A program made the translations under genes and the position numbers. Source: an uncultured Gemmatimonadota bacterium (lineage in GTDB: Bacteria; Gemmatimonadota; Gemmatimonadetes; Gemmatimonadales; Gemmatimonadaceae). From it: 64,000 bases of DNA. The notes below the pieces were generated by a model. The model saw only the letters and a program-made list of their open reading frames with translations. It was not told where the DNA came from and searched no databases. Location of the stretch: assembly GCA_902826615.1 (NCBI GenBank), contig CADEFN010000011.1, forward strand, positions 1 through 64,000, in the 5' to 3' direction. How positions within the stretch are numbered: position 1 is the first letter of the stretch; every line of letters starts with the position of its first letter. This document shows positions 1-64,000 of this stretch, piece by piece.

Positions 1-12
1 GCGCCCGAGGGG

Positions 13-684
13 ATGTGGGACGACCCCGGCTACGGGGAGGACCCGCCCCAGTTCCCCGAGGGGGACCGGATCGAGGAACTGCGCGAGCAGGAGTTCGTGG
101 AGCGCGCGCCCGACTGGGCGGTCATCCCCCCGGGTGGCGCGATGTTCGCGAACGCCACGTGGCTCGTCGCCGACTCGCACCTGCGCGCCTCCCTCGTGGA
201 CACGCTGCTGGGCTGGCCGGAGATGTCGCAGGTCACGACGCTCACCTACGAGTTGTGCTGGCGGCGGAACAAGGCGCCGCTCCGCAAGGGCCGGTGGGGC
301 GACATGCCCATCTACGCCTCCGTCGAGGTGGTTCCGGCACGCGCCGTCTGGCAGGCCAAGCGGGACGGGATCGAAAACTTCCCGCGGCTCTGGATCGACC
401 TGCACTGGCAGCACTTCGAGAACCTGCGCAACCCCAAGAGCGCGGAGGAGACGGCGGGCTATGTGCACCGTCTGCTCGTGCAGCGCGACATCCACCGCGC
501 CCTCGCGGCGCTGGAGGTGTCGAACGACATCATCACGCGCGTCCCGCCCGACGTGAGCGAGTTCAACTCGACCGTCGAGCGGTTCGGGATCGTGACCCCC
601 GGGCTCTACAAGATGCGCGAGCAACTGACCCTCTGGGGGGACCGGGGCGACCCGGTGGAGACGGACATGGAGGGACCGTTCTAG
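13..684 (+). CDS. Hypothetical protein, probably 5'-truncated by the window edge
   Basis: Unrecognised protein of at least 223 residues. The frame is already open at base 1, and the first ATG has GAGGGG directly abutting it with no spacer, so the true start may lie left of the window. It is rich in Trp and charged residues, has no membrane segment and no Cys cluster, and carries an acidic Pro-rich N-terminus (residues 1-30). It ends just before a short tandem repeat that leads into the next gene. The codons are G/C-ending throughout, so coding is convincing although the function is unknown. Confidence 0.7.
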   Translation: MWDDPGYGEDPPQFPEGDRIEELREQEFVERAPDWAVIPPGGAMFANATWLVADSHLRASLVDTLLGWPEMSQVTTLTYELCWRRNKAPLRKGRWGDMPIYASVEVVPARAVWQAKRDGIENFPRLWIDLHWQHFENLRNPKSAEETAGYVHRLLVQRDIHRALAALEVSNDIITRVPPDVSEFNSTVERFGIVTPGLYKMREQLTLWGDRGDPVETDMEGPF

Positions 685-726
685 CGGTCCAAAGGCGGTC
701 CAAAGGCTGGCTCAAACGGTTCAAAG
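684..726 (+). repeat. Degenerate 11-bp tandem repeat between genes
   Basis: Two exact copies of GCGGTCCAAAG (684-694, 695-705) are followed by two degenerate units (706-716, 717-726). The last unit runs into the GGAAGGACGA ribosome-binding element of the gene at 739. The array may be slippage-generated spacing or a small binding array. Confidence 0.6.
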
Positions 727-738
727 GAAGGACGAGGA

Positions 739-1065
739 ATGTCCAGCTACCTGCACTGCGACGCGCCGGGCTGCGTCGAGACGGTGGGGCCGATCGACTC
801 CGACGGCGACATGCCGCGCGGCAAGGGCATCGGCTGGATCTCACTCCGGGGGTACGTGGAGCCACCCCCGGTGGAGGAGGATGAAGAGGATGAGGACGAC
901 CGCCCCCAGATGATGACCCCCTTCGGGACGTTCGTCGGCCCCAAGCCGATGGACGAGTCCAGCCAGTTCACCGTGAACCTCTGCGGCTGGGATTGCTTCG
1001 AGGGCTGGGTGGTGTCTCGCGCGAGCCTCCACCGGGAGGTGTCCGCGATCGCCTCGGGGGCGTAG
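739..1065 (+). CDS. Small acidic Cys-containing hypothetical protein
   Basis: 108 residues, ATG at 739 preceded by the phage's recurrent GGAAGGACGA element. It has two Cys pairs (C7/C12 near the N-terminus and a CGWDC pair near residue 83) separated by a run of Glu/Asp after a Pro-rich stretch, suggesting a small zinc-ribbon fold with an acidic loop. One base separates its stop from the next gene's GTG, so the two are probably co-translated. Function unknown. Confidence 0.75.
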   Translation: MSSYLHCDAPGCVETVGPIDSDGDMPRGKGIGWISLRGYVEPPPVEEDEEDEDDRPQMMTPFGTFVGPKPMDESSQFTVNLCGWDCFEGWVVSRASLHREVSAIASGA

Positions 1066-1066
1066 C

Positions 1067-2116
1067 GTGCCGACCGGTATCCAGTGGACGTGGGTGCCCG
1101 GGTACACGGGCGAGACGTGGAACCCGACGGTGGGGTGCACGCGCGTCTCGCCCGGGTGCGACCACTGCTACGCGTTCCAGCTTCACGACCAGCGGCACGT
1201 CGCGTGGAAGCTCGGGCGGTTCGACACGGCGCCCGCGCAATACTACGTGCCGTTCTCGACGGTGCAACTGCTGAAGGCGCGCCTGACGGAGCCGCTGCGC
1301 GCGACGAAGCCGCGGGCCTACTTCGTCGACTCGATGGCCGACCTGTTTCACGAGGACGTGCCGGACGACTACGTCGACCGCGTGTTCGCGGTGATGGCCC
1401 TCTCGTCACGGCACATCTTCATGGTGCTCACGAAGCGCCCGGAGCGGATGCGCGCGTACATGCGGGCGATGCTCAACGGGGAGCGCGACATGACCGAAGC
1501 GGCGCGCGTCTGGCGCCCCGGGGACGCACCGCGTGACTACATGGCGCGGCTCCGCGCTATCGATAGCGCGATGCGGTGGAGTCATGATGTGGTCACGGAC
1601 GAGGTGGGGTTCCAGTTCCACCCCGGGAAGCCGCTCCCGAACGTCTGGCTCGGGGTGTCCGCCGAGGATCAGCAGCGCGCCGACGAGCGCATCCCGCTGC
1701 TGCTCGACACGCCCGCCGCCGTGCGGTTCGTGAGCGCGGAGCCGCTGCTGGGGCCGATCGACTTCACGCACATGGACGTGGAGCGGGTCGGGCTCGACAT
1801 GTACTGGATCAACGCGCTCACGGGGCGCAACACGGACATGGGGCGCCCGAATCCGGATGTGCCAGCGCTCGACTGGGTGATCGTCGGCGGCGAGAGCGGC
1901 CCGCACGCGCGCCCGTTCGACCTCGCGTGGGCGCGCAGTATCCGCGACCAGTGCGCGGCAGCGGGCGTCGCGTTCTTCATGAAGCAACTCGGGGAGGGCA
2001 CGCTTATCACGCCGCGCGACGACTTCCCGGTGGCACGGCGCGGGCACAACGGTGACCCGGCCCTCTGGCCCGAGGACCTGCGCGTGCGGGAGTGGCCCCG
2101 GGGTGCCGCGGTTTAG
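1067..2116 (+). CDS. DUF5131 / phage Gp37-Gp68 family protein, radical-SAM-like
   Basis: 349 residues, GTG start one base after the previous stop. The N-terminus carries WNPTVGC followed by the C24-x6-C31-x2-C34-Y pattern typical of the Gp37/Gp68 family (PF07505), consistent with an iron-sulphur radical-SAM-like site. Other family-like stretches are FVDSMADLFHEDVP, LTKRPERM, NVWLGVSAEDQ, FVSAEPLLGPI and WVIVGGESG. Known members are common in phages and mobile elements, but their substrate is not established. Here it begins a cluster with two methyltransferases and a PP-loop protein, so a role in nucleic-acid modification is a reasonable inference. Confidence 0.9.
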   Translation: MPTGIQWTWVPGYTGETWNPTVGCTRVSPGCDHCYAFQLHDQRHVAWKLGRFDTAPAQYYVPFSTVQLLKARLTEPLRATKPRAYFVDSMADLFHEDVPDDYVDRVFAVMALSSRHIFMVLTKRPERMRAYMRAMLNGERDMTEAARVWRPGDAPRDYMARLRAIDSAMRWSHDVVTDEVGFQFHPGKPLPNVWLGVSAEDQQRADERIPLLLDTPAAVRFVSAEPLLGPIDFTHMDVERVGLDMYWINALTGRNTDMGRPNPDVPALDWVIVGGESGPHARPFDLAWARSIRDQCAAAGVAFFMKQLGEGTLITPRDDFPVARRGHNGDPALWPEDLRVREWPRGAAV

Positions 2117-2120
2117 GCGC

Positions 2121-2360
2121 ATGGACCCGGCGCTCGTGAAGGTGGGGCGCGAGCGGGATCGCGAGCGCGCGATCGCCCCCTACATCGAGGTGCTGGCGGG
2201 GGAGTGGAACGTCGCGGGGGTGGTGCCGCTGCCCGATGGCATGGGCTTCCGGCGCCTGCGCGACCTGCTGCATGAGGCGGCGAAGGTGCACGGCAAGGTG
2301 ATCGTCGTCGAGCGGGACTACGAGCAGCGAGCCGCCTACTGGCGGGTCCGCGGGACGTGA
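2121..2360 (+). CDS. Small charged hypothetical protein
   Basis: 79 residues, ATG at 2121 five bases after the previous stop. An earlier in-frame start would overlap the previous gene more deeply. The sequence is charged and mixed alpha/beta (VVPLPDGMGF, KVIVVERDY). It ends by overlapping the ATG of the next small gene by one base, so translational coupling is likely. Not recognised. Confidence 0.65.
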   Translation: MDPALVKVGRERDRERAIAPYIEVLAGEWNVAGVVPLPDGMGFRRLRDLLHEAAKVHGKVIVVERDYEQRAAYWRVRGT

Positions 2361-2488
2361 TGCCGTTCGACTTCACGAGGCCGTGGCCCCGCTGCCGGGC
2401 GCGGCGGTGCGTGCGGCTCGCGGGACACCCGGAGGGCGGCCCGCACATCGGGCGGGACGGGGCGATGTGGGGGAGGCGTCAGGGATGA
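2360..2488 (+). CDS. 42-residue Arg/Cys-rich small protein
   Basis: A short frame whose ATG overlaps the previous TGA (TGATG) and whose own TGA overlaps the ATG of the Dam gene (ATGA). Both junctions indicate coupled translation. The product is basic, with CRARRC and a GHPEGG-H stretch, a metal-knuckle-like pattern common in tiny actinophage proteins. Function unknown. Confidence 0.6.
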   Translation: MPFDFTRPWPRCRARRCVRLAGHPEGGPHIGRDGAMWGRRQG

Positions 2489-3093
2489 CGATGCTGACGA
2501 GCGGGATGACATCGAGCGCCAGCGCGGAGTGGGGGACGCCCGACTCCCTCTTCCAGCCCGCCCACGCGCTCTACGACTTCACCCTCGACGGCGCCGCCTC
2601 GCACCTCAACGCCAAGCTCCCCCGGTACTGCACGGCAGACGGCACGTGGGACCGGAACGGGCAGCGCTGGTGCACCTGTCCCGCCGACCCCGGTGGCCTG
2701 ATCGGCCCGCGCCGCACACCGCATGACCCGAACTGCCCCTCGACGATGCCGTCCCTCCCGGACGGTACCCGGCAGATCTCGCCGCTCGACGGGCTGAACT
2801 TCCCGTGGCGCGACGAGCGCGTGTTCCTCAACCCCCCGTGGGGTGACGGGCTGCCCGACTTCGTGCGCAAGGCGCGGAACGAGACGCTGCGCAACCGCGC
2901 GCTCGTCTACGCCATCCTCCCTGCGCGGACCGACACCGCGTGGTTCCACGACTACGTGCTCCCCTACGCCCGGCTCCAGTGGGTGCGCGGGCGTCCCAAG
3001 TTCATCGACCCCGAGGCCGACTCGCGCAAGGAAGCGGGCGCGCCTCCCCGGAACTCCCCGCCGGTCGGGATCGTGAAGGCGCTGTTCCGATGA
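2485..3093 (+). CDS. Phage DNA N6-adenine methyltransferase (Dam family)
   Basis: 202 residues, ATG at 2485 overlapping the preceding stop. The N-terminal EWGTPDSLF, then YDFTLDGAAS, the catalytic NPPW at residues 116-119, the LPARTDTAWFHDY stretch and WVRGRPKFIDP match the phage Dam family (PF05869), which methylates adenine in DNA. Between FTLDGAA and NPPW lies an insertion of roughly 50 residues with four Cys (C49, C63, C65, C84), possibly a metal-binding insert. In phages such enzymes usually protect the genome from restriction. Assignment is confident, specificity unknown. Confidence 0.92.
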   Translation: MTMLTSGMTSSASAEWGTPDSLFQPAHALYDFTLDGAASHLNAKLPRYCTADGTWDRNGQRWCTCPADPGGLIGPRRTPHDPNCPSTMPSLPDGTRQISPLDGLNFPWRDERVFLNPPWGDGLPDFVRKARNETLRNRALVYAILPARTDTAWFHDYVLPYARLQWVRGRPKFIDPEADSRKEAGAPPRNSPPVGIVKALFR

Positions 3094-3109
3094 TGGAAGG
3101 ACGAGAACG

Positions 3110-3325
3110 TTGGCGTACGACGACCAGTCGGAGCGTGTTGCGACACGCCTGAGGCACCTCCTGCGTGCCCGCAAGGGGCTTCTCCCCGAGAACCCGCACC
3201 GCAACCCCGCGCAGCAGCGCGCGACCCGCACCGTCCGTGGTGCCGGGATCACCATTACCACGGGTAGAATGCGGGGGAAGAGGGAGGCGTCCGGTGAAGG
3301 TGCGCCGGGGCGTGCCACCCCGTGA
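3110..3325 (+). CDS. Small basic hypothetical protein
   Basis: 71 residues. TTG start at 3110, chosen because GGAAGGACGAG lies just upstream and no ATG is available. Highly basic (RVATRLRHLLRARKG), possibly nucleic-acid binding. It overlaps the start of the next small gene. Unrecognised. Confidence 0.6.
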   Translation: MAYDDQSERVATRLRHLLRARKGLLPENPHRNPAQQRATRTVRGAGITITTGRMRGKREASGEGAPGRATP

Positions 3326-3485
3326 GGGCACGGGCTCAAAGCCGCACATGAGTAGCGCGCGGGCGCGTCGCTACCGCTACGACTCCGCGCAGTTCTGGGA
3401 GCACCAGCGGGTCCCCCGCCCCTCGGTGGACGTGCCCGAGGAGCCGCGCTGCCTCTGTTGCGCCCCTGCCAACTTGTCATGTTGA
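3294..3485 (+). CDS. Small protein whose C-terminus is encoded by the downstream operator
   Basis: 63 residues from a GTG with AGGGAGG seven bases upstream. It contains CLCC near the end. Its last residues PANLSC are encoded by the operator TGCCAACTTGTCA, and its TGA lies inside the -35 hexamer TTGACG of the following promoter. Function unknown. The start is uncertain, with an ATG at 3348 as the alternative. Confidence 0.6.
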   Translation: MKVRRGVPPREGTGSKPHMSSARARRYRYDSAQFWEHQRVPRPSVDVPEEPRCLCCAPANLSC

Positions 3486-3545
3486 CGTGGTTGCACCACT
3501 AGGTTAGTCTCTGGGTGTGGCAGTGAGGCCACGAAGGAAGGACGA
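3467..3545 (+). promoter_or_regulatory. Operator-promoter-leader module 1
   Basis: Operator TGCCAACTTGTCA at 3467-3479. -35 TTGACG at 3482-3487, 17-bp spacer, -10 TAGTCT at 3505-3510. Leader hairpin at 3517-3532 (stem GTGGC/GCCAC, loop AGTGAG), ribosome-binding element AAGGAAGGACGA at 3534-3545, ATG at 3551. One of ten related promoters in this window. Confidence 0.88.
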
Positions 3546-3550
3546 CCCCG

Positions 3551-3919
3551 ATGACCGACCCCACCCCCCTGACGACCGGCGGCGAGTACCTGAAGCGCGG
3601 CTACACGTCCGACCCTGAGGACCACCGGATGACGCACCGGCTCCGCGAGGCGCGGGCGATGCTGAAGGCGGCGGGCTTTGAGCCGACCAAGACGCACAAG
3701 GGCCTCTACGCGGACGAGCCCCAGTTCTTCGAGTTCCACGTCCGCGAGTTCTGCGGCGACCAGTGCCGCACGACGTGGCCCGAGACGCTGACCAACGAGG
3801 CCTTCAACGCGGTGTTTGCCGCGGCAGACGCCATCCAGAACGCGCGCCACGCGGAGACGACCCGCGCGGTGAACCGCCGATTCCAGCAGCGCATGGACAA
3901 CGGGACGGTCGTTGCCTAG
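3551..3919 (+). CDS. Hypothetical protein downstream of promoter module 1
   Basis: 122 residues, ATG fixed by the GGAAGGACGA element six bases upstream. Soluble, helical (REARAMLKAAGFEP, FAAADAIQNARHAE), with two Cys (FCGDQC). Not recognised. As the first gene of the transcript it may be the regulated product of the module. Confidence 0.8.
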   Translation: MTDPTPLTTGGEYLKRGYTSDPEDHRMTHRLREARAMLKAAGFEPTKTHKGLYADEPQFFEFHVREFCGDQCRTTWPETLTNEAFNAVFAAADAIQNARHAETTRAVNRRFQQRMDNGTVVA

Positions 3920-3979
3920 CGGGAGGCGAGGCGCGCGCGGTACGCTCCGCGCGCATCCGCTGAGGGAAGGACGAGTGAG

Positions 3980-4138
3980 ATGGAAATCGTGCTGGGTGTG
4001 AGCGCCTTCCTCGCCGGGGTAACGGGCGGGATGACGGTCACCGGGCTCATCTACACCGCGCGGGCGCAGCGCAACCGGCTCCGCGCCCGCCTCGGGCTCC
4101 CCGCGCTGGGGCTCTGGCAGTTCATCCGAGGGGCGTGA
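3980..4138 (+). CDS. 52-residue single-pass membrane protein
   Basis: ATG at 3980 after GGAAGGACGA. The N-terminal 26 residues form a hydrophobic Gly-rich helix, followed by a basic segment (RAQRNRLRARLG), consistent with an N-out, C-in single-pass inner-membrane protein. Its stop abuts the next gene's GTG. It could be a small moron or lysis-related protein, but nothing proves this. Confidence 0.65.
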   Translation: MEIVLGVSAFLAGVTGGMTVTGLIYTARAQRNRLRARLGLPALGLWQFIRGA

Positions 4139-4336
4139 GTGCCGACCGAGATCTTCATGGCCTGCCCGTCCTGTGAGGAGCGGATCACGCTCTACACGGT
4201 GCTGGGGCGCTCCGCCTCTCTGCGCGCGACGCCGCGTGAGGTGACGTGCCCCGCCTGCGCCGCGACGTTCCAACTGGAGGGCGAGGTCCGTGTCGACGAG
4301 GGGGAGCAGTCGGGCCGGATCACGGTGCGCGAGTGA
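4139..4336 (+). CDS. Zinc-ribbon small protein
   Basis: 65 residues, GTG start immediately after the previous TGA. CPSC near residue 9 and CPAC near residue 37 form a classical zinc-ribbon pair, with an acidic C-terminal tail. Coupled to the next gene by a TGATG overlap. Likely a nucleic-acid or protein adaptor; exact role unknown. Confidence 0.75.
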   Translation: MPTEIFMACPSCEERITLYTVLGRSASLRATPREVTCPACAATFQLEGEVRVDEGEQSGRITVRE

Positions 4337-4596
4337 TGCAAGTCGCCCTACTCCTGCTGGGCGTCTGGACGGTCGCCTGCTGGCTGACGACCACCGTGGA
4401 GTTCGCCCGTGAGTTCCGGTTCCTCGCGCCGATCGTCAGGAAGCGCCCCAGCGTCATCCTGTGCGTGCTGGGTGTCGTGCTGGTGAGCCCGATCGTCATC
4501 ATCTGGGCGTTCGCGTACGACTGGTGGGACCGGCGTGGCCGCACGGAAGCGGAGCGCCACGCGGACCGCTACTTCGGAGCCCGGTTCCGCAACTGA
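4336..4596 (+). CDS. Two-helix membrane protein
   Basis: 86 residues, ATG overlapping the previous stop. Hydrophobic segments at about residues 2-22 and 41-62 are separated by a basic loop (EFRFLAPIVRKRP), and the tail is charged. Predicted inner-membrane hairpin. Function not recognised. Confidence 0.7.
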   Translation: MQVALLLLGVWTVACWLTTTVEFAREFRFLAPIVRKRPSVILCVLGVVLVSPIVIIWAFAYDWWDRRGRTEAERHADRYFGARFRN

Positions 4597-4607
4597 AAGG
4601 GGCAAGG

Positions 4608-5213
4608 ATGCCCACCCACCGACCCCTCTCCACGCTCTCCCCGTTCCAAGATGCCGTCCTCCACTCCCCCTGCCGGACGCTCTTCCAGACGCTGCTCATG
4701 CGGTACCAGCAGCGCGTCGGTGATGTGATGGGGCGCCTCGTCGTGATCCGCTACGCCCACCTGTACGACGGCGCGCCCCTCTGGCACGCCGCGGTCCTCA
4801 TCGATGACGGACGGGGCGGCACGAAGCGGCGCGACGAGTGGACCCGGCGGGACCGGCGCCGCGCGGCGGAGTTCGCGATCAAGCTGCTCACCGGGTGCGG
4901 CGACGACGACCGTGAGGAAGTGGACGAGCCCGGGCAGCTAACAACCTACGCGCTTCACCGGACGAAGCCGCTGAGGGCCGCCGAGGTGGCGCACCTGCCC
5001 TCCAACTACATGCACACCGCCCCCGTGGACCTCACCACCGCGATCCCCGCCATGGCCTACTCGCCCGAGCAGATCGTGCAGGCGGAGGTCGAGGCGCAGT
5101 GGCGCGCGGAGGGGCGGGAGGTGCCGGACCTGACGCGCCTCCCCGCGATGATGCAGGAGGCGATCGCCGCCGGTGTCTCTCCCGAGGGACTGGCAGAAGC
5201 GCTCGACGGGTGA
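4608..5213 (+). CDS. Hypothetical protein
   Basis: 201 residues, ATG at 4608 with AAGG close upstream. A middle section (RYAHLYDGAPLWHAAVLIDDG) is beta-like, and the C-terminal third is acidic and helical (QIVQAEVEAQWRAEG). No recognised domain. The last four bases overlap the next GTG (GTGA). Confidence 0.7.
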   Translation: MPTHRPLSTLSPFQDAVLHSPCRTLFQTLLMRYQQRVGDVMGRLVVIRYAHLYDGAPLWHAAVLIDDGRGGTKRRDEWTRRDRRRAAEFAIKLLTGCGDDDREEVDEPGQLTTYALHRTKPLRAAEVAHLPSNYMHTAPVDLTTAIPAMAYSPEQIVQAEVEAQWRAEGREVPDLTRLPAMMQEAIAAGVSPEGLAEALDG

Positions 5214-5689
5214 ACCTGCTCGACGGGTTCCGGATGGAGCGGCAGGCGGTGTGCTGGAGCATCGTGCGCCTCTGGCCCCTCCAGTTGTGCAGGCACCCGG
5301 CGCGCGAGCATCGGGCGACGCGGGCCGAGGAGCCGTACTGCGACATCTGCCTCTCGCTGCTCAACGGGCGCAACCCCATGCACGCCTACCGGGAGCCGCC
5401 GGGCCTCGCGCTCTTCTGGTGGCTGCGCCGCGAGCTAGCTGACCTCGATCGCCGTCACCCGCGGCACTCCGTGCCCGTGGGTGCGGGCTACTCGGGGCCG
5501 ACCCGGCGTCTCTACCAGCGCTGCTGCCGGTGCCACCGGTTCCGCCTGCTGGGGCGGTTCGTCGAGATGTACGGCCCCAAGCTGGGCGACGGCTGGTGGT
5601 ACGAGTGCGTCGAGTGCGCGCTGGCGACCGTGACCACGCGCTGGGAGGAGCGGATCGACGGCGCCCCTCGGAGCGAATACGACGATTGA
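5210..5689 (+). CDS. Cys/His-rich hypothetical protein
   Basis: 159 residues, GTG overlapping the previous TGA. It carries several metal-ligand pairs (CRHPAREH, CDIC, CCRCH, CVEC), suggesting two zinc sites with a Trp-rich centre. This is one of many small zinc-ribbon-type proteins here. Role unknown. Confidence 0.72.
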   Translation: MNLLDGFRMERQAVCWSIVRLWPLQLCRHPAREHRATRAEEPYCDICLSLLNGRNPMHAYREPPGLALFWWLRRELADLDRRHPRHSVPVGAGYSGPTRRLYQRCCRCHRFRLLGRFVEMYGPKLGDGWWYECVECALATVTTRWEERIDGAPRSEYDD

Positions 5690-5703
5690 CCAGATGGACG
5701 TTC

Positions 5704-6318
5704 ATGAGGGGACCGCGGGCGCACATGGTGGAGCAGAGGTTGACCGTTCAGCAGGCCTACGATGCCGTCGCCGAGGTGTACGACGGGGAGTACCAGTCCC
5801 CGCGGGATATCGAGCAGAACGGCTGGGTCAAGCGGGAGGTGCTGCGCGACATCGCCTCGGCTGACCGTATCCTCGACGTGGGCGCCGGGACGGGCCTGCT
5901 GCTCGACCTCTTCCCGCTGGCAACGTCCCGCACGGTCAACGTCGACCCCTCCCCGGGGATGCTGCACCAACTGGAGGTCAAGCACCCGGGCGCCCGTGTC
6001 GTCACCTCCCTCGCGGAGCACTACATCCCGGAGCAGCCGTTTTCGTTCGTCATCTCGCTGTTCGGCGCCGTCAACTACATCGATCGCCCGGAGCGCCTGC
6101 TGGCGCCGCCCTACCTCGCGCTCAACGGGCGGGCCTTCCTCATGTTCTACGGCCCACGCCACGCGGGGCCGCGCGTTCTGCTCGCCCACGGGATCCCCCC
6201 GCTCGCCCCTCCCCGCACCGTCGAGGAAGTGGCTGCCATGGGGGTGGCGTCGGGGCGAGAATGGTCGATGGGCGAGTACGACGGGTTCCTGTGGCTGAGG
6301 GTGGGTGGCCGTGCCTAA
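5704..6318 (+). CDS. Class I SAM-dependent methyltransferase
   Basis: 204 residues from ATG 5704; an ATG at 5725 is also possible. Motif I ILDVGAGTGLLLDL (about residues 56-69) and an acidic post-I segment (TVNVDPSPGML) define a Rossmann-fold SAM methyltransferase. YDGEY near the N-terminus resembles the entry segment of UbiE-type small-molecule methylases. The substrate is not deducible. It lies directly upstream of the PP-loop protein and overlaps its start. Confidence 0.85.
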   Translation: MRGPRAHMVEQRLTVQQAYDAVAEVYDGEYQSPRDIEQNGWVKREVLRDIASADRILDVGAGTGLLLDLFPLATSRTVNVDPSPGMLHQLEVKHPGARVVTSLAEHYIPEQPFSFVISLFGAVNYIDRPERLLAPPYLALNGRAFLMFYGPRHAGPRVLLAHGIPPLAPPRTVEEVAAMGVASGREWSMGEYDGFLWLRVGGRA

Positions 6319-7180
6319 GACGCGGGTGGCGATCAAGGGCGTCAACGTGTTCGACGCCGCTGTCGGGCGGATGCTGGAGATCTACGAGCAGGGGCACCGG
6401 GTGGTCGTCTCCTTCTCGGCGGGGAAGGATAGCGGGGCCTGTCTGGAGGTCTGCCGGATCGCCGCCCGGGAGACGGGGCGACTGCCCGTCGAGGTCGTGC
6501 TGCGCGACGAGGAGATCATGTTCCCCGGGACCTACGAGTACGCCGAGCGCGTCGCGCAGGACCCGGAGGTATCGATGACGTGGCTCGTCGCGAGGCAGCC
6601 CATCATCAACGTCTACAACCGCCGGGAGCCCTACTGGTGGGTGTTCGACCCCGCGCTCGACCCCGAGCAGTGGGTGCGCCCGTTCCCCCGATTCGGGGAG
6701 GACATACCGGACCTCACGATCGACAAGATGACGACCCCCGAGCGCTTCCCCCCGGAGGAGGGCAAGCGGCTCTACAGCGTCGTCGGGCTGCGCGTCTCGG
6801 AGAGCCGCGGGCGGATGTACGGGATCTTCTCGGCGGGCGGGCACCTGCTCAAAGAGCACTCCGGTGTCTGGGGCGTCCGCCCCATCTACGACTGGGGCGG
6901 ACGCCGACATCTGGCTCGCGCACAAGCTCTACGGCTGGGACTACAACGGGGCCTACGACGTGATGCACCGCATGGGCATCTCGCGCAACAGCCTGCGCAT
7001 CGCGCCCCCCTCGATGAACGCGGACGGCGCCGAACTGCTGGCCGCCGCCTCTTCCGCGTGGCCCCAGTGGTGGAAGCGCGTCACCGACCGGCTCCCCGGG
7101 ATCAAGCTGGGCGCGCAGTTCGGGCGCCGGGCGGTCGAGCCGCGGCGGCGCTACGGGGAGACGTGGCACGACACGTTTGA
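6305..7180 (+). CDS. PAPS-reductase-like PP-loop protein, N-terminal part (frameshifted)
   Basis: The first ~197 residues are a phosphoadenosine-phosphosulphate-reductase/DndC-type PP-loop domain: SFSAGKDSG at residues 36-44, then a fold continuing to HSGVWGVRPIYDW. After the G4 run at 6894-6897 this frame turns into Arg-rich shadow sequence and stops at 7180. The family-like continuation (DADIW) is in the +1 frame, in the overlapping frame listed next. GTG starts at 6305 or 6311. In phages such proteins are linked to DNA or tRNA sulphur or nucleotide chemistry, often beside ParB-like genes, as here. Confidence 0.8.
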   Translation: MAVPKTRVAIKGVNVFDAAVGRMLEIYEQGHRVVVSFSAGKDSGACLEVCRIAARETGRLPVEVVLRDEEIMFPGTYEYAERVAQDPEVSMTWLVARQPIINVYNRREPYWWVFDPALDPEQWVRPFPRFGEDIPDLTIDKMTTPERFPPEEGKRLYSVVGLRVSESRGRMYGIFSAGGHLLKEHSGVWGVRPIYDWGGRRHLARAQALRLGLQRGLRRDAPHGHLAQQPAHRAPLDERGRRRTAGRRLFRVAPVVEARHRPAPRDQAGRAVRAPGGRAAAALRGDVARHV

Positions 7181-7463
7181 CCGGGAATGCCTCGGGGAGC
7201 ACGCGCCGGAGTGGATCCGGGAGCGCGCGGCGACGATGCGGGACCGGCTGCTCCACGCGCACGCGCGTCACGCCACGACCCCGCTGCCGGACACCTCCCC
7301 CTGCTACAACTGCGTCAATAACCTCGGCTCATGGCGCGGGTTGACGAAGGCGTTTTACAACGGCGATCCGTTCAGCGTAAAGTCCAGCGGACAACTGCCG
7401 TATGTAGAGCCCGAGTTTTTCAGGAAGGGTGCCGGTAGTTGGGATGGCAAACCGTCATGGTGA
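6864..7463 (+). CDS. PAPS-reductase-like protein, C-terminal part (frameshifted)
   Basis: From about base 6897 this frame gives ADADIWLAHKLYGWDYN, then MGISRNSLRIAPP and a C-terminal CYNC pair. This is the family's continuation of the PP-loop protein above. The printed first ~11 residues are not authentic. One surplus G in 6894-6897 accounts for the break, so the intact protein would be about 385 residues. It may be a real frameshift, a recoding site or a base-calling error. Confidence 0.8.
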   Translation: MSGASAPSTTGADADIWLAHKLYGWDYNGAYDVMHRMGISRNSLRIAPPSMNADGAELLAAASSAWPQWWKRVTDRLPGIKLGAQFGRRAVEPRRRYGETWHDTFDRECLGEHAPEWIRERAATMRDRLLHAHARHATTPLPDTSPCYNCVNNLGSWRGLTKAFYNGDPFSVKSSGQLPYVEPEFFRKGAGSWDGKPSW

Positions 7464-7488
7464 GTGACGGGATATCGGAAGGACGAGC

Positions 7489-7830
7489 ATGGTACTCAAT
7501 GGGGTGGTCCCGGAGGCGGTGCACGCGGAGCTAGAGGCCGCTCCGTGGCGCAAGACGAACTACTACGCGCCGCACGAGTACATCATGTCGACGTGGCCCG
7601 GGATGGACGATCTCTGGCACGCCATGCGGCTGCTCATTCAGGAGCACGGCTACGACCTCCGCTTTCGCGGGAAGCCGTGGCGCTACCTCGACCACGCGGG
7701 CTACACGTACTGGACGATGGCGCGGTGGTCGCGCCCCGGGGAGCCGCGCCCCGAGGACACGCTGCGCGTCGGCTACGTGCTGAACCGCAAGGTGTCCGGG
7801 GTGGAGGACCCGGCGGACCAGCATCGTTGA
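7489..7830 (+). CDS. Hypothetical protein ending inside a promoter
   Basis: 113 residues, ATG at 7489 after GGAAGGACGA. Rich in aromatic residues (WRKTNYYAPHEYIMSTWPGMDDLWHA), resembling small phage proteins of unknown role. Its TGA stop (7828-7830) is inside the TTGACG -35 box of the next promoter. Confidence 0.75.
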   Translation: MVLNGVVPEAVHAELEAAPWRKTNYYAPHEYIMSTWPGMDDLWHAMRLLIQEHGYDLRFRGKPWRYLDHAGYTYWTMARWSRPGEPRPEDTLRVGYVLNRKVSGVEDPADQHR

Positions 7831-7892
7831 CGCGCGTGCATTCGCTCTGGTAGGCTCCGGGCACACGGTGGTGAGGCCGTGCGGGGAAGGAC
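7827..7892 (+). promoter_or_regulatory. Promoter-leader module 2 (no operator)
   Basis: -35 TTGACG at 7827-7832, 18-bp spacer, -10 TAGGCT at 7851-7856. Leader hairpin with CACGGT/GCCGTG stem and GGTGAG loop (about 7864-7881), then GGAAGGACGG before the GTG at 7899. The stop codon of the upstream gene is embedded in the -35 box. No TGCCA-N3-TGGCA operator is visible. Confidence 0.75.
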
Positions 7893-7898
7893 GGACCG

Positions 7899-8114
7899 GT
7901 GACAAATGACGAGCAGATGATTCTCGCGGCGCTGGAGCGGCTGGGTCCCGGCGCTCACAGCATCCACGCGATCGCCGACGAGATGGCCGTGGACCTCGGG
8001 GGCGCCCCGAACGCCATGACGGTATCGCGCTGGATGGAGCGGCTGATGCACTCCGGTCACGTCGTCCGCGAGGGGAACTGGCGCCGGGCGCTCTGGAAGC
8101 AGCCCGCCGCTTGA
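7899..8114 (+). CDS. Small winged-helix DNA-binding protein
   Basis: 71 residues, GTG at 7899. Sequence pattern MILAALERLGPG, SIHAIADEMAVDLGG, NAMTVSRWMERLMHSGHVVREG fits a winged helix-turn-helix with a beta-hairpin wing. First gene after promoter module 2, so it could be a regulator. Its stop overlaps the TTG of the next gene. Confidence 0.75.
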   Translation: MTNDEQMILAALERLGPGAHSIHAIADEMAVDLGGAPNAMTVSRWMERLMHSGHVVREGNWRRALWKQPAA

Positions 8115-8794
8115 CCCTCGCGGCCATCGGGATCATCACGGTCCCGGAGCGCATCGCGCAGGCGGAGGCGCTGCGGGAGCAGTTGGGCATCGGCACGGTC
8201 CTCTACCGGGATGACCAGCATCTCGGGTGCTGGTGGAACGCACGGCAGGCGTGGACCGGCCTGCTCACCCGGACGCTCCCCGGTGAGTACGCGCTGCTGC
8301 TCACGGACGACGCGGTGCTCAGTGAGGACGCGATCGCGCACGTCGGTCGCGCGCTCAACGCCATCCCCCCGGGTACGCCCGTCAACTTCTACTCCGCCAC
8401 CAAGGACGGCCCCGAGGCGCTGGAGGCGGGGAAAAGCTGGTACGCCACGGCCTATAGCCTCAACCCCATCGCCTTCGCCCTCCCCTCCGACCTGATCGAG
8501 CCGCTGCTGCTCTGGACCGGGGAGCACGTCTCGGAACGCTACCCCCACGACGATGTGGTCTACGCGCGCTTCCTCGCCGCGATCGGGCGCCTCACGTACG
8601 TGAGCGTGCCGAGCCTTGCGGACCACGCGCCGGGGCCGAGCGTCATGGGGCACGGGGGGAGGGACCGGCGGGCGCGGCTCTGGCAGCCGGTGACCGGGCA
8701 CGTTGACTGGAATCGTGGTGCACTCGACCCGCACATCGTGAGCCGGACACCACCGGCGGCATTGTTCAGGGAGGACTTCACGCGTGACCATTGA
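8111..8794 (+). CDS. Glycosyltransferase-like protein (GT-A type)
   Basis: 227 residues, TTG start overlapping the previous stop. The N-terminus (IGIITVPERIAQAEALREQL) and YALLLTDDAVLSEDAI (acidic TDDA at about 66-70) resemble the nucleotide-sugar site of GT-A-fold glycosyltransferases found in phages. The C-terminal DHAPGPSVMGHG may bind metal or acceptor. It sits between a PP-loop protein and a ParB-like protein, so DNA glycosylation is possible but unproven. Confidence 0.6.
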   Translation: MTLAAIGIITVPERIAQAEALREQLGIGTVLYRDDQHLGCWWNARQAWTGLLTRTLPGEYALLLTDDAVLSEDAIAHVGRALNAIPPGTPVNFYSATKDGPEALEAGKSWYATAYSLNPIAFALPSDLIEPLLLWTGEHVSERYPHDDVVYARFLAAIGRLTYVSVPSLADHAPGPSVMGHGGRDRRARLWQPVTGHVDWNRGALDPHIVSRTPPAALFREDFTRDH

Positions 8795-9608
8795 GAAGGG
8801 CAACCCGGCGTCGGCTGGCCGGGTGCTGCGCGACAAGGGCCGCAAGGCCGTCGAGAAGCACACCGAGACGCTGGAGCGCTTGCAGGTCGTCTACGTTCCC
8901 ACCGGGGACCTGAAGCCCAACGCGTACAACCCCAACCGCCAGTCGCAGACGGACTTCGAGCTACTGCTGCGCTCCATGGAGGAGGACGGGTTCACGCAGC
9001 CGATCGTCGCGCTGCCCGACAACACGATCGTCGACGGTGAGCACCGCTGGCGCGCCGCCCGGGAACTGGGCTTCACCGAGGTGCCCGTCGTCCACGTGGA
9101 CATGACGCCGGAGCAGATGCGCATCGCGACACTGCGGCACAACCGGGCGCGTGGCTCGGAGGACGTGGAGCTTTCCGCGCAGGTGCTCCGCGACCTCCAG
9201 CAGTTGGGCGCGCTCGACTGGGCGCAGGACAGCCTCATGCTCGACGACGCGGAGATCAACAAGCTGCTGGAGGACATCTCCGTCACCGAGGCGCTGGCGG
9301 GCGAGTCGTTCAGCGAGGCGTGGCAGCCCGGGGAGCGGGACGACGGGGATGGGGAGCGGTCCTCGGCGGCGGGAACCGTCCGTGTCTCCACGACGCCACA
9401 GGCGGCGGACGCTCTGCGGGAGCAGGAGCAGCGCATCGCGCAGGCGACGACGGAAGAGGAGCGCCAGCAGGTGCGGCGGGACGTGGACGTGTACCGCCTC
9501 TCCCTCGTGTTCTCCGGGGAGGAAGCCAAGATCGTCCGCGCCGCCCTCGGGGAGACGCCCGCCGAGGCGGTCCTGACGTTCTGCCGGGAGCACGCACCCA
9601 CCGAGTAG
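8784..9608 (+). CDS. ParB/sulfiredoxin-fold protein
   Basis: 274 residues, GTG at 8784 overlapping the previous gene by 11 bases. The N-terminal ParB-like domain includes LKPNAYNPNRQS, DGFTQPIVALPD and IVDGEHRWRAARELG (residues 82-96). The remainder is an acidic linker and a helical C-terminus. Phage homologues are often paired with PAPS-reductase-like genes and are variously called nuclease, ATPase or regulator. No centromere-like site was found, so a partition role is not supported. Confidence 0.88.
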   Translation: MTIEKGNPASAGRVLRDKGRKAVEKHTETLERLQVVYVPTGDLKPNAYNPNRQSQTDFELLLRSMEEDGFTQPIVALPDNTIVDGEHRWRAARELGFTEVPVVHVDMTPEQMRIATLRHNRARGSEDVELSAQVLRDLQQLGALDWAQDSLMLDDAEINKLLEDISVTEALAGESFSEAWQPGERDDGDGERSSAAGTVRVSTTPQAADALREQEQRIAQATTEEERQQVRRDVDVYRLSLVFSGEEAKIVRAALGETPAEAVLTFCREHAPTE

Positions 9609-9610
9609 GC

Positions 9611-9715
9611 TGCCAACATGGCAGGGTAGAAACGCCCGGCGTGTATTGACGCGCCGGGCGTTTCTCGTGTAGTCTCTGGGTGTGGGGCGGTGAGGCCCCG
9701 CGCAAGGAAGGACGA
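9611..9715 (+). promoter_or_regulatory. Operator-promoter-leader module 3, promoter nested in a terminator
   Basis: Operator TGCCAACATGGCA at 9611-9623, a perfect palindrome with flanking C/G. -35 TTGACG at 9646-9651 lies in the loop of the terminator stem. 18-bp spacer, -10 TAGTCT at 9670-9675. Hairpin GGGGC-GGTGAG-GCCCC at 9684-9699, AAGGAAGGACGA at 9704-9715, ATG at 9721. Confidence 0.85.
9629..9664 (+). terminator. Rho-independent-type terminator overlapping a promoter
   Basis: Perfect 13-bp inverted repeat (9629-9641 / 9652-9664) with a 10-base loop, ending in GTTTC and followed by TCGTGT. It follows the ParB-like gene. The downstream promoter's -35 is in the loop and its spacer overlaps the right arm. 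Confidence 0.8.
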
Positions 9716-9720
9716 ACCCG

Positions 9721-9927
9721 ATGGTGACGACACGCTACACCTCTCCGCTCCGCCCGCTGGACATCGGCTACGTGAGTCGGGTCGCCGGGGTGGCGATCGA
9801 CTGGGATGCCACCGAGATCACTCGGGACTGGAAGCCGGACACCGAGTACGGGTTCGTTGACCGGCTCCCGGCTGAGGTGGTCGAGAGCTTTCAGTTGCGG
9901 TACGCGGGGAACGGCCCGCGCGCCTAG
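9721..9927 (+). CDS. Small hypothetical protein under module 3
   Basis: 68 residues, ATG set by the ribosome-binding element. Mixed composition, no Cys or membrane segment. Followed by a further leader hairpin for the next gene without a new promoter. Unrecognised. Confidence 0.75.
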   Translation: MVTTRYTSPLRPLDIGYVSRVAGVAIDWDATEITRDWKPDTEYGFVDRLPAEVVESFQLRYAGNGPRA

Positions 9928-9938
9928 CAGGCACAGTT

Positions 9939-9967
9939 AGCCCCGGTGAGGGGGCTGGGAAGGACGA
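9939..9967 (+). promoter_or_regulatory. Leader hairpin plus ribosome-binding element, no promoter
   Basis: Perfect 6-bp stem AGCCCC/GGGGCT around the GGTGAG hexaloop (9939-9956), then GGAAGGACGA before the ATG at 9974. The hairpin without a promoter shows that it works at the RNA level for an internal gene. Confidence 0.75.
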
Positions 9968-9973
9968 ATCTCG

Positions 9974-10537
9974 ATGGGCTGGTACTACACGTTGGCGCCC
10001 GGGAAGCACCGTGACCTCGATGCGGAGGTCATGAAGGGCTACACGCAGCCGGATGGGGCGGTCGTGACCTTCACGGACTGCCGCCTCGTGGGCTTCCGCT
10101 CCCACTGGCACGTGATGCGTCGTGACGGCGTGCCGGTGGTGATCATGCACGAGATGGTCGAGTTCCGCCCCACCGAGTGGGGATACAAGCCGATGGACGA
10201 GACGTTCGGCCCCGTGAACGTCGACTGCCCGCTGGCCCTGCTCGACATGGTGCCACCCGTCCCGGGCGACGGTCAGGGCGCGCAGTGGGCGCGTGAGTGG
10301 CGCGCCCGGGTGCGGGCGCACCACGCGGCGCGCGCGGCGCAGACGGCGCTCTTCCGGAGCGTGCAGCCCGGTGACGAGATTCGGTTGCAGCACGCGCGGG
10401 GTATCGCCCCTGACCGCTGGCTCGGGGTGTCCGCCAAGGGCCGCGGCTCAGTGAGCGCGGGGGGCTGGAAGGTTGGCAAGCGCTTCATCGCCGAGGTCCG
10501 CCGGGCGGCCATCGGCCCTGCCAACTTGTCAGGTTGA
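9974..10537 (+). CDS. Hypothetical protein with MGWYYT N-terminus
   Basis: 187 residues. N-terminal MGWYYTLAPGKHRDLDAEV and SHWHVMRR resemble small actinophage proteins of unknown function. The basic C-terminus ends PANLSG, which is the translation of the next operator, and the TGA lies in the -35 box of module 4. Confidence 0.75.
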   Translation: MGWYYTLAPGKHRDLDAEVMKGYTQPDGAVVTFTDCRLVGFRSHWHVMRRDGVPVVIMHEMVEFRPTEWGYKPMDETFGPVNVDCPLALLDMVPPVPGDGQGAQWAREWRARVRAHHAARAAQTALFRSVQPGDEIRLQHARGIAPDRWLGVSAKGRGSVSAGGWKVGKRFIAEVRRAAIGPANLSG

Positions 10538-10605
10538 CGAGGAGCCACGACTACCGTAGTCTCCGGGTGTGGGGGCGGTGAGGCCCCCGGGCAGGAAGGA
10601 CGAGG
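10519..10605 (+). promoter_or_regulatory. Operator-promoter-leader module 4
   Basis: Operator TGCCAACTTGTCA at 10519-10531. -35 TTGACG at 10534-10539, 17-bp spacer, -10 TAGTCT at 10557-10562. Hairpin GGGGGC-GGTGAG-GCCCCC at 10571-10588, then AGGAAGGACGA, with the ATG at 10609. The operator and -35 overlap the 3' end of the upstream coding region. Confidence 0.88.
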
Positions 10606-10608
10606 GCG

Positions 10609-10791
10609 ATGGCGAGCAAGACGGTACGGCGCGGCGGGTACTGCACGGCGCGGCTCCGCAACTTCTCCAACTGCACTCGACGCGCCACGGTCCTCGCGAG
10701 TGACCCGAGCGGGCACCGCGAGGTCTGCGCGCACCACGCGAAGGCGCTGGAGGCGTTCGGCGAGCAGCGCCCCCTCCGCGACGACGGGTAG
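10609..10791 (+). CDS. 60-residue Cys/His small protein
   Basis: First gene of module 4. C12, C22 and CAHHAKALE suggest a C..C..CxHH metal knuckle. Basic N-terminus. The form is typical of short actinophage zinc proteins; function unknown. Confidence 0.75.
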   Translation: MASKTVRRGGYCTARLRNFSNCTRRATVLASDPSGHREVCAHHAKALEAFGEQRPLRDDG

Positions 10792-10795
10792 CAAT

Positions 10796-10824
10796 CGGGC
10801 GGTGAGGCCCGGTGGAAGGACGAA
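10796..10824 (+). promoter_or_regulatory. Leader hairpin plus ribosome-binding element
   Basis: Stem CGGGC/GCCCG around GGTGAG (10796-10811) followed by GGAAGGACGA before the GTG at 10828. No -35/-10 is visible, so the gene is read from module 4. Confidence 0.7.
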
Positions 10825-10827
10825 ACA

Positions 10828-11352
10828 GTGAGCGCGTACGTAGAGAGCAAGCGACACATCGACGCCCTCGTCGACTTTGCCCTGTTCCAAGGCTCCGAGC
10901 ATGGGCGGTTCACCTATTACCACGGGGCGCAGCGCTACGAACTGGCCCTCGGTGACGGGGACGACGAGACGGGCGCGATGCTCTGGAACGAGAACGTGCG
11001 GTCCGTGCGGTACCGCTACCCGGACAGCGACGGCAACAACCTCCCCGGCCCCGTGGGGCTCACCCCCGGGATGGTGGACACCTACCGGTTCGAGGCGCTG
11101 GCTCAGCCCCTGACCCCCGTCGAGGTGCTGATGGCGCTCGCCGGGTACGAGTACCAGTCCTGCGAGCATCCCGAGTGGGCCACATCCCGGGCGCACGCGT
11201 TCTGCGGGGCGCTGCGCCGGGCGGCGATCGACGCCCTCCCCGGGTACGACGAGGCGGACACGTGGAGCATCGGGGACGACCGCCCCGTGCGGCAGGTGTT
11301 CTCGCTGGCCTCGCTGGCCCGGCAGGGCCGCACGACCCGCGGTGCCCGGTGA
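10828..11352 (+). CDS. Hypothetical protein
   Basis: 174 residues, GTG at 10828. Acidic and aromatic; the C-terminal half (AGYEYQSCEHPEWATSRAHAFCGALRRAAID) has helical character. It begins an overlapping run of five genes (GTGA junctions). Not recognised. Confidence 0.72.
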   Translation: MSAYVESKRHIDALVDFALFQGSEHGRFTYYHGAQRYELALGDGDDETGAMLWNENVRSVRYRYPDSDGNNLPGPVGLTPGMVDTYRFEALAQPLTPVEVLMALAGYEYQSCEHPEWATSRAHAFCGALRRAAIDALPGYDEADTWSIGDDRPVRQVFSLASLARQGRTTRGAR

Positions 11353-11696
11353 ACTACCGGGCGCGCTGGATCGACGAGGCCGGGGTGGTCCTGCGGGATG
11401 AGCGCTTCGAGTGGGATCCCAGCGAGCACGAGTCGTGGGGCATGTACCACCCGATGCTCCGAGCGGTAGGGCTCGTGATCGACGCCCCCTACTTCAAGGC
11501 GGCGGAGATCGCCGCGCACGTGGGCGGCATGTTCGACCGGGCGGTGACGCCTGACGCGATGGTGATCGTCAACGACGAGGGCATCCCGCTCGGGATGCGC
11601 GTGCAGGAGCACCCCTCGGTGCTGGGCGTCATGCTCCAGTACGGCGCGATGCTCTACGGCCCGTGCATCCTCGTCGAGCGAGTGGAGGCGCCGTGA
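11349..11696 (+). CDS. Hypothetical protein
   Basis: 115 residues, GTG overlapping the previous TGA. Starts NYRARWIDEAGVVLRDERFEW, a beta-strand-rich opening; no known motif. Coupled to the next gene by a GTGA overlap. Confidence 0.7.
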   Translation: MNYRARWIDEAGVVLRDERFEWDPSEHESWGMYHPMLRAVGLVIDAPYFKAAEIAAHVGGMFDRAVTPDAMVIVNDEGIPLGMRVQEHPSVLGVMLQYGAMLYGPCILVERVEAP

Positions 11697-12085
11697 GGCC
11701 AGACATTGAGGGGATCAAGGCGGACTTCGAGCAGGCCCGGGAGGAAGTCTCCGACCTCTATGACCAGTCTCGGGCGTGGACGAGGAGTGTGCCTGCACGG
11801 GATGACGACTCAGACCGCGTTATTACCCGGGCGCTAGATCACGAGAGCGCCCTCCTCGCCTACATCGAGGAGTTGGAGGCGGCGTTGGGAAGCTCATACG
11901 CCGTCGTGCGGATACTCCGCGATCAGCCATACCACCCCACCAACGGCGACCTGAGCACTGAGGAGGATTGGGAGGCCGAGAGGAAGTGGGGCGAGGAGGT
12001 GTGGGCACCGGCGCAGCCGGTCATCGAGGCCGTTTACGCAGCCGCCGACGCTGCCATCGAGCCCACTGAGGAGGCAACGGGGTGA
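11693..12085 (+). CDS. Hypothetical coiled-coil protein
   Basis: 130 residues, acidic and largely helical (IKADFEQAREEVSDLYDQ, ALLAYIEELEAALGS). Its last ~27 bases are duplicated inside the next gene. Function unknown. Confidence 0.7.
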   Translation: MRPDIEGIKADFEQAREEVSDLYDQSRAWTRSVPARDDDSDRVITRALDHESALLAYIEELEAALGSSYAVVRILRDQPYHPTNGDLSTEEDWEAERKWGEEVWAPAQPVIEAVYAAADAAIEPTEEATG

Positions 12086-12285
12086 ACGAGCGGCACGATC
12101 TCGGCTACGGCATGGATCGCCGCAAGCGCGGTTGGGTGCCCGAGTGGCTCTGGTACTGGGCCTGCAATCCGGTCCCGTTCTGGAACGACACCGTGGCGAT
12201 CACGTACCCCCAGTTTCGATTGTTCATTCGCCCGCTCACGAACCTTTTGAGTGAGCCCACTGAGGAGGTAACGGGGGTGAACGAG
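12059..12285 (+). repeat. Dispersed direct repeat of a gene-junction sequence
   Basis: The segment at 12059-12090 (from GAGCCCACTGAGGAGG to GTGAACGAG) recurs at 12253-12285 with small changes. Both copies contain a GTG start. This suggests duplication of a translation-initiation region, later fused in frame. Confidence 0.7.
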
Positions 12286-12525
12286 GAGGTGGTGGAGCGC
12301 GTCGCGGAGGCGGTGTGGCGCGAGGCGCGCATCTCTGACTGGCTCACCGGGAAGCGGGACCTGAGTAACGACCCGCTGGGCGACTGGGGGCGCCGTCACA
12401 ACTGGACGTGGGCCAACTGTGCGCCCGAGGTGCGCGAGCATAACCGCAACATCGCGCGCGCAGCCCTAGCCGCCCTAGAGGAAGGCGCACCCGGCGGGGT
12501 TGACACGGTGCGCGTGATGCGTTAG
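12082..12525 (+). CDS. Hypothetical fusion-like protein ending in a promoter
   Basis: 147 residues, GTG at 12082. The first 65 residues are Trp-rich (WVPEWLWYWACNPVPFW). The remainder, from the internal GTG at 12277, starts NEEVVERVAEAVWREAR and resembles a separate small phage protein, so this may be two genes fused through the repeated junction. The last residues are encoded by promoter module 5, and the TAG stop is the first three bases of its -10 box. Confidence 0.7.
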   Translation: MNERHDLGYGMDRRKRGWVPEWLWYWACNPVPFWNDTVAITYPQFRLFIRPLTNLLSEPTEEVTGVNEEVVERVAEAVWREARISDWLTGKRDLSNDPLGDWGRRHNWTWANCAPEVREHNRNIARAALAALEEGAPGGVDTVRVMR

Positions 12526-12562
12526 TCTGCGGGTGCGCTGGTGAGAGCGCGCAGGAAGGACG
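12500..12562 (+). promoter_or_regulatory. Promoter-leader module 5 (no operator)
   Basis: -35 TTGACA at 12500-12505, 17-bp spacer, -10 TAGTCT at 12523-12528. Hairpin GCGCT-GGTGAG-AGCGC at 12535-12550, then AGGAAGGACGA, ATG at 12569. The closest match to the sigma-70 -35 consensus in the set. No TGCCA-type operator. Confidence 0.85.
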
Positions 12563-12568
12563 AGAGCC

Positions 12569-12841
12569 ATGAGTGACGTGATCCGTGGACTGATCCGTGC
12601 GGCTGGGTTGCAGCCCGCCCGCATGATCGACCTGCCCGGCGGCGCCGTGCGGGTACATTGCGCGCGCCCGAACGGGGCGATGCGGAACGTGGACGTGCTG
12701 TTCGACGGCGAGGCGTTCACGGTGACCACCCGGGACTTCTGGAAGGCGATGACCGCCCCGGTGCTCGGTGAGCACGAGGGCGTCAGCGCTGCCCAGATGG
12801 TGGAGATCGTGGCGACCGACGGCCACGTGAAGTGGTGCTAG
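12569..12841 (+). CDS. Hypothetical protein
   Basis: 90 residues, first gene of module 5. N-terminal helix (VIRGLIRAAGLQPARMIDL) then beta-rich sequence (AVRVHCARPNG, VDVLFDGEAFTVTTRDFW). Unrecognised. Starts a tightly packed run of seven genes ending before the terminase. Confidence 0.75.
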   Translation: MSDVIRGLIRAAGLQPARMIDLPGGAVRVHCARPNGAMRNVDVLFDGEAFTVTTRDFWKAMTAPVLGEHEGVSAAQMVEIVATDGHVKWC

Positions 12842-12843
12842 CG

Positions 12844-13002
12844 ATGAGCGCCGAGCGGGACGACACGCGGGAGCGCTTCTACGCGCGGCACCGCGCGCAC
12901 ATGCAGGAGTGCCCCGACTGCGGATGGTGGTTCTGCGGGCTGCTGGCCTGCAACTGCCGGACCTCTCGGGTGTACGCGGCCCACGTGAAAGGGGCGCGGT
13001 GA
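12844..13002 (+). CDS. 52-residue zinc-knuckle protein
   Basis: ATG at 12844, two bases after the preceding stop. CPDCGWWFC followed by ACNC gives four to five Cys ligands in a basic, His-rich peptide. Its stop overlaps the next ATG (TGATG). Small, but the overlaps and composition support coding. Confidence 0.65.
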   Translation: MSAERDDTRERFYARHRAHMQECPDCGWWFCGLLACNCRTSRVYAAHVKGAR

Positions 13003-13361
13003 TGGAGATCACAAACCTCCGAGTGGACTACCACCGGAACGGCATCGGCGGTGAGGGCTACGCCGTGGCGTTCTTCGACGCCAACCCGGATGGCGAGCAC
13101 GGGACGTTCATGGCGATCCTCTGGGGGGACGGGAACGACCCCTTTACTGAGTGCGCGGTGCTGCGGACCGATCAGGTGGCCGTGCTGCACGCCCGCTGGG
13201 TCCTTGCGGGGCCGCCCGAAGCGATCGACCACAACGGATTCGATGGCGCGTTCCCGCTGGGTGCGTGGCGCTCCACCGACTCATTCGGCCCCGCGCTCTT
13301 CCCCGCGGTGAAGGCGGCGCTCCGCGAGCGCTACGAGCGCGCGCTGGGAGGTGGAGCATGA
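13002..13361 (+). CDS. Hypothetical protein
   Basis: 119 residues, ATG overlapping the previous stop. Mostly beta (LRVDYHRNGIGGEGYAVAFF, GTFMAILWGDG), C-terminus helical. No match recognised. Confidence 0.7.
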   Translation: MEITNLRVDYHRNGIGGEGYAVAFFDANPDGEHGTFMAILWGDGNDPFTECAVLRTDQVAVLHARWVLAGPPEAIDHNGFDGAFPLGAWRSTDSFGPALFPAVKAALRERYERALGGGA

Positions 13362-13669
13362 CGCGCAAGGCGATCCGCTACCCGGAGTCGACAAGCGACA
13401 CGATCTGGATCGTGGACGAGACGGTCAACGGCTACTGGCCCGAGGTGGGGCCGCTGCGCCTCTTCCGCGAGCACTTCGCCATTCTCGCGGACCTCTCGAA
13501 TGGCCCGGCCCCCACGCGGGAGGTGAAGGCGCGCGCGGGCATCGACCCCGACGGCGTGGGGTACGGCGGCATTCTCTCCAAAATGATGGACTGGGGGCTG
13601 ATTCAGGCGAGGGAGGGCCGCTGGGAGATCACCGAAGTGGGTCGTTCCGCGGTGGCGCTCCGCCGATGA
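13358..13669 (+). CDS. Winged-helix-like small protein
   Basis: 103 residues, ATGA overlap with the previous gene. FREHFAILADLSNG, PTREVKARAGID and GGILSKMMDWGLIQAREGRWEITEVG fit a winged-helix fold with a terminal wing. A possible transcription regulator or a DNA-binding accessory protein. Confidence 0.7.
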   Translation: MTRKAIRYPESTSDTIWIVDETVNGYWPEVGPLRLFREHFAILADLSNGPAPTREVKARAGIDPDGVGYGGILSKMMDWGLIQAREGRWEITEVGRSAVALRR

Positions 13670-14142
13670 GCGAGGAAGTGACCACGGGGGACGAACTGCT
13701 GGAGGTGCTGGCTGACCCGATCCGCATGGCCGTCGCGGCGCTCCATTCCGCGTCGCCCGGCGCGGGAGGCCTCAACGCGGTGCTGCTGATCTCGGACGGA
13801 ACGGGGACCAGCGTGTTCTCCACGTACGCCAAGCCGGACGGGACGCCCGACATGGAAGAGGCGGTGATGCGGCTGGTGTCCGCGGCGACGCAGATGATCA
13901 ACGACCGCGGCGGGCGGGAGGTCACCCACGAGGAGGTGGATCGCATCGCCCGCCAGCAGGCACGGGAGCGAGAAGGGCTCCGCGCGTACGCCGACCGTCT
14001 GGAGGACGAGAACGCACGCCTGCGGGGCATGCTCTGCCCAGACTGCGGGCACGCACCGCACGTCGGAGAGTGCGGGTACTCGGTGACGGGCGACTCCGCG
14101 CTCCACGGGGAGCAGGACTCGTTCTGCGGGTGTGGCGCGTGA
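13666..14142 (+). CDS. Hypothetical protein with coiled coil and C-terminal Cys cluster
   Basis: 158 residues. Residues 85-120 are a charged helix (REVTHEEVDRIARQQARERE...). The end carries CPDCGHAPHVGEC and CGCG, a zinc-binding tail very like the 30-residue protein at 20475. Function unknown. Confidence 0.72.
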   Translation: MSEEVTTGDELLEVLADPIRMAVAALHSASPGAGGLNAVLLISDGTGTSVFSTYAKPDGTPDMEEAVMRLVSAATQMINDRGGREVTHEEVDRIARQQAREREGLRAYADRLEDENARLRGMLCPDCGHAPHVGECGYSVTGDSALHGEQDSFCGCGA

Positions 14143-14510
14143 CGCAGATCATCTCCTTCGCATGGACCACCCCCGCACTCCTCGCTGGCGAAAAGACGGT
14201 GACGAGGCGCAACTGGAAGGACCGCCACGCACGCCTCTTCCACGCCGGTGATGTGATCCGCGCCTACGACAAGTCCCCCCGCTTCAAGGGCAGACATGTC
14301 GCCACCATCACCCTCACCGCTGACCCCACCCTCCAGTGCGCGTGCGATATCGAGCCCCATGAGTACGCCCTAGAGGGCTTCCATTACCTCGACTCGATCG
14401 GCGCCAAGCTGGACGGGAAGTCCCCGCGGGAGGTGTACGACGGCTGGCTCCACTCGACGGACACGCTTTACGTAGTACGCTTCCGGTTACTGAGCATCGA
14501 ACGCACCTAG
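14139..14510 (+). CDS. ASCH/PUA-like domain protein
   Basis: 123 residues, GTG overlapping the previous stop. IISFAWTTPALLAGEKTVTRR and ARLFHAGDVIRAYDK match the opening of ASCH (PUA-superfamily) domains, which bind RNA or modified nucleotides. Phage copies are common. Located just before the terminase small subunit. Confidence 0.7.
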   Translation: MTQIISFAWTTPALLAGEKTVTRRNWKDRHARLFHAGDVIRAYDKSPRFKGRHVATITLTADPTLQCACDIEPHEYALEGFHYLDSIGAKLDGKSPREVYDGWLHSTDTLYVVRFRLLSIERT

Positions 14511-14522
14511 AAGGACGAAAAG

Positions 14523-15023
14523 GTGACGACGGAAGCCGAGGGAACGGCTGGGGCCAAGGGAAATACGAGGAAGGGGAACAGGCTTTCCCCCTCTCAACGT
14601 GAGGAGCGGCTGACACGCCTCCTCAACCTCCGCCGCGGAGGCGCCACGTTCCGCCAGATTCAAGAGGCACTGGGCTACGGCAGCCTCGGGCACGTGCACC
14701 GCGACTTCGAGTTGATTATGAAGCGCACCGTGCGGGAGCTACCCGACCACGTGCGCCTGCTCGAACTGGACCGGCTCGACACGCTGGTGCGCGTCTACAT
14801 GCCCATGCTCACCTCCCCGGACACCACCCCGGAGCAGAAGATCCGCGCCGGTGACGGGCTGCTGCGGGTGATGGACCGCCGGGCCAAGATGCTGGGGCTC
14901 GACGCCCCCCAGAAGTTCGACATCACGACTTACCTACGGGAGTTCGCGGCCCGGGAGGGGCTGCCCGAGGAGATGGTGTTGCAGGAGGTGGAGGGCATCG
15001 TGCAGCGGATGGGGTTTGCATGA
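14523..15023 (+). CDS. terS: Terminase small subunit
   Basis: 166 residues, GTG preceded by AGAAGGACGAAAAG. An N-terminal helix-turn-helix (LTRLLNLRRGGATFRQIQEALGYGS-GHVHRD) is followed by ELDRLDTLVRVYMP and a helical oligomerisation region with RAGDGLLRVMDRRAKMLGLDAP, the usual pattern of phage small terminases that recognise the packaging site. It lies 1.5 kb upstream of the large subunit with five small genes between. Confidence 0.82.
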   Translation: MTTEAEGTAGAKGNTRKGNRLSPSQREERLTRLLNLRRGGATFRQIQEALGYGSLGHVHRDFELIMKRTVRELPDHVRLLELDRLDTLVRVYMPMLTSPDTTPEQKIRAGDGLLRVMDRRAKMLGLDAPQKFDITTYLREFAAREGLPEEMVLQEVEGIVQRMGFA

Positions 15024-15253
15024 CCCTCGACGTGTGGCAGCGGCCCGGCGGTGGCTGCTGGTGCCCCGGGCACATCGTCCCGGGCGTCGATCACGTCGTG
15101 TCCTGCTGCGACACCCCGCACGTCGGGGCGGTTGAGGCGGCGCACGTGCAGCAGGGGTCCGGTGGGTTCGGGTGCTGGTTCGACCCGCTCCCCGCGCCCC
15201 GGGGCGAGTGGCACTGCGTGCCGGACTGCCCGTTGCGGAAGGTGGTCGCGTGA
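15020..15253 (+). CDS. Cys-rich small protein
   Basis: 77 residues, ATGA overlap with the terminase small subunit. Nine Cys/His-type ligand positions (CWCPGH, SCCDTPH, CVPDC). Probably a metal-binding protein. Coupled by a GTGA overlap to the next gene. Confidence 0.65.
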   Translation: MTLDVWQRPGGGCWCPGHIVPGVDHVVSCCDTPHVGAVEAAHVQQGSGGFGCWFDPLPAPRGEWHCVPDCPLRKVVA

Positions 15254-15645
15254 GGGTGCTGGACGCGGGCCACAAGTACGAGCTAGCGGGGAACAAGAAC
15301 ACCGAGCCGTCGGTGCTCCAGTTCTTCAAGGACCCGGAGATCAACGGTGACGGCTACGGCGGTACCACCGTGCAGGAGGTGTTGCGCGCACTGATCGAGC
15401 GCGCGCAACACCTCGATGCGCAGGTCCCGGGTGGGGGCATCCTCGGGATGGTGCCCGTGTGGCGCGCGCAGATCGTCGAGCTAGAGGTGCGTGCTGCTGG
15501 CCGTCACGGGCTCTGCATGTTCGACCAGCGGCGCTTCCTTGAATCACGAGAAGGTGTCGAGTTGGAAGAGCCTCGCCCCGAGGATGGTCACATCTACACA
15601 CGCATCAGCCATTTCGCAGCGCTCTGCGGGGGCCGATGTCGATGA
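15250..15645 (+). CDS. Phage conserved hypothetical protein
   Basis: 131 residues from GTG. The opening VRVLDAGHKYELA with FFKDPEINGDGYGGTTVQEVLRALIERAQHLDAQVP is a recognisable phage family pattern of unknown function, widespread near nucleotide-metabolism or structural genes. Confidence 0.75.
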   Translation: MRVLDAGHKYELAGNKNTEPSVLQFFKDPEINGDGYGGTTVQEVLRALIERAQHLDAQVPGGGILGMVPVWRAQIVELEVRAAGRHGLCMFDQRRFLESREGVELEEPRPEDGHIYTRISHFAALCGGRCR

Positions 15646-15848
15646 CCGACGAGACGCTGGCGGGCGAACTGTGGGACCGCTTCGGTCCCCCCGGGTGGGG
15701 GCGCCCCGGGCTGGAGGGCATGCCCCGGGTGCTGCGCGAGCACTGGGTGCGGCACGCCCGCGAGGTGCGCCTGCTCGTCGCCGCCGACGCATGGGCGGAG
15801 GGCTTCGAGGCCGGGGTAGCGGCGGCACTGGAGGTGAGCGGCCCATGA
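15636..15848 (+). CDS. Small hypothetical protein
   Basis: 70 residues, ATG at 15636 overlapping the previous gene by 10 bases (second ATG at 15642). Helical; AADAWAEGFEAGVAAALE resembles short phage proteins with a WxxGxxAG signature. Function unknown. Confidence 0.65.
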   Translation: MSMTDETLAGELWDRFGPPGWGRPGLEGMPRVLREHWVRHAREVRLLVAADAWAEGFEAGVAAALEVSGP

Positions 15849-16252
15849 CGATGACACGCAGGCTTCCCCTCGGCAGCAACGCCCGGGAGCGCTTCGCCGC
15901 GCTCTACTCGGAGATCCCGGACGTGCAGTGCAAGGGCCTCTGCACGCAGGCGTGCGGGCCGATCGCCATGTCGGCGTTCGAGTCCGGGCGGATGCTCGCC
16001 ACGACGGGGGTGTCCCCCGCGGTGGACGGGGAGATGTCCTGCATCTACCTCGTGCGGGACCGGTGCGCGGCCTACGAGGTGCGCCCGGCGATCTGCCGTC
16101 TCTTCGGCGCGGTAGACTCCCCCCTGCTCACCTGTCCTCACGGGTGCGGCGTGGCGGAGGGCCAGCGTCTCCTCACGGATGCGGAGGCGCGCGACATCCT
16201 CCACCGCGCCCGCGAGATCGGCGGGCCGTCCATCACGGTGCCCATCCGGTAG
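15845..16252 (+). CDS. YkgJ-like metal-cluster-binding protein
   Basis: 135 residues. VQCKGLCTQACGPI, MSCIYLVRDRCAAYEVRPAICRLFG and LTCPHGCG give the repeated Cys pattern of the YkgJ/CxxCx-type family thought to bind zinc or iron-sulphur. A second, larger member is at 29957. Role in phages unknown. Confidence 0.78.
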   Translation: MTMTRRLPLGSNARERFAALYSEIPDVQCKGLCTQACGPIAMSAFESGRMLATTGVSPAVDGEMSCIYLVRDRCAAYEVRPAICRLFGAVDSPLLTCPHGCGVAEGQRLLTDAEARDILHRAREIGGPSITVPIR

Positions 16253-16257
16253 CTGCC

Positions 16258-16548
16258 TTGCACCCCAACTACGGCGGTCGGCTCTTCCACCTCCTCTCGC
16301 GGCCCCCCGTGCACGTCACGCCCGAGGTGTCCTGCGAGGGCAAGCGCGGCTACCCGACGTGGGCGGAGGCGGAGCGGGCGGTGTACGAGACGATGGAGCA
16401 CAACTGGGACCGGGGCTTCCCCGACCGTAACTCGGGGCTCAACGCTTACCACTGCCGGTTCTGCCCCCTCTGGCACATCGGGCACAGCGGCTCACTATTC
16501 TCCGCCAAGGCGTCGCGGCGCTCGCCGCGCGTGCGGCTCCACCGGTGA
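16258..16548 (+). CDS. Small zinc-type phage protein
   Basis: 96 residues from a TTG at 16258; a later GTG at 16309 is the alternative. The segment LNAYHCRFCPLWHIGHS is a common actinophage motif (CxxC-x-WHxGH). The C-terminus is basic. Ends overlapping the large terminase start. Confidence 0.62.
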   Translation: MHPNYGGRLFHLLSRPPVHVTPEVSCEGKRGYPTWAEAERAVYETMEHNWDRGFPDRNSGLNAYHCRFCPLWHIGHSGSLFSAKASRRSPRVRLHR

Positions 16549-18377
16549 CCCCGGCGCGGCGGGTGTCCGCCCCGGATGTCGCCATGCCCGTCATCGACGA
16601 TGCCCTCCTGCGCATCGCCCGTATGTACCGGGCCTCCGAGGAGCAGAAGCGTCGGGAGTTCGAGGAGCGCGCGGAGGCGGACGCGCAGCGCGAGATGCGC
16701 ACCGCCTCGGGCTGCCCAGAGCATCCGTGGGTGGAGGGGGCGGACGGTGAGCTAGCGGCCTGTCGTGCCTCGTTCCGGCACTTCCTGCGCCACTGGCGGT
16801 TCATCAACCGCGAGACGGGCGAGGTGATGAACTTCGAGCACCTGTGGGACGGGCAGGACCGGATCGTCTCCGCGATGGAGAAGCATCGCCAGATCATCCT
16901 CCTGAAAGCGGGCAAGCTCGGGGCCTCGGAACTGGAGTGCGCCTACGACGGATGGATGCTGCGCTTCGGCCCCCCCAACACCCGTGTGCACCTCTTCTCG
17001 ATGGACGGGCGCTCAGCCAAGAACATGATGCGTGTCGTGCGCTTCGGCATGGCGCGCCTGCCCGACTGGATGCAGTTCCCGATCATGGGCCGGACTCCCG
17101 GGGGCGACACCACCGAGCAGTCGATGTACCGGGGCGGCCCGGACGACATCAGGATGGTCGTCTCCTACCCGCCGACGCAGAACGCCGCGATCGACCAGAC
17201 GGCCATCCACTCGCACGTCGACGAGTTGGCGCGCATGCCGTGGCCCGAGAACACGTGGGCGGCGGTGGCGTCCTGCATCGCCCCCGGCGGCTCCATGCAC
17301 ATCGTGTCCCGCGGGCAGGGCGCCGACAACTACATGACCACCCTCTGGGAGCAGGCGGGCTCGGGCCTCTCCCCGATCGTGCAGGTGTTCGAGGCGTGGG
17401 ACGCACGCCCCCGCTACCCGTCCCGCCCGGACCTGATCGAGCGTGTGGAGCGCGGGGAACTGGACGCGAAGGCGGCATGGTACGCGGAGACGGAGGCGAC
17501 GATGCCCACCCTCTCCCAGTTGTACTACTTCGCGCCGCGGAGCCCGGAGGAAGCGTTGGCCGGTGGCGCAGAGGACGCGTACATCCCGATCGAGGTGTGG
17601 GACTCGTGCTACGACCCCACCCTCCCCCCGCTGGAACTGGGCGACCCCTCGCCCGTCATCCTCGCGCTGGACGCAGGCGTCACGAACGACCTCTTCGCCG
17701 CGGCGATCATCGGGCGCCACCCGCTCCACCCGACGCGCGCGGCGCTGCGGCGCTGGCGCGCGTGGAACGCGGCGGACACGAACATCGTGGGCGACGAGAA
17801 GCGGGCCGAGGTGGACTTCGGGGAGGTGGAGCGCTGGATCCGCCTGATCAGCCTCGGAGGCTGCCAGATGGGGCACCCCCACCCGGAGCGTGGTCGGATG
17901 GTGCGGGACGGCAAGCTCTGCGTCCCCCACAACATCCCGGCGGGCTGGCACCGCGGGTGTGACGGTCCCGAGATAGCATGCCCGGCGTGCGCCGATGGGG
18001 CCTACATGCCGGGGCTCAACGTGCGGCAGATCGTCTACGACTCCTATGAGCTAGTGGATATGGCGCAGCGCCTCTCGCGGGACCGGGTGACGTGGATGGA
18101 GCCGATGCAGCAGGGCACGGAGCGCACGCAGGCGGACACGCTGCTCCACGAGAAGCTGATGCAGCGGGACTTCGCCCACGCGGTGAACCCCTCGGATGAC
18201 GCGTCCTCGGTGATGCGCCGCCACGTCATGGGCGCGGCTGGCAAGGTCCCCGCGGGGGACGAGAACCGCGTGCGTATCGAGAAGCGCGGGGCGAAGGCGA
18301 AGGTCGACCTGCTCGTCGCCACCTCGATGGGCACGAAGCGTGCCCTCCAGTACAACCTCGCGAGCCTCGGCCAGTGA
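16545..18377 (+). CDS. terL: Terminase large subunit
   Basis: 610 residues, GTG overlapping the previous TGA. ATPase motor: adenine-binding/Walker-A-like region IILLKAGKLGAS (about 117-128), Walker B HVDELAR and a coupling-type stretch VASCIAPGGSMHIVSRG. Nuclease domain begins ILALDAGVTNDLF, with a later IVYDSYELVDMAQRL. The Walker A is a deviant form. Between the nuclease acidic motifs is a Cys/His-rich insertion (CQMGHPH, CVPH, CDG, CPAC). The enzyme packages and cuts DNA with the small subunit and portal. Confidence 0.9.
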   Translation: MTPARRVSAPDVAMPVIDDALLRIARMYRASEEQKRREFEERAEADAQREMRTASGCPEHPWVEGADGELAACRASFRHFLRHWRFINRETGEVMNFEHLWDGQDRIVSAMEKHRQIILLKAGKLGASELECAYDGWMLRFGPPNTRVHLFSMDGRSAKNMMRVVRFGMARLPDWMQFPIMGRTPGGDTTEQSMYRGGPDDIRMVVSYPPTQNAAIDQTAIHSHVDELARMPWPENTWAAVASCIAPGGSMHIVSRGQGADNYMTTLWEQAGSGLSPIVQVFEAWDARPRYPSRPDLIERVERGELDAKAAWYAETEATMPTLSQLYYFAPRSPEEALAGGAEDAYIPIEVWDSCYDPTLPPLELGDPSPVILALDAGVTNDLFAAAIIGRHPLHPTRAALRRWRAWNAADTNIVGDEKRAEVDFGEVERWIRLISLGGCQMGHPHPERGRMVRDGKLCVPHNIPAGWHRGCDGPEIACPACADGAYMPGLNVRQIVYDSYELVDMAQRLSRDRVTWMEPMQQGTERTQADTLLHEKLMQRDFAHAVNPSDDASSVMRRHVMGAAGKVPAGDENRVRIEKRGAKAKVDLLVATSMGTKRALQYNLASLGQ

Positions 18378-18619
18378 GGGCGGTGGCCACGCAGGACCTT
18401 GCGCTCGCCGTCATCCGCAAGAACTGGCCCGACGGGCAGGAGTTCACCGCGCGAGAACTGGCGGATGCCATGGGAGTCGATCGGCGGGACCGCGCAAGCA
18501 ATGCACTGGCGACACTCACCGCCAAGCGCGTCGTCTCCCGGCGCCGTGTCTCTCCCCGCCGGGAGCCCGAGACGCAGCGCCACGGGGCGCTCACCACGTT
18601 CGTCTACGCCCTCGCGTGA
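18374..18619 (+). CDS. Small winged-helix protein
   Basis: 81 residues, GTG overlapping the terminase stop. LALAVIRKNWPDGQEFTARELADAMG, RDRASNALATLTAKRVVSRRR and a terminal wing fit a winged-helix DNA-binding domain. Basic middle. Coupled by GTGA to the next gene. Confidence 0.7.
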   Translation: MRAVATQDLALAVIRKNWPDGQEFTARELADAMGVDRRDRASNALATLTAKRVVSRRRVSPRREPETQRHGALTTFVYALA

Positions 18620-19068
18620 ACTACGACGAGGCGCGCCGTCTCGCGGATGGGTCCGGCTGGCGCTGGACGACCATGAACAGCGGTCACGTGCACACGGCGT
18701 GGCCGTGCCTGCGGTTGGCTGAAGGGGTCGCGCTCCGCCTCAGGATGGAGGACGGGTACAACGAGGCTCGACGTGGTGATGAGGTTGTCCCGTGGGAGGA
18801 GGCGTGGGTGACGTGCGACCCCCATGGCACTCGCGAGGAGGCGGAGCGGCACTACTACGACGCGAGCCTCGCGGAAGCCAGCGAGTACATGGTGTCGTGG
18901 AGGGCCTGCGCGATCCCGGAGTGTCCAAACCCCACGCAGCGCTCACTCGGCAACCGCGGCTTCGATCGGCACTTTCAGGTGGTCCCGCTCTGCGACGAGC
19001 ACCGGACGCGCGAGCAGCTTGCCGCGCTCTACCCGTTTACGCCGGGCATGGCGTTCATCCACTCGTGA
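18616..19068 (+). CDS. Hypothetical protein
   Basis: 150 residues. CAIPECPN and CDEHRTREQLAALY near the C-terminus form a Cys/His pair like that of small zinc proteins. The N-terminal half has WRWTTMNSGHVHTAWPCLRL. Ends just before operator 6. Confidence 0.7.
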   Translation: MNYDEARRLADGSGWRWTTMNSGHVHTAWPCLRLAEGVALRLRMEDGYNEARRGDEVVPWEEAWVTCDPHGTREEAERHYYDASLAEASEYMVSWRACAIPECPNPTQRSLGNRGFDRHFQVVPLCDEHRTREQLAALYPFTPGMAFIHS

Positions 19069-19072
19069 GCCC

Positions 19073-19157
19073 TGCCACTTTGGCAGTGGTGGTTGACGCG
19101 CGTATCCCACCGGGGTAGTCTCCGGGTGTGGGGCGGTGAGGCCCCCGGAAGGACGAC
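19073..19157 (+). promoter_or_regulatory. Operator-promoter-leader module 6
   Basis: Palindromic operator TGCCACTTTGGCA at 19073-19085. -35 TTGACG at 19093-19098, 17-bp spacer, -10 TAGTCT at 19116-19121. Hairpin GGGGC-GGTGAG-GCCCC at 19130-19145, then GGAAGGACGA, ATG at 19162. Operator-to--35 spacing is 7 bp versus 2 bp in modules 1, 4 and 7. Confidence 0.88.
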
Positions 19158-19161
19158 GACG

Positions 19162-19461
19162 ATGGCAGCAGAAGTAGTGGCGGTGGGTGGCGACCAGATC
19201 GGGTGGGTCTGCCCGGGCTGCGCGGCATCCGCGCTGGAGCACCCGACCGTCTCCGACCTGCTCTTTGTGACGCGGGGCGCCAAGGGCCACAACGCCCGCA
19301 AGCACGAGGGCGTCGCGGTGCGCGTCTCGGACGCGGCGGTCCGTGCGGTGACCGAGAACGTGAAGGCGCTGGGCGGCGTGGTCATCGACGCGGTGCCGAC
19401 CGAGGCCGCCGAGATCGAGTGGCCCTCCCGGGTGATCGAGGGAGCGTGGCCCCTCTACTAG
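19162..19461 (+). CDS. Small protein with N-terminal CPGC
   Basis: 99 residues, first gene of module 6. VCPGC near residue 17 suggests a half zinc ribbon; the rest is alpha/beta (VRVSDAAVRAVTENVKALGGVVIDAVP). Unrecognised. Confidence 0.75.
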   Translation: MAAEVVAVGGDQIGWVCPGCAASALEHPTVSDLLFVTRGAKGHNARKHEGVAVRVSDAAVRAVTENVKALGGVVIDAVPTEAAEIEWPSRVIEGAWPLY

Positions 19462-19505
19462 CGGGGTACCCCCACGAACGAGGGGGGTGGGGAAGGACGA
19501 GGACG

Positions 19506-19787
19506 ATGGCGATCAGCGAGACGGTCTACGGGGTGATGCTGCGCGGGTCCGACCAGTGGTACCGCTCCCCCAACGAGTACGTCGACTACCCGGAGGCGGC
19601 GCGCCTCTTCCGGTACGAGGACGAGGCGGAAGAGGTGTGCCTGACCCTCCAGTGGTCGAGCCGCGTGGTCCCGGTGGAGCGCTACCGGGACGACTTCGAC
19701 GCCGACCCGGAGTGCCGCTACTGCCCCGGCCCGCACACCGTCGGCGAGCACTACGGCTCCCTCGGTGACCCGCTGGGCCTGCTGTGA
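19506..19787 (+). CDS. Hypothetical protein
   Basis: 93 residues, ATG after GGGGAAGGACGA. It follows a G/C-rich inverted repeat (ACCCCC/GGGGGGT, about 19469-19491) that replaces the usual GGTGAG hairpin. CRYCPGPHTVGEHYG near the end may bind metal. Coupled by GTGA to the next gene. Confidence 0.72.
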   Translation: MAISETVYGVMLRGSDQWYRSPNEYVDYPEAARLFRYEDEAEEVCLTLQWSSRVVPVERYRDDFDADPECRYCPGPHTVGEHYGSLGDPLGLL

Positions 19788-20074
19788 ACCTTGTGAACAG
19801 TGGTCGCTGGGACTGGCTGCGAGTGGCGACGCGGGCCGCCGAGTACGAGTACCAGTTGCTCCAGATGCAGGCGCTGTCAGGGGAACCGTTCGCCCGCTGG
19901 ATGCGCGTGGTCGACGACGCCATGGCAGCGAATGCCGTCACGGCGCCCACGCGCCCGGAGCGCCCGCTATCCAGAAGTGAAGTGATCCACGAAATGCAGA
20001 TAGCCCTCGCGTTCGGAAGCTGCCCGATCGACGGGCAGGAGCAAGGACGCCTGTTTGGGAGGTGGTGGTCATGA
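19784..20074 (+). CDS. Hypothetical helical protein
   Basis: 96 residues from GTG. RWDWLRVATRAAEYEYQLLQMQALSG and a second helix suggest an all-alpha protein. Stop overlaps the next ATG. Not recognised. Confidence 0.68.
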   Translation: MNLVNSGRWDWLRVATRAAEYEYQLLQMQALSGEPFARWMRVVDDAMAANAVTAPTRPERPLSRSEVIHEMQIALAFGSCPIDGQEQGRLFGRWWS

Positions 20075-20478
20075 CGAGCCGGTGGGCGTTCGAGAACCCG
20101 GAGGTGCGGCGGAGCCTGCGCATGTACTCCGGCCCGCACGGCTACGAGAGCGCTGCTCGGCGCGAGTGGCGCCGCGCGCACTTCAGTGCTGCGCCGCGCG
20201 GTGGCGTCGCCCCCTACGAGAGCGAGGCGCGCCGGGTATGGCGGGAGGGGGTCGAGCCCCCGTGGTTGAAGGAACTGAGGCGTCTCCTCTGGAGGATGCG
20301 TCTGGGAGTGTCCCCGGCTGGCCCGCCTGACCTAGCCCGCGTACTCCGGGAGGCGTTGCGCGACGCGAAGGCCTCGCGGTGCGTGGTGGGAGCGACGATC
20401 GATTGCGTGCTCTTATCGGGGCACACCGGCGACTGCGAGTCGAGCACTGGGTTCCACCGTGACATGAGGGCGCCGTGA
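20071..20478 (+). CDS. Basic hypothetical protein
   Basis: 135 residues from ATG 20071; an ATG at 20062 is also in frame. Arg-rich N-terminal two thirds, then CVVGATIDCVLLSGHTGDC with His. Similar short phage proteins exist but have no known role. Confidence 0.65.
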   Translation: MTSRWAFENPEVRRSLRMYSGPHGYESAARREWRRAHFSAAPRGGVAPYESEARRVWREGVEPPWLKELRRLLWRMRLGVSPAGPPDLARVLREALRDAKASRCVVGATIDCVLLSGHTGDCESSTGFHRDMRAP

Positions 20479-20567
20479 AGTGCCGCCTCTGCGGGCACGC
20501 CCCGCACCCGCCGTTCCGCTGCGGGGAGGCCGACTGCCCCTGCCTCGCCGGGGAGAGGAGGGGGTGA
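20475..20567 (+). CDS. 30-residue zinc-ribbon mini-protein
   Basis: GTG overlaps the previous TGA and its own TGA overlaps the next ATG, so it is locked into the operon. CRLCGHAPH followed by CGEADCPC provides five Cys and two His in 30 residues. Nearly the same pattern forms the tail of the protein at 13666. Very short but well supported by the overlaps. Confidence 0.62.
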   Translation: MKCRLCGHAPHPPFRCGEADCPCLAGERRG

Positions 20568-20845
20568 TGGCGTACGGGATCTTCCTCCTCACCCTGTACG
20601 ACGAGCCTGTCGAGCAGTGGCTGACGCGCTACGACCCCGACGAGGGGGACGACGAGAGCGTTGGGGTGGTGGACGCATCCGACGACCCGGCGGACGCGCT
20701 TCGCTTCCCGACGCAGGCCGAGGCGTGGGACTGCTACCAGCAGGTGTCGACCCGCATCCCTATGCGCTTCGACGGGCGCCCCAACCGTCCACTGACCGCG
20801 TTCACCGTGCACATCCGCCCACTCCCGGAGGGAACCGATGCCTGA
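20567..20845 (+). CDS. Hypothetical acidic protein
   Basis: 92 residues, ATG overlapping the mini-gene stop. GIFLLTLYDEPVEQWLTRYDPDEGDDE is acidic; the remainder is alpha/beta. Overlaps the Fic gene by eight bases. Confidence 0.68.
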   Translation: MAYGIFLLTLYDEPVEQWLTRYDPDEGDDESVGVVDASDDPADALRFPTQAEAWDCYQQVSTRIPMRFDGRPNRPLTAFTVHIRPLPEGTDA

Positions 20846-21338
20846 GGACTACGCGCGCTTCGTCCGCGAGTCGAACGCGATCGAGAACATCCACGTCGAC
20901 CCGCCCCACCCCCTCTGGACGGACCACATGGAGACGCTGCTGCTGGCCGTCCGCTTCGGGGAGTACGGCAACCTGCTGGAGCCGACGGCGATTCACCGGA
21001 AACTGATGGCGAGTCAGCCCGAGGTGTTCCCCGGGGAGCTACGGCAGGTGCACGTGCGGGTGGGCGGGGACGTGAAGATGTTGCGCGTCGAGTACCCGCG
21101 GTATGTGGAGCGCCTGCACACGCTGGTAGCCAAGCGTGAGGCGCCCAGCGAAGGGGCGCTGTTCGACCTCCACCACGAGTTCGAGTGGATTCATCCGTTC
21201 ATCGACGGGAACGGGCGGACGGGGCGCATCCTCTGGGCACACCTGCGGGTGCTCTTCCGGTACCCGCTGGAGATCATCGAGTCAGCGGAGCGCCACGCCT
21301 ACTACGAGGCGATCCGCCAGTGGGAGGCAGGACGGTGA
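20838..21338 (+). CDS. Fic family protein with built-in inhibitory motif
   Basis: 166 residues, ATG at 20838. The canonical Fic motif HPFIDGNGRTGR occupies residues 119-130; its His is the catalytic base for nucleotide transfer (usually AMP from ATP) onto target proteins. Near the N-terminus SNAIEN (S12-x3-E16-N17) fits the (S/T)xxxE(G/N) inhibitory helix, so this looks like an autoinhibited class II Fic enzyme. A ribbon-helix-helix protein follows directly. Target unknown; host takeover or defence interference are possibilities. Confidence 0.92.
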   Translation: MPEDYARFVRESNAIENIHVDPPHPLWTDHMETLLLAVRFGEYGNLLEPTAIHRKLMASQPEVFPGELRQVHVRVGGDVKMLRVEYPRYVERLHTLVAKREAPSEGALFDLHHEFEWIHPFIDGNGRTGRILWAHLRVLFRYPLEIIESAERHAYYEAIRQWEAGR

Positions 21339-21553
21339 GCAAGCGCCTGAGCATCGTGATCGGGGACGGAGACTACGCCCACTTGCAGGACCTCGCCGCC
21401 GCGCAGGAGGTATCCATCTCCGCGCTTGTCAGGGATGTGCTGCGCGTGGGCGTCTGGTACGAGCGGGAGGTGAAGGCCTACCCGGAGCGAAAGCTGCTCA
21501 TCCTGCGCCCCGGGGAGGAACTGCGCGAGCTTACGTTGCTCACGTGGGGATGA
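21335..21553 (+). CDS. Ribbon-helix-helix (CopG-like) DNA-binding protein
   Basis: 72 residues, GTG overlapping the Fic stop. RLSIVIGDGDYAHLQDLAAAQEVSISALVRDVLRVGV is a textbook RHH fold (beta strand, helix, turn, helix). The C-terminus may contact a partner. Its coupling to Fic is reminiscent of a toxin-antitoxin operon, where RHH proteins act as autoregulators. Confidence 0.8.
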   Translation: MSKRLSIVIGDGDYAHLQDLAAAQEVSISALVRDVLRVGVWYEREVKAYPERKLLILRPGEELRELTLLTWG

Positions 21554-21596
21554 CGACATGCGGCTGATCTCGTTCAGGAGACGGAAGGACGAAGCG

Positions 21597-21911
21597 GTGA
21601 CACAAGAGGCAGGGCAGGACTTTGGCACGGTCACGACGGTGCGGTCCATCGAGGTGAAGAGTGGCCCGATCGCGGGGCTGCACACCGCGCTCGGGAACGC
21701 AGGCTCCATCCGGGTGCTGGCGGCATGGCTCGACTTGCAGCGCATTCCCGACGAGGCGCAGGTCGAGGGGGACTACCTCGCTGGCGGGGTGCGCGCCACG
21801 TGGGAGGTATCCGTCGAGACGCACCCGCGGCAGATGCGCCAGCCGGTCGGCGAGGCGATGGCGGAGTGGCGCCCCCCGGTGGATGGCGACGAGGAACCCC
21901 GTGGCGACTGA
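21597..21911 (+). CDS. Hypothetical protein
   Basis: 104 residues. The frame opens at an ATG at 21558, but GGAAGGACGA at about 21583-21592 places the start at GTG 21597. IEVKSGPIAGLHTALGNAGSIRVLAAWLDLQ and a beta-rich second half; unrecognised. Confidence 0.72.
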   Translation: MTQEAGQDFGTVTTVRSIEVKSGPIAGLHTALGNAGSIRVLAAWLDLQRIPDEAQVEGDYLAGGVRATWEVSVETHPRQMRQPVGEAMAEWRPPVDGDEEPRGD

Positions 21912-22029
21912 GGCGCCGTGGCGCACTCTGCCGGACGGGCGGGGCGCGTGGATCGTCCCGCTCACCTTCGGGCGCGCGCGGATCGTCATCGGCCCCGTCG
22001 ACTCCAACCTCCTCGACGACGGCTGGTGA
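21901..22029 (+). CDS. Small phage protein, N-terminal part before an in-frame TGA
   Basis: 42 residues from GTG 21901, with GAGG upstream; an ATG at 21883 is also in frame. PWRTLPDGRGAWIVPLTFGRARIVIG is a familiar opening of small actinophage proteins. After the TGA at 22027-22029 the same frame continues as convincing protein to 22167, so the intact gene was probably about 88 residues. Confidence 0.6.
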   Translation: MATEAPWRTLPDGRGAWIVPLTFGRARIVIGPVDSNLLDDGW

Positions 22030-22167
22030 TACGACGAGCCATGGGCCGCGGTCGTGGCCCTCGCGCAATGGAGCGGCGGAGGGGAGCCGGAGGGCTGGAT
22101 GCGCCACCTCGGAACGGGGCGGCGCAGGCCGGGCGGTGACCCGGAGAAGGAGTACCAGCAGTGGTGA
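22030..22167 (+). pseudogene. In-frame continuation of the preceding small gene after TGA
   Basis: Reading on in the frame of the gene at 21901, codons 22030-22164 give YDEPWAAVVALAQW, GEPEGWMRH, GRRRPGGDP and KEYQQW before a second TGA. This looks like the expected C-terminal half of the same protein family (recalled, not searched). The TGA could be a mutation, a base-calling error or a readthrough site. Confidence 0.5.
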
Positions 22168-22307
22168 GAGATCTGATCGTGGAGCGCCAGCGGCTGGCCC
22201 TGACGCACCCGTGCGCCCGGGCGACGGACACGCAGGATGACCGATTCCTCGCGTTCATGAAACGCGGCCCCTCGACGTGGAGCACGATTCTCACCGTCAA
22301 CAAGTGA
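22164..22307 (+). CDS. 47-residue hypothetical protein
   Basis: GTG at 22164 overlaps the TGA at 22165-22167. The product RDLIVERQRLALTHPCARA...DDRFLAFMKRG is amphipathic with one Cys. Supported by position and codon quality only. Confidence 0.5.
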   Translation: MRDLIVERQRLALTHPCARATDTQDDRFLAFMKRGPSTWSTILTVNK

Positions 22308-22331
22308 GCGGACGCGTTCGCTGGGCTGCCC

Positions 22332-22631
22332 GTGTGGCATGCCTCTGTGGCCCTCCGCTCCCGCCTCACCGCCCGGCCCATCCCGAGGGCGCTCTGGTCC
22401 CCGGGGGATGTGCGCGACGCGAAGCACCTGCTGCGCGCGCTCTTGCGTGACGTGGGGCAGGGCATCACCAAGGTGGCGAGCGTCGACACCGGGCTTGTCC
22501 CGAATGGCGTGGCCCTGCACGCGAAGCGCGTGCTGTCCATCGATGAGCAGGCCGGGCTCGACCCGGCGTGGTGCGCCCTCCCGGCTATCGACCAAGCGGG
22601 AGACGGCCCGATGGAGGAAGTTGAGTGGTGA
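22332..22631 (+). CDS. Conserved actinophage-type hypothetical protein
   Basis: 99 residues from GTG 22332. WHASVALRSRLTA, helical middle and a C-terminal HAKRVLSIDEQAGL pattern are typical of a small phage family of unknown function. No strong ribosome-binding site is visible, so the start is uncertain. Confidence 0.6.
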   Translation: MWHASVALRSRLTARPIPRALWSPGDVRDAKHLLRALLRDVGQGITKVASVDTGLVPNGVALHAKRVLSIDEQAGLDPAWCALPAIDQAGDGPMEEVEW

Positions 22632-23254
22632 AGCCGTGGCGGGTGAGCCGCGCGTGGCTAGACGGCATGTTTGTGGGCGACCTTACGGGGCCGTTCGCGC
22701 AGGTGGATACCACCAAGGCCGCCCCTCTGACCAAGGACATGCTGCTCAAGGTGGTGGCTGGGGTGCGCGAAGTGCGTCCGCTCGCGGTAGGCTCCCCGGG
22801 TGGCAGACCAGCCCTACGAGGTATACCTGCTGCCCGCTCACTCCCCGGCGTGCATCGTCTGCGAGCCGTCCGCCGAACGGCTCGTCGACGCGTTGCGAGC
22901 GTCCGCGTTCACCCTCTGCCCGGCGCACCTGCTCCGCGCGCACGTGTACGGCAACGAACTGGACGGTCGCGGTACGCTCGCCCCACTCCCCCATGGAAGG
23001 ACGTCATAATGGTTATGCGCGATCACTTTGACGAGTCGGCGGCCACGGTGCTGGAGGAAACGGCGGCTCCCGAGTGGCACCCCCCGGCGCGCCGCGAGGT
23101 GCGGATCCGCGAGGTGGAGAACGGCTGGTTTATCGAGGGCCTGCAAGTGCTCGGCCCGTCCAGCCGTATCGAGGCGGAGTTCGTCGCGCTCCGCGAGCGG
23201 GAGACGATGGCGATCCTCCGCAAGCTGCTCTTCCCGCCGAGGATCGTGCAGTGA
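22628..23254 (+). CDS. Frame without its own stop; first ~57 codons look genuine
   Basis: GTG at 22628 overlaps the previous TGA and opens KPWRVSRAWLDGMFVGDLTGPFAQVD. After about 22800 this frame becomes Arg-rich while a different frame (22800-23009) is clearly coding. It then merges with the separate gene starting at 23009. The original stop seems lost or displaced by a frameshift, so only roughly 22628-22800 should be trusted. Confidence 0.4.
   Translation: MKPWRVSRAWLDGMFVGDLTGPFAQVDTTKAAPLTKDMLLKVVAGVREVRPLAVGSPGGRPALRGIPAARSLPGVHRLRAVRRTARRRVASVRVHPLPGAPAPRARVRQRTGRSRYARPTPPWKDVIMVMRDHFDESAATVLEETAAPEWHPPARREVRIREVENGWFIEGLQVLGPSSRIEAEFVALRERETMAILRKLLFPPRIVQ
22800..23009 (+). CDS. Small protein, possibly from a leaderless mRNA
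   Basis: 69 residues. ADQPYEVYLLPAHSPACIVCEPSAERLVDALRASAFTLCPAHLLRA shows CIVC and CPAH metal-ligand pairs. TAGGCT (22789-22794) ends five bases before the GTG and no Shine-Dalgarno is present, so transcription may begin at or near the start codon. Overlaps the preceding doubtful frame. Confidence 0.65.
   Translation: MADQPYEVYLLPAHSPACIVCEPSAERLVDALRASAFTLCPAHLLRAHVYGNELDGRGTLAPLPHGRTS
23009..23254 (+). CDS. Hypothetical protein
   Basis: 81 residues, ATG at 23009 placed by GGAAGGACGT upstream. VRIREVENGWFIEGLQVLGPSSRIEAEFVALRERETMAILRKLL is a beta-hairpin then helix; the pattern resembles small phage structural or regulatory proteins, but no name can be given. Confidence 0.7.
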   Translation: MVMRDHFDESAATVLEETAAPEWHPPARREVRIREVENGWFIEGLQVLGPSSRIEAEFVALRERETMAILRKLLFPPRIVQ

Positions 23255-23448
23255 AGGTCGAACGCTCGATCCAGATCGAGATCGAAGGCGCCTCCGATGA
23301 CGGCGTGACGGTGCTGCGGTTGCAGCAGACGCTCAACAAACTGCTGGCTCTGGGCGTCCCGCCAACCGCCAGTCTGGGGTTCGGCTTCGGGCGGCCTATA
23401 GACATTACCCTGCGCGCCACGTGGGACACGGTGGAGGCGTCCGGGTGA
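23251..23448 (+). CDS. Small hypothetical protein
   Basis: 65 residues from GTG, GTGA overlap on both sides. Strand-helix-strand pattern (VERSIQIEIEGASDDG, LRLQQTLNKLLALGV). Unrecognised. Confidence 0.65.
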   Translation: MKVERSIQIEIEGASDDGVTVLRLQQTLNKLLALGVPPTASLGFGFGRPIDITLRATWDTVEASG

Positions 23449-23963
23449 CCATGCTCGTCTTTGACGACGGGCTTGCCATCGACGAGGAGACGGGCGAGAT
23501 CGTCGAGGCCCCGGGGAACATCGACCGCATCCCCTACCTGCAAGGCGCGATCCTCGGCGCGGTGGACCAAGAGGCCCTGTGGAAGCAGCGCCGGGGCATC
23601 CTGAACCGCGCGCTCGATCGTCTCCTCACGGAAGAGGGGCAGCGCTCCGTCCGTACCGAGATGGGGCACTCGTGGACGGTGGCGGGCCGCACCACGCGGT
23701 CGGCGCCACGCCCCGCCGTGGAGGAGGCGGTCGATCTGGAGGCGCTGACGCGCACCCTCGCGGACGACCTGATCCTCCACGCCGCCGTCACGCTCGACCC
23801 AGCCAAGGTGCTCGGGTGGCTGGAGGACAACATGCCGGAGGCGCGACGCAAGCTGCTGCGGCGCCTCCTCATCGTGGAGTCGTCCTCCAGCGGATACGTC
23901 CGCACGGAAGCGGCGCCACGCATGCTCGCCAAGCCGGTGCGAAGGGAGAAGTCCGATGCGTGA
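23445..23963 (+). CDS. Hypothetical helical protein
   Basis: 172 residues (GTG 23445; ATG 23451 also possible). Opens with LVFDDGLAIDEETGEIVE, an acidic motif seen in phage recombination or host-nuclease-inhibitor-type genes, but nothing decisive follows. C-terminal third is helical and basic. Confidence 0.68.
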   Translation: MTMLVFDDGLAIDEETGEIVEAPGNIDRIPYLQGAILGAVDQEALWKQRRGILNRALDRLLTEEGQRSVRTEMGHSWTVAGRTTRSAPRPAVEEAVDLEALTRTLADDLILHAAVTLDPAKVLGWLEDNMPEARRKLLRRLLIVESSSSGYVRTEAAPRMLAKPVRREKSDA

Positions 23964-24108
23964 GAAGTGTGTCTGCGGTGCGGAGATCGAGATCACCGGT
24001 GCGCTCTATGGGCCGGACTCGATCGAGGGGTGGCGCTCCCGCCACCAGAAGTGCCTCGACCTCAACTGGGCACTCATGCGGGCGCAGACGCGGAGCTTTC
24101 GTCAGTGA
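23956..24108 (+). CDS. 50-residue Cys-containing protein
   Basis: ATG at 23956 overlaps the previous gene by eight bases. CVCGAEIEITG near the N-terminus, then SRHQKC, which together make a CxC..HxxC metal site. Its stop overlaps the next GTG. Confidence 0.62.
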   Translation: MREKCVCGAEIEITGALYGPDSIEGWRSRHQKCLDLNWALMRAQTRSFRQ

Positions 24109-24599
24109 CGCTCACGGCGGCGTTCGGGACCACGCAGGTCAGCTTCGAGAAGTCGATGTCGGAGGTGGAGCGCCTGCTGACCGGGCACGGCGTGCGCGAG
24201 TCCCGCTACACGCACGTGCGCCCCGCGCGCCTGCCCGCGCGCGCGGGGGAGCGGGGCGAGGAGACGCGGGGCCGCGTGGTGTTCGAGTTCGTCTGGCGCC
24301 GGGGCGAGGATGCCCGCGGAGTGCGCATCACGGTCCCCTACCAGCCGGAGGTCGGGACCCGCGGGGGCAAGGCGGGCACCACTCCCGAGATGGCCGCGAG
24401 GGCGCTCTACTGGCTGCTGAAGGCCAAGTTCGACTCCATCCAGTACGGCATCGAGGAGTTCGAGGTGGCGTTCATGCCGCACCTCGTCACCTCGCTGGGC
24501 TCCACGTTCGCCGAGGAGCCGCACCTGATCACGCAGGCGGCGCAGCGCCCCGAGACGATCGGCCAGATGCTGCTCCCGCCACCCACGGGAGAGCGCTAG
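24105..24599 (+). CDS. Hypothetical protein
   Basis: 164 residues from GTG. Two-part: a beta-rich first half (GRVVFEFVWRRG, VRITVPYQPEV) and a helical second half (MAARALYWLLKAKFDSIQYGIEEFEVAFMPHLVT). Resembles phage proteins of unknown function. Its stop overlaps the phosphoribosyltransferase start. Confidence 0.7.
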   Translation: MTLTAAFGTTQVSFEKSMSEVERLLTGHGVRESRYTHVRPARLPARAGERGEETRGRVVFEFVWRRGEDARGVRITVPYQPEVGTRGGKAGTTPEMAARALYWLLKAKFDSIQYGIEEFEVAFMPHLVTSLGSTFAEEPHLITQAAQRPETIGQMLLPPPTGER

Positions 24600-25051
24600 T
24601 GGGGTACCGGGCGGACGTGGCGGCACATCACCGGGTCACCGGCCCCGTCACGCTGGCCTCCGGGATCGTGTCGGACTCCTACATCGACATCCGCGCCGCC
24701 ATGCTCTGCGGGCAGTGCGCCTCGATGGTGACGGCCTCGTTCCAAGGCTTCCTGATCGAGCACGCTCGCCGGTTCGGCCCGGGGTTCCGCGTGGTGGGCA
24801 CCGGCACGTTTGGGGCGATGCTGCTCGCGCGCCTCTACGGCGTACCCCGCTCCCTCTGGCTCGACAAGGACCACGGCGTGCCGTGGGTGCACTCCGGCGA
24901 CGACATGCCCACCCGGGCGGTGATCGTCGACGACGTGCGGACGACGGGCGGGACGCTGGCACGGCTGGAGGCGGCCTGCGAGGCGATCGGCCTCACCGTG
25001 GAGGCGCGGGAGATCTTCTACGAGCGGGGAACGTCAGGACGATCGCAGTAG
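24599..25051 (+). CDS. Orotate-phosphoribosyltransferase-like protein
   Basis: 150 residues, GTG overlapping the previous stop. GIVSDSYIDIRAAML is the strand-loop typical of type I PRTases (substrate selectivity), and AVIVDDVRTTGGTLARLEAACEAIGLTV (from residue 107) is the PRPP-binding signature. Likely moves phosphoribose onto a base, in nucleotide salvage or synthesis of a modified nucleotide. Ends against a convergent reverse-strand gene. Confidence 0.85.
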   Translation: MGYRADVAAHHRVTGPVTLASGIVSDSYIDIRAAMLCGQCASMVTASFQGFLIEHARRFGPGFRVVGTGTFGAMLLARLYGVPRSLWLDKDHGVPWVHSGDDMPTRAVIVDDVRTTGGTLARLEAACEAIGLTVEAREIFYERGTSGRSQ

Positions 25052-25264
25052 AGCCGCCGCATTCGCGATCTCGTCTCCCATGGCGGTAGGGCTGACGGGG
25101 ACAGTGTAGGTCGCCGGGGGTCGGGGGGGCGCCCCCGGCGGTTGGGGGTGCGGGGTTGGGATCCGCCCCGCGCTCGGCACCCTAGCGGCTCGCCCGTCGC
25201 GCACCTGTTGAGTAATCGTGCGCGCGTGACGCGCGACCAGTATCCGCTCCGCCCAGTCGCTCAC
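25034..25264 (-). CDS. Small reverse-strand Pro-rich protein
   Basis: 76 residues, GTG at 25264 overlapping the stop of the upstream reverse gene. N-terminal VSDWAERILVARHARTITQQVRDGRAAR is helical and basic; the middle is a Pro-rich linker. Its last 18 bases overlap the 3' end of the phosphoribosyltransferase. Confidence 0.6.
   Translation of the reverse strand: MSDWAERILVARHARTITQQVRDGRAARVPSAGRIPTPHPQPPGAPPRPPATYTVPVSPTAMGDEIANAAALLRSS
25112..25140. terminator. G/C-rich inverted repeat in a convergent region
   Basis: 9-bp arms CGCCGGGGG (25112-25120) and CCCCCGGCG (25132-25140) with an 11-base loop, 60 bases past the phosphoribosyltransferase stop. It may end forward transcription, although it lies in the reverse gene and has no clear U-run. 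Confidence 0.35.
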
Positions 25265-25815
25265 CCCGGGTTGCGCGTGACACGCCCGCGGACGATCGCC
25301 TGCTGGCACCCCTCGCACAGCCATGCCCGTCTCGTCTCCTGTGGCTCACCCCGCACGGACCGGACCGCCCCGGGGGCGCGGCGGCGGTAGGGGAACGAGT
25401 ACCAGCGAAGGATCACGTCGGTGGCGTCCGTCTCCTGCTGGCAGATGGCGCACCGGACCGTTACCTCCGCGCGGTGGCGCTCGGCGCGCTCTGCGTCATC
25501 GAGCAGTGTTTCCAGCACGGCCTCGGCGCGTGTCAGGGGCATGCGCATGTACCCGCCCTCGACCCACCCGGCACGGGAGAAGTGGATCCAGCCGTACGCC
25601 CCGCTGGGCCGCCGGAACGGGGCACGGTCGGCCTTGCGCCCGCGCTGCCACGAGGCGAGCACCCCGTGGGCTCCCACCTCGCTGCGGTAACCGCCGTCCC
25701 ACGCCGGGGTGAGCAGCGCCTGCTCCAGCTTCGCGATGCGCTGTTCGCCGAGGGGGTGCTGCTCTTCGCCGGGTAGGCCGGTCTGGAAGGGGAAGGGGAT
25801 GGGCTCGTTCTTCAC
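25261..25815 (-). CDS. Reverse-strand zinc-ribbon protein
   Basis: 184 residues, GTG at 25815. N-terminal KNEPIPFPFQTGLPGEEQHP, a central WIHFSRAGWVEGGYMRM, and C-terminal CAICQQET and CEGCQQAIV pairs forming a zinc ribbon. Divergent from the portal gene with 43 bp between. It may be a regulator, but no homologue was recognised. Confidence 0.72.
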   Translation of the reverse strand: MKNEPIPFPFQTGLPGEEQHPLGEQRIAKLEQALLTPAWDGGYRSEVGAHGVLASWQRGRKADRAPFRRPSGAYGWIHFSRAGWVEGGYMRMPLTRAEAVLETLLDDAERAERHRAEVTVRCAICQQETDATDVILRWYSFPYRRRAPGAVRSVRGEPQETRRAWLCEGCQQAIVRGRVTRNPG

Positions 25816-25858
25816 TGCTCGCAGCCTACAATGGCGCGGGTGAGCAGGGAGGCTCCGC

Positions 25859-27961
25859 GTGGTCAATGGGTCACTCTGGCTGCCCCCCGGGACGCCCCGC
25901 GAGCTTTCCCTTGACGAGAAGGCCGCCGGGCTGGAGCAACTGTCCCGCTCGGTCGTCACCGATGCAGTGCCGGAATCTCCCCAGCGCGGCATCGGCACCA
26001 CGCTGCTCTTCCAGATGGCGCACGCCGCCGACACGTTCATCCCGTGGGGTTCCTCCGTCCAGAAGCGGGACCAGCAGCTTCGCGGCTTCTGGCACACCGA
26101 ACCCTTCCTCGGTGGGGCGATCGGCTCCATCGCGCAGCGCCGCGCCGCCCTCGACTGGTCCATCCGGAGCGAGAGCGAGGCCGCCGCGCTCGCCGCGACC
26201 GACATGCTCCAGAACGCCAACTGGGGCGCCGGGTGGGAGGACTTTCTGATCCGCTTCACCCTCGACCTGCTCACCACCGACAAGGGTGCGTTCGTCGAGT
26301 TGGTGCGGGAGGGGGACTCCCCCGAGGCGCCCGTGATCATGCCCGTCACGCTGGACTCCCAGCGGTGCTGGCCGACCGGCATCCCGGAGACGCCCGTCAT
26401 CTACGAGGACGCGGACTCCAAGTACCACCTGCTGAAGTGGTATCAGGTCGTCCAGATGCTGGAGATGCCCGCGCCCGTGACGTTCGCTGGGCTGGGGCAC
26501 TTCTGGCGCATCCAGTACAGCGCGCTTACCCGCATCCTCCGCGCCGCCCAGATCACCAAGGACGTGGGCGTCTACAACGAGGAGAAGATCTCGGGGCGCT
26601 TCCAGCGCGGCATCCACCTGTTCTCCGGCGTCACCGCGCAGGAGGTGCGGGACGCGATGCGCACCGCGGAGATCCTTGCCAACGAGGCGGGCCTGACCCG
26701 CTACATCCAGCCCGCCATGGTGGGGTCGATGGACCCCAAGGCGGACGTAAAGGCCACGACGCTCGACCTTGCCGCCCTCCCGGAAGGGTGGGACGAGGAG
26801 AAGGCGCTGAAGTGGTACATCACCGCGATGGCCCTCGCCTTCGGTGGCGAGTTTCAGGACTTCGCCCCCCTGCCGGGCGGCAACCTCGGGAGCAGCGCGC
26901 AGTCGGAAGTGCTCGACCGCAAGGGACGGGGCAAGGGCGAATCGCTCTGGAAGCAACTGGTCGCCCGCCTGATCAACCTCCACGGCATCCTCCCGCGGGG
27001 CGTCGAGTTCGCGTGGGACGAGTCCGACGTGCAGTCGGACATGGAGACGGCGGAGGTGCGCGCGGCGCGCGCGACGGCGCGCTCGACCGACGTGGCGTCC
27101 GGCGTGCTCACCCCGGAGATCGCCCGGCGGATCATGCTGGACGACGGGGATCTCACGCAGGAGCAGTTCGACGAACTGGAGCGGCAGGCCGAGGAACTGC
27201 GCCGCCAGCGCGAGGAGGCGGAAGCCGCGGCCCTCGCGGCTGCCCAGCAGGGCCAGCAGGCGACCGTCGAGGGTGAGGACCGCGGCTCCGGCGGTCCGCG
27301 CGGCGCCTCCCAGACGGTGGCGGAGGGGGAGGACCGGGCGGTCAAGGCGCTGGGCGGCCTGACGTTCGGGACCCTCATCACCTCCCGGCTGCATCGCGCC
27401 TACTCGGTGACGGCGGACGACGCCTCGGCGCTCGGTTACTTCCCGGAACTGGCCGACCGCCTCTCCGTGGCGGACGCGATCGGTCCTGCCCTGCGCGTGT
27501 TCGAGGACCTGCTGCGCGAGTCCGGCGTGTGGGATATCCCCGTCGCCCCGGAGGACGCGGACCGTATCGTCGAGGCAGGGCTGAAGGCACTCTCGGAGGA
27601 GCGGGCCGGTCCCGACGAGGCGCGGCTGGCGCTGGAGGACGAGGTGGCGGGGCCGATCTTCCGCGGGCTCGACGAGGTGCGCCGCAACCTGCGCCACCGC
27701 TTCGAGGAGGCGGCGGGCACCAAGATGGTGGTCCCGGGCGCCACGTACGACGCCGCCGGGCGTGTGGCGGCGATCGAGCGGCCCGACGGGACCGTCGGGA
27801 TCGTGCAGCGGGACGAGAAGGGCTACATCACCGGATGGGAGCAGCGGCGCGGGGAGCGGGCGCTTGTCTCCGTGGTATACCGGGACGCCGACGGGCGCAT
27901 GACCGGCTGGGAGACGAAGGAAGGACAGCCCGATGACGCAGGAGACGACGCCGCCGACTGA
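25859..27961 (+). CDS. Portal protein
   Basis: 700 residues, GTG with GGGAGG upstream. The N-terminal and central region (FWHTEPFLGGAIGSIAQRRAALDW, LTTDKGAFVELVREGD, WRIQYSALTRILRAAQ, EKALKWYITAMALAFGGEFQDFAPL) matches the dodecameric SPP1/HK97-type portal fold. The last ~250 residues are a Glu/Ala-rich coiled coil plus an extension with YDAAGRVAAIERPDG. It forms the DNA entry vertex and binds the terminase. It lies unusually far (7.5 kb) from the terminase. Confidence 0.85.
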   Translation: MVNGSLWLPPGTPRELSLDEKAAGLEQLSRSVVTDAVPESPQRGIGTTLLFQMAHAADTFIPWGSSVQKRDQQLRGFWHTEPFLGGAIGSIAQRRAALDWSIRSESEAAALAATDMLQNANWGAGWEDFLIRFTLDLLTTDKGAFVELVREGDSPEAPVIMPVTLDSQRCWPTGIPETPVIYEDADSKYHLLKWYQVVQMLEMPAPVTFAGLGHFWRIQYSALTRILRAAQITKDVGVYNEEKISGRFQRGIHLFSGVTAQEVRDAMRTAEILANEAGLTRYIQPAMVGSMDPKADVKATTLDLAALPEGWDEEKALKWYITAMALAFGGEFQDFAPLPGGNLGSSAQSEVLDRKGRGKGESLWKQLVARLINLHGILPRGVEFAWDESDVQSDMETAEVRAARATARSTDVASGVLTPEIARRIMLDDGDLTQEQFDELERQAEELRRQREEAEAAALAAAQQGQQATVEGEDRGSGGPRGASQTVAEGEDRAVKALGGLTFGTLITSRLHRAYSVTADDASALGYFPELADRLSVADAIGPALRVFEDLLRESGVWDIPVAPEDADRIVEAGLKALSEERAGPDEARLALEDEVAGPIFRGLDEVRRNLRHRFEEAAGTKMVVPGATYDAAGRVAAIERPDGTVGIVQRDEKGYITGWEQRRGERALVSVVYRDADGRMTGWETKEGQPDDAGDDAAD

Positions 27962-28526
27962 CCGGGAGTTGGCCGAGCAGGCGCTGGTGCACAGCGCCAT
28001 CATGCAGATCGAGCTATCCCGCCGCGACCGCCCCGACCTCTCGGTGGCGCGCGCGCAGGCGATGACCCTCCTCCACCTGTACGGCCACCACTTCAAGGAC
28101 CTGCGCGACCTCGCCGCGACGCGGCCCGGGCAGGAACTGGCGGTGCTCACCGAGCGCGTCGACATGGCCCGGGGGGAGCGCCCGTGGCCGGACGGCACGA
28201 CCCGCATCGACGACTTCGAGCGCATGCGCACCGACGCCTATTTGCTGGGCACCTACGAGCCGCAGGTGATCTCCGGTCGCATTGCCGTCTCGCGCGACGC
28301 GCTGATCCACGCGCTCCGGCAGTCCCACTACCCGGAGGGGTTCGATGACCTCGTGCCCTTCACGCTCGCCGAGCTTGTCCAGCGGGTGGACATGACGCGG
28401 GGGGAACGCCCGTGGGCGGATGGCACGACCCGCGTCGATGACGAGGAGCGCGTGCGCGTCGAGGCGTTCATTGCCGCGCGCTACGGGGCACGCATGCCCG
28501 AGGGGCTACCGGAGGTGACGGCATGA
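27933..28526 (+). CDS. Hypothetical protein with an internal duplication
   Basis: 197 residues, ATG after GGAAGGACAG, overlapping the portal end. The unit RVDM(A/T)RGERPW(P/A)DGTTR(I/V)DD occurs twice (about residues 75-98 and 151-174), indicating a duplicated module. Downstream is the depolymerase gene, so a virion role is possible. Confidence 0.72.
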   Translation: MTQETTPPTDRELAEQALVHSAIMQIELSRRDRPDLSVARAQAMTLLHLYGHHFKDLRDLAATRPGQELAVLTERVDMARGERPWPDGTTRIDDFERMRTDAYLLGTYEPQVISGRIAVSRDALIHALRQSHYPEGFDDLVPFTLAELVQRVDMTRGERPWADGTTRVDDEERVRVEAFIAARYGARMPEGLPEVTA

Positions 28527-29563
28527 CGGCGGACGGCGCACACGAGCACCCGGCAATCACGGCAGCGCTGGAAGAACTACAGCGCCAGCACGCCGCGCTG
28601 GAGGCACGGGTCAGCAAGCTGGAGGCGGCCCCGCCGCCCGGGCCGGACCCTGAGCCCCCCGCCCTCTACGCGCCCATCTGGCCTGTCACGAGGGTGCCGG
28701 AGCCCACGGCGACGTGGCAGTGGAACGGCGACTTTGCCTCCCTGCGGGACGTGGCGGCCAACGGCGGGCACCTCATCGAGCTTCCCGCTGGGGTGACGAA
28801 TCCCGGGGGACCGATCACCGTCGGCGCCGAGACGATCCTGCACGGGCCGGAGGGGATGGGCTGCCGCTGGGACGGGCAGGGCATCTACGTCCTGCAAGGC
28901 CCGGCGATCGTCGACAACATCTTTCTCCCCACGATCCCGGGGGGCGGCAACGACGACGGGATCCGCGTCTACGGGCGCGCCGCCACGCAGGTGATGGTGA
29001 TGCGCTGCACGATCCCGGACGCAGGCGACGAGTGCATCGACATCTGGGACGGTGCCGACCCGCTCGTTGGCGGGAAGCGCGTCACGATCGAGCGCAACAT
29101 GCTCGGCATGGGGGTGATACGCGCCGATAACCACCCGTGGTCGCTGATCGCCGGGGGCGCCGGGCACACGATGCTGGGCCTCTACGCGAACGTCATGGGC
29201 GGCGGCTTCCGCAACCCGTTCATCAACGGGAACGTGGAGGTCTGGGAAGCCCTGAACCTCCGACCTCGCTGGGGGATTCAGGCGGGAGGCTACGTCAACG
29301 GCGCCCGCGCCTACATCGAGCGGAGCGACTACGCCTACACCGGCTACCACTGGGCGCGGGCGCACGAGCCCAACAACACGGGAGCGGACGACCCCTCGTC
29401 GGCGATCCGGCGCGGCGACGGCAACATCTACGCGAAGGAACCGCCGCGGACACTGGGGTGGAACGAAAGCCGCGTCTCGCTACCCCTCTACCCGTACCGC
29501 GTGCCGCTGAACCCGTCGAACGCTGCCATCTACGAGTACGCCGGGGCGGCGACGCCCCGGTGA
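28523..29563 (+). CDS. Pectate-lyase-like (PL1-type) depolymerase
   Basis: 346 residues, ATGA overlap with the previous gene. Residues 1-37 form a short coiled coil (EELQRQHAALEARVSKLEAA), then a Pro-rich hinge. A right-handed parallel beta-helix follows: GAETILHGPEGMGCRW, GNDDGIRVYG, DECIDIWDGAD, VTIERNMLG, HTMLGLYANVMGGGFRNP, in the order seen in pectate lyase family 1. The coiled coil suggests trimerisation and virion attachment as a capsule or polysaccharide-degrading tailspike. No signal peptide. Confidence 0.75.
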   Translation: MTADGAHEHPAITAALEELQRQHAALEARVSKLEAAPPPGPDPEPPALYAPIWPVTRVPEPTATWQWNGDFASLRDVAANGGHLIELPAGVTNPGGPITVGAETILHGPEGMGCRWDGQGIYVLQGPAIVDNIFLPTIPGGGNDDGIRVYGRAATQVMVMRCTIPDAGDECIDIWDGADPLVGGKRVTIERNMLGMGVIRADNHPWSLIAGGAGHTMLGLYANVMGGGFRNPFINGNVEVWEALNLRPRWGIQAGGYVNGARAYIERSDYAYTGYHWARAHEPNNTGADDPSSAIRRGDGNIYAKEPPRTLGWNESRVSLPLYPYRVPLNPSNAAIYEYAGAATPR

Positions 29564-29784
29564 TCGATGCTCCCCTCATCCCGCGCGGGAAGGACCCGGC
29601 GCCCGACTACCGGGTGGAGGACCCCGAGGGGTTCTGCCCCGTCGGCTGCTACTGGGACTGCGAGCACCGCGCGCGGACGCTCCGCGGCTTCCAGATCCAG
29701 CCGGACTACGCCGAGTGGAAGGAACGCGCCTACACGCGCGGTGGCATCCTCGACGCGCGGGCCGGATATCGGCGGGTGCCATGA
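29560..29784 (+). CDS. Small hypothetical protein with three Cys
   Basis: 74 residues from GTG overlapping the depolymerase stop. FCPVGCYWDCEHRART gives a Cys/His cluster. Stop overlaps the next ATG. Confidence 0.65.
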   Translation: MIDAPLIPRGKDPAPDYRVEDPEGFCPVGCYWDCEHRARTLRGFQIQPDYAEWKERAYTRGGILDARAGYRRVP

Positions 29785-29960
29785 CGGCGCAGCGGGTCTG
29801 TGACACCTGCGGACGCACGGATGCGGAGGACTGGATCAAGCTCACGCACCGCCGCGCCCGCTGGGACTTTTGCTCGCCCGCCTGCTTCCACGCGGCGGGT
29901 CCGATGCTGAGCGCGGTGCTGCCCGCCCCGTGGGTGACGCTGCCGGGAGGTGGAAGGTGA
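29781..29960 (+). CDS. Zinc-ribbon small protein
   Basis: 59 residues. CDTCGRTD near residue 7 and FCSPACFHAAG near residue 31 form a treble-clef-like CxxC...CxxxC pattern. Unknown role; coupled to the next gene. Confidence 0.68.
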   Translation: MTAQRVCDTCGRTDAEDWIKLTHRRARWDFCSPACFHAAGPMLSAVLPAPWVTLPGGGR

Positions 29961-30667
29961 CGTACGTGCTGCCCGTCGACGCCATGGGCTACCGGGCGGG
30001 GATCGAGCTACGGGAGGTCACGCTGCGCGAGGCGCGCGCCATGGAGTGCAACCGGTGCGGCGACTGCTGCTCGGGGATGCGCCCCGGCGTTGCCAAGGAC
30101 GAGGCGACTGGCCTCCCCCTCCACGTCTGGGAGGCGCGGGAGACGGCGGCGGACGAGGCGCGGTCCCAGACGGCTGACCCGGACCGCTACCGGGGCCGCC
30201 TCGACGAGTACCCCTTGTTCGTCCCGATCGTCATGCGCGATGGGGGGATCGGGCTGGGGGAGCGGTTCGAGCGGGACGCGGACGGCATGCCGCACACGTC
30301 GTTCGCCTGCCGCGCGCTCATCGAGTACCCGGGGGGGGCGGACGGCCCCGAGACGGGGTGCGCCATCCACGAGACGCCCGAGACGTACGCCACCTCGGTG
30401 CTCGGCCTCCGCCCCTATAACTGCGGCGCGTTCCCCGTGTTCGGGCTGGAGGTGTCGGACTCGATCATCCAGCACGGCTACTTCGTGCCGCCGACGGGCA
30501 GTCTCCCGCGCTGCACGTGGTACGGCCTGCGCGTCACCGGCCCCTTCAAGGACACGCCCTACTGGGAGGAGCGCTTCGCCCGGCAGGAACGGGGGGAGGT
30601 GGTGCCCGAACTCTCCAACCCGGTGCTCCATGAGGCCGTGGCCGCCTCGCTGAGCGCAACCCGGTGA
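29957..30667 (+). CDS. YkgJ-like Cys-cluster protein
   Basis: 236 residues from GTG. CNRCGDCCSG (about residue 31-40) is the hallmark of the YkgJ/zinc-iron chelatase-type family, followed by CRALIEY, CAIHE, YNCGAFPVF and CTWYG. Larger than the protein at 15845 but of the same superfamily. Possibly an Fe-S/Zn enzyme or scaffold. Confidence 0.75.
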   Translation: MTYVLPVDAMGYRAGIELREVTLREARAMECNRCGDCCSGMRPGVAKDEATGLPLHVWEARETAADEARSQTADPDRYRGRLDEYPLFVPIVMRDGGIGLGERFERDADGMPHTSFACRALIEYPGGADGPETGCAIHETPETYATSVLGLRPYNCGAFPVFGLEVSDSIIQHGYFVPPTGSLPRCTWYGLRVTGPFKDTPYWEERFARQERGEVVPELSNPVLHEAVAASLSATR

Positions 30668-30924
30668 GCGACGGCTGGCGCCCGGCGCTCGTCCTCCTCC
30701 TCTGGGCGGGCGTGCTGGCGCTCTTCGGGTACTGGTGGCTGTCGGGCGACCGCCCCATCCGCTACGAGGACTGGACGGTCGTGGCGCGCGAGGAGTCCGT
30801 CGCCTCCCCGCCCCGCTGGCGCGTCTACGTCGCGCACGAGGGCGGCATCGTCACCTACCACGTCTCCGGCATGTGCTACGTGGTAGCCGAGGTGGGGTCC
30901 ATCCTCCCGGAGCCCTGCCGCTGA
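30664..30924 (+). CDS. Single-pass membrane-anchored small protein
   Basis: 86 residues, GTG overlapping the previous stop. Residues 6-26 are a hydrophobic anchor (ALVLLLWAGVLALFGYWWL); the exterior part has two Cys that could pair. No lipobox. Followed by a hairpin and promoter module 7. Confidence 0.68.
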   Translation: MSDGWRPALVLLLWAGVLALFGYWWLSGDRPIRYEDWTVVAREESVASPPRWRVYVAHEGGIVTYHVSGMCYVVAEVGSILPEPCR

Positions 30925-30947
30925 TACATTGCTGCCCTTCGGTGGGC

Positions 30948-30976
30948 GGGAGAGGGTCTGTATACGGCACTCTCCC
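30948..30976 (+). terminator. Possible terminator hairpin
   Basis: GGGAGAG (30948-30954) pairs with CTCTCCC (30970-30976) around a 15-base loop, directly before operator 7. There is no U-run, so it is only a candidate insulator between transcripts. Confidence 0.4.
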
Positions 30977-30980
30977 AGCC

Positions 30981-31065
30981 TGCCAACTTGTCATGTTGAC
31001 GCGGGTGCACGGCGTACGGTAGTCTTCGGGTGTGGGGCGGTGAGGCCCCGCGCAAGGAAGGACGA
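30981..31065 (+). promoter_or_regulatory. Operator-promoter-leader module 7
   Basis: Operator TGCCAACTTGTCA at 30981-30993. -35 TTGACG at 30996-31001, 18-bp spacer, -10 TAGTCT at 31020-31025. Hairpin GGGGC-GGTGAG-GCCCC at 31034-31049, then AAGGAAGGACGA, ATG at 31071. Operator sequence identical to modules 1 and 4. Confidence 0.88.
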
Positions 31066-31070
31066 CTCCG

Positions 31071-31556
31071 ATGACGACGACGACTGCGACCGGACGCTAC
31101 GCCAAGTACCAGACGCCCGAGGAGCAGGGCCGGATGCGCCGACTGGCGGAGGCGCTGGAGTACAACGCCGATCAGGTCGACGCGCTGGCCGACCAGATCG
31201 AGCAGTGGGGCGAGACGCCCTCGGCGCGCGGCGCGCTCGGCCCGATCGCGAAGGCGCGCGAGTGCTCCGACCGGCTCCGGAGCGCGATCGCCGGGGTCTA
31301 CCGGGGCCGCACGACCGACACCCGGTTCTGGAGCATGCAGCGCGAACTCGACGGCGTGGGCTACGCGATGATGCACGCGCTCGGTGAGTTTGACCGCGAG
31401 CGCGAGGGCGTGCTGAACGAGGGTGGCGGCGCCGCGATGTGCCGCTCCAACGCGCGCGTGGCGGCATCCGGCCTGCGCGTCGTGGCGAGCGGGCACCGGG
31501 TGCACGCGCAGATCGCCCGGGGCATCGCCAACGGCGACCACGTGTACTTCGGATAG
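31071..31556 (+). CDS. Hypothetical helical protein under module 7
   Basis: 161 residues, largely alpha-helical (EEQGRMRRLAEALEYNADQV, ALADQIEQWGE) with a C-terminal VAASGLRVVASGHRVHAQIARG. Could be a small structural or regulatory protein. Unrecognised. Confidence 0.75.
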   Translation: MTTTTATGRYAKYQTPEEQGRMRRLAEALEYNADQVDALADQIEQWGETPSARGALGPIAKARECSDRLRSAIAGVYRGRTTDTRFWSMQRELDGVGYAMMHALGEFDREREGVLNEGGGAAMCRSNARVAASGLRVVASGHRVHAQIARGIANGDHVYFG

Positions 31557-31565
31557 GGGGGAGCG

Positions 31566-31970
31566 ATGACGGGCCGAGGGCCAGCCGAGTGCTCGGCTAC
31601 GATGAGTGGGCGGCACGTGTACCGGGTGCTCGGCGGGGGCATCCGGGCATGTGCCTGCGGTGCTCGCGAGGGTGTCTACACCGAGGCGCTGGAGGACGAC
31701 GTACCCCGGGGTCGCGAGGAGACGAGCCAGCAGGCCTTCGACGTGCACCAGCAGTCGGGGCGACGCTCCACCCTCCAGCAGCAGGTCCTCGACTACGTGC
31801 GGGAGCACGGCGGGGCCACCTCGGACGAGGTGGAGGTGGGGCTGGGGCTCACGCACCAGACGGCCTCGGCTCGCATGAACGACCTGAAGCGGGCGAACCT
31901 CGTGGTGAAGTCCGGGGAGCGCCGCCCCACCCGGCAGGGCAGAAACGCCGACGTGTACCGAGCCATCTAG
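31566..31970 (+). CDS. Winged-helix protein with N-terminal Cys segment
   Basis: 134 residues, ATG with GGGGGGAG upstream. CACGAREG in the first third, then LQQQVLDYVREHGGATSDEVEVGLGLTHQTASARMNDLKRANLVVKSG, a clear winged-helix domain similar to phage transcription regulators. Probably DNA binding and a candidate reader of the operators. Confidence 0.75.
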   Translation: MTGRGPAECSATMSGRHVYRVLGGGIRACACGAREGVYTEALEDDVPRGREETSQQAFDVHQQSGRRSTLQQQVLDYVREHGGATSDEVEVGLGLTHQTASARMNDLKRANLVVKSGERRPTRQGRNADVYRAI

Positions 31971-32017
31971 CAGAGGTCCCGTGCGCTGGAGGGCGGGCCT
32001 ATGTAGACTGAGCCCCG

Positions 32018-32611
32018 TCACGGCATGGATGCCGTGTCCGGCTGGAGGCCGAGTTGGGCTCGCAGGGATGCGACTTCCGCTTCGAGGTTACGGATGCGCT
32101 GAGCGGCGCTTCGGTCGAACAGGCGCGCGCACGCTCGGCAATGCCGCTTCCCCGCCTTGCTTGTGTAGGTGTTCTCGCCGTCGTAGGCGTGCCCTCTCGG
32201 GCAGTGCGTCTTTGCGCGGTTAACAGCGCCAGCGTTCGCGACAAGGCCACCGCGCCTCACGTTCTCCGCCAAGGTGACCGGTTCGAGGTGCAGCGGGTTC
32301 ACGCAGCACCGCACCCCACAGAGATGGTCGATCACGAACCCTTCGGGAATCGGCCCGATGTATCTCTCGTACGCCCAGCGGTGCGCGAGTACCGACTTGC
32401 CGTCCGAGAAGATTGCGTACCCGTTCGCTGCGATGTGCCCAACCCAGAGCCAGCAACCGCCCTCGTCGATGTCGACGCGGACCATGAATTTGGCTTCCGG
32501 AGTGGACGGAGCGGCGAGCGGGTCGCCGTAGCGGATCAAGCGCTGGTAGTGCAGCGAGCACAACTCGCGAGCAAGCCGGACGCGGCCACATCCGGCAATC
32601 GAGCAGGTCAA
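32018..32611 (-). CDS. HNH homing-type endonuclease
   Basis: 197 residues. TTG at 32611 is chosen because GGAGGACGA lies just upstream and the protein then begins TCSIAGCGRVRLARELCSLHYQR, a usual zinc-finger opening; a GTG at 32632 would add seven residues. The core has WLWVGHIAANGYAIFSDG, AHRWAYERYIGPIPEG and the HNH motif VIDHLCGVRCCVNPLHLEPVT. A C-terminal CRAC plus coiled coil follows. Opposite to its neighbours, in keeping with a mobile endonuclease. Confidence 0.92.
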   Translation of the reverse strand: MTCSIAGCGRVRLARELCSLHYQRLIRYGDPLAAPSTPEAKFMVRVDIDEGGCWLWVGHIAANGYAIFSDGKSVLAHRWAYERYIGPIPEGFVIDHLCGVRCCVNPLHLEPVTLAENVRRGGLVANAGAVNRAKTHCPRGHAYDGENTYTSKAGKRHCRACARLFDRSAAQRIRNLEAEVASLRAQLGLQPDTASMP

Positions 32612-32656
32612 GGGGTTCGTCCTCCCATGCACCTCGCATGGTAGCGGAAGAGGCTA

Positions 32657-33091
32657 GTTACGGCTCTTAACTTTCGCATCTCCAACGCGACGGCCCTCCG
32701 CCTCGCGGATGCCTTCGACGATGAAGTCAACAAGGGCAGCACCGCGGCGGCGATCGATATCCGTTCGGGAGCGCAGCCTGCCGACCCGGACACGGCGGCG
32801 TCCGGCACCCTGCTCGCCACCTGTACGTTCGCTGACCCGGCCTTCGGGTCCGCCGCCGACGGCAGCCCGGGCGGCGTCATCACCGCCGACACGATCACCG
32901 ACGACTCGTCCGCCGACTCCAACGGAACCGCCGGGTACTTCCGTATCCGCGCGACCGGCACCGGCGCCGACGACGTGGCGGACGGCGAGGTGGGCACCTC
33001 CGGCGCCGACCTCAACATGAACACGGTGTCGATCACCGCTGGCTCCACGGTGAGCATCACGAGCTTCACCGTCACGATGCCGGAGAGCTAG
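32657..33091 (+). CDS. Virion-type beta-rich protein lacking a canonical start codon
   Basis: 144 codons from GTT 32657 (or ACG 32660) to TAG 33089-33091. TALNFRISNATALRLADAFDDEVN, AIDIRSGAQPAD, LLATCTFADPAFG, GYFRIRATG and VSITSFTVTMP match a small phage virion-protein pattern. GGAAGAGG at 32646-32653 precedes it, but neither ATG, GTG nor TTG is present before the conserved part, and TAG closes the frame at 32642. The start may be non-canonical or mutated, next to the HNH insertion. Confidence 0.7.
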   Translation, partial: VTALNFRISNATALRLADAFDDEVNKGSTAAAIDIRSGAQPADPDTAASGTLLATCTFADPAFGSAADGSPGGVITADTITDDSSADSNGTAGYFRIRATGTGADDVADGEVGTSGADLNMNTVSITAGSTVSITSFTVTMPES

Positions 33092-33102
33092 CCGTTCCCA
33101 AC

Positions 33103-33131
33103 GGGGAGGGGTGACCGCACCACCCCTCCCC
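33103..33131 (+). terminator. Strong hairpin between virion genes
   Basis: Perfect 11-bp arms GGGGAGGGGTG (33103-33113) and CACCCCTCCCC (33121-33131), 7-base loop, 12 bases after the preceding stop. No U-tract. Terminator or mRNA-stabilising hairpin. Confidence 0.6.
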
Positions 33132-33161
33132 CCGCCTCTCCCCCCTGCTCGGAGGTTCCTC

Positions 33162-34388
33162 ATGCGCAAGGCACTGCTCTCGGTGCTGCTGCTGGTCGGC
33201 GTCGCGCTGACCTCTCTCACCGTGTTCTCGTGGCTGGAGCCCGGGACCCCACTGTCAGCCGCGGTGTGCAACACGACGGTCCCCCGGGGAGCGATCGCCC
33301 CAGCCGTGCCGGAGTGGTGCGCGCAGCCGCTCGGGGCGATCGACGACACGCACGTCGAGGCCGCCAACGCGTGGCTCGACGACTTCAACCACGGCGACCA
33401 GCACGCCGCCATGGGTGGCCCGTCCGACGCCTACCAGATCAACAACATCGGCGTCCCGGACGCGATCTTCTTCCGGCACAACGACCACTGGATGGTCGAC
33501 CAGCAGGGGCCGACCGATCAGGGCCACTCGATGATGCGGCCCAAGCGCACCTTCACCCGGCAGCCCGACGGCTCCCTCGTTGTCGAGGTGGAGGTGGCGG
33601 ACGCGGGCGGCGGCCCGGACGTGTGGCCGGAGGTGACCGTAACGCACGGGGCCTCCCCGACGACCAACGACCTCTACACGTACGAGGCGTTCGGGGACTC
33701 CCAGACGTTCGGGTGCCGGTTGCAGGAGGGCGGGTTCCCGATCTGCGAGTACCGCCGCAACGGCGGGCGCGTGTTCGAGGCGTCGTTCTTCCAGACGGAC
33801 CACGCGGCTACGTCCTTCGGAGGCTACCCGGAGGCGGCGCCGGGCGCGTGGCGCACCTGCAACGCCACGCAGGACCCCGACGTGCTCTGCCGCAACACGT
33901 TCCGTCTGACGCTGCGCGACACCTCGTTCCGCATCGACGTGAATGGGCAGCGCTTCTTCGAGCAGACCGGTGTGCCGAGCATGGCGGGGTTGCTGGGCAG
34001 CCCCATGTACGTCTACCAGTCGAACAGCCTCTGGCGCGTCGGCGGGATCGTGTTCCGCTCCCACTGGGACCACTTCGCCGTGAACCCGGCGCTTATCGGT
34101 GACGTGACGCCGACGCCAACCACCACGGTGACGCCGACGCCGACCGTCGTCCCCACCCCCACGCCCACCGCGACGGGAACGCCCAGTGCCACTCCTACGG
34201 CGAGTCCGACGCCGAGCCCGACGGCTACTCCGACGCCTACGGGCACTCCGACGGCTACCGTGACGGCCACCCCCACGGCCACGCCGACGCCGCGGCTCTG
34301 CCGGGTGCGCGGCTCCAAGCCGGTGGGTGAGACGGGATGGACGACCGAGCGGTGGTACCTCGTGGACTGCGCCATCTTCAAGAACTAG
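33162..34388 (+). CDS. Secreted protein with Pro/Thr linker
   Basis: 408 residues, ATG at 33162 with GGAGG six bases upstream. An earlier GTG at 33111 has no spacing and lies in the hairpin. Residues 1-31 look like a Sec signal peptide (MRKALLSVLLLVGVALTSL... PLSAA). A concanavalin/LamG-like beta region follows (residues 60-305, several Cys), then a ~70-residue linker of repeating PTPT/TATP units, and a Cys-containing tail. A phage gene with a signal peptide and such a linker is unusual and suggests host-surface display or a moron. Confidence 0.75.
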   Translation: MRKALLSVLLLVGVALTSLTVFSWLEPGTPLSAAVCNTTVPRGAIAPAVPEWCAQPLGAIDDTHVEAANAWLDDFNHGDQHAAMGGPSDAYQINNIGVPDAIFFRHNDHWMVDQQGPTDQGHSMMRPKRTFTRQPDGSLVVEVEVADAGGGPDVWPEVTVTHGASPTTNDLYTYEAFGDSQTFGCRLQEGGFPICEYRRNGGRVFEASFFQTDHAATSFGGYPEAAPGAWRTCNATQDPDVLCRNTFRLTLRDTSFRIDVNGQRFFEQTGVPSMAGLLGSPMYVYQSNSLWRVGGIVFRSHWDHFAVNPALIGDVTPTPTTTVTPTPTVVPTPTPTATGTPSATPTASPTPSPTATPTPTGTPTATVTATPTATPTPRLCRVRGSKPVGETGWTTERWYLVDCAIFKN

Positions 34389-34465
34389 CCCGGGAGGGCT
34401 GACGGGACCTCGCGAGGGGCGGCGGCAGGCCGCCCCTCTGCGCGTCCGGGGGGTACTCTCCGTCC

Positions 34466-35665
34466 ATGCCTGAGCTTCGCTACTACGTCACCCCACTGCT
34501 CGTCGGCAGGCTCCACGGGAACGGCCCTCCGCACCGTACCCACCCGTTCTGGCGCTCGCGCCTCAACCCGGATGGCGCGCCCGCGGCGCGAGTGGGAATC
34601 ATGCCCTTCGGGGCATCGAGCGTGGGCCTCCTCGCCGTCATCGCCGAGGTGCCCGAGTTGGAGGCGTTCGGCGCGCAGGCGGTGGAGGTGGGAAGCGGGC
34701 GGATCGGGGTGACCGGGCGCTCTCGCATCCGCGCGGTGCTGGGGGACGACCTGCTCCCACCGGGACTCTCGATCGCGGACGGCGGGACCGACGCACTGCG
34801 CTCGCTGGGCAAGGTCGCGCAACTGGCGCAGCGGGCACACGGGCAGTTCCAGCGCGAGCTTGCTGTCGCCGACCGGACGCGCTTCGCGGATCTCGGTGGG
34901 CGGTGGGCAGCGCTCCGGGACGAGCCGGACGCGCGTGTGCGCCTCGACGCTGCGCTCGCTCTCTGGGGTGACCGGGACCTCCTGATCGGCGGGGTGCATC
35001 TCGGGATCGGGCCGCGCATCCGTGGTGGCGCGCTGCCGTTTACCGATGCCTTCACCAACACGAACGGGACGGACCTGTCCGACCACAACGTCCTGTGGGT
35101 GCCTACCGATGGCGTCGACTGGACGATCCAGTCCAATCAGGCGCAGGTCCCCGGCACCGACACGGTTCGCCTCATGTACTGGGACGAGACGTGGGACGAC
35201 GACCAGTACGTCGGCCTCGATGCCTCGCTGGACGGCAACTACTCGCAGGGTCCTGCCGTGCGCTTGCAGGCGTCGGGTATCAACGGGCAGACGTTGCAGG
35301 TGGAGTTCTCCTCGGGCGTCTACCTGTCCGAGTACGTGTCCGGCACGGGCACGGACCTCGACTCGTTCGTGGTGTTCCCCGGGACACCCTACGCGCTGGA
35401 GTTGCGCGTCGAGGGGGCAAACTACGAGGGGCTGGTGGGCTCGCCGCTCGTTTCGGAGCTTGCCGCCACGGACTCGACCTACACGTCCGGCAAGGGTGGG
35501 ATCTCGGGCTACTGGGACGGCAACGGATCGGTGCTGGTCCGCATCGACAACGCCTACGGCGGGAACATCGCCGGGGCCGTGCGCGCGCTCACCGCCTTCC
35601 GCTGGCGCAATGACGACGGCGACGAGGACGCGGCCACGTGGCTCCGCGCTGAGAACACCAACTGA
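34466..35665 (+). CDS. Virion-associated protein with C-terminal lectin-like domain
   Basis: 399 residues. TACTCT ends six bases before the ATG and no Shine-Dalgarno is seen, so the mRNA may be leaderless. The N-terminal ~190 residues are an unrecognised alpha/beta domain (VGIMPFGASSVGLLAVIAEV). The C-terminal part from FTDAFTNTNGTDLSDHN to RIDNAYGG is a concanavalin-like beta sandwich, as in phage fibre or appendage proteins. Ends overlapping the next ATG. Confidence 0.7.
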   Translation: MPELRYYVTPLLVGRLHGNGPPHRTHPFWRSRLNPDGAPAARVGIMPFGASSVGLLAVIAEVPELEAFGAQAVEVGSGRIGVTGRSRIRAVLGDDLLPPGLSIADGGTDALRSLGKVAQLAQRAHGQFQRELAVADRTRFADLGGRWAALRDEPDARVRLDAALALWGDRDLLIGGVHLGIGPRIRGGALPFTDAFTNTNGTDLSDHNVLWVPTDGVDWTIQSNQAQVPGTDTVRLMYWDETWDDDQYVGLDASLDGNYSQGPAVRLQASGINGQTLQVEFSSGVYLSEYVSGTGTDLDSFVVFPGTPYALELRVEGANYEGLVGSPLVSELAATDSTYTSGKGGISGYWDGNGSVLVRIDNAYGGNIAGAVRALTAFRWRNDDGDEDAATWLRAENTN

Positions 35666-38250
35666 TGGTCGCCGTACCTGTCTCTACGCCGGTCCGTATC
35701 CGCTTCGGGACCGAGATCACCGGAGCGGACCCGCCGTCTGAGGCGTTCGCCTGCCAGTGGCGCCCCGCCTCCGGGGTGTGGGCGCTCCTCGGGAAGCGCA
35801 TCCTCCCGACCGTCCTGAGTGTCACGCCCACCTCGGACAACACGGACGGCACCAGCGTCGCCGTGAACATGCCCGCCACGGTGAACGCGGGCGACCTGCT
35901 GATCATGCTCGTCTCCAAGGACGGCACGGGCGCGATCTCCGACGTGACGGACTGGACGGCCCTCTGGGCCTCGTCGTCCTCCGGGGCCAGCAACTTCCGC
36001 GCCTTCGCGAAGAGCGCCGTCGGCAACGAGGACGGTACGACCGTCTCCGTCTCCTTCGGGGCTGCCTCCGAGACGGCTGCCGCGCAGGTGATCCGCATTC
36101 AGGCGGGCACGTGGACGGGGACCATCGGGGACATTCAGGTCGGCACGACCGCGACGGGCACGTCCAACAGCCCCAACCCGCCCTCCGTCACCCCGGCGTC
36201 CACGATGGTCGCGTTGGCGATCGCCTGCTACGGAGCGGACGACGACGACGATGCCTCCGCCTACCCGTACAGCGACGGCACCAACACGTACACGGAGTCG
36301 GGCACCGGCACCGCCTCCTGCTCGGTCGGTTCCTCCACGACCGGTGTGGACACGGGCTCGGCGGTCGACCCCGGCACGTTCACGATGGCAGCGTCGGAGG
36401 AGTGGGCGGCCCAGACGATCATCGTCCCCGGCGCACTCCCCTGCGTGGAGCTTGCCGCCTCCTCGCACATCACGGCGTCCGGCGAGAACACGACGGAGCA
36501 ACTGACCACCACGACGGGCACGTTCGTCGGCGGGCGGATCTCCGACGACGAGAACCCGGCGGATGCGGTCGACGTGGGCGAGGGCGTCCGCGAGGACGAG
36601 TTCTCCATCCGCCTGACCGGCAACGCGGTCGGTGGCGTGGTGTACGAACTGCGGCTGGTCCTCTCGGACGGGACCGCCTTCGACACCTACGACGTGACGC
36701 CGCTGATCACGCTCGCGCAGGTGGGGAGCGGCACACCCTCCCTGCCATCGCTCGTCGCCTCCGGGGCGGGTGACCACACCGGCGCCGGGGCGATCGAGGG
36801 CGACGGCGCCCCGACGCTGCCCTCGCTGCTGTCCGCCGGGACGGGCGTCATGCAGCCCTCCGGTACGGGCGCGCCCGTGGCGCCCTCGCTCGTGGCCGCG
36901 GGCGCCGCGCTGCACGCGCAGTCCGCGAGCGGCGCCGCCACGCTGCCGGGCCTCACCGCCTCGGGTAGCGGCGTCATGCAGCCAAGCGGTTCCGGCGACC
37001 CTGCCCTCGGCGCACTGTCCGCCGCGGGCACCGGGGTCAACACGTTCCCCGGGTCGGGCGCGGGCACGCTCGGCGCGCTCACCGCCTCCGGCTCCGCCGT
37101 GATGCACCCGGATGGCGCCGGGGCGCCGGTGCTCCCGGGCATCGGTTCCGCCGGGGTAGGCGTTCACGCGCAGGCCGCCGCCGGAGATCCGACGCTCCCG
37201 GGGCTCACCGCCTCGGGCGCCGCCGTCATGGTCCCCGAGGGAGACGGCGCCTCCACGCTGCCCTCGCTGCTCGCTGCGGGCACCGCCCTCATGCAGCCCA
37301 GTGGGGCGGGCGACCCGACGCTTCCCTCCCTCGTCTCCGGGGCGGAGGCGACAAGCGGCTTCTCGTCCACCGGAGCGGCCACACTCTCGGGCCTCACGGC
37401 GTCCGGCTCGGCCCTCATGCAGCCCAGTGGGGCGGGCGACCCGACGCTGCCGGGCCTCACGGCGTCCGGGTCGGCCCTCCAGACGCACGCGGCGTCGGGC
37501 GCCCCCACGCTGCCCCCGCTGCTCGCAGCAGGCGTCGGGCTCATGCCCGCGGACGGCGCCGGGGACGCCACACTCCCCGCACTCCTCGCCGCCGGGAGTG
37601 GCGCGCAGGTGTTCACGTCGAGCGGGGACGCCACGCTTCCCGCGCTCGTCGCGGACGGTGCGGGGGAGCAGGCCAGCGGGATCCCGGAGGGGGACGGCGA
37701 CGCCACCCTCCCCGGCATGACCGCCTCCGGGGCGGGCATCCAGCACCCCCGGGGCGCAGGCGCCGGGACGCTCCCGGGCATGTCCGGATCAGGCAGTGGG
37801 TTTACGCCCATCACGCAGCAGCCCGCCGCACCCGTGGCCGGTGGCTGGCAGGGACGCGGCTACACGCGCCAGCCGGAGCCCTACCCCCTGCCCGCCCCGC
37901 GGATCGCCTCCGGCGGCGGGCGCCTCGCTGCTCTCGGGGCGCGTGGGGCCGGAGCGAGCGTCAAGCCACGGCGCGACGGGGCGGTCGCCGCCTACCTGCC
38001 CGGCCTGACGGCCTCAGGGGCCGCTCACCTCGCTGCGGACGCCAACGGGGCGGTAGCACTGCCCGCGATGTTCTCGGGCGGTCAGGGTGGCGTCACGTGG
38101 CCCCAGCGCCCGCGCGCGGGGACGCCGATCCTGTCCGGGGGCGGCACGGCTCTCGTCACCGAGTGGCCCCCCGAGGTGCTGGAGCGCCGCCGGGTGATCG
38201 CGCAGGAGGACGAGGAACTGCTGGCCCTCATCATGAGCGGGGCGATCTAG
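35665..38250 (+). CDS. Large repeat-rich tail-fibre-like protein
   Basis: 861 residues. The N-terminal ~250 residues hold a beta-rich domain (VLSVTPTSDNTDGTSVAVNMP, GDLLIMLVSKDG). Residues ~352-712 consist of about 17 tandem repeats of ~21 residues, core AGDPTLPGLTASGSALMQPSG, probably a beta-structured fibre shaft. Two degenerate copies sit near the C-terminus (AYLPGLTASGAAHLAADA). Ends with an acidic helix. It is between portal and MuF genes, so it is likely an appendage. Confidence 0.78.
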   Translation: MVAVPVSTPVRIRFGTEITGADPPSEAFACQWRPASGVWALLGKRILPTVLSVTPTSDNTDGTSVAVNMPATVNAGDLLIMLVSKDGTGAISDVTDWTALWASSSSGASNFRAFAKSAVGNEDGTTVSVSFGAASETAAAQVIRIQAGTWTGTIGDIQVGTTATGTSNSPNPPSVTPASTMVALAIACYGADDDDDASAYPYSDGTNTYTESGTGTASCSVGSSTTGVDTGSAVDPGTFTMAASEEWAAQTIIVPGALPCVELAASSHITASGENTTEQLTTTTGTFVGGRISDDENPADAVDVGEGVREDEFSIRLTGNAVGGVVYELRLVLSDGTAFDTYDVTPLITLAQVGSGTPSLPSLVASGAGDHTGAGAIEGDGAPTLPSLLSAGTGVMQPSGTGAPVAPSLVAAGAALHAQSASGAATLPGLTASGSGVMQPSGSGDPALGALSAAGTGVNTFPGSGAGTLGALTASGSAVMHPDGAGAPVLPGIGSAGVGVHAQAAAGDPTLPGLTASGAAVMVPEGDGASTLPSLLAAGTALMQPSGAGDPTLPSLVSGAEATSGFSSTGAATLSGLTASGSALMQPSGAGDPTLPGLTASGSALQTHAASGAPTLPPLLAAGVGLMPADGAGDATLPALLAAGSGAQVFTSSGDATLPALVADGAGEQASGIPEGDGDATLPGMTASGAGIQHPRGAGAGTLPGMSGSGSGFTPITQQPAAPVAGGWQGRGYTRQPEPYPLPAPRIASGGGRLAALGARGAGASVKPRRDGAVAAYLPGLTASGAAHLAADANGAVALPAMFSGGQGGVTWPQRPRAGTPILSGGGTALVTEWPPEVLERRRVIAQEDEELLALIMSGAI
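36720..37800 (+). repeat. Protein-coding tandem repeats, about 17 units of ~63 bp
   Basis: The frame encodes consecutive units of the form (A/S)G(D/A)(P/A)TLP(G/S)L(T/L)A(S/A)G(S/T)(A/G)(L/V)MQPSG. Some units are nearly identical at DNA level (around 37290-37460), pointing to recent recombination or slippage. Confidence 0.85.
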
Positions 38251-38253
38251 CCG

Positions 38254-39039
38254 GTGGACCTCACGCTCGTCCTCTACGACGACTCGTTCTGGCGGTCCTT
38301 CCGGGACGCGCTCGTGCGCCGTGCCCGCCCCCTCTTCCGCGAAGTGTTCCTCGTCGGGGCCGCGCTGGGCGCCAACGAGGAACCTGCCGCGATCTCCGCC
38401 GTGAAGAGCGCGTCCGCGCTGGGGACGCTGATCGGCCTCGCCGCCGACCTCCCCGCCGTGGAGCTTGCCGCCATCCTCTACAAAGCGGGCGACTACCCGG
38501 GCGTCTCCGACTTCCAGCCGGAGCCGGGGCCGGACGGCCTCACCGTCCTCCCATTCGACTTCGAGGCGATCGCCGCCGCGAGCGACCAGATCATCGACGC
38601 CTACACGGACCGGTGGTGGCTCGCGCTGGAGGACACGACGCGCGAGGGCCTGCGCCGCGTGATCCGCCGCGCCGCCGACGAGGGGCTGACGATCGAGCAG
38701 GTGATGCGCGAGATCGAGCCCATGTTCGGCAAGACGCGGGCGCAGCGGATCGCCGTCTCGGAGGTCACCAACCTGCTCGGGCAGGGCGCGCAGGAGACGT
38801 ACCGGCAGGCTGGCTTCGGCGCGTGGATCTGGCGCACCGTCCGGGACGCCCGCGTCGACCCCGTGTGCGCCAAGCTCGCCGTCGACTCCGACCCCATGCA
38901 CGGCGGGACGCCGTTCCCGATGACGCGGCAGTTCGAGCGGGCGCACGTGGGATGCCGCTGCTGGCCCGTCCCGGCGGGAGACGTGATCCCCAACGCCGCT
39001 ACCGGGGCGGGGCCGTCACCGTCGTTCGGTTTCCCATAG
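38254..39039 (+). CDS. MuF-like head morphogenesis protein
   Basis: 261 residues from GTG. The C-terminal region RAQRIAVSEVTNLLGQGAQETYRQAGFGAWIWRTVRDARVDPVCAKL and HVGCRCWPVP is the phage Mu gpF/SPP1 gp7 signature (PF04233). Minor head protein that binds portal during assembly and may be ejected. In most phages it directly follows the portal; here it is 10 kb away, separated by appendage genes. Confidence 0.88.
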   Translation: MDLTLVLYDDSFWRSFRDALVRRARPLFREVFLVGAALGANEEPAAISAVKSASALGTLIGLAADLPAVELAAILYKAGDYPGVSDFQPEPGPDGLTVLPFDFEAIAAASDQIIDAYTDRWWLALEDTTREGLRRVIRRAADEGLTIEQVMREIEPMFGKTRAQRIAVSEVTNLLGQGAQETYRQAGFGAWIWRTVRDARVDPVCAKLAVDSDPMHGGTPFPMTRQFERAHVGCRCWPVPAGDVIPNAATGAGPSPSFGFP

Positions 39040-39324
39040 GCGGCGCAGCAGGTCCCGCACCGCGCGGGCCGCCTCGGCCTGCTCGGGCGTCGGTGGTCCC
39101 TCGTGGTAGGGCACCCATTCGGCGTGTACGCGGCGGTTGTTGCAGAGGCCGTGGGCGCCGACCACGCGGTACCCGGACCCGGCGCGCCGGACGTGCTCGC
39201 GGGTCAGCCCCGTGGGGTCCCGGGGCGTCCCCCGGTACTCTCGCCCGCACCACCAGCAGTGTGCGCTCCAGCAGACGCGGCAGAGCGCGTGGGCCTTTTC
39301 CTTGCGGACGCCGCGGTGCTTCAC
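39016..39324 (-). CDS. Small HNH-like / Cys-rich protein
   Basis: 102 residues, ATG overlapping the upstream stop. CRVCWSAHCWWCGREYRG, TREHV and GAHGLCNNRRVHAEW resemble compact recombination-endonuclease-VII or HNH folds (two Cys pairs with His). Last gene of the reverse operon; overlaps the MuF gene's 3' end. Enzymatic role unproven. Confidence 0.65.
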   Translation of the reverse strand: MKHRGVRKEKAHALCRVCWSAHCWWCGREYRGTPRDPTGLTREHVRRAGSGYRVVGAHGLCNNRRVHAEWVPYHEGPPTPEQAEAARAVRDLLRRLWETERR

Positions 39325-39452
39325 CCCCGCGAGCGGGGGAGCGCTTCGGGGTGAGCCTTACTCCAGCAGGTGTAGTGCCAGCAGGGGGAGCCGGTGTGCG
39401 CCGGGTGCTCGTAGTCAAAGGGCTCGCCGCACCCGGCGCACCGGCACTTCAC
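39321..39452 (-). CDS. 43-residue zinc-ribbon protein
   Basis: GTG at 39452 overlaps the preceding TGA, and its stop overlaps the next ATG. CRCAGCGEPFDYEH...CWHYTCWSK forms a CxxC...CxxxxC site with His. A longer upstream extension exists but overlaps the previous gene. Confidence 0.6.
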   Translation of the reverse strand: MKCRCAGCGEPFDYEHPAHTGSPCWHYTCWSKAHPEALPRSRG

Positions 39453-39745
39453 AGTCGCACTGTTTCCGCACCCCCCGGGTACGTGATCTGGACCACGATC
39501 CCCGGCCACTCTACCCAGAGCGCACGCGTGTCGCGAGTGGAGATGAGCGCGGCGTGGTCACCGTCGTGCGCATGGAACCGCACGCATTCGGCGTCGCCCC
39601 GCCGCGACCCGCACTGCTCCCGAGGGCGGGCCATCGGTCCACACCGGACGCACTCAAGCGTGTGCGTTCCGTAGCGATGCCGCCGGTTGCCCGCCCGTGA
39701 GTGCCCGCATGGCAGGGACCGCTCCACCGTGCGCTCGGTCGTCAT
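39449..39745 (-). CDS. Cys/His-rich hypothetical protein
   Basis: 98 residues, ATG at 39745 (GTG 39748 possible). CGHSRAGNRRHRYGTHTLECVRCG and CGSRRGDAECVRFHAHDGDH suggest two metal sites. Coupled on both sides within the reverse operon. Confidence 0.66.
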   Translation of the reverse strand: MTTERTVERSLPCGHSRAGNRRHRYGTHTLECVRCGPMARPREQCGSRRGDAECVRFHAHDGDHAALISTRDTRALWVEWPGIVVQITYPGGAETVRL

Positions 39746-39933
39746 CACTCCGCCTCCGCCGCCTCCACGTCCTGCACGATGGGGGCGAGCTTGGTCAGTG
39801 TCAGCACCAGCCCCAGCGCACCCACCAGCAGGTAGGCCCAGTCGTGGACGAGCAGGCCGTACATGGTTAGCCCGCCCGTCACCGCCAGCGCGGAGGCGAA
39901 CATGGCGTAGAGGGCGAGGACGACGAGGCTCAC
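39745..39933 (-). CDS. Two-helix membrane protein
   Basis: 62 residues, GTG at 39933. Two hydrophobic segments (LVVLALYAMFASALAVTGGL and WAYLLVGALGLVLTLTKL) and a short acidic tail. Holin-like in topology, but too little evidence for that name, and it is not next to a lysin. Confidence 0.65.
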   Translation of the reverse strand: MSLVVLALYAMFASALAVTGGLTMYGLLVHDWAYLLVGALGLVLTLTKLAPIVQDVEAAEAE

Positions 39934-40220
39934 GGGGTCACCGCCCGCACCCAGTCCTGCGCGAACTGGTCCATGTCGATGGCCCCCTGATACACGGTCT
40001 TGTCGTCCTCCCAGATCGTCAGCGTCAGCCACTTCGACCCCATGCCCGCACCGGCATCCAGTTCGACCCGGCGATTGCCGGACGCCCCGGACAGCCACTG
40101 CACGCGGAAGCCGCAAACGATCAGGGATTCCAGTTCGCGGGCGTGGGCGATGACTTCCTTCTCCGGCGAGATGGAGTCGGTCGTGAGTTCCTTGCCGCCT
40201 ATCGAGGCTCGTACGTTCAT
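39930..40220 (-). CDS. Hypothetical protein
   Basis: 96 residues, ATG at 40220. NVRASIGGKELTTDSISPEKEVIAHARELESL is strand then helix; C-terminus DQFAQDWVRAV. Overlaps both neighbours by four bases. Unrecognised. Confidence 0.68.
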   Translation of the reverse strand: MNVRASIGGKELTTDSISPEKEVIAHARELESLIVCGFRVQWLSGASGNRRVELDAGAGMGSKWLTLTIWEDDKTVYQGAIDMDQFAQDWVRAVTP

Positions 40221-40477
40221 CGTGTCACCGCTTCCAGTCGGAGCCCCATGTCCAGCCCGCAATACGTCACGCGGTGCCCGTTGACGAGCAGCACGCCACC
40301 CTCGCGGAACCGCGTCGCGCTCTCCGGGAGGTGGAGGCGTTCGATGTGCACCCGCCCGTTCCCGTGCCGGACGTTCACCCGCTCGTCAGGGTCGGCGTCG
40401 TCGTCCGCGTAGTACGCCACGTCGCAGCGGCGGCAGAGATCCGGTGGGTACTCTTCGGTCACGTTCTCCCACGTCAT
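40217..40477 (-). CDS. Small protein with CRRC motif
   Basis: 86 residues, ATG at 40477 after GGAAGGACGA on the reverse strand. DLCRRCDVAYYADDDADPDE, then beta-rich sequence. Upstream is an 8-bp inverted repeat (40498-40505/40527-40534) that may be its leader hairpin. Confidence 0.7.
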   Translation of the reverse strand: MTWENVTEEYPPDLCRRCDVAYYADDDADPDERVNVRHGNGRVHIERLHLPESATRFREGGVLLVNGHRVTYCGLDMGLRLEAVTR

Positions 40478-40562
40478 CGGTTTCGTCCTTCCAGTTCGCC
40501 GGGGGCGGGCCGTGCGCCGTACCCAACCCCCGGCGGCGGCAGCGTACCGCGCTGCTCGGAGC

Positions 40563-40991
40563 TTAGGCGACGCCTCGGATGCCAGCAGCGCAGAGCGGGC
40601 ATCCCCGCATGCGCTCGGGGAGCCCCGCCGCACGGCGGGCGCCCGGGTCGTGCTTCCCCTTGCGGTGGTCGTCGCTCCGCTTCTGGGCTAGGGCGCGCTG
40701 GCGTGCCTTGCGTGCCCGGCTGTCCGGGGTGCTGCGGTCGAAGAGCCGTTCGCGCTGCCCGGCGATCGCCGCGCTCACCTTGTCGGGGAGAATCAGCCGG
40801 GCGCGCCCGTCGTCATCGACGATCTGGAGGAACGTCAGCACTCCCTCCTCGTGGCGCACGGATTGCACCACGTAGGTCGTCACGTTCCCCACGATGGGCA
40901 GGCTGTCCATCACCGTCGAGGGCCGGGTCATCCGGTGCCCCGGGAGCCCTTCGAGGGCTCCATAGATGCGGTCAAACTTGTCGGTGGTCAC
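40563..40991 (-). CDS. Hypothetical protein with basic tail and terminal CPLC
   Basis: 142 residues, GTG at 40991 after GGAAGGACGG. The N-terminal half is beta-rich (VTTYVVQSVRHEEGVLTFLQIVDDDGRARLILP); the tail is Arg/Lys-rich (RKARQRALAQKRSDDHRKGKH) with RMRGCPLCAAG. This layout is known in small actinophage proteins, possibly DNA binding. Confidence 0.72.
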   Translation of the reverse strand: MTTDKFDRIYGALEGLPGHRMTRPSTVMDSLPIVGNVTTYVVQSVRHEEGVLTFLQIVDDDGRARLILPDKVSAAIAGQRERLFDRSTPDSRARKARQRALAQKRSDDHRKGKHDPGARRAAGLPERMRGCPLCAAGIRGVA

Positions 40992-41031
40992 GGTCCGTCC
41001 TTCCAGCACCCCTCACCGGGCGCATGTTCCC

Positions 41032-41286
41032 CTACTCGTCGTCGCAGGCGTTGCAGCCCGCCCCTGCGTCCGGGCAGGGCTCGTAGCCGTCCGCCAGCAG
41101 GCGGTGCAACTCTCGGGAGCCCAGCACGACTCGCACGTGGTTCTCCGTCCCCGCCCACACGTGGCCGCGTGGCGCGTAGGCGCGGTACTCGCGCCCGCTC
41201 CCGTGGAGATCGGCCACGTCCACCGATACCCCGTCGTCGAGGTCGAACGTGTCTCCAACAGTGCGCAGGTCCGGCAGGTTCACCAT
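41032..41286 (-). CDS. First gene of the reverse operon, acidic protein
   Basis: 84 residues, ATG at 41286 after GAGGAAGGACGA. TVGDTFDLDDGVSVDVADLHG, REYRAYAPRGHVWAGTENHVRVVLG and a Cys-containing end. Directly controlled by promoter module 8. Unrecognised. Confidence 0.75.
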   Translation of the reverse strand: MVNLPDLRTVGDTFDLDDGVSVDVADLHGSGREYRAYAPRGHVWAGTENHVRVVLGSRELHRLLADGYEPCPDAGAGCNACDDE

Positions 41287-41290
41287 CGCC

Positions 41291-41378
41291 TCGTCCTTCC
41301 TCGGGGGCTCACTCCCCCCCAGCACACGGAGACTAACATAGTGCCGCACGACTGTCAACACACCATGACAACATGGCA
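41291..41378 (-). promoter_or_regulatory. Operator-promoter-leader module 8 (reverse)
   Basis: Reading leftward: operator TGCCATGTTGTCA (41378-41366), -35 TTGACA (41358-41353), 17-bp spacer, -10 TAGTCT (41335-41330). Hairpin GGGGG-AGTGAG-CCCCC (41318-41303), GGAAGGACGA (41300-41291). Shares its operator with module 9. Confidence 0.9.
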
Positions 41379-41451
41379 TGGTAGTTGACGAGGTGCACGC
41401 CAACCGTGTAGTCTCCGTGTGCGGCAGTGAGGCCGCGCAAGGGAAGGACGA
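41366..41451 (+). promoter_or_regulatory. Operator-promoter-leader module 9 (forward, divergent)
   Basis: Operator TGACAACATGGCA at 41366-41378. -35 TTGACG at 41385-41390, 18-bp spacer, -10 TAGTCT at 41409-41414. Hairpin GCGGC-AGTGAG-GCCGC at 41421-41436, then GGAAGGACGA, ATG at 41457. The two -35 boxes flank one operator at 6-7 bp on each side. Confidence 0.9.
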
Positions 41452-41456
41452 GCCCG

Positions 41457-41699
41457 ATGGTGAAGCTGATCGATGCGGACTTCGCGAGGCAGGCGCAGGA
41501 GCGTGCTGCCGACGTGGCGGGCGACCGGGGCTACCCCGCCCCACGCCGCGTGATCGACACGGATTTCGCGGCGCACGCGTGGACCGTGCTGCTCGTAGAC
41601 GGGCTCACCGAGGGGATCCTTGTCTACGAGGACGACCCCGGTGTGCTGGCCTCGGTGGAGAACCGCCCCGGGCGGTTCATTGAGGCCGGTGCGGCGTGA
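41457..41699 (+). CDS. Hypothetical protein under module 9
   Basis: 80 residues, ATG set by the ribosome-binding element. VKLIDADFARQAQERAADV, then VIDTDFAAHAWTVLLVDGLTEGILVYEDD. Unrecognised. Overlaps the next gene by four bases. Confidence 0.75.
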   Translation: MVKLIDADFARQAQERAADVAGDRGYPAPRRVIDTDFAAHAWTVLLVDGLTEGILVYEDDPGVLASVENRPGRFIEAGAA

Positions 41700-42166
41700 C
41701 GGAGATTCCCCGCGCGCTGCGGGATAGGCCGCTCTGGCACGGCATGCCCGTCCCGATGAACGTGGTGTGGGACCGGAATGGCACCCCGGACTTCGCCAGC
41801 CTGAATCACGAACTGAGCGTGGCGCTCGGCAAGGCGCGCCAGTGCGGCATGTGCGGCAAGCGGATGCGGGGTGAGGCAGCCTTTATCGGCGGGCCGCACT
41901 CGCTGGAGGCGGGTCTGTTCCGGGACGGCCCCATGCACCCGGAGTGCGCGCGCTACGCGATGCAGGTCTGCCCGTTTGTGAGCGGGACGCACCGGCAGTA
42001 CCGGTCGCTGGACGTGGAGCGCGAGCACGCCACGCCCATCGCGGTGCATCCCACGGCCCCGCCGCCCCAGCAGATGGGGCTCATCCGATGCAGGCGGTAC
42101 GACATGCTGCCGGGAGGGCTCTTCCACGCGGTGGATCGAGTCGGAGAGACGGAGTGGGTTCAGTGA
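41696..42166 (+). CDS. Conserved phage Cys/His protein
   Basis: 156 residues from GTG. WDRNGTPDFASLNHEL, CGMCGKRM...FIGGP, MHPECARYAMQVCPF is a recognised small actinophage family with CxxC...HxxC ligands preceding a helical CPF segment. Biological role unknown. Confidence 0.75.
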   Translation: MTEIPRALRDRPLWHGMPVPMNVVWDRNGTPDFASLNHELSVALGKARQCGMCGKRMRGEAAFIGGPHSLEAGLFRDGPMHPECARYAMQVCPFVSGTHRQYRSLDVEREHATPIAVHPTAPPPQQMGLIRCRRYDMLPGGLFHAVDRVGETEWVQ

Positions 42167-42294
42167 TCGACCGCACGCGCAAGCGAGAGGTCCGCGAGGA
42201 GCGCCGCCGCAAGCGGCACCCGGTGCACGGGCGCTCGTGGCAACACGCCGCGAACGCGATCCGGCGCCGGGCGGAGCAGAAGGGGGCGAGATGA
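42163..42294 (+). CDS. 43-residue highly basic protein
   Basis: GTG overlapping the previous TGA; its own stop overlaps the next ATG. About 40 percent Arg/Lys (RTRKREVREERRRKRHPVHG). Could bind nucleic acid. Accepted because of the two coupling overlaps. Confidence 0.58.
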   Translation: MIDRTRKREVREERRRKRHPVHGRSWQHAANAIRRRAEQKGAR

Positions 42295-42440
42295 GTCGAG
42301 CGCTGGCGCGCACGATCCGTGGCTTCCGCCACTGGCTCTCGAAGCGCACGCATGACGCCGGGCGCGGACGGCATTGCATCTACTGGCTGGAGCGCGGTTG
42401 CTGCGTGTGCAAGCACTCAGGACGTGGATTCCCGGCATGA
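42291..42440 (+). CDS. 49-residue basic Cys protein
   Basis: ATG overlaps the previous stop. Helical N-terminus (ALARTIRGFRHWLSKRTH) and HCIYWLERGCCVCKHSG, a possible metal site. Function unknown. Confidence 0.55.
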   Translation: MSRALARTIRGFRHWLSKRTHDAGRGRHCIYWLERGCCVCKHSGRGFPA

Positions 42441-42458
42441 CCGAGAGGAAGGGGACGG

Positions 42459-42872
42459 ATGGCAGGTAAGACAAGCGAGGTCGAGGCGCTGCTGGAGCGC
42501 TACCCGGACAAGCGGCTCCCCTACGGGGCCGCCGCCGAGGTGGCGCGCGAGGTCGGCGTGTCGCGGCAACTGGTGTTCACAGTGGCGAACCGGCTGGGGT
42601 ACGAGCGAGAGTCCCGGGCGCCGGTGCGGAAGTGCAGACAGTGCAACCGAAGCACGCGCGTCCAGACGGGCATCTGCGCGCGATGCTCCCCCCGCAAGCC
42701 CCAGTACATCGAGGTCAAGTGCGCCGGGTGTGACGTGATGGTGAGGCGGCTGAAAAGCGCGCTGAACTCCCAGCGTGCCTCCCGGGGCTACACGGGCAAG
42801 ATCTTCCACTCGCGCGAGTGCGCCGCGGCGTACTACAAGGGCGTCCCGCTGGCGGAGCGCTCAGCCAACTAG
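42459..42872 (+). CDS. Helix-turn-helix protein with zinc ribbons
   Basis: 137 residues from ATG. The N-terminal EALLERYPDKRLPYGAAAEVAREVGVSRQLVFTVANRLGYE is a helix-turn-helix. Then CRQCNRSTRVQTGICARC and VKCAGCDVMVRR...FHSRECAAAYYKG give two zinc ribbons, the second typical of phage DNA-binding or HNH-adjacent folds. Candidate DNA-binding regulator. Confidence 0.78.
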   Translation: MAGKTSEVEALLERYPDKRLPYGAAAEVAREVGVSRQLVFTVANRLGYERESRAPVRKCRQCNRSTRVQTGICARCSPRKPQYIEVKCAGCDVMVRRLKSALNSQRASRGYTGKIFHSRECAAAYYKGVPLAERSAN

Positions 42873-42874
42873 CT

Positions 42875-42904
42875 CCCCGCGGTGAGGCGGGGTCGGAAGG
42901 ACGA
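42875..42904 (+). promoter_or_regulatory. Leader hairpin plus ribosome-binding element
   Basis: 6-bp stem CCCCGC/GCGGGG around GGTGAG (42875-42892), then GGAAGGACGA before the ATG at 42908. No promoter boxes. The stem sequence differs from other copies but stays paired. Confidence 0.75.
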
Positions 42905-42907
42905 GGG

Positions 42908-44107
42908 ATGAACAGACAGCGAGAGACGCTGCGCCATATCCGTGAAGCACTCGGCGTCTCCTTCGAGGACATGGCCGCGGCGCTGCGGCGCCTCCACCCG
43001 GAGGCACCATTCACGGACCGGGCGCTCACCCGGTACGAGCGTCACCCCATCCACAAGAGCAACCACCGGCTGAAGCCCGAGATCGGATACGACGAGGTGG
43101 AGGCGGCGATTCATGCTGCCTCCCAGCCGGAGGCACCCGCTCCACCCGCCCCAACCGCGGGGCGAAGTCCACTGCTCCCGGCGGGCGTGGCGGACACAGA
43201 CGCGATCCTGAAGCGCGTCAATCTAGCCCGTCATGAGTTCTCGACGCTCTGGATGGACGAGACGGTCCCCTACGGGGACGTGCTGAAACTGGGGCTCACG
43301 GACGCGGAGGTGCGGCGCCTCTGCATCGACCTCTACCTGACGGCCCGCAAGCCATTCGACCCGGCGAAGTACGCCGCGCTCGTCGCCTCTTCCTTTGTGA
43401 TGCTGGAGGAGGTGGCCCGCGACCCCAGCCTCGCGGACGGCAAGTTCGTGGACGCGAACCGGGGGATGCCCAAGGCGGAGATCGCGCAGCGTCTCTCCGC
43501 GGCGCTGCACAATCCACCGCGCGGCCCCAACGGTGACGAGATCGTGCCCAACCGGGCATGGAATAACGCCGGTGAGGAAGCGAAGCGCCGGGCGTTTCTG
43601 GAGATCGACCGGCTGGGCCTGAAGCGCGAGACGTTCCTGCTGAGCTACCAGACGCGTCACACGCACGACATCGTGGAGCGGTACGGCTGGAAGTCCAACT
43701 GGATGCTCTACCTCGTCCTCGCGGCGCTGGGCATCCCGCTTCGGAACGCGCCACCGGACGCCGAGCCGGGGGACTGGCCGGACCGCATCGACCCGCGGCC
43801 CCGCCCGGAACCGGTCGCGGAACCAGTGGGGGTGGCGCGAGAACCAGATAGGGAACCGGTCGCGGAACCAGTGGAACGAGTGGAAGAGGCAGCGGTGGTC
43901 GAGAAGCTGAACCGGGAGCCGGACTACGCGGTCCCCGCCGTGGCCGATGCGCTCACCGCGCTGCGCGCCCGGTACCGCACCGTGTCGGACGAACTGGTCG
44001 CGGTCCGTGAGCGGGAGGCGGAGTTGACCCGCGAGTACGACCAGTTGCGGGAGGCGATCGAGCGGCTGGACGGCCTGCGCCTGATCTACGAAGGCGCCGG
44101 TGGATAG
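42908..44107 (+). CDS. Hypothetical DNA-binding-like protein with coiled-coil tail
   Basis: 399 residues. The N-terminus RQRETLRHIREALGVSFEDMAAALRRLHPEAPFTDRALTRYE is helix-turn-helix-like. A central alpha domain follows, with YQTRHTHDIVERYGW and WMLYLVLAALGIPL. Then a Pro/Glu linker with the EPVAEPV unit repeated (43807 and 43853 regions), and a C-terminal coiled coil (LVAVREREAELTREYDQLREAIERL). Not recognised; one of the largest unknowns in the small-gene sets. Confidence 0.72.
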   Translation: MNRQRETLRHIREALGVSFEDMAAALRRLHPEAPFTDRALTRYERHPIHKSNHRLKPEIGYDEVEAAIHAASQPEAPAPPAPTAGRSPLLPAGVADTDAILKRVNLARHEFSTLWMDETVPYGDVLKLGLTDAEVRRLCIDLYLTARKPFDPAKYAALVASSFVMLEEVARDPSLADGKFVDANRGMPKAEIAQRLSAALHNPPRGPNGDEIVPNRAWNNAGEEAKRRAFLEIDRLGLKRETFLLSYQTRHTHDIVERYGWKSNWMLYLVLAALGIPLRNAPPDAEPGDWPDRIDPRPRPEPVAEPVGVAREPDREPVAEPVERVEEAAVVEKLNREPDYAVPAVADALTALRARYRTVSDELVAVREREAELTREYDQLREAIERLDGLRLIYEGAGG

Positions 44108-44369
44108 CTGCGCGGTGATCGTCGGCGCCCGGTTCGCCGCCGGGGGTGTGCCATGCGGCCATCCCCGGGCGGCGCACGTGGGGACGGTGGAGACGGTCGG
44201 GGCGTCCGCCCGGGTGGTGTGGCGCTGCTCCCCCTGCGCGGACGACGGGCGGCCAGAGCGGGTGGCGCCCGACGTGGCTGGCGCCCAGCACCGCTTCTCG
44301 GACGGCGCGCCGCTCAGCACCGTCGTGAAGCCCCGAAAGCCCGTGCGCTTGATTGGAGATCCGGAGTGA
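44100..44369 (+). CDS. Small Cys-containing protein
   Basis: 89 residues, GTG at 44100 overlapping the previous gene. VPCGHPRAAHVG and WRCSPCADDG give CGH and CxxC ligands. Function unknown; its stop overlaps the next ATG. Confidence 0.65.
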   Translation: MDSCAVIVGARFAAGGVPCGHPRAAHVGTVETVGASARVVWRCSPCADDGRPERVAPDVAGAQHRFSDGAPLSTVVKPRKPVRLIGDPE

Positions 44370-44545
44370 TGTGCGTGCGCTGCAATGGGCCGCTCGGAGC
44401 CCGCGGGATCGCGCTCTGCGACTCCTGCATGGCCGATCTGGGACACCCGGTGGGGTCCCACTGGTGGGGGAACGTCACCGCGTTCCTGCTCCCCGTGCTG
44501 CTCGGGCTGGTCGCGACCGTCGCCCTCTTGCTGGCGGTGCGGTGA
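44369..44545 (+). CDS. Zinc-ribbon plus membrane-helix protein
   Basis: 58 residues. CVRCNGPLGARGIALCDSC is a CxxC...CxxC ribbon, followed by one membrane helix (VTAFLLPVLLGLVATVALLLAV). Topology suggests a ribbon in the cytoplasm tethered to the membrane. Confidence 0.7.
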   Translation: MCVRCNGPLGARGIALCDSCMADLGHPVGSHWWGNVTAFLLPVLLGLVATVALLLAVR

Positions 44546-44559
44546 GCTAGGATCGCGTC

Positions 44560-45030
44560 ATGCCCCTGCGCCTGATCGCGATCCAGCCATCCCGCCTCCC
44601 GATGGCGGACAACACGATGGAGCTTGTCGAGGCGCAGATCGGCGCGCTCGGATTCGCGCGGGACGTGATCAACGACCTCGCCAACTACCCCCCGGCGCAG
44701 CCGTGGACGAGCCGTCCCCCGCGCACGGGGCCGCGCGCCGGGGGGCGACGCACCGGCACGCTGGGCCGCGGCTGGCGACTCCCCTCCTCGCTTCGCACCG
44801 TGCGGCGCGGGACGGAGCGGCGCGTCGAGATGGTCAACCTCACGGAGTACGCCGTCTACGTGCAGGGTCCGCCGGATGGCCCCGAGGGTGCGCGGCAGAC
44901 GCCCGTCATGGCGGCGCGGAACTGGCCGAACATCACGGAGGTCGCGCAGCGCCGCTGGGCGGAGCACGAGGGGGTGGTCGTGCGCATCATCACCCAGCAG
45001 GACCCACGCCTCCGCCGCCGCTCCCTCTAG
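44560..45030 (+). CDS. Head-tail connector-like protein
   Basis: 156 residues. TAGGAT ends six bases before the ATG with no Shine-Dalgarno, so it may be leaderless. VNLTEYAVYVQGPPDGPEGARQTPVMAARNWPNITEVAQRRW resembles HK97 gp10-type tail-completion or neck proteins (YA..V.G...Q....W). Placed between accessory genes and the capsid protease; the assignment is tentative. Confidence 0.55.
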   Translation: MPLRLIAIQPSRLPMADNTMELVEAQIGALGFARDVINDLANYPPAQPWTSRPPRTGPRAGGRRTGTLGRGWRLPSSLRTVRRGTERRVEMVNLTEYAVYVQGPPDGPEGARQTPVMAARNWPNITEVAQRRWAEHEGVVVRIITQQDPRLRRRSL

Positions 45031-45090
45031 CACGCTGAAACTGCTGATCGGTGTACCCTCATGCCCGGTAGGGGCATAAGGGGGCCGCCG

Positions 45091-46635
45091 ATGATGGATG
45101 TCGTTGAGGTCGGGGCGCCGTGGCAGTACGCGGGCGGAGCGACCAGCTTCACCGAGCTTGACCGCTGGCACGCCCAGCAGGACCGCATCGATGCCGTCGC
45201 GCACGTCAACTTCCAGTTCGACATGCTGCTCGACAACATCCGCCAGCAGGAGATCAGCGCCGCCGAGAAGGCGGCCAAAATGTCGACGCTGGTGGCCGAG
45301 TACAGCGAGCGCACCACCGACGCCGCGGCCAACCCGGAGGAAGCGTTCAAGGCGCTGCGCGCCGCCGTGCAGGCGATCGCGCGCCCGGAGCTTCCCTCCG
45401 CGACCGGCATGGCCGGGACGTTCACCGCATCGAAGGACCGCACGGGCCAGACGCGCTGGATCACGGTGCACGCGAACAAGTACCGCGACCGCGATCAGGA
45501 GATCTTCAAGGACGCGGCCCACAAGGATTACGAGGCGTACGTGGACGCATCGGGGGACTACCCCGACCTGCGTCTCTGGCACGTCCCCTACCCGGTGGGC
45601 AAGGCCGATGTGGTCGCGTACGACGCGGACCACGGTTTCATGGTGGCATCCGGGACGTTCCTCCCGGGGTTCGAGGACGTGGCCGACCGGCTCGTCGAGG
45701 CGGGTAAGTCCGCCTCGCTGGGGTGCTCCCACGGCTTCAAGTACCACATGCTCGATCGACTCGACCGCGAGTTCGACTGGTACCGCGATTTCGAGATCTC
45801 GATCCTGCCGCTGGATGCGGCAGCGAACCCGCTGACCGATGGCGGGCTCGTGTTCACCGGCAGGGAGGCCGACGACATGACCATCTCGACGAAGCAGCGC
45901 ACGTTCCTCGTCGACATGCTGGGCGAGGAGCGCATGGCGGACGTGGAGTCCCGCATCGCCACGCTCGCGAAGCAGGCAAGCGAAGAGGGCATCGACTTCA
46001 AGGCAGTGGCCGAGTCCTTCAAGGACGAGACGCCACCCGTCGCCGAGGCCGTCGCGGAAGAGTCCGCTCCCCCGGCAGGGGAAGAGGCGCCGTCGGGTGA
46101 GCCCGCGGCGGAGGGGGACGGCGATGGCGGTGAACCCGGTGTCACTGGGGAGGCTGGCGACGGTGGGGGCGACGCTGCGCCTGCTGCCGCCGAGCCCGGT
46201 GCGCTTGACACCCCGGTCGACGGGCAGCCCACGCAGCCCCTCGACACTCCCGGTGTCGCCGCCGCCGCGCCGCTTCCGACGGACGAAGGGTCGAAGGAAG
46301 CGCAGTTCGTGAACCTGCTGGAAGCGGCGATCGGGCGCGCGATGACGCCGCTCGTCGAGCGCATGGACGTGCTGGAGGCGGGCCACAAGGCGCTCGCGGA
46401 GCACGCCGAGCGCAGCTTCCTCGACAGCATCGCGAGCGCCATCCGGCCCCGCGTGGGCGTCACGGACGCGAAGGCGGCCAGCGAGTCGCCCGCCAACGTC
46501 ATCCCGCGGGAGCTTGTCGACGCCGTGAAGGCCCGGGTGGACCCGGAGCCGGAGGAGTCGGGCTCGCCCGCGTGGCTCGCCCCGTACATGCAGGGGCTCC
46601 ATTCGGCGCCCGTGGTCAACGGGGCAGGTGCATAG
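45091..46635 (+). CDS. Capsid maturation protease fused to a scaffold-like domain
   Basis: 514 residues, ATG at 45091 with AAGGGGG seven bases upstream (an ATG at 45061 lacks one). Residues ~115-250 look like a prohead protease: DLRLWHVPYPVGKAD (catalytic His) and SASLGCSHGFKYHML (catalytic Ser). After about residue 300 comes an acidic Ala/Pro/Gly-rich linker, then a helical region (FVNLLEAAIGRAMTPLVERMDVLEAGHKALAEH) as in internal scaffolds. Such fusions cleave themselves out during capsid maturation. Confidence 0.75.
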   Translation: MMDVVEVGAPWQYAGGATSFTELDRWHAQQDRIDAVAHVNFQFDMLLDNIRQQEISAAEKAAKMSTLVAEYSERTTDAAANPEEAFKALRAAVQAIARPELPSATGMAGTFTASKDRTGQTRWITVHANKYRDRDQEIFKDAAHKDYEAYVDASGDYPDLRLWHVPYPVGKADVVAYDADHGFMVASGTFLPGFEDVADRLVEAGKSASLGCSHGFKYHMLDRLDREFDWYRDFEISILPLDAAANPLTDGGLVFTGREADDMTISTKQRTFLVDMLGEERMADVESRIATLAKQASEEGIDFKAVAESFKDETPPVAEAVAEESAPPAGEEAPSGEPAAEGDGDGGEPGVTGEAGDGGGDAAPAAAEPGALDTPVDGQPTQPLDTPGVAAAAPLPTDEGSKEAQFVNLLEAAIGRAMTPLVERMDVLEAGHKALAEHAERSFLDSIASAIRPRVGVTDAKAASESPANVIPRELVDAVKARVDPEPEESGSPAWLAPYMQGLHSAPVVNGAGA

Positions 46636-46695
46636 ACCCCTTCCGTGATTTAGACTCGCCCACGAAGGACGAGTGAACAGGCAAGGAAGCCTCAA

Positions 46696-48213
46696 ATGGT
46701 CACTGCTCCTCTCGCCACCGCGCAGCAGGGCGCCGACGACTCCATGGATCGGTTCCTCGACCGCATGTCACAGCGGCTGGAGGAGCGACTGGGAGTCAAG
46801 TCGCTTGCCCGCGGCTACAAGCACGACGCGTCGGGCACGCCGACGAGCACCGGCTACATCCACGGCCCCGGCGGCCTCCTCTCCTACCCGGGGGTCGACC
46901 CCGACGTGTTCCACACGGTGGTGGGGGCGAAGGGCATCCTCGGGCAGCTTCCCGTGCGGCCCGCGCGCGACACCAACCCGCTCTTCTCGGTGATCACCGG
47001 CGTCGGCGACGACTCCGGCGCCGAAAAGACCGAGGTATGTGACCCGGCGCCGACCGCGGGCATCCTCTCGGCCTGCATGCTCTCCTCGGTGTTCGCGCGC
47101 TACGAGCGCGCCACCCCGGAACTGGAGATCAACCGGCTGGGCCAGCGCACCGACCGCTCGGACCCGATGGACCTTCGGCTCGTCGGCACGCCGCTCGCGG
47201 ACAGCGCCGCCTTCCTCTCCGGTCCCGCCGCGCAGGGGACGCCGGGCAACCTCCTCCAGAACGAGGTGGCCCAGCGAATGTGGGAGCTTGGTGTCTCCCT
47301 CCACCGCCTGCTCTCCCGCCAGTTGTGGACGGGCAACCCCGCGAACAATAACGGCGACGCCTACCGGGAACTCACCTCGTTCCCCATCCTCGTCAACACG
47401 GGGCACGCGGACGTGCTCACCAACACGTCCTGCCCGTCCATCGACAGCGATGTCAAGGACTTCGACTACGCCGACGTGGCGACGGCGGGCTCCGATCTGG
47501 TCAACGCCCTCACGTACATCTTCCGCACGCGTCGCTCGCTCGCCGAGCGCACCGGCGTCACCCCGGTCCGCTGGGTGCTGGTCATGCGCGAGGAACTGTT
47601 CTACGAGGTGAGTGCGGTGTGGCCCTGCGCCTACCTCACCTACCGGTGCTCGTTCGGCGACAACGAGGCGGCCCGCCTCCTCGTCTCCGGCGACGAGCAG
47701 ACCAAGCTCCGCATCGCGATGCGCGAGGGCCGCTACCTCATGATCGACGACCAGCAGGTCGAGGTCGTGTTCGATGACGGCATCCCGATGCAGACGAGCA
47801 CGTCGGGTGGCACGGGCTCCGGGAACGTGCCCAACGGGGCGTTCGCCTCGGACATCTACCTGATCCCGATGTCCATCCTCGGTGGCCGCGCGGTCACCTA
47901 TCTGGAGCACTTCGACTACTCCAACCCGGACATCCGCTCGGCGATCGCCGGGCTGGAGCCCGGCGCCTACACGGTCGATGGTCCGTGGATCACGACCACG
48001 CGCCGGTCCATCTGGTGCTTCAACTGGCAGACCAAGATCGAGCCGCGGCTGATCCTGCGGACGCCATGGCTTGCCGGGCGACTCCAGAACGTGGTCGCCA
48101 TGCCGCTCCAGTACACCCGGTCGCCGTTCCCCGACGACCCGTACTTCGTGGCTGGCGGTGGTGTCACGACCCGCTCCGGCCCGTCGTACTTCACCCCGCT
48201 CTGGGGCGCGTAG
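46696..48213 (+). CDS. Major capsid protein (HK97-fold type)
   Basis: 505 residues, ATG with AAGGA eight bases upstream. It follows the protease and precedes a strong terminator. Features include QLPVRPARDTNPLFSVITGVGDDSG, a long helix region (LLQNEVAQRMWELGVSLHRLLSRQLW), WVLVMREELFYEVSAVWPC and VVFDDGIPMQT...SDIYLIPMSILGG, in the order expected for E-loop, spine helix and P-domain. A GGACGA element just upstream is followed by an out-of-frame GTG. Confidence 0.8.
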   Translation: MVTAPLATAQQGADDSMDRFLDRMSQRLEERLGVKSLARGYKHDASGTPTSTGYIHGPGGLLSYPGVDPDVFHTVVGAKGILGQLPVRPARDTNPLFSVITGVGDDSGAEKTEVCDPAPTAGILSACMLSSVFARYERATPELEINRLGQRTDRSDPMDLRLVGTPLADSAAFLSGPAAQGTPGNLLQNEVAQRMWELGVSLHRLLSRQLWTGNPANNNGDAYRELTSFPILVNTGHADVLTNTSCPSIDSDVKDFDYADVATAGSDLVNALTYIFRTRRSLAERTGVTPVRWVLVMREELFYEVSAVWPCAYLTYRCSFGDNEAARLLVSGDEQTKLRIAMREGRYLMIDDQQVEVVFDDGIPMQTSTSGGTGSGNVPNGAFASDIYLIPMSILGGRAVTYLEHFDYSNPDIRSAIAGLEPGAYTVDGPWITTTRRSIWCFNWQTKIEPRLILRTPWLAGRLQNVVAMPLQYTRSPFPDDPYFVAGGGVTTRSGPSYFTPLWGA

Positions 48214-48237
48214 CCCTCAGGCACTGGAAGCGATTAC

Positions 48238-48263
48238 GGAAGGCCCTCGCAAGAGGGCCTTCC
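48238..48263 (+). terminator. Terminator after the major capsid gene
   Basis: Perfect 11-bp stem GGAAGGCCCTC/GAGGGCCTTCC closed by a GCAA tetraloop, 25 bases after the stop, followed by TGCTATCC. The most classical hairpin in the window. Confidence 0.85.
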
Positions 48264-48401
48264 TGCTATCCCCAGTTCACCGGTCACTTTGCGCAGGCGT
48301 GCCACCGGCGTTCTGGTACGCGACTTAGTGGGTAGAACGCGCCAGCCGGAAGTGGATCGTCACGACCCCCGTGCTACGCTCCCCGCCGGAGGACGAGCCA
48401 C

Positions 48402-48752
48402 ATGGATGTGCGCATTGGCTACTCGCGGATCGTCGAGCCGCTGGGGTTCCTGACCGACGGCAAGCGGATGCTCCGGGACGACGACGAACTGCTCATCGAG
48501 GTCGCGGCAGCGGACACGATCGACGGCGAAGGCCCGACGCAGCGCGACGGGTACATGCGCCTCCTCTGGCACGCCCGGGAGGACCCGGAGGGCGAGGCCG
48601 TCGGCTCGATCACGATCACGCTCGGCCTATCCGCCGCGGCCAACCTCGCGGCGGCGCTCAGTGAGGCCGTCTGGCTCTCCGCCGCGCACGACGCCAAGCT
48701 CCTGCCAGATTGGCAGGTCGTGGACGTTGACGAGGGCGCACCGGCAGGGTAG
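48402..48752 (+). CDS. Hypothetical protein ending in promoter 10
   Basis: 116 residues, ATG after GGAGGACGAGCC. IGYSRIVEPLGFLTDGKRMLRDDDELLIEVA then a beta-rich region and LGLSAAANLAAALSEAVWLS. The 188 bases upstream hold the capsid terminator and a TACGCT -10-like box but no clear -35. Its C-terminus VDVDEGAPAG is encoded by promoter module 10, with the TAG stop inside the -10. Confidence 0.72.
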   Translation: MDVRIGYSRIVEPLGFLTDGKRMLRDDDELLIEVAAADTIDGEGPTQRDGYMRLLWHAREDPEGEAVGSITITLGLSAAANLAAALSEAVWLSAAHDAKLLPDWQVVDVDEGAPAG

Positions 48753-48795
48753 TCTCCGGGTGTGGGGCGGTGAGGCCCCGCGCAAGGAAGGACGA
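48703..48795 (+). promoter_or_regulatory. Operator-promoter-leader module 10
   Basis: Perfect palindromic operator CCTGCCAGATTGGCAGG at 48701-48717 (core 48703-48715). -35 TTGACG at 48727-48732, 17-bp spacer, -10 TAGTCT at 48750-48755. Hairpin GGGGC-GGTGAG-GCCCC at 48764-48779, AAGGAAGGACGA, ATG at 48802. Confidence 0.9.
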
Positions 48796-48801
48796 ACCCT
48801 G

Positions 48802-49191
48802 ATGGCACACACCCCCGGTCCATGGCATGTGGCGCGAAGCGCCCCCACGCAAGTTGTCCGCTACATCGCGGGCGGCGACAGCATCCCGATCGCTACCGCA
48901 AGCACTGACGACGACGCGCGCCTGATCGCCGAGGCGCCAGCGCTTCTCGCCGCATGCCGCCTCATGTACGAGGACTGCGTGGTGGCGGGTATGACGATCG
49001 AGCAGGACGCGCGGGTGCGCGACGCGATCGCCCGCGCGGTGGTGAAAGTGCCGACTCGCCGACCCGCAGTGCTGACGTTTGCCCGGATCGCTGCGCTGCT
49101 GGAGTCCTTGAGGAGCGAGGACGGCGAGAACCCGGAGTACGACCGGGCGATCGCCGAGGGGCTGGCGCTTCTCCGAGAGGAAGTCCAGTGA
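48802..49191 (+). CDS. HTPGPW-type small phage protein, copy 1
   Basis: 129 residues. MAHTPGPWHVAR, then TDDDARLIAEAPALLAACRLMYEDC, a phage protein family of unknown function with N-terminal HTPGPW and an ARLIA.AP.LL segment. Its neighbour is a paralogue. First gene of module 10. Confidence 0.78.
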   Translation: MAHTPGPWHVARSAPTQVVRYIAGGDSIPIATASTDDDARLIAEAPALLAACRLMYEDCVVAGMTIEQDARVRDAIARAVVKVPTRRPAVLTFARIAALLESLRSEDGENPEYDRAIAEGLALLREEVQ

Positions 49192-49469
49192 GCCACACTC
49201 CCGGACCATGGACGTTCCGCGCAGACGGTGATGACAGCCACTACGCCATCATGGCGGGGACTCGCTGGCTGGCCTCGTTCCTCCACAACGGCGAGCAGTG
49301 GACAGACACCCAACTGGCGAACGCGCGCCTGATGGCCGCCGCTCCCGACATGCTGACTGCACTTCGCGAGATCGCTGGCCTGCTGGATGGCCCCGTTGTC
49401 TCCGAGCAGTCCCGCAGCGCAGCGCGGGCAGCAGCACTGATTGCGATCAGGCGCGCGTCGGGCGAATAG
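49188..49469 (+). CDS. HTPGPW-type small phage protein, copy 2
   Basis: 93 residues from GTG overlapping copy 1. SHTPGPWTFRADGDD and NARLMAAAPDMLTALREIAGLL align with the adjacent gene, indicating tandem duplication. Function unknown. Confidence 0.76.
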   Translation: MSHTPGPWTFRADGDDSHYAIMAGTRWLASFLHNGEQWTDTQLANARLMAAAPDMLTALREIAGLLDGPVVSEQSRSAARAAALIAIRRASGE

Positions 49470-49471
49470 CG

Positions 49472-49499
49472 GAGCCGGTGAGGGCTCTGGAAGGACGAA
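49472..49499 (+). promoter_or_regulatory. Leader hairpin plus ribosome-binding element
   Basis: Stem GAGCC/GGCTC around GGTGAG (49472-49487), then GGAAGGACGA before the ATG at 49505. No promoter. Confidence 0.72.
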
Positions 49500-49504
49500 C
49501 CCCA

Positions 49505-49891
49505 ATGGTCGAGCAGCACCCCATCGAGGCCGCCTACGTGGCGCGCCTCTACTGCCCCGTGTGCGACCCGCGCGCGATCGGGCTCCCCGCGGAGGGTGAG
49601 CGCCGCGACCCCGTGCTCCACGCGAGCTACGGTCCCGGCGAGGCCCTGTGGGAGTGCCAGCACTGCCGATGCCGGTTCTCCCCCGGCTCCGCGCGCAAGC
49701 ACGGGGCGAGCGGTACCCCGCTCCCCGCGCGCGTGTTCGCTGAACTGACCGCATTCGGGTGGTGCAAGTGCGACTGGCCGATGGAGCCCCAGTACGCTCT
49801 CGACGTGAACTACCTCGACGACGAGGGCATCGAGCGGCGCTGGCACGGGTGGATTCACCGCACGTGCGGGGGGATCACGCAGACCGGCTAG
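49505..49891 (+). CDS. Zinc-ribbon hypothetical protein
   Basis: 128 residues. YCPVCDPRAIG and ECQHCRCRFSPG form a CxxC...CxxC ribbon; a second set CKCDWP and RTCGG is near the C-terminus. Function unknown. Confidence 0.72.
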   Translation: MVEQHPIEAAYVARLYCPVCDPRAIGLPAEGERRDPVLHASYGPGEALWECQHCRCRFSPGSARKHGASGTPLPARVFAELTAFGWCKCDWPMEPQYALDVNYLDDEGIERRWHGWIHRTCGGITQTG

Positions 49892-49917
49892 TGGGGCCGG
49901 GAGGAAGGACGAGGACA

Positions 49918-50127
49918 ATGGCGACGGCGGAGGACTGGGAACGCATACACGACCTCCTCGGGGACGTGCTGGGGCGGCTGGGTGCGATGCACAGCGAGCA
50001 GTCGGAGTACATCGTCTGGGTGGACGTGTTCAACAGCGTGCAGCACGCCCGGCACACCATCCAGCGCCAACGGCGGATCGCGGAGCTAGTGGCGCGGATC
50101 GCGGAGCTAGAGGCGGGGCGGGAATGA
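49918..50127 (+). CDS. Small coiled-coil protein
   Basis: 69 residues, ATG after GGAAGGACGA. All-helical; ends in a leucine-type coiled coil (IQRQRRIAELVARIAELEAG) encoded by a short DNA repeat (GCGGAGCTAG twice). Confidence 0.7.
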   Translation: MATAEDWERIHDLLGDVLGRLGAMHSEQSEYIVWVDVFNSVQHARHTIQRQRRIAELVARIAELEAGRE

Positions 50128-50249
50128 CGCCTGAGCAGGCCGAGCGGCTGAAGCAGGAGTACGCCAAGCGGTTGGCGCTGGCGTACCTTCAGGACTGGGA
50201 GTTGCGCTGGCTCGGGCGGGTGTTTACCACCGAGGAGCCGCATCGCTGA
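50124..50249 (+). CDS. 41-residue helical protein
   Basis: ATGA overlap with the previous gene. TPEQAERLKQEYAKRLALAYLQDWELRWLGR is a single amphipathic helix. Accepted on overlap and codon quality. Confidence 0.52.
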   Translation: MTPEQAERLKQEYAKRLALAYLQDWELRWLGRVFTTEEPHR

Positions 50250-50341
50250 CCGCGCGGTATGCTCCCGCGTCAGGTGGCGACTGTCGGTCGTCTCATGGCC
50301 CACGGTCGTCACCTCTCTCCCCCCATGGAAGGCACGCACGG

Positions 50342-51334
50342 ATGCGTAACGAACTGCACGGCAACGTCCTCATCACGGGCGGGGCGGGCTTCATCGGGCG
50401 CGCGCTCTTGCGCCGCGCCCAGCAGGAGGAATGGCAGGCCGACTTCACGGTGCTCTCCCGCGACGACGCCAAGCATGCCGCCCTCCAGCGCCGGTTCCCT
50501 GAGGTGCGGTGCGTGCTGGGGGACGTGGCGGGGCTCGACTTCGACGCGATGACGCGCCTCTTCACCGGGTTCGATGTCGTCATCCACGCCGCCGCCTCCA
50601 AGTACGTGGACCGCGCCGAGACGGCGCCCGCCGACACAGTGCGGACCAACATCGACGGCTCCGCGCGCGTCCTCAACGCGGCACTGTCCGCCCGGGTGGA
50701 GCGGCTGGTCGCGCTCTCCACCGACAAGGCGTGCGCCCCCACCTCCACCTACGGGCTCACGAAGGCCGTCATGGAGCGCCTGTACCAAGGCGCGCCCGCT
50801 GGCATCACGGGCGTCACGGTGGTGCGCTACGGGAACGTGGTGGGCTCCACGGGGAGCGTGCTCCCGATGTTTATGCAGTTCGCCGCGCAGGGCATGCCGA
50901 TCATGCTCACCGACCCGTTGATGACGCGCTTCTGGATGAGCGCCGACGAGGCGATCGACGCCATCCTCTTCGCCGTGCTGGACGCCTCCCACGGCGAACT
51001 GGTCGTGCCGCGCATGAAGGCGCTGGACATGGCGAACGTCGTGCGCATGGCGCTCGGGTACGACGACATGGGGGCGCTGCCCGATCAGGACCTGCCGCTT
51101 CCCGAGCGGCGCGTCGTGGTGCGCGGTCCTCGTCCCGGGGAGAAGCGTCACGAGGCGCTGGTCCACGAGTACGAAGCGCTCCGCACCGTGCACCGCGACG
51201 CCTACATGGTGCTCGCCCCTCCCGGCTCCGCCCCGTCGTCCGAGCCCTACACGGTGGTGAGCAACGACCCGCCGGGCGGCTGGATGGGGCTGGCCGAGAT
51301 GCGCCTGATCGTCGAGGACGCTGCGACCATCTGA
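50342..51334 (+). CDS. NAD-dependent sugar-nucleotide dehydratase/epimerase (CapD/PseB type)
   Basis: 330 residues, ATG after GGAAGGCACG. Rossmann motif TGGAGFIG (12-19), a long extended-SDR fold, STDKACAPTSTYGLTK with the catalytic Y137-x3-K141, and RPGEKRHE near the end. This matches UDP-GlcNAc 4,6-dehydratase-like enzymes (CapD, PseB, FnlA) that start synthesis of rare sugars. It opens the sugar cassette; exact product unknown. Confidence 0.85.
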   Translation: MRNELHGNVLITGGAGFIGRALLRRAQQEEWQADFTVLSRDDAKHAALQRRFPEVRCVLGDVAGLDFDAMTRLFTGFDVVIHAAASKYVDRAETAPADTVRTNIDGSARVLNAALSARVERLVALSTDKACAPTSTYGLTKAVMERLYQGAPAGITGVTVVRYGNVVGSTGSVLPMFMQFAAQGMPIMLTDPLMTRFWMSADEAIDAILFAVLDASHGELVVPRMKALDMANVVRMALGYDDMGALPDQDLPLPERRVVVRGPRPGEKRHEALVHEYEALRTVHRDAYMVLAPPGSAPSSEPYTVVSNDPPGGWMGLAEMRLIVEDAATI

Positions 51335-52044
51335 TGGACTACCCACCGGTCGCGATCATGCTCTTCACCTACCGGCGCTTCTCCACCGCGGTGCGGACGC
51401 TCGGAGCGCTCCGCGAGAACCTGCGCTACTCGGGACCGCTCCACGTCCATATCGCCGACGACGGCTCCCCGCCCCTGCTGGATGGCACCCCGCACGGGGA
51501 AGCCCTCATGCTGGAGGCGGCCAAGTGGGCCGCGAGCGTGTCCCGCACGGACAGTGAGCAGCACGGCTACGGCGCCTCCTACAACCGGGCCACGCAGGTC
51601 ACGCACGAGATCGCGGAGATCCTGCTGCCGCTGGAGGACGACTGGGAGCTACAGCGCCCTCTCCACCTCGACCCGCTCGTCGAGACGCTGCTGGGCAAGT
51701 ACGAGGTCGCCTGTATCCGCATGGGCTACGTGGGGTACACGCAGGAGCTACGGGGCCGCTTCATCCCCACCCCGGCGGGGCAGATGCTGCTCTTCGACCC
51801 CCTCAGCCCGGAGCCGCACGTGTTCGCCGGGCACGCCCGTCTGGAGACGCGGCAGTTCGAGCGGTCCGTCGGCGCGTGGCCGGAGATGGTGCCCGCGGGT
51901 GCCACCGAGTTCGAGGTGTCGCACCGGGAGGCCGCGCGCCGCGGGGTGGCGTGGCCGCTCGACGTGATCAAGCCCTCCGAGTGGTTATTCGCCCACATCG
52001 GAGCGGAGGCGTACAACACGCACCAGCCGGGCAGTGAGTCGTAA
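51334..52044 (+). CDS. Glycosyltransferase (GT-A, family 2-like)
   Basis: 236 residues, ATG overlapping the previous stop. VAIMLFTYRRFSTAVRTLGAL, LHVHIADDGSPPLL and EILLPLEDDWEL (acidic DDW) are hallmarks of GT2-like enzymes. The last third (RGVAWPLDVIKPSEW) is acceptor-specific. Likely transfers a sugar made by the preceding enzyme. Confidence 0.78.
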   Translation: MDYPPVAIMLFTYRRFSTAVRTLGALRENLRYSGPLHVHIADDGSPPLLDGTPHGEALMLEAAKWAASVSRTDSEQHGYGASYNRATQVTHEIAEILLPLEDDWELQRPLHLDPLVETLLGKYEVACIRMGYVGYTQELRGRFIPTPAGQMLLFDPLSPEPHVFAGHARLETRQFERSVGAWPEMVPAGATEFEVSHREAARRGVAWPLDVIKPSEWLFAHIGAEAYNTHQPGSES

Positions 52045-52225
52045 GGGCCGCCCCCCGGCGGGGGCGATGCGGCACATGATCGTGCCACACGAGACGCCCG
52101 ACGGTGTGCGGTTTGCTCCCAAGTGCGACCCCGCCATGTCGCTCAACCCAGTGGATGTGCAGGAGAACAGCAAGCGCGCGCAGGCGTGCTGGAAGTGCGG
52201 GAAGCGTGATGAACGAGTGGGATGA
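52034..52225 (+). CDS. Small protein with CWKC pair
   Basis: 63 residues, GTG overlapping the glycosyltransferase by 11 bases. FAPKCDPAM and QACWKCGKRDE suggest a zinc site. Also overlaps the next gene. Unrecognised. Confidence 0.55.
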   Translation: MSRKGRPPAGAMRHMIVPHETPDGVRFAPKCDPAMSLNPVDVQENSKRAQACWKCGKRDERVG

Positions 52226-52832
52226 GCGATCGTTCGACTGGCCGGGCCTGATCGGCAGGCGCCCGCTCGTCGTCGAGGTCGGTGGGTTCGAGGGCCGCTG
52301 GGTGCTGGAGATGGCGGAGCGCTACCCGGGCGAGTACCACATCTTCGAGCCGCAGGACTGGGCGAACGGGCGGATCGAGCGCCGCATGGGCGCGGCGCTC
52401 CGCTCCGGCTCCGACATGCACGTCCACCCCTACGCGCTCGGCGTGGCCCACGGGCAGTTCCAGATGGCCGGGTGGGGGACGGACGCTAACTCGTTCCTGA
52501 AGAACGAGGCGTTCTTCGAGCGCTGGCCGGAGGAGCAGCGCAACGCGCGCCACATGGCGATGATGCGCCGCGTGGAGGACGACTGGCCGCAGGTGTTCGG
52601 GGACCGGCAGGTTGACGTGCTCTGCATGAACATCGAGGGCTACGAGTTCGTGCTGCTCCCCGAGATGGCGCGGTGCGGCATCCTCCCCCGCATCGACCAC
52701 CTCATGGTTCAGTTCCACGACGGGTACGACGTGCCGATCGACGAGGCCGGGGTGCGCGCCATCCTTGCCGAGACGCACGACATCCTCTGGGACTACGGGT
52801 CCACGCTGGCATGCTGGGAGAGGCGCGCCTGA
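52209..52832 (+). CDS. FkbM-like methyltransferase, copy 1
   Basis: 207 residues from ATG. PLVVEVGGFEGRWVLEMAERYPG (SAM motif I region), YHIFEPQDWA, VHPYALGVAHGQFQMAGWGT and DVLCMNIEGYEFVLLPEM follow the FkbM-family order. FkbM enzymes O-methylate sugars or small molecules, fitting the neighbouring glycosyltransferases. Paralogue of the next gene. Confidence 0.82.
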   Translation: MNEWDERSFDWPGLIGRRPLVVEVGGFEGRWVLEMAERYPGEYHIFEPQDWANGRIERRMGAALRSGSDMHVHPYALGVAHGQFQMAGWGTDANSFLKNEAFFERWPEEQRNARHMAMMRRVEDDWPQVFGDRQVDVLCMNIEGYEFVLLPEMARCGILPRIDHLMVQFHDGYDVPIDEAGVRAILAETHDILWDYGSTLACWERRA

Positions 52833-53533
52833 TGCTCGACGTGACGGCGCTTGCCGATCCCCACTGCCCGGAGGACCTGCGCGTGCTCGCCGCGGAGTGG
52901 CCGCTGGGCTTCCTCTTCAACCTGCCCCCCGGGGCGAACATCGTGGTCGCCGGGGCGCACGAGGGGAAGGTGATGGACCTGCTGGCCCGCCTCTACCCCG
53001 ACTACTGGATACTCGCGGGGTTTGAGCCGCAGGTGGACGCGCTGGTGCGGGCTTCGGCGCGGCTTCAAGTCCTCAGGGCGGTGGGAGTGGGCCAGACCGA
53101 CCGCGGTATCCGCCTGTTCCCCTACGCGCTGGGGGTCCACGACGGCGAGTTCACGATGCACGACTGGGGGACCCGCGAAGCCTCATTCGTTACGCACCGG
53201 AGCGGCGAGGCGCGCTCCAGCGGGGCTGTCGCGACGGGACGCATGCGCGCCTTTGAACACGCCATGGTGGATGCTGGGATGAACGCCCCCGGGATCCGCT
53301 GGATCGATCTGCTTCTGCTCAACATCGAGGGGTTCGAGTTCACCCTGCTCGACCATCTGCTGAAGATGGACTGGTTCTCCTCTGGCGTGATCCGGCGGCT
53401 CGCCATGCAGGTTCACTTCGGGATGGAGGGGGAGGAGTTGTACGCCCCCTCCATCGAGCGGCTGGAGCGCACGCACAAGCGGGTGTTCGATGAGCTTCCC
53501 CAGTGGGGCTACTGGCAATGGAGCGGCGCATGA
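52832..53533 (+). CDS. FkbM-like methyltransferase, copy 2
   Basis: 233 residues, ATG overlapping the previous stop. ANIVVAGAHEGKVMDLLARLYP, AGFEPQ, LFPYALGVHDGEFTMHDWGT and IDLLLLNIEGFEFTLLDHLL parallel copy 1 element by element. The glycine motif is degenerate (AGAHEG), so activity on SAM is less certain. Confidence 0.78.
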   Translation: MLDVTALADPHCPEDLRVLAAEWPLGFLFNLPPGANIVVAGAHEGKVMDLLARLYPDYWILAGFEPQVDALVRASARLQVLRAVGVGQTDRGIRLFPYALGVHDGEFTMHDWGTREASFVTHRSGEARSSGAVATGRMRAFEHAMVDAGMNAPGIRWIDLLLLNIEGFEFTLLDHLLKMDWFSSGVIRRLAMQVHFGMEGEELYAPSIERLERTHKRVFDELPQWGYWQWSGA

Positions 53534-56500
53534 AGGTCCACATCTACCCCCCGCTGCCGGACGGCCCGGACCTCGGCGACGGCGGCATCCGGCAGGTGAT
53601 TCGCGCGCAGTACGCGTGGCTGCCCGCCTACGGCTGGGAGATCGTGAAGGACCCGGCGGAGGCGGACGTGATCGCCTCGCACATCGCCACGCCCCCCGCG
53701 TACCTGAACCTCTATGGCTCCACCAAGCCGTTCGTCGTCCACAATCACGGCGTCTACTGGACGCCCGACTACGACTGGCAGGGCTGGGCGTACGACGCCA
53801 ACGCGCAGGTGCTCGAAAACCTGCGCACCGCTGACCTCACCACCGCCGTCTCGGAATGGACCGCGCAGGCCCTCCGGCGCCACTCGAACCGTGACATCCG
53901 CGTCGTCCACCACGGCGTCGATCTGGAGGAGTGGACCCCGCCGGAGTCCCCGGGCAGCTACGTGCTCTGGAACAAGACGCGGGTGGACCCGATCTGCGAC
54001 CCCTCCCCCGTGGCGGCGCTCGCGCAACTGCTCCCCTTCCTCCCCGTCATGACCACGTTCCTCCCCGACGGGATCGCTCCGCCGCGGAACGTCACGGTGA
54101 CGGGACGCCTCCCCTTCGAGGAGGGGAAGGCGGTCGTGCGGCAGGCGGGCGTCTACCTCTGCACGACGCGCGAGACGTTCGGGATCGGCACGCTGGAAGC
54201 GCTCGCCTGTGGCGTGCCGGTCGTCGGCTACGCGTGGGGCGGGCAGCGCGAGATCGTGCGCCACGGGGTGGACGGGTGGCTGGTGCCCCCGGGTGACATC
54301 GCGGGGCTCGCCGAGGGGGTGCGCTGGGCGCTGGAGACGCCGGAGGCACGGATCCGCGCGCGCGAGCGCGCCGAGCAGTTCCCCGTCGCGGAGTCGATCG
54401 CCAAGTACGCCGAGATCTATCAGGAGGTGGTGGACCGCTTCGCGGAGCGCCGCGCTGCCCCGCGCACCTCGATCGTCGTCACCGCGTACAAGCTGGAGCG
54501 CTACCTAGAGGACACGCTGAACTCGGTGCTCGCGCAGGAGGACCGCGACTGGGAGTGCATCGTCGTCGACGACGCCTCCCCGGACGCCTGTGGCGAGATC
54601 GCCGAGCGCTATGCGGCGCGCGATGAGCGCTTCCGGGTGATCCACAACCGCCTCAATCAGTACCTCGCGGGCGCCCGCAATACGGGCATCGAGGCCGCCC
54701 GGGGCCGCTACATCCTCCCCCTCGACGGGGACGACATGCTCACCCCCAACGCTGTCTCCACGCTGGCGGGCATGCTCGATCGCTACCGGGGCATCCACAT
54801 CGCCTACGGGAACGTCCGGTTCGTCAACGAGGACGGCAAGACGCTCACCCGCTACGGGGGGCACGAGCCCGGCCACTCCGGGTGGCCCGTCGAGTTCCGG
54901 CTGGACTGGATGCTGGAGGGCGTCAACGGGAGCTACTTCAAGGGCCAGCACGGCGGGCAGCCCATGCCCTACTGCTCGATGTTCCGGCGGGAGGCGTGGG
55001 CGCTGACCGGCGGGTACCGCACGCGCGCGCGGTCCTCGGAGGACTGCGACATGTGGCTGCGCACCACCTCCTACGGGTTCCGCGCCGAGATGGTCACGCA
55101 GGCGGACACGCTGGTGTACCGCAACCGCGAGGGCTCCATGTCGCGCGATGTCGGCTGGGAAGAGCACCGCCCGTGGTACCCGTGGGTGCGGGACCATGCC
55201 GCGCTCCCCGCCGCCGCCTATCGGGGCCTCGTCAAGCCCGACCAGATCCCGCTCCCGGCGCTCGACCCCGAGATCGCCGTCGTCATCCCCGTCGGCCCGG
55301 AGCACGGGCGCTGGGTGGTCGATGCCGTCGACTCGGTGGACGCCCAGACGTTCCGGCTCTGGGAGTGCATCGTGGTGAACGACTCCGGCGCGCCCCTCCC
55401 CCGGCTCCCCCAGTGGGTGCGGGTGATCGAGCGGCCCTGCGAGCACTGCGCGGGCAAGGGGGAATGGGAGCGGCGGGACGAGTCCGGCGAGGTGACGCAC
55501 GGCGGCGCCTGCGCGGAGTGCGGCGGGTCCGGGCTGGGCCGCTTCGGCGGCACGGCGGCGGCGCGCAACGCAGGGATCCGGGCGGCGCTCGCCCCCCTCT
55601 TCCTCCCCCTCGACGCCGATGACTACCTCCAGCCGGACGCGCTCACCGTCATGCTCCACGCGCACCGCGCGGACCCGCGCGCGCCCATCGTGTACTCGGA
55701 CTTCTGGGACGAGAAGCAGCCCGGTGAGCGCGAGATCTACGAGACGGAGGACTACGACCCCCGCCACCTGATCAACCGGGGGATCCCGTGGATCGTGACC
55801 TCCCTGACGCCCGTGGCATACTGGCGCGAGGTGGGAGGATTCCCGGAGGACGTGCCGTGGGAGGACTGGGCATTCGCCCTGCTCTGCGCGTCCCGTGGCT
55901 ACTGCCACCGGCGCGTCGCGGCTCCCCTCGTCCTGTACCGCAAGTGGACGGGGCGGCGCCGGGAACAGAACCTCGCGGAGAAGCAGGAGAACGCGCTGCG
56001 CTTCCGCGACTGGCAGGTCCAGCACGTAGAGACGGTTGGAGGCGAACTGATGGCATGCGGTAGCTGCCCCGCGGGGCGATCGACCACGATGATGGTGGGG
56101 CCGATGGGCGGGCGCTCGATGGCCCCCGCGGTCACCCAGCCGGACGGGCTGGTGCTCGTCGAGTACATCGGCAACAAGGCGGGGGCGGTCGAGTACAAGT
56201 CGTCCGTCTCGGGCCAGAACCCCTACCGGTTCTCGGCCACGCAGCGCCGCAAGGGTGTGCGCCCAGAGGACGTGGAGTTCTTCGCGCTCAACCGCGAGTT
56301 CCGCGTCGTCCCCACGGAGGAGATCGGGATCCCCTCCACCGCCGTGCAGCGCGGGCTCTCCGACCCGATCGTCGCCTCCGGCCCGCCGCGCCCGGAGGCG
56401 GGACGCGCGCAGGGTGAGTCGGGCCTGCCCCGGCTGGCGCCGCCGCCCGCCCCGGAGCGCGAGGAGCGGGAGCCGGTCGGCGCCGCCGTCGCCGTGATGG

Positions 56501-56727
56501 AGCGCCCGGACCTCCCGGCCAACGACCTGACCCGCGCGGTCGCCGAGTTGGAGGGCGCGCCGCAGGAGAACCCGGAGATCCGCTCGCTTCGGCGGAACAA
56601 CACGCGCCCCCAGTTGGATGACATGGCGCGTGAACTGGGGCACCCTGACCCCTCCCAGTTCGCAAACGCGCACGATGTCGCGGCTTTCGTCGTCGCGATG
56701 CGTGCAAACGTCGCGGGCTCGCAGTAG
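53530..56727 (+). CDS. Triple glycosyltransferase fused to a virion-type C-terminal region
   Basis: 1065 residues, ATG overlapping the previous stop. Residues 1-310: GT4 (GT-B) with ETFGIGTLEALACGVPVVG (215-233). Residues ~313-575: GT2 with VVTAYKLERYLEDTL, VVDDASPD and LDGDDMLTP (398-405). Residues ~578-835: second GT2 (VVIPVGPEHGRW, LPLDADDYLQP) carrying an inserted zinc site CEHCAGKG...CAECGGSG (C637, C640, C661, C664). From M841 a different region begins: VLVEYIGNKAGAVEYKSS, Pro-rich linker, and an HeH/SAP-like end (RPQLDDMARELGHPDPSQF). Confidence 0.85.
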   Translation: MKVHIYPPLPDGPDLGDGGIRQVIRAQYAWLPAYGWEIVKDPAEADVIASHIATPPAYLNLYGSTKPFVVHNHGVYWTPDYDWQGWAYDANAQVLENLRTADLTTAVSEWTAQALRRHSNRDIRVVHHGVDLEEWTPPESPGSYVLWNKTRVDPICDPSPVAALAQLLPFLPVMTTFLPDGIAPPRNVTVTGRLPFEEGKAVVRQAGVYLCTTRETFGIGTLEALACGVPVVGYAWGGQREIVRHGVDGWLVPPGDIAGLAEGVRWALETPEARIRARERAEQFPVAESIAKYAEIYQEVVDRFAERRAAPRTSIVVTAYKLERYLEDTLNSVLAQEDRDWECIVVDDASPDACGEIAERYAARDERFRVIHNRLNQYLAGARNTGIEAARGRYILPLDGDDMLTPNAVSTLAGMLDRYRGIHIAYGNVRFVNEDGKTLTRYGGHEPGHSGWPVEFRLDWMLEGVNGSYFKGQHGGQPMPYCSMFRREAWALTGGYRTRARSSEDCDMWLRTTSYGFRAEMVTQADTLVYRNREGSMSRDVGWEEHRPWYPWVRDHAALPAAAYRGLVKPDQIPLPALDPEIAVVIPVGPEHGRWVVDAVDSVDAQTFRLWECIVVNDSGAPLPRLPQWVRVIERPCEHCAGKGEWERRDESGEVTHGGACAECGGSGLGRFGGTAAARNAGIRAALAPLFLPLDADDYLQPDALTVMLHAHRADPRAPIVYSDFWDEKQPGEREIYETEDYDPRHLINRGIPWIVTSLTPVAYWREVGGFPEDVPWEDWAFALLCASRGYCHRRVAAPLVLYRKWTGRRREQNLAEKQENALRFRDWQVQHVETVGGELMACGSCPAGRSTTMMVGPMGGRSMAPAVTQPDGLVLVEYIGNKAGAVEYKSSVSGQNPYRFSATQRRKGVRPEDVEFFALNREFRVVPTEEIGIPSTAVQRGLSDPIVASGPPRPEAGRAQGESGLPRLAPPPAPEREEREPVGAAVAVMERPDLPANDLTRAVAELEGAPQENPEIRSLRRNNTRPQLDDMARELGHPDPSQFANAHDVAAFVVAMRANVAGSQ
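56050..56727 (+). CDS. Possible internal start: virion-type protein fused to the glycosyltransferase frame
   Basis: In-frame ATG at 56050 has GGAGG at 56038-56042, a seven-base spacing, so a separate 225-residue product may be made. It starts ACGSCPAGR, contains YIGNKAGAVEYKSSVSGQNPYRFSATQRRKG and ends with a helix-extension-helix-like segment. That composition suits phage head-to-tail proteins more than enzymes. Confidence 0.5.
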   Translation: MACGSCPAGRSTTMMVGPMGGRSMAPAVTQPDGLVLVEYIGNKAGAVEYKSSVSGQNPYRFSATQRRKGVRPEDVEFFALNREFRVVPTEEIGIPSTAVQRGLSDPIVASGPPRPEAGRAQGESGLPRLAPPPAPEREEREPVGAAVAVMERPDLPANDLTRAVAELEGAPQENPEIRSLRRNNTRPQLDDMARELGHPDPSQFANAHDVAAFVVAMRANVAGSQ

Positions 56728-56734
56728 TCTCCCC

Positions 56735-56780
56735 GCCACCGCCGCCGAACAGCATTAGCACCGCGGGCGGCGGCGGTGGC
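56735..56780 (+). terminator. 12-bp inverted repeat before the membrane protein
   Basis: GCCACCGCCGCC (56735-56746) pairs perfectly with GGCGGCGGTGGC (56769-56780), loop 22 bases. The stop of the preceding gene again lies in a TAGTCT sequence (56725-56730), but no -35 is evident. Confidence 0.5.
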
Positions 56781-56794
56781 ACCCGGGGGAGATC

Positions 56795-57094
56795 GTGACG
56801 CTTTCCGACATCATCCTGATCGGCCTCGGCGCGTGGCGACTGGCCTCCCTGCTCGTGCAGGAGGACGGCCCGTGGGACGTGTTCGTACGCGTCCGTGACT
56901 GGACGGGCATGCCCCTCGGGACCGGGTTCTTCGCCAAGCTGCTCGGCTGCATCTGGTGCACGTCCGTCTGGACGGGGACGGCACTCTACGGCGTCTGGCT
57001 GCTCGTCCCCGTGCTGTCCTACCTGCCCGCCATCTGGGCCGTCGCGCTGATCGTCGATCGCTGGATGCTGGGCTGGGGGACGCCCCCGGAATGA
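56795..57094 (+). CDS. DUF1360-like membrane protein
   Basis: 99 residues, GTG with GGGGGAG upstream. LIGLGAWRLASLLVQEDGPWDVFVRVRDW, LGCIWCTSVWTGTALYG and PAIWAVALIVDRW match small DUF1360-type membrane proteins with a conserved CxxC after the first domain. Widespread in phage structural regions; function unknown. Confidence 0.75.
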   Translation: MTLSDIILIGLGAWRLASLLVQEDGPWDVFVRVRDWTGMPLGTGFFAKLLGCIWCTSVWTGTALYGVWLLVPVLSYLPAIWAVALIVDRWMLGWGTPPE

Positions 57095-57270
57095 TCCCTC
57101 TACTGACACTCCCGGAGGTAGCCGCGGAATGCGGCGTGACGGTTGACACGGTGAGGAACTGGCATCGAGCCGGGCGTATCACGCTGGTACGCCTCCCCGG
57201 CGGTTCCCTGCGTATGACCCGCGAGGAACTAGACCGCATCACCTCCTCGCAGGTGAAGCCTGAGTCCTAG
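57091..57270 (+). CDS. MerR/excisionase-type helix-turn-helix protein
   Basis: 59 residues, ATG overlapping the previous TGA. LLTLPEVAAECGVTVDTVRNWHRAGRITLVRLPGGSLRMTREELDRIT is a compact winged helix (HTH_17, Xis/AlpA-like). Its position inside the tail module is unusual. Likely DNA binding; directing excision is not supported because no integrase is seen. Confidence 0.82.
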   Translation: MIPLLTLPEVAAECGVTVDTVRNWHRAGRITLVRLPGGSLRMTREELDRITSSQVKPES

Positions 57271-57318
57271 CGCCCGGGCGGGTACGATGCTCTCGCGAGC
57301 ACTCGCGGGAGGCGCCCC

Positions 57319-58548
57319 ATGAAGTCCGAAACCGTCACCAAGCTCTCCATCCCCCACTGGGCGCGACTGCTGGGCATCAACCCCCTGCACGTCATGGGCG
57401 TGCAGGTCGAGGAGATCCAGCAGGGCACGTGCGATGTCTCGTGGTTCCAGTACGGCTGGCAAAACGCCTCCGCCGTCTCCCGCGAGGAGCTTGCCGTGAA
57501 GATCCGGCAGGCGGAGGACGAGATCGAGCACTACCTGCGCGCGCGCCTGCTCCCCTCGTGGGAGGAGGACGAGGTAGCGATCGCCACTCCGCCCGCGCGG
57601 CCCGATACCGTCTGGCACTCCCCGTTCAACGCGCGCGGCTACTGGCAGTCCGTCGAGACGCAGTGGAAGCACCTGATCTCCGGGGGGCGGCGCGCCCAGA
57701 CGCTGATCGACGACGCCGCTGCCGTCGTCTACACGGACTCGATCCCCAGCACCGCCTACTTCACGCCGCCGTCCGTGCTCTACAAGGACACGGCCACCGT
57801 CACCGTCACAGTCGCCGCGGGCACGGCGGCGAACGAGATCGCCGTCTACTGCCCCGGGCGGGAGGGGGATGAGCGCTACCGGATCCGCCCCGTGTCCGTC
57901 TCGATCACGGGCACGACTGCGACCATCACGTTCCGGCGCGAGCTTGCGATCGACCCGGACATGCAGGAGGGGATCGGGACGGGCGCCAACTTCATGCGGC
58001 CCGTGGACGGCAGGAGCGCCGACCCGTTCCTCACGACCGTGGACGTGTACCGCGTCTACAACGACGGCGCCACGCAGGCCGCTCTCCTCTGGCTCCCCCC
58101 GAACGGGGGCGCGCCGGGGGCGCTCGCCGAGCAGGCCGCCGCACTCACCGTCTCGGATGCCCGCATGGGGTTCGTGCAGTACCGCCCGGGCACGTGGGAC
58201 GGGGACACGAGCGCCTTCGTGGCGACCTGCCGGTCGCTGGGCCGCCAGCCCGATGCCGTCCGCCTCTACTACCGCTCCGGGCTCCCCGCGGCGCCCAACG
58301 GCGAGATGAGCCACGAGTGGGCGCTGACGGTGGCGATCCTCGCCGCCGCCCGGCTGGACCGCCCCGTCTGCAACTGCGCCTCCGGGTTCGTCAACCGCTG
58401 GCAGCGCGACTACGCGGTGAGTGAGCCCAAGACGAACCGGCGGCTCGATGAGCGCCTGCTGGGCAACCCGATCGGCACCCTCGCGGGCGAGATCTACGCG
58501 TGGGAGCGGGTGCTGCGCGCGAGCGCGCGCGTGGCGGTTTCGGCGTAA
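57319..58548 (+). CDS. Head-tail connector-region protein
   Basis: 409 residues, ATG after GGGAGG. The N-terminal helical part (VSREELAVKIRQAEDEIEHYLRARLLPSWEED) resembles the gp6-type adaptor fold. A beta-rich middle (ATVTVTVAAGTAANEIAVYCPG, VSVSITGTTATITFRREL) and a C-terminal helical part with CNCASGFVNRWQRD follow. Position before tail genes supports a connector or tail-completion role; exact role inferred. Confidence 0.62.
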   Translation: MKSETVTKLSIPHWARLLGINPLHVMGVQVEEIQQGTCDVSWFQYGWQNASAVSREELAVKIRQAEDEIEHYLRARLLPSWEEDEVAIATPPARPDTVWHSPFNARGYWQSVETQWKHLISGGRRAQTLIDDAAAVVYTDSIPSTAYFTPPSVLYKDTATVTVTVAAGTAANEIAVYCPGREGDERYRIRPVSVSITGTTATITFRRELAIDPDMQEGIGTGANFMRPVDGRSADPFLTTVDVYRVYNDGATQAALLWLPPNGGAPGALAEQAAALTVSDARMGFVQYRPGTWDGDTSAFVATCRSLGRQPDAVRLYYRSGLPAAPNGEMSHEWALTVAILAAARLDRPVCNCASGFVNRWQRDYAVSEPKTNRRLDERLLGNPIGTLAGEIYAWERVLRASARVAVSA

Positions 58549-58583
58549 TCTGCACCCCACTCCCCATCACGGAAGGGCGAACG

Positions 58584-59099
58584 ATGATCGAGTGCGGGAT
58601 CGCGGCGCACGAGGAAAAGTGGGCCGCCGAGCGGGAGGCGATGATCGAGCGGGGGTTGGAGGAGGAGCAGGCAGACGCCTTCGCCGCCACGTTCGACCGC
58701 CTGCTCCACGAGGCCGACGAGGCCGCCGCCCACTTCCCCCCGCCGCCACCCCTGCCCATCGAGCCCATGCGCGCCCCCTCCCCCGTCGCGCAATCCGGGA
58801 TGCGACGCGTCGTCTGGTCCGACATGCAGGGTCGCCGCTGGACCTCCCTCATCCCCGAGGCGTGGGACGAGGCCATGGCGGAGCAGGGGATCCCGGTCGG
58901 CCCCGTCTCGCTCGAAACGATGGGGCTGCCGCTCGCGTGGGAGGTCGCGCTGCACAACGCGCTGCACGATCGCAACCTGCTGACCTACCGCGACGTGCTC
59001 CAGCGCCCCGGGGATGTGGCGCAGGCGCTGCGCGCCGTGTGGAAGAGGGGCGCCACGGAGGTCATCGATATCTTCCGTGATGCTGCCACTACCGCGTAG
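58584..59099 (+). CDS. Hypothetical structural-region protein
   Basis: 171 residues, ATG after GGAAGGGCGA. Helical and acidic first half (AAHEEKWAAEREAMIERGLEEEQADAFAATFDRLL), a PPPPPLP linker, and an alpha/beta end. Between connector and tail-tube genes; no name supported. Confidence 0.65.
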   Translation: MIECGIAAHEEKWAAEREAMIERGLEEEQADAFAATFDRLLHEADEAAAHFPPPPPLPIEPMRAPSPVAQSGMRRVVWSDMQGRRWTSLIPEAWDEAMAEQGIPVGPVSLETMGLPLAWEVALHNALHDRNLLTYRDVLQRPGDVAQALRAVWKRGATEVIDIFRDAATTA

Positions 59100-59153
59100 G
59101 CGCTTATATACTCGCGCAGGAAGGACGACCATTGATGGCATGGAGGCCACAGG

Positions 59154-60665
59154 ATGGTCCAGTCGGCAGTCAAGCCGCTTACCGCTTCTCAGGCCCGCCT
59201 GTGGCTGACTGAGAACGGCGCGAGCCCGGCCAACGCGCCGGAGTACAAGGGCTTCGCCCGAGTCACCAACCCGACGGTATCTCGTGGCTCGACCACGCAG
59301 ATCCGCATCCCCGACCCCAACCGGTACGGGTCATTCCTCACCGTGGGCACCGTCCGCGGCGTCCCGGACCCCGGCTCGGTCAACATCGAGTCCCGCCGGG
59401 AACTGGGCCCCGTCTCCGAACTGCTGCGCATCTTCAACAAGCAATGCGCCGTGGACGTGCAGGTCCACTTCGGGGACTGTCAGGACCCGCAGAACTTCTC
59501 GGACGGCTGGGACACGGTACGTATCTTCGAGGACGTGGAGCCCCAGCAGTGGTCCGGCTCGGACCACGGCGCGTTCGACGAGGGCAACGACGGCGCCCTG
59601 ACCGAGACGCTGGGCGTGAACTTCGCGCGCGTCTACGACGTGAAGAAGCTGCGTGCCGCGGAGGTGGCGTCCTCGGACCTCACCGACGAGGCCGTCGACG
59701 TGATCATCGCCGATCAGGTGACGTGCGGTCAGTGTGGCCGCGTCTCTGACGGCTGCCAGATCGCCTTCATCCTCGTCGGGGACACGTCCGGTTCCCCCGG
59801 CCTGCCCCCGAAGGTCCTCTTCACGGAGGACGGCGGCTCCACGTGGAGTTCGTCGGTCATCACTACGCTCGGCCTTGCCGAGTCCCCCCTGCGCCTCGCG
59901 GCGGTGGGCACGGACCTCGTGGTCGTCTCGAACGACTCCGGCTCCCTCCACTACGCGAACATTAACGACATCCTCGACGGCACCGAGTCGTGGTCGGAGG
60001 TGGCGACCGGCTTCGACGGCTCCGGCGCCCCGAACGCGATCTCCAGCGTCGCGCGCGACCGCACGTGGATCGCCGGTGACGGTGGCCGCATCTACCTCAC
60101 CACCGACCCGGGCTCCGGTGTCACCGAGCAGGCAGACGGCTCCCAGACGGCCCAGAACCTGCTCGACATCCACGCGCTGGACCGCAACAACGTCGTCGCC
60201 GTGGGCGAGTCGAACGCGGTGCTCGTCACCGCCAACGGCGGCTCCACGTGGGCGGCGGTGACCGGCCCGGCCCCGGGTGTGAACATCCGCACCGTCTGGA
60301 TGCTCTCGGTCAACGACTGGATCGTCGGCCTCAACGACGGGACGCTCTACTACACCCGCAACGCCGGTACGACGTGGACGGCCAAGAGCTTCCCGGGCTC
60401 GGGCGCCGGGACCGTCCGGCACGTCCGCTTCGCCTCCAAGAACGTCGGCTACATGGCCCACGTGACGGCGGCTGCCGCGGGCCGCATCCTGCGCACCATC
60501 GATGGTGGCAACTCGTGGGTGGTCCTGCCGGAAGAGGCGGGGCAGACCATCCCGGCCAACGACGCGATCAACCGGGTGGCGCCCTGCCCGGACGACCCGA
60601 ACATCTGCTTCGGCGTCGGCCTCGCCGCTGACGCCTCCGACGGGTTCGCGGTCAAGTTCTCGTAG
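59154..60665 (+). CDS. Major tail protein with C-terminal beta-propeller-like domain
   Basis: 503 residues, ATG with GGAGG upstream. The first ~190 residues (YGSFLTVGTVRGVPDPGSVNIESRRELG, QVHFGDCQDPQNF, YDVKKLRAAEV) fit a tail-tube subunit before the chaperones. The rest has repeated GGSTW-type blades (FTEDGGSTWSS, VTANGGSTWAAV, YTRNAGTTWTAK, RTIDGGNSWVV) as in Ycf48/BNR propellers. The propeller could decorate the tail. A short out-of-frame reading frame at 59134 overlaps its start. Confidence 0.72.
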   Translation: MVQSAVKPLTASQARLWLTENGASPANAPEYKGFARVTNPTVSRGSTTQIRIPDPNRYGSFLTVGTVRGVPDPGSVNIESRRELGPVSELLRIFNKQCAVDVQVHFGDCQDPQNFSDGWDTVRIFEDVEPQQWSGSDHGAFDEGNDGALTETLGVNFARVYDVKKLRAAEVASSDLTDEAVDVIIADQVTCGQCGRVSDGCQIAFILVGDTSGSPGLPPKVLFTEDGGSTWSSSVITTLGLAESPLRLAAVGTDLVVVSNDSGSLHYANINDILDGTESWSEVATGFDGSGAPNAISSVARDRTWIAGDGGRIYLTTDPGSGVTEQADGSQTAQNLLDIHALDRNNVVAVGESNAVLVTANGGSTWAAVTGPAPGVNIRTVWMLSVNDWIVGLNDGTLYYTRNAGTTWTAKSFPGSGAGTVRHVRFASKNVGYMAHVTAAAAGRILRTIDGGNSWVVLPEEAGQTIPANDAINRVAPCPDDPNICFGVGLAADASDGFAVKFS

Positions 60666-60674
60666 TACGCTGCT

Positions 60675-60720
60675 GGTGATGGGCGGGGGGGCTCCGCCGG
60701 GCTCCGCCCCGCCCATCACC
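60675..60720 (+). terminator. Strong terminator after the major tail gene
   Basis: Perfect 14-bp arms GGTGATGGGCGGGG (60675-60688) and CCCCGCCCATCACC (60707-60720); the loop contains a repeated GGCTCCGCC. Ten bases past the stop. Confidence 0.8.
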
Positions 60721-60750
60721 CACGGCTCCCCGCGATGAAGGACGGCGGGC

Positions 60751-61428
60751 TTGACGACAGACGACCAGACTCACGAGGCCGCCCCCGAGGCGGCCTCTGC
60801 CACGCCGGGGCGCATCGACGCCCGGCAGTTCACCTCCGCGGAGCAGGTACGCGAGATCACCCTGTCGAACGGGATCGTGCTCTCGCTGCGCCCCGTCCCG
60901 AACAAGCTGATCGCCGACGCCGCGGCATCCGTGCCCCAGCCGGTGGTCCCCCGGGTGCTCATCGAGGCCAAGAATGTGGAGGAGGAGAACCCGAACCACC
61001 CCGACTACATCAAGGCCTTGCAGGACCTCCCCCAGCGGCGCTCGGATGCCGCCTTCAACATGGCGCTCTCCATGGGTACCAACGTCGTGTATGTCCCCGA
61101 GGGGCTGTTTGGTCCCGATGATGACTGGCAGGGGCCGATCGTCGAGTCCTTCGAGGCGATCGGGGCGGAGCCGCCGGACTTCGCCGCCACGGGGCGACGC
61201 CGCTACCTCGACTGGCTCCGCAACTACGCGATCCCCACCGAGGAGGAACTGGTCATCATCGGGCGGGTATGCATCACCTCGATCGCGGTGACCGAGGGAG
61301 AGGTGCAGAGCGCCGTCGATTCGTTTCGGCGTGGAGCGTCACGGGCTACCAATCTCTCAATCCAGATCTCCGCGGGGGATCTCGACGGGGATTCTCTACC
61401 GCCCGCCCTATCCGGGGCTGGTCCCTGA
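60751..61428 (+). CDS. Tail assembly chaperone, 0-frame (gpG-like)
   Basis: 225 residues, TTG at 60751 after GAAGGACGG. An acidic N-terminus, then FTSAEQVREITLSNGIVLSLRPVPNKLIADAAASV and a helical body, as in phage tail chaperones between tail tube and tape measure. The last ~35 codons lose G/C third-base preference while the +1 frame gains it. It probably makes a longer frameshift product. Confidence 0.8.
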   Translation: MTTDDQTHEAAPEAASATPGRIDARQFTSAEQVREITLSNGIVLSLRPVPNKLIADAAASVPQPVVPRVLIEAKNVEEENPNHPDYIKALQDLPQRRSDAAFNMALSMGTNVVYVPEGLFGPDDDWQGPIVESFEAIGAEPPDFAATGRRRYLDWLRNYAIPTEEELVIIGRVCITSIAVTEGEVQSAVDSFRRGASRATNLSIQISAGDLDGDSLPPALSGAGP

Positions 61429-61615
61429 GTACGAGGAGCGCGAGGCGGCGCTGCACTGCCGGTACAACTGGACCGAGTGGTGCGCGCTGGAGCGTGACGA
61501 GCGGGTGCGGGGGATCGCCCAGTACCGCGTCTCCCAGATGGTCGAGATGGGCCGCTCGGACGCCGTGAACGCCTACATGGAGGCGGCCCAGCAGCGCAAC
61601 GCCCGCGGTCGGTAG
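61331..61615 (+). CDS. Tail assembly chaperone, frameshift extension (gpT-like)
   Basis: The +1 frame continues as GILYRPPYPGLVPEYEEREAALHCRYNWTEWCALERDERVRG and ends at 61615. No good ribosome-binding site precedes its GTG. Like gpGT pairs it is more likely joined to the upstream frame. Candidate +1 slip points: GGGG at 61374-61378, GGGG at 61387-61390, or the shifty stop CCC-TGA at 61423-61428. Confidence 0.75.
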   Translation: MERHGLPISQSRSPRGISTGILYRPPYPGLVPEYEEREAALHCRYNWTEWCALERDERVRGIAQYRVSQMVEMGRSDAVNAYMEAAQQRNARGR

Positions 61616-61649
61616 ATAATCCCCGAGGGACGGCTGGGACGGGGCACGG

Positions 61650-64000
61650 ATGCCCTTCGAGGAAGTTGGCGTTCGCGCAGTCGTCGCGGGCGCCGAGCAG
61701 TACGTCGCGAACGCCCAGCAGGTCAACGCTGCGACCTCGGGCATGGTGGCGGGCGCCGTCCGCGCCCAGACTTCCACCGCCCAGATGGCCGGGGCGCTCA
61801 CGACCGCGGGCGCTGAGGTCACGCGCGCGACCGCCCGCATGGGCACCTCCCTCACCGCCGTCGGCGCCCAGATCCGCGAGGTGTCCGCGCAGGCCCTCCT
61901 CCTCGGCGCCGGGCTGGCCGCGCCGGGGACCGCCGCCGTCGCCTTCGCCATCTCGTTCGAGTCCGCGTTCGCTGGCGTGCGCAAGACGGTCGATGCCACG
62001 GAGGCGGAGTTCGCGCAGCTTCGCACCACCCTCCTCGACATGTCGCAGGAGCTACCCGTCTCGGCGGACGCCCTCTCGGGCGTCGCGGAGGCCGCGGGCC
62101 AGTTGGGGATCGCCTTCCAGAACATCCCGGGGTTTGTGCGCACCGTCACACAACTGGTGGAGACGACGAACCTCACGCTCGACGGGGCCGCGACGGGCCT
62201 CGCCCAGTTCGCCAACATCCTCCAGTTGCCGCAGGACCAGTTGGGGCGGGTGGGCGCCGCGCTCGTCGACCTCGGCAACAAGGGCGCCTCCACCGAGGTG
62301 CAGATTCTGGAGTTCGCGCTGCGCATCGCGGGCGCGGGCAAGGTCGTGGGGCTGTCCGCCGACCAGATCCTCGCCTTCGGCAACGGGCTGGCGTCCGTGG
62401 GCATCGAGGCGGAGGCCGGTGGCACCGCCATCTCCCGCACGTTCATCGAGCTTGCCAAGGCGGTGGACCTCGGCGGGGAGCAGTTGGAGCGCTTCGCGAC
62501 CGTCGCGGGCCAGTCGGCGTCCGACTTCGCCCAAGCGTTCCGGGCGGACGCGGCAGCCGCCACCGTCACGTTCATCGAGGGGCTGGGGCGGATCACGGAG
62601 GCGGGCGAGGGCACGTTCTCCGTGCTGGAGGAACTGTCCTTCAACGACGCCCGCCTCACCCGCTCCCTGCTCGCCGCGGCGGGTGCCGGGGACCTGCTGC
62701 GCCAGTCACTGGTCAACGGCGCGAACGCCTACGCGGAGAACACGGCGCTGACGACGGAGTATTCCCGGCGCCTCGACACCGCGAGTGTGCAGGCGCGACT
62801 CCTCATCAACGACATCCGGCGGCTCGCGATCGACACCGGCACGCTTCTCCTCCCCGCGTTCCGGCAGGGCGTGGACCTTGCGCGCGCCCTTGTCGACGCC
62901 TTCTCCGCCATCCCTGCGCCCGTCAGGGCCGTTGCCGCAGGGTTGCTGGTGCTGGGAGGCGCGGCAACCGTCGCAGTGGCCTCTACGGGCCTCCTCGTGG
63001 GCTCTCTGCTCACGATCGCCGGTGGGCTGGGTGCGGGGGGCGCGGGAGGCGCCGCCGGTGGAGGTGGGCTCGTCGCCGTGGGAGCGCAGGCCGGGCTCGC
63101 CGCGACGGCGCTCCGCACGTTTGCGATCGGCGGGGTGGCGACCGCGGTGGCGGGACTCCGCACCCTCGGGCTCGCGCTCTCTACCGCACTCGCCTCGATG
63201 ACGGCCTTCTCGGTCAACACGTCCGCCGCGGCTGCGTCGGCATTCCCTGCATTCGCCACGCAGGCCGGGGCCGCCGGGCGGGCGATCGGTGCCCTCGGAG
63301 CCGCTGCCGCGGCCTTCGCCGCCTCCAACCCCATCCTCGCGGCGCTCACGGCCATCACCGTCGGGGTGGGCGCGGTGGTGATCGCCTTCGACCGGCTCGC
63401 CAATCGGGGCTTCGAGCGCGACTTCGAGCCGGTCATCCTGAAGCTCCGGGAGCTTCAGGATGAGCTACGCCGCACACGCGACGAGGTAAACGAGACGGCG
63501 GCGGCGCTGGCGGGTGGCCTGCCCAGTGGGGAGGAGCAGCTACCGGGGCTGACGGGCGCCCAGAGCGACCGTGCGCGCTTCCTCCAGCAGCAGTTGGAAC
63601 TCCTCAACGGACGAGGGGCGGAGATCACCGACCCCAACCTCTCCCAGCAGCAGCAGCTTGCCCGGGGGGACGTGGCCGCAGCGCTCGGCATCGAGCGACG
63701 GGGTGAAGCGCTCCGGGCACTGCGAGACGCCGAGGCGGAACTGAACCGGGTGCGTGGCGACTCCCGCTCGACGAGCACGGAGATCGCGAACGCCGAACTG
63801 GCCGTCTCGCTCGCCCAGCAGACGGTGGAGCGGTCCACCACCCGGGTGACCGAGGCGGGGCTGAACTTCATCAACTCGCTATCCGCCGAGGACCGCAAGC
63901 TCATCGCCGTCGCTGGGTCCACGCGGGCGCTCGCGGAGGAGCAGCGCGCGCTCAACGTCCTGAACGCGCGGCGCGACAACGCGCCATCCCCGGAGACACG
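61650..64000 (+). CDS. Tape measure protein, TP901 type (3'-truncated by the window)
   Basis: At least 783 residues, ATG at 61650; the frame is open to the window end. FESAFAGVRKTVDATEAEFAQLRTTLLDMSQELPVS, AEAAGQLGIAF and FANILQLPQDQLGRVGAALVDLGNKGA match the TP901/PhageMin tail tape measure domain. A hydrophobic Gly/Ala-rich region follows (63000 area: VAVASTGLLVGSLLTIAGGLG), then helical coiled-coil sequence. It sets tail length and aids DNA ejection. Confidence 0.92.
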   Translation, partial: MPFEEVGVRAVVAGAEQYVANAQQVNAATSGMVAGAVRAQTSTAQMAGALTTAGAEVTRATARMGTSLTAVGAQIREVSAQALLLGAGLAAPGTAAVAFAISFESAFAGVRKTVDATEAEFAQLRTTLLDMSQELPVSADALSGVAEAAGQLGIAFQNIPGFVRTVTQLVETTNLTLDGAATGLAQFANILQLPQDQLGRVGAALVDLGNKGASTEVQILEFALRIAGAGKVVGLSADQILAFGNGLASVGIEAEAGGTAISRTFIELAKAVDLGGEQLERFATVAGQSASDFAQAFRADAAAATVTFIEGLGRITEAGEGTFSVLEELSFNDARLTRSLLAAAGAGDLLRQSLVNGANAYAENTALTTEYSRRLDTASVQARLLINDIRRLAIDTGTLLLPAFRQGVDLARALVDAFSAIPAPVRAVAAGLLVLGGAATVAVASTGLLVGSLLTIAGGLGAGGAGGAAGGGGLVAVGAQAGLAATALRTFAIGGVATAVAGLRTLGLALSTALASMTAFSVNTSAAAASAFPAFATQAGAAGRAIGALGAAAAAFAASNPILAALTAITVGVGAVVIAFDRLANRGFERDFEPVILKLRELQDELRRTRDEVNETAAALAGGLPSGEEQLPGLTGAQSDRARFLQQQLELLNGRGAEITDPNLSQQQQLARGDVAAALGIERRGEALRALRDAEAELNRVRGDSRSTSTEIANAELAVSLAQQTVERSTTRVTEAGLNFINSLSAEDRKLIAVAGSTRALAEEQRALNVLNARRDNAPSPET

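What the first reader, a model, noticed from the sequence alone, without database searches (positions are those of the whole stretch)
41291..41451. One operator controlling two divergent modules
Operator 41366-41378 is centred between a leftward promoter (-35 TTGACA, 7 bp away) and a rightward one (-35 TTGACG, 6 bp away), each with its own AGTGAG hairpin and ribosome-binding element. It drives an eight-gene reverse operon (41286 to 39016) and a rightward set (41457 onward). This geometry is typical of a switch.
Basis: partly seen in the sequence, partly recalled or inferred. Interest (0 to 1): 0.7.

Follow-up and report, generated by a model that had tools for sequence, protein, structure and literature searches.

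The report
Shared phage operator, one of ten
A short DNA control site sits exactly midway between two back-to-back promoters in a previously unknown phage; it is one of ten such sites that tag nearly all promoters of this phage, so it most likely turns the two gene sets on or off together with the rest of the phage rather than choosing between them.

Summary
TGACAACATGGCA (41366-41378) lies exactly midway between TTGACA-N17-TAGTCT (leftward) and TTGACG-N18-TAGTCT (rightward). The gap to each -10 is 30 bp, and each transcript has an AGTGAG hairpin and a GGAAGGACGA ribosome-binding element.

It is not a stand-alone switch. The window is part of an essentially complete, circularly mapping ~83.5-kb phage. 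The site is one of ten TGNCA-N3-TGNCA sites on it (0.7 expected). Nine lie just upstream of the same promoter type; the tenth lies before the recT transcript. Operator+TTGAC occurs 11 times in the 5.9-Mb bin, 9 of them on this contig.

The hairpin is real: its stem varies with compensatory changes (98% of cells paired against 58% in shuffles) while the loop, RGUGAG, is nearly constant. It also occurs without a promoter, just before the RBS.

Best reading: a small phage DNA-binding protein, most likely a repressor, coordinates many operons; at 41.37 kb one operator co-regulates two. A toggle is not supported: neither operon encodes an evident repressor and the geometry is symmetric. Activation through the upstream site, as in P2 late promoters, is the main rival. 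The regulator and the sign of control are inferred, not shown.

The parts
41366..41378 (.). Shared operator TGACAACATGGCA: two TGNCA boxes 8 bp apart, i.e. a 13-bp imperfect palindrome
41330..41358 (-). Leftward promoter TTGACA-N17-TAGTCT
41385..41414 (+). Rightward promoter TTGACG-N18-TAGTCT
41301..41320 (-). Leader hairpin of the leftward transcript (loop AGUGAG)
41419..41438 (+). Leader hairpin of the rightward transcript (loop AGUGAG)
41291..41300 (-). Ribosome-binding / start-associated element GGAAGGACGA, leftward
41442..41451 (+). Ribosome-binding / start-associated element GGAAGGACGA, rightward
39016..41286 (-). Leftward operon: eight small genes of unknown function
41457..48213 (+). 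Rightward set: small genes, then 514-aa (putative protease/scaffold) and 505-aa (putative major capsid) genes; the capsid names are inferred from gene order, no family hit; joint transcription inferred
3467..3510 (+). Same operator type + promoter, first gene 3551
9611..9675 (+). Same operator type + promoter, first gene 9721
10519..10562 (+). Same operator type + promoter, first gene 10609
19073..19121 (+). Same operator type + promoter, first gene 19162
30981..31025 (+). Same operator type + promoter, first gene 31071
48703..48755 (+). Same operator type + promoter, first gene 48802
7827..7856 (+). Same promoter family (TAGGCT -10) WITHOUT operator
12500..12528 (+). Same promoter family WITHOUT operator
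42874..42893 (+). Internal hairpin (loop GGUGAG) without a promoter, just before GGAAGGACGA of gene 42908
41005..41024 (-). Internal hairpin (loop GGUGAG) before gene 40991-40563(-)
9938..9957 (+). Internal hairpin before gene 9974
10794..10813 (+). Internal hairpin before gene 10828
49470..49489 (+). Internal hairpin before gene 49505
21335..21553 (+). Candidate regulator: 72-aa CopG-like ribbon-helix-helix protein (weak)
31617..31970 (+). Candidate regulator: 117-aa MarR-like winged helix, second gene behind an operator-bearing promoter
7899..8114 (+). Candidate regulator: 71-aa possible winged helix (weak), first gene of an operator-less promoter

Best explanation
This is one copy of a phage-wide expression cassette. 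Its parts, in order, are an upstream operator of two TGNCA boxes on an 8-bp pitch, a sigma70-like promoter (TTGACR-N16-18-TAGTCT), a hairpin starting at about +1 with an RGUGAG loop, and a GGAAGGACGA start-associated element before the start codon. At 41.37 kb two cassettes stand back to back and share one operator in mirror symmetry. SHOWN (sequence and statistics): the architecture, its repetition, the spacing, the hairpin covariation, and its near-restriction to this contig. INFERRED: one small phage-encoded DNA-binding protein binds the ten sites and controls the tagged operons together, most likely as a repressor. In four promoters a third, imperfect box (TGACG) falls on the -35, and one promoter (78083) carries a four-box array. 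The divergent site therefore co-represses and co-releases the leftward small-gene operon and the rightward set leading into the capsid genes. The hairpin plus GGAAGGACGA act after transcription (5'-end protection or translation initiation), because the pair also occurs before internal genes without a promoter.
For: Ten operators, nine just upstream of TTGAC/TAGTCT promoters. PWM scores are separated: ten sites at 17.6 or more, one at 12.9 beside another operator, the rest at 9.4 or less. Exact TGNCA pairs occur 10 times at distance 8 and at most twice at any other distance from 4 to 39. In the 5.9-Mb bin the operator+TTGAC pattern has 11 hits, 9 on this contig, with 0 for reversed controls; in a phylum-wide sample of 395 genomes the full pattern occurs in only one other genome, once. 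Core promoters with and without the operator look equally good (TTGACG/A, TAGTCT), so the operator is not obviously needed for basal recognition, which favours repression. Operator-to-promoter spacing is not held to one helical phase (operator centres -43 to -65). Hairpin: 97.8% of cells paired against 58.1% in shuffles, 30 double-change cells against 9; of 18 RBS-linked RGTGAG copies 17 have stems of 5 bp or more and the other forms a 7-nt-loop hairpin by inspection, against 2 of 129 elsewhere with 4 bp or more.
Against: No operator overlaps a -10 or a start site; all lie upstream of -35 (centres -43 to -65), which is also where activators bind. No classical phage repressor or integrase was found in Pfam/PHROG scans, and lysogeny is unproven. 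The regulator is not identified; the candidates are weak. Single-leader folding energies are no better than shuffles, so the hairpin rests on covariation. Several cassettes look like recent copies of each other, so they are not all independent evidence. The only other copy of this phage found is 99.8-100% identical, so no divergent relative allows an evolutionary test.
Confidence: 0.5

Rival explanations
1. The site binds a phage activator (P2 Ogr-like or Mu C/Mor-like logic): the protein docks just upstream of -35 and recruits RNA polymerase to middle/late promoters, here to two divergent promoters from one site.
For: All operators lie upstream of -35, centred at -43 to -65. The 81928 operator stands at a similar distance (28 bp) from a TAGCCT -10 that lacks a recognisable -35. 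In P2-like phage Smp131 the putative late promoters PP' and PO' are read from one shared TGT-N12-ACA site, and P2 late operons need the Ogr activator (PMC3931495).
Against: Operator-bearing promoters have near-consensus -35 boxes as good as the operator-less ones. Spacings mix helical phases (24-26, 28, 30, 34, 45-46 bp to -10). No Ogr-like protein was identified.
Confidence: 0.3
2. A true bistable switch: occupancy of the shared operator fires one direction and shuts the other.
For: Divergent promoters around one operator.
Against: Mirror symmetry with identical 30-bp gaps; the same operator type at single promoters elsewhere; no evident repressor gene in either operon; only one operator with two boxes at this locus.
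Confidence: 0.05
3. The operator is a nucleoid/partition site (for example for the ParB-like protein at 8784-9608) and its promoter proximity is incidental.
For: The phage encodes a ParB_N protein whose gene ends 2 bp before operator 9611.
Against: Nine of ten sites are placed just upstream of one promoter type, which a partition site would not require; no ParA was seen in the scans.
Confidence: 0.07

Closest known systems
Cluster K mycobacteriophage SAS/ESAS (TM4, Adephagia, Pixie)
   Same: Repeated start-associated ribosome-binding elements before many genes; about half carry an upstream module with an inverted repeat, in Adephagia with a SigA-like promoter of spacer 17-18 (PMC3203893; PMC11373665).
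   Different: Different element sequence (GGAAGGACGA, not GGGATAGGAGCCC). The inverted repeats there are 17-bp conserved sequences; here there is a separate 13-bp operator plus an RNA hairpin with variable, compensated stem and constant loop.
P2-like late promoters with shared Ogr site (PP/PO)
   Same: One palindromic site serving two divergent promoters in a capsid-gene region (PMC3931495).
   Different: Site is TGT-N12-ACA there, TGNCA-N3-TGNCA here; strong -35 boxes here; no Ogr-like protein found.
Cluster A mycobacteriophage (L5) repressor operators/stoperators
   Same: Many copies of one 13-bp repressor site spread over a phage genome (PMC6550527).
   Different: L5 sites are asymmetric and mostly not at promoters; here sites are symmetric and nearly all at promoters.
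Tandem-box operators of ribbon-helix-helix repressors (MetJ met boxes, CopG 13-bp operator; from memory)
   Same: Short symmetric boxes on an 8-bp pitch, two or more per operator; the phage encodes a CopG-like protein.
   Different: No evidence that this RHH protein binds these sites; it lies beside a Fic gene and may be an antitoxin.

Membership tests
Cluster K SAS/ESAS | 13-bp GGGATAGGAGCCC element at start codons | tested here: not met
   The element is GGAAGGACGA
Cluster K SAS/ESAS | Upstream module with promoter and inverted repeat on a subset of the start elements | tested here: met
   Promoter plus operator on a subset; hairpin on about half of the elements, but a different kind of repeat
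L5-type stoperator system | Asymmetric 13-bp sites, mostly away from promoters | tested here: not met
   Sites symmetric, nine of ten at a matching promoter and the tenth before the recT transcript
L5-type stoperator system | Repressor protein binding the sites | not testable with these tools
   Binding cannot be tested; no homologue recognised in family scans
P2 Ogr-type late promoter | Shared upstream palindrome serving divergent promoters | tested here: met
   Operator centre at -49 from the assumed +1 of both promoters
P2 Ogr-type late promoter | TGT-N12-ACA sequence | tested here: not met
   Sequence is TGNCA-N3-TGNCA
P2 Ogr-type late promoter | Cys4 zinc-finger activator of the Ogr family | tested here: inconclusive
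   Not among the Pfam/PHROG hits shown; several Cys-rich small proteins exist
Lambda-like genetic switch | Repressor gene in one of the divergent operons, multiple graded operators | tested here: not met
   One operator at this locus; no recognised repressor in the flanking operons

The most novel reading that the evidence does not exclude
An unclassified phage lineage uses a modular, portable gene-start cassette: a tandem 8-bp-box operator, a promoter, and a covarying RNA hairpin with a constant RGUGAG loop locked to one ribosome-binding element. A phage protein or the ribosome recognises the loop and gives a second, post-transcriptional layer of genome-wide control.
Probability: 0.35. Interest if true: 0.65.

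Novelty: new variant of a known kind. Interest (0 to 1): 0.45.

Why it matters
It gives a mapped regulon (ten operators, twelve TTGAC/TAGTCT-type promoters, about nineteen leader hairpins) for an uncultivated phage with almost no relatives in the phage collections searched, from sequence alone. The constant-loop, variable-stem hairpin fixed to one ribosome-binding element is a testable RNA signal, and it resembles the unexplained SAS/ESAS elements of mycobacteriophages without sharing their sequence.

Tried and rejected
Relatives by megablast of 39-43 kb and by tblastn of the 861-aa, capsid and terminase proteins in phages: none, or only 24-27% identity to terminases. Capsid and terminase in viral contigs: none. 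Promoter and hairpin patterns in viral contigs gave only hits without the rest of the cassette, taken as chance. A same-family genome holds a 41% terminase relative but its contig has none of the motifs. Genome contigs gave the same phage in another MAG; two other hits kept a 4-5-bp stem but were single, and were taken as chance. Rfam: no family in the window. The consensus promoter scanner missed these promoters because their -10 is too far from TATAAT. HTH_36 protein 77603-78034, flanked by two operators, was considered as repressor, but its best matches are replication-initiation families. Leader fold-energy z-scores were uninformative. An actinobacterial host was suspected and then dropped: no WhiB in the bin. 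DUF5131 relatives in viral contigs were not pursued.

Full report
What was checked. The operator is 7 bp from the leftward -35 and 6 bp from the rightward -35; because the promoter spacers are 17 and 18, the gap from operator to -10 is 30 bp on both sides. The leftward operon is eight genes if a 43-aa Cys-rich ORF (39452-39321) is counted.

What the window is. It is bases 1-64000 of an 83,332-bp contig in a 5.9-Mb genome bin without a detected 16S gene. The contig carries a terminase (16584), portal (25859), MuF-like head protein (38254), endolysin, RecT and RusA. The same phage is present at 99.8-100% identity in contig CADEFQ010000013.1 of another MAG, labelled an uncultured proteobacterium. 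There the two ends of our contig are joined by 159 further bases that complete a gene, so the map is circular and the genome essentially complete. Being binned in different MAGs, the phage has no certain host. Relatives are almost absent from the collections searched.

The operator family. Ten TGNCA-N3-TGNCA sites lie on the contig; a first-order Markov model of the contig gives 0.74. A position-weight scan separates these ten (17.6 bits or more) from the rest, with one intermediate site (12.9) beside the 78048 operator. Exact TGNCA pairs occur ten times at distance 8 and at most twice at any other distance from 4 to 39. At 78032-78060 four boxes keep this register. In four promoters a third, imperfect box (TGACG) is part of the -35. 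So the operator can be read as a 13-bp palindrome or as tandem 5-bp palindromic boxes on an 8-bp pitch. Nine sites stand just upstream of TTGACR-N16-18-TAGTCT promoters; the tenth stands before the leftward recT transcript with a TAGCCT -10. In the whole bin, operator plus TTGAC occurs 11 times, 9 of them on this contig; reversed-pattern controls give 0. Of 395 genomes sampled across the phylum, one other had the full operator-promoter pattern, once. Two promoters of the same family, 7827 and 12500, lack the operator.

The leader. These promoters are followed by a hairpin starting at about the predicted +1, with loop RGTGAG. Across 15 distinct hairpins all six stem pairs change on both sides; 97.8% of cells are paired against 58.1% in shuffles and 44-58% when the partners are slid. 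Of the RGTGAG motifs near GGAAGGACG, 17 of 18 form a stem of at least 5 bp with the 6-nt loop, and the last (7477) forms one with a 7-nt loop, by inspection. Of 129 other RGTGAG motifs only two have stems of 4 bp or more, and one of those is the leader of the 77510 promoter. Five hairpins have no promoter but still precede GGAAGGACGA, or in one case GGAAGGACGG. GGAAGGACGA before ATG occurs 25 times in the bin, 23 of them on this contig. Individual leaders are not unusually stable compared with shuffles, so the case rests on covariation, loop constancy and location. A possible role, inferred from sequence only: the loop GGUGA can pair with UCACC next to the anti-Shine-Dalgarno sequence, and a hairpin at the 5' end can slow decay.

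How it most likely works. One phage protein binds all ten operators. Because core promoters with and without operators look equally strong, because the operator-promoter spacing mixes helical phases, and because a box lies on the -35 in four promoters, repression is preferred (about 0.5) over activation (about 0.3). All operators being upstream of -35 is the best argument for activation. In both cases the divergent site at 41.37 kb coordinates two operons; its symmetry argues against a toggle. The regulator is not identified. Candidates are a CopG-like 72-aa protein (weak Pfam hit; low-confidence model with CopG as the top but non-significant fold match), a MarR-like 117-aa protein and a 71-aa possible winged helix that is the first gene of an operator-less promoter. 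No integrase or classical repressor was found, so lysogeny is not established.

Comparison. The cassette is closest in organisation to the SAS/ESAS elements of cluster K mycobacteriophages, in divergent geometry to P2-like late promoters, and in number of sites to the cluster A operators and stoperators. It fails a defining sequence feature of each, so it is filed as a new variant of a known kind: a phage-wide operator regulon.

Noticed in passing
window 1-64000 (contig of 83,332 bp): The same phage at 99.8-100% identity is in another MAG (CADEFQ010000013.1, labelled proteobacterium); our contig lacks 159 bp at its ends. Host assignment by binning is therefore uncertain.
   Followed up: yes
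L009:17928-18060 (contig 81928-82060): Intergenic region between leftward recT and the rightward gene 82162 with repeated AGGGGGCGCAGGCTCTGCGCC units; part of it is a run of N in the other assembly. Possible origin or binding array.
   Followed up: no
window 20838-21553: Fic/Doc-family gene directly followed by a CopG-like ribbon-helix-helix gene: possible toxin-antitoxin pair behind an operator-bearing promoter.
   Followed up: partly
window 36795-37546: Internal direct repeats (47-210 bp units) inside the 861-aa gene 35665-38250.
   Followed up: no
window 50342-56727: Nucleotide-sugar epimerase/dehydratase, a 236-aa putative glycosyltransferase and a 1065-aa multi-domain glycosyltransferase within the structural region: possible surface or virion glycosylation module.
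   Followed up: no
L009:13603-14034 (contig 77603-78034): HTH_36 / replication-initiation-like gene flanked on both sides by operators, with its own divergent promoter lacking the TAGTCT leader.
   Followed up: partly
window 9606-9623: Operator 9611 begins 2 bp after the end of a ParB_N-domain gene (8784-9608); no ParA was seen in the family scans.
   Followed up: no

Follow-up and report, generated by a model that had tools for sequence, protein, structure and literature searches.

To our knowledge, only a few phages are known to glycosylate their virions, and the route by which the transferases reach the particle is not established. YqbF of the Bacillus skin element and gpFI of phage lambda, which enter the comparison below, are encoded next to capsid genes and belong to the capsid/neck region. 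In mycobacteriophages, phage glycosyltransferases are reported to decorate subunits of the capsid and tail tube with glycans (Freeman et al. 2023, Cell Host Microbe, as cited in PMC12619734), and the gpFI homologue of TP901-1 has been discussed as possibly attached to the capsid through a −1 frameshift (PMC4493119). The locus presented here resembles the mycobacteriophage systems, as these are outlined in PMC12619734, in its phage-encoded glycosyltransferases with intact motifs, and it is known from genes alone. Unlike the systems in that outline, it has a triple glycosyltransferase fused to a small protein with a putative start of its own, nucleotide-sugar genes within the structural block, and a glycosyltransferase that belongs to the core genes of an entire uncultured lineage. 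The frameshift of TP901-1 (PMC4493119) is a precedent for alternative translation of a gpFI-type domain. Virion glycosylation is thus already known, and it is the nested, tethered architecture that appears to be new; it was not found in the open-licence literature searched.

The window, i.e. the whole stretch of 64,000 nucleotides that was analysed, covers the first 64 kb of a contig of 83,332 bases. Its sugar cassette consists of five open reading frames (ORFs) on the + strand, with outer limits at 50342 and 56727 exactly as in the preliminary description, which had read the genes as overlapped end to end. This reading holds: overlaps of 1–4 nt occur at three junctions (SDR/GT2, MT1/MT2 and MT2/GT3, as named below), and the sole gap (52045-52208) is bridged by a possible small gene of 63 codons with a CxxC motif (52034-52225, +), seen in the sequence only, which overlaps both GT2 and MT1. 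The first gene (50342-51334, +) encodes a sugar-nucleotide 4,6-dehydratase of the SDR type, like PseB, FlaA1 and FnlA. It matches PF02719 (Polysacc_synt_2) with E = 1.7e-62 and 211.7 bits (gathering cut-off 20.2), its closest solved structure is the Helicobacter pylori UDP-GlcNAc C6 dehydratase 2GN4 (E = 1.4e-45), and the alignment to 2GN4 reveals that the catalytic STDKA and YxxxK motifs are retained. The match to the PseB family TIGR03589 (E = 1.2e-59) reaches 201.8 bits, under the equivalog cut-off of 407.75, so that ‘PseB-like’ is the safe name; with this restriction the earlier assignment to a CapD/PseB-type dehydratase stands. In other words, the enzyme is homologous over its full length to the PseB/FlaA1/FnlA UDP-GlcNAc 4,6-dehydratases and has their catalytic motifs, but it scores at half of the PseB cut-off, and the window has no PseC or reductase partner, whereas relatives have them.

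The second gene (51334-52044, +; 236 amino acids) encodes a GT-A/GT2-like glycosyltransferase. As a single sequence it has no Pfam match; its family profile (A7) matches GT2 enzymes of the PDB, among them chondroitin synthase (E = 8e-9), in agreement with the original GT2 call, and homologues occur in the cassettes of most relatives. Two putative methyltransferases follow, MT1 (52209-52832, +) and MT2 (52832-53533, +), which were introduced as FkbM enzymes. MT2 matches TIGR01444 (E = 1.1e-6; 29.2 bits versus a cut-off of 37.7) and PF05050 (E = 0.009; 16.6 bits versus 22.7), while MT1 matches neither FkbM family; it is a paralogue of MT2 (31–32% identity) and has a viral homologue in locus L006 (E = 3e-26). 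Because neither reaches the curated cut-offs, they are assigned as ‘FkbM-like’ only, the weak match of MT2 and its paralogy with MT1 being what is retained of the first assignment. FEPQ and NxEGxE are conserved in the methyltransferase alignment (A8); matches of the methyltransferase profile to Kelch designs cover a short stretch and were judged spurious. The last gene (GT3; 53530-56727, +; 1065 amino acids) encodes a triple glycosyltransferase of architecture GT4-GT2-GT2, recognized by Pfam (PF00534, PF13439 and PF00535 in two stretches) as the preliminary description had it, followed by a C-terminal domain termed TAIL. By our reading, each of the three transferase domains has its typical catalytic motifs conserved across relatives (alignment A1). 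The five cassette proteins contain no transmembrane segment. In GC3 (0.91–0.94) the main cassette genes do not differ from the phage genes around them, so that the cassette is not a recent import.

The placement of the cassette between capsid and tail genes is borne out by its borders. Upstream lies the gene of the major capsid protein (46696-48213, +; 505 amino acids), whose AlphaFold model (pLDDT 79) has the HK97 capsid fold: it yields 300 PDB matches with E ≤ 1e-3, and the best 50 consist almost throughout of phage capsids with the HK97 fold, besides a few encapsulins that share this fold. The downstream border is a structural-region protein (57319-58548, +), encoded by a conserved neck-region gene and recognized by the conserved order of genes in relatives. 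Further on, the tail tape measure gene (61650-63998, +), which extends past the window, matches PHROG tape-measure families (best 1.8e-95). Between GT3 and the downstream border, a small DUF1360-like membrane protein (56795-57094, +) directly follows GT3; profile matches are found at the same position in about 50 loci, and a pooled scan that included this protein gave PF07098 with E = 3.1e-6. Another conserved protein (59154-60662), encoded between neck-region and tail genes, has BNR/Asp-box and YCF48-like repeats (PF14870) forming a propeller of sialidase type, and might bind or cut glycans.

The C-terminal domain of GT3 and an internal start site had been overlooked in the first reading. A nested in-frame ORF (56050-56727, +) encodes TAIL (225 amino acids), beginning with MACGSC, and is preceded by a Shine–Dalgarno (SD) sequence GGAGG (56038-56042, +) that lies 7 nt ahead of the internal ATG and forms an anti-SD duplex of −11.3 kcal/mol. 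In relatives, the TAIL consensus starts with MxCxxC, followed by VEYxG...GxxY.F...KYV..D...F; it opens in frame with ATG, GTG or TTG, with an SD ahead in nearly every case, and a first residue of Leu or Val is invariably encoded by TTG or GTG. Over 38 discovery loci, the mean anti-SD energy at the TAIL start is −9.3 kcal/mol, versus −2.7 at 1975 further in-frame start codons of these genes, and a threshold of −6.5 is passed by 97% of TAIL starts versus 7.5% of the others. When the same residues are recoded synonymously the mean is −6.3, and no set out of 1000 comes as low as the observed one (z = −8.4, a value that treats the loci as independent and, since they are related, overstates this independence). 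Outside the discovery set, 11 of 15 loci pass the threshold, the SD being weak in the remaining four; in L044 and L049 both start and SD are present. By these signatures TAIL is very probably translated alone as well as fused. In two sub-lineages the two parts are separate ORFs: they stand apart in L052, and an in-frame stop lies between them in L070/L071, so that tethering of the transferase to TAIL is not obligatory. In L043, what looked like a change of frame where GT3 ends turned out to be the gene that follows.

By sequence, TAIL gave nothing meaningful against the PDB and only a marginal match to DUF7196 in Pfam (2/26). Its structural model is confident over residues ∼31–90. Among PDB matches, VIA-align ranks YqbF first (Z 4.4, rmsd 2.6 over 51 residues), where unrelated GINS chains reach 4.0; against the C-terminal domain of lambda gpFI the Z of 3.0 is weak on the same scale. 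In BFVD the model matches many small phage proteins without assigned function. The modelled fold thus weakly resembles the head-region proteins YqbF and lambda gpFI, which is to be taken as a lead only; unlike these, TAIL has an N-terminal MxCxxC and a fusion to glycosyltransferases, with no match in sequence. In relatives, TAIL is encoded after the capsid gene and before further structural genes, in a stretch into which variable sugar genes are inserted. Variable C-terminal helical extensions are found on TAIL in L017, L018, L031, L033, L040, L042, L049 and L052, and those of L040, L049 and L052 have segments resembling helix-hairpin-helix motifs, which suggest contact with DNA.

The cassette is a trait of an uncultured tailed-phage lineage, being present on about 55 uncultured viral contigs. 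Scans with the GT3 and capsid alignments retrieved 43 and 41 viral loci, respectively, and a scan of cellular genomes found the GT-TAIL fusion on phage contigs only. The recurring order is portal, Mu-F, homologue of the gene at 45061, capsid, sugar genes, GT3, and then the homologues of the genes at 57319, 58500, 59154 and 60751, and it is kept at 29–56% protein identity; recurrence in dozens of divergent viral contigs places this arrangement far beyond chance. As loci selected through GT3 are biased, those selected through the capsid provide the fair test of conservation. In every capsid-selected locus that reaches the 57319 homologue, the glycosyltransferase core and TAIL are both present; among full capsid-bearing contigs the core is found in 17 of 18, and the exception stops about 2.2 kb beyond the capsid gene. 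One contig of the lineage (L096; JAUCQD010000187.1) is binned in a Methanothrix (archaeal) MAG, probably by misbinning.

What is fixed across the lineage is the position of the cassette and the triple glycosyltransferase, while the other sugar enzymes vary. The accessory repertoire of relatives includes DegT/PseC and RmlD-like enzymes, an HddA-like kinase with a GmhA-like isomerase, a rhamnosyl O-methyltransferase, a PIG-L deacetylase, a formyltransferase, a sulfotransferase, GT10 and many methyltransferases. Locus L011 combines PseB with PseC, and L007 an SDR with an RmlD-like protein. FkbM-like genes occur in a minority of relatives, so the methyltransferases stressed by the preliminary description are accessory rather than core. 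In the minimal form, seen in L096 and in L039/L068, GT3-TAIL directly follows the capsid gene, no other recognized sugar family lying between the two. Transmembrane segments are rare, 51 of 52 accessory ORFs tested having fewer than two, and no flippase, polymerase, ligase or polyprenyl transferase was found among 25 of the 53 Pfam families in accessory genes. In L009, HddA-like heptose kinase and GmhA-like isomerase genes (31-1643 of that locus) lie upstream of the capsid gene; thus, in some relatives sugar genes are present on both sides of the capsid.

Altogether, the cassette is probably a late-expressed set for virion glycosylation, with the triple glycosyltransferase tethered to the head through TAIL; expression, tethering, target and glycan structure are here what we infer. 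The cassette would be expressed together with the late genes, and ribosomes using the second in-frame start would make a short free TAIL beside the long GT-TAIL. Free TAIL would be an assembly protein associated with the head, comparable to YqbF and gpFI. In the fusion, the TAIL end would recruit the three transferase domains to the head or neck during assembly, and there they would attach a short oligosaccharide to proteins of the particle. For the copy in the window, the PseB/FnlA-like dehydratase would convert UDP-GlcNAc into a 4-keto-6-deoxy-HexNAc nucleotide, GT2 would add a residue and the FkbM-like enzymes would O-methylate the product. Quick exchange of the tailoring enzymes may alter the sugar coat of the particle, e.g. 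against binding by the host or the environment, or for adsorption. A wider version, which we hold more tentatively and consider a little doubtful, makes capsid-tethered glycosylation a core assembly function throughout the lineage: the nested starts would yield one head protein in two forms, free and bearing three transferases, sugars would be installed during assembly, and the hypervariable tailoring set would switch the coat. The earlier proposal that the genes synthesise, polymerise and O-methylate a glycan fares unevenly. Synthesis and methylation are consistent with the predicted gene content, of which the nucleotide-sugar dehydratase is the only nucleotide-sugar step encoded in the window; polymerisation is not supported, no Wzy-type polymerase being found. 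As to the two targets then named, virion or host surface, the first is the better supported, by the locked capsid–tail position and by the fusion to a domain resembling head-region proteins, and the second is weakened.

The acceptor might also be something other than a virion protein, DNA, lipid and host glycans being possible substrates. The cassette could modify the infected cell's O-antigen or capsule, for instance to block superinfection or to aid release, and its families suit such a role, since PseB/FnlA-type dehydratases, DegT aminotransferases, GT2 and GT4 transferases and RmlD-like reductases are typical of LPS and EPS genes; the small membrane protein after GT3 points the same way. 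The Gtr O-antigen conversion cassettes of temperate phages are a known system to compare, and GtrB-like PHROGs are weakly matched by the GT2 domains. However, Gtr cassettes differ in that here no membrane component is present, no lysogeny gene was found in the search for a tyrosine integrase on the contig, and the genes lie inside the morphogenesis block, at a fixed place and with a fusion to a head-region-like domain. The lack of membrane proteins, nearly complete also among the accessory ORFs of relatives, makes modification of the host surface less likely than that of the virion, and the accessory families, with their lack of export and polymerisation functions, argue in the same direction; we regard this explanation as unlikely. 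Less likely still is glycosylation of DNA, in which the transferases would glycosylate modified bases of the phage ahead of packaging and a gpFI-like TAIL would place these enzymes at the packaging machinery. Hypermodification of DNA by virus-encoded glycosyltransferases is known among other phages (Pyle et al. 2024, as cited in PMC12619734), and lambda gpFI, which TAIL weakly resembles, is a packaging chaperone (PMC4493119). Yet no thymidylate synthase or hydroxymethylase occurs among the 18 Pfam families in ORFs of the window and right flank, the aminotransferase, sulfotransferase and heptose genes of relatives suit protein or surface glycans better, and the genes have a late-gene position, all of which leave it very improbable.

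A further alternative concerns the internal start alone, which could be the relic of a once-separate TAIL gene fused to the glycosyltransferase by loss of a stop codon, the old start being unused. The separate TAIL ORFs of L052, L070 and L071 and the four out-of-sample loci with a weak SD fit this history. But an unused start would have decayed, whereas the SD is kept beyond coding needs across loci of 29–56% identity and the first codon is always a possible start, even at Leu or Val; conservation of both counts against a relic, which we consider quite unlikely. If virion glycosylation through GT-TAIL is correct, a structural-type domain made both free and fused to transferases offers a direct answer to how such enzymes reach the particle; the swapping of tailoring enzymes at a single constant position points to phages varying the sugar coat of the particle much as bacteria vary their O-antigens.

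The GT3-TAIL cassette is also a conserved marker for a tailed-phage lineage that has no cultured member in the collections searched. The contig of the window carries terminase, portal, Mu-F-like, capsid and tape-measure genes. By tblastn against 50,697 phage records, the capsid, MT2, TAIL and 57319 proteins are all without match, and the absence of the capsid from these records indicates a phage without cultured relative in them; its TerL is at best 24–27% identical to that of distant phages, and the capsid, 57319, 59154 and TAIL proteins have no match in PHROG searches with single sequences. The contig was binned with a 5.9-Mb proteobacterial MAG (CADEFQ010000013.1). Among 40 related bacterial genomes the capsid protein is present on this contig only, so that the assignment of a host follows from the binning alone. 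DUF5131, ParB_N, PAPS reductase, Dam and Fic domains were also found on the contig in the pooled Pfam scan of the window and right flank. An 861-amino-acid ORF (35665-38250) contains repeated segments that are 37–49% identical to a protein of the right-hand part of the contig (L004, 6460-6825).
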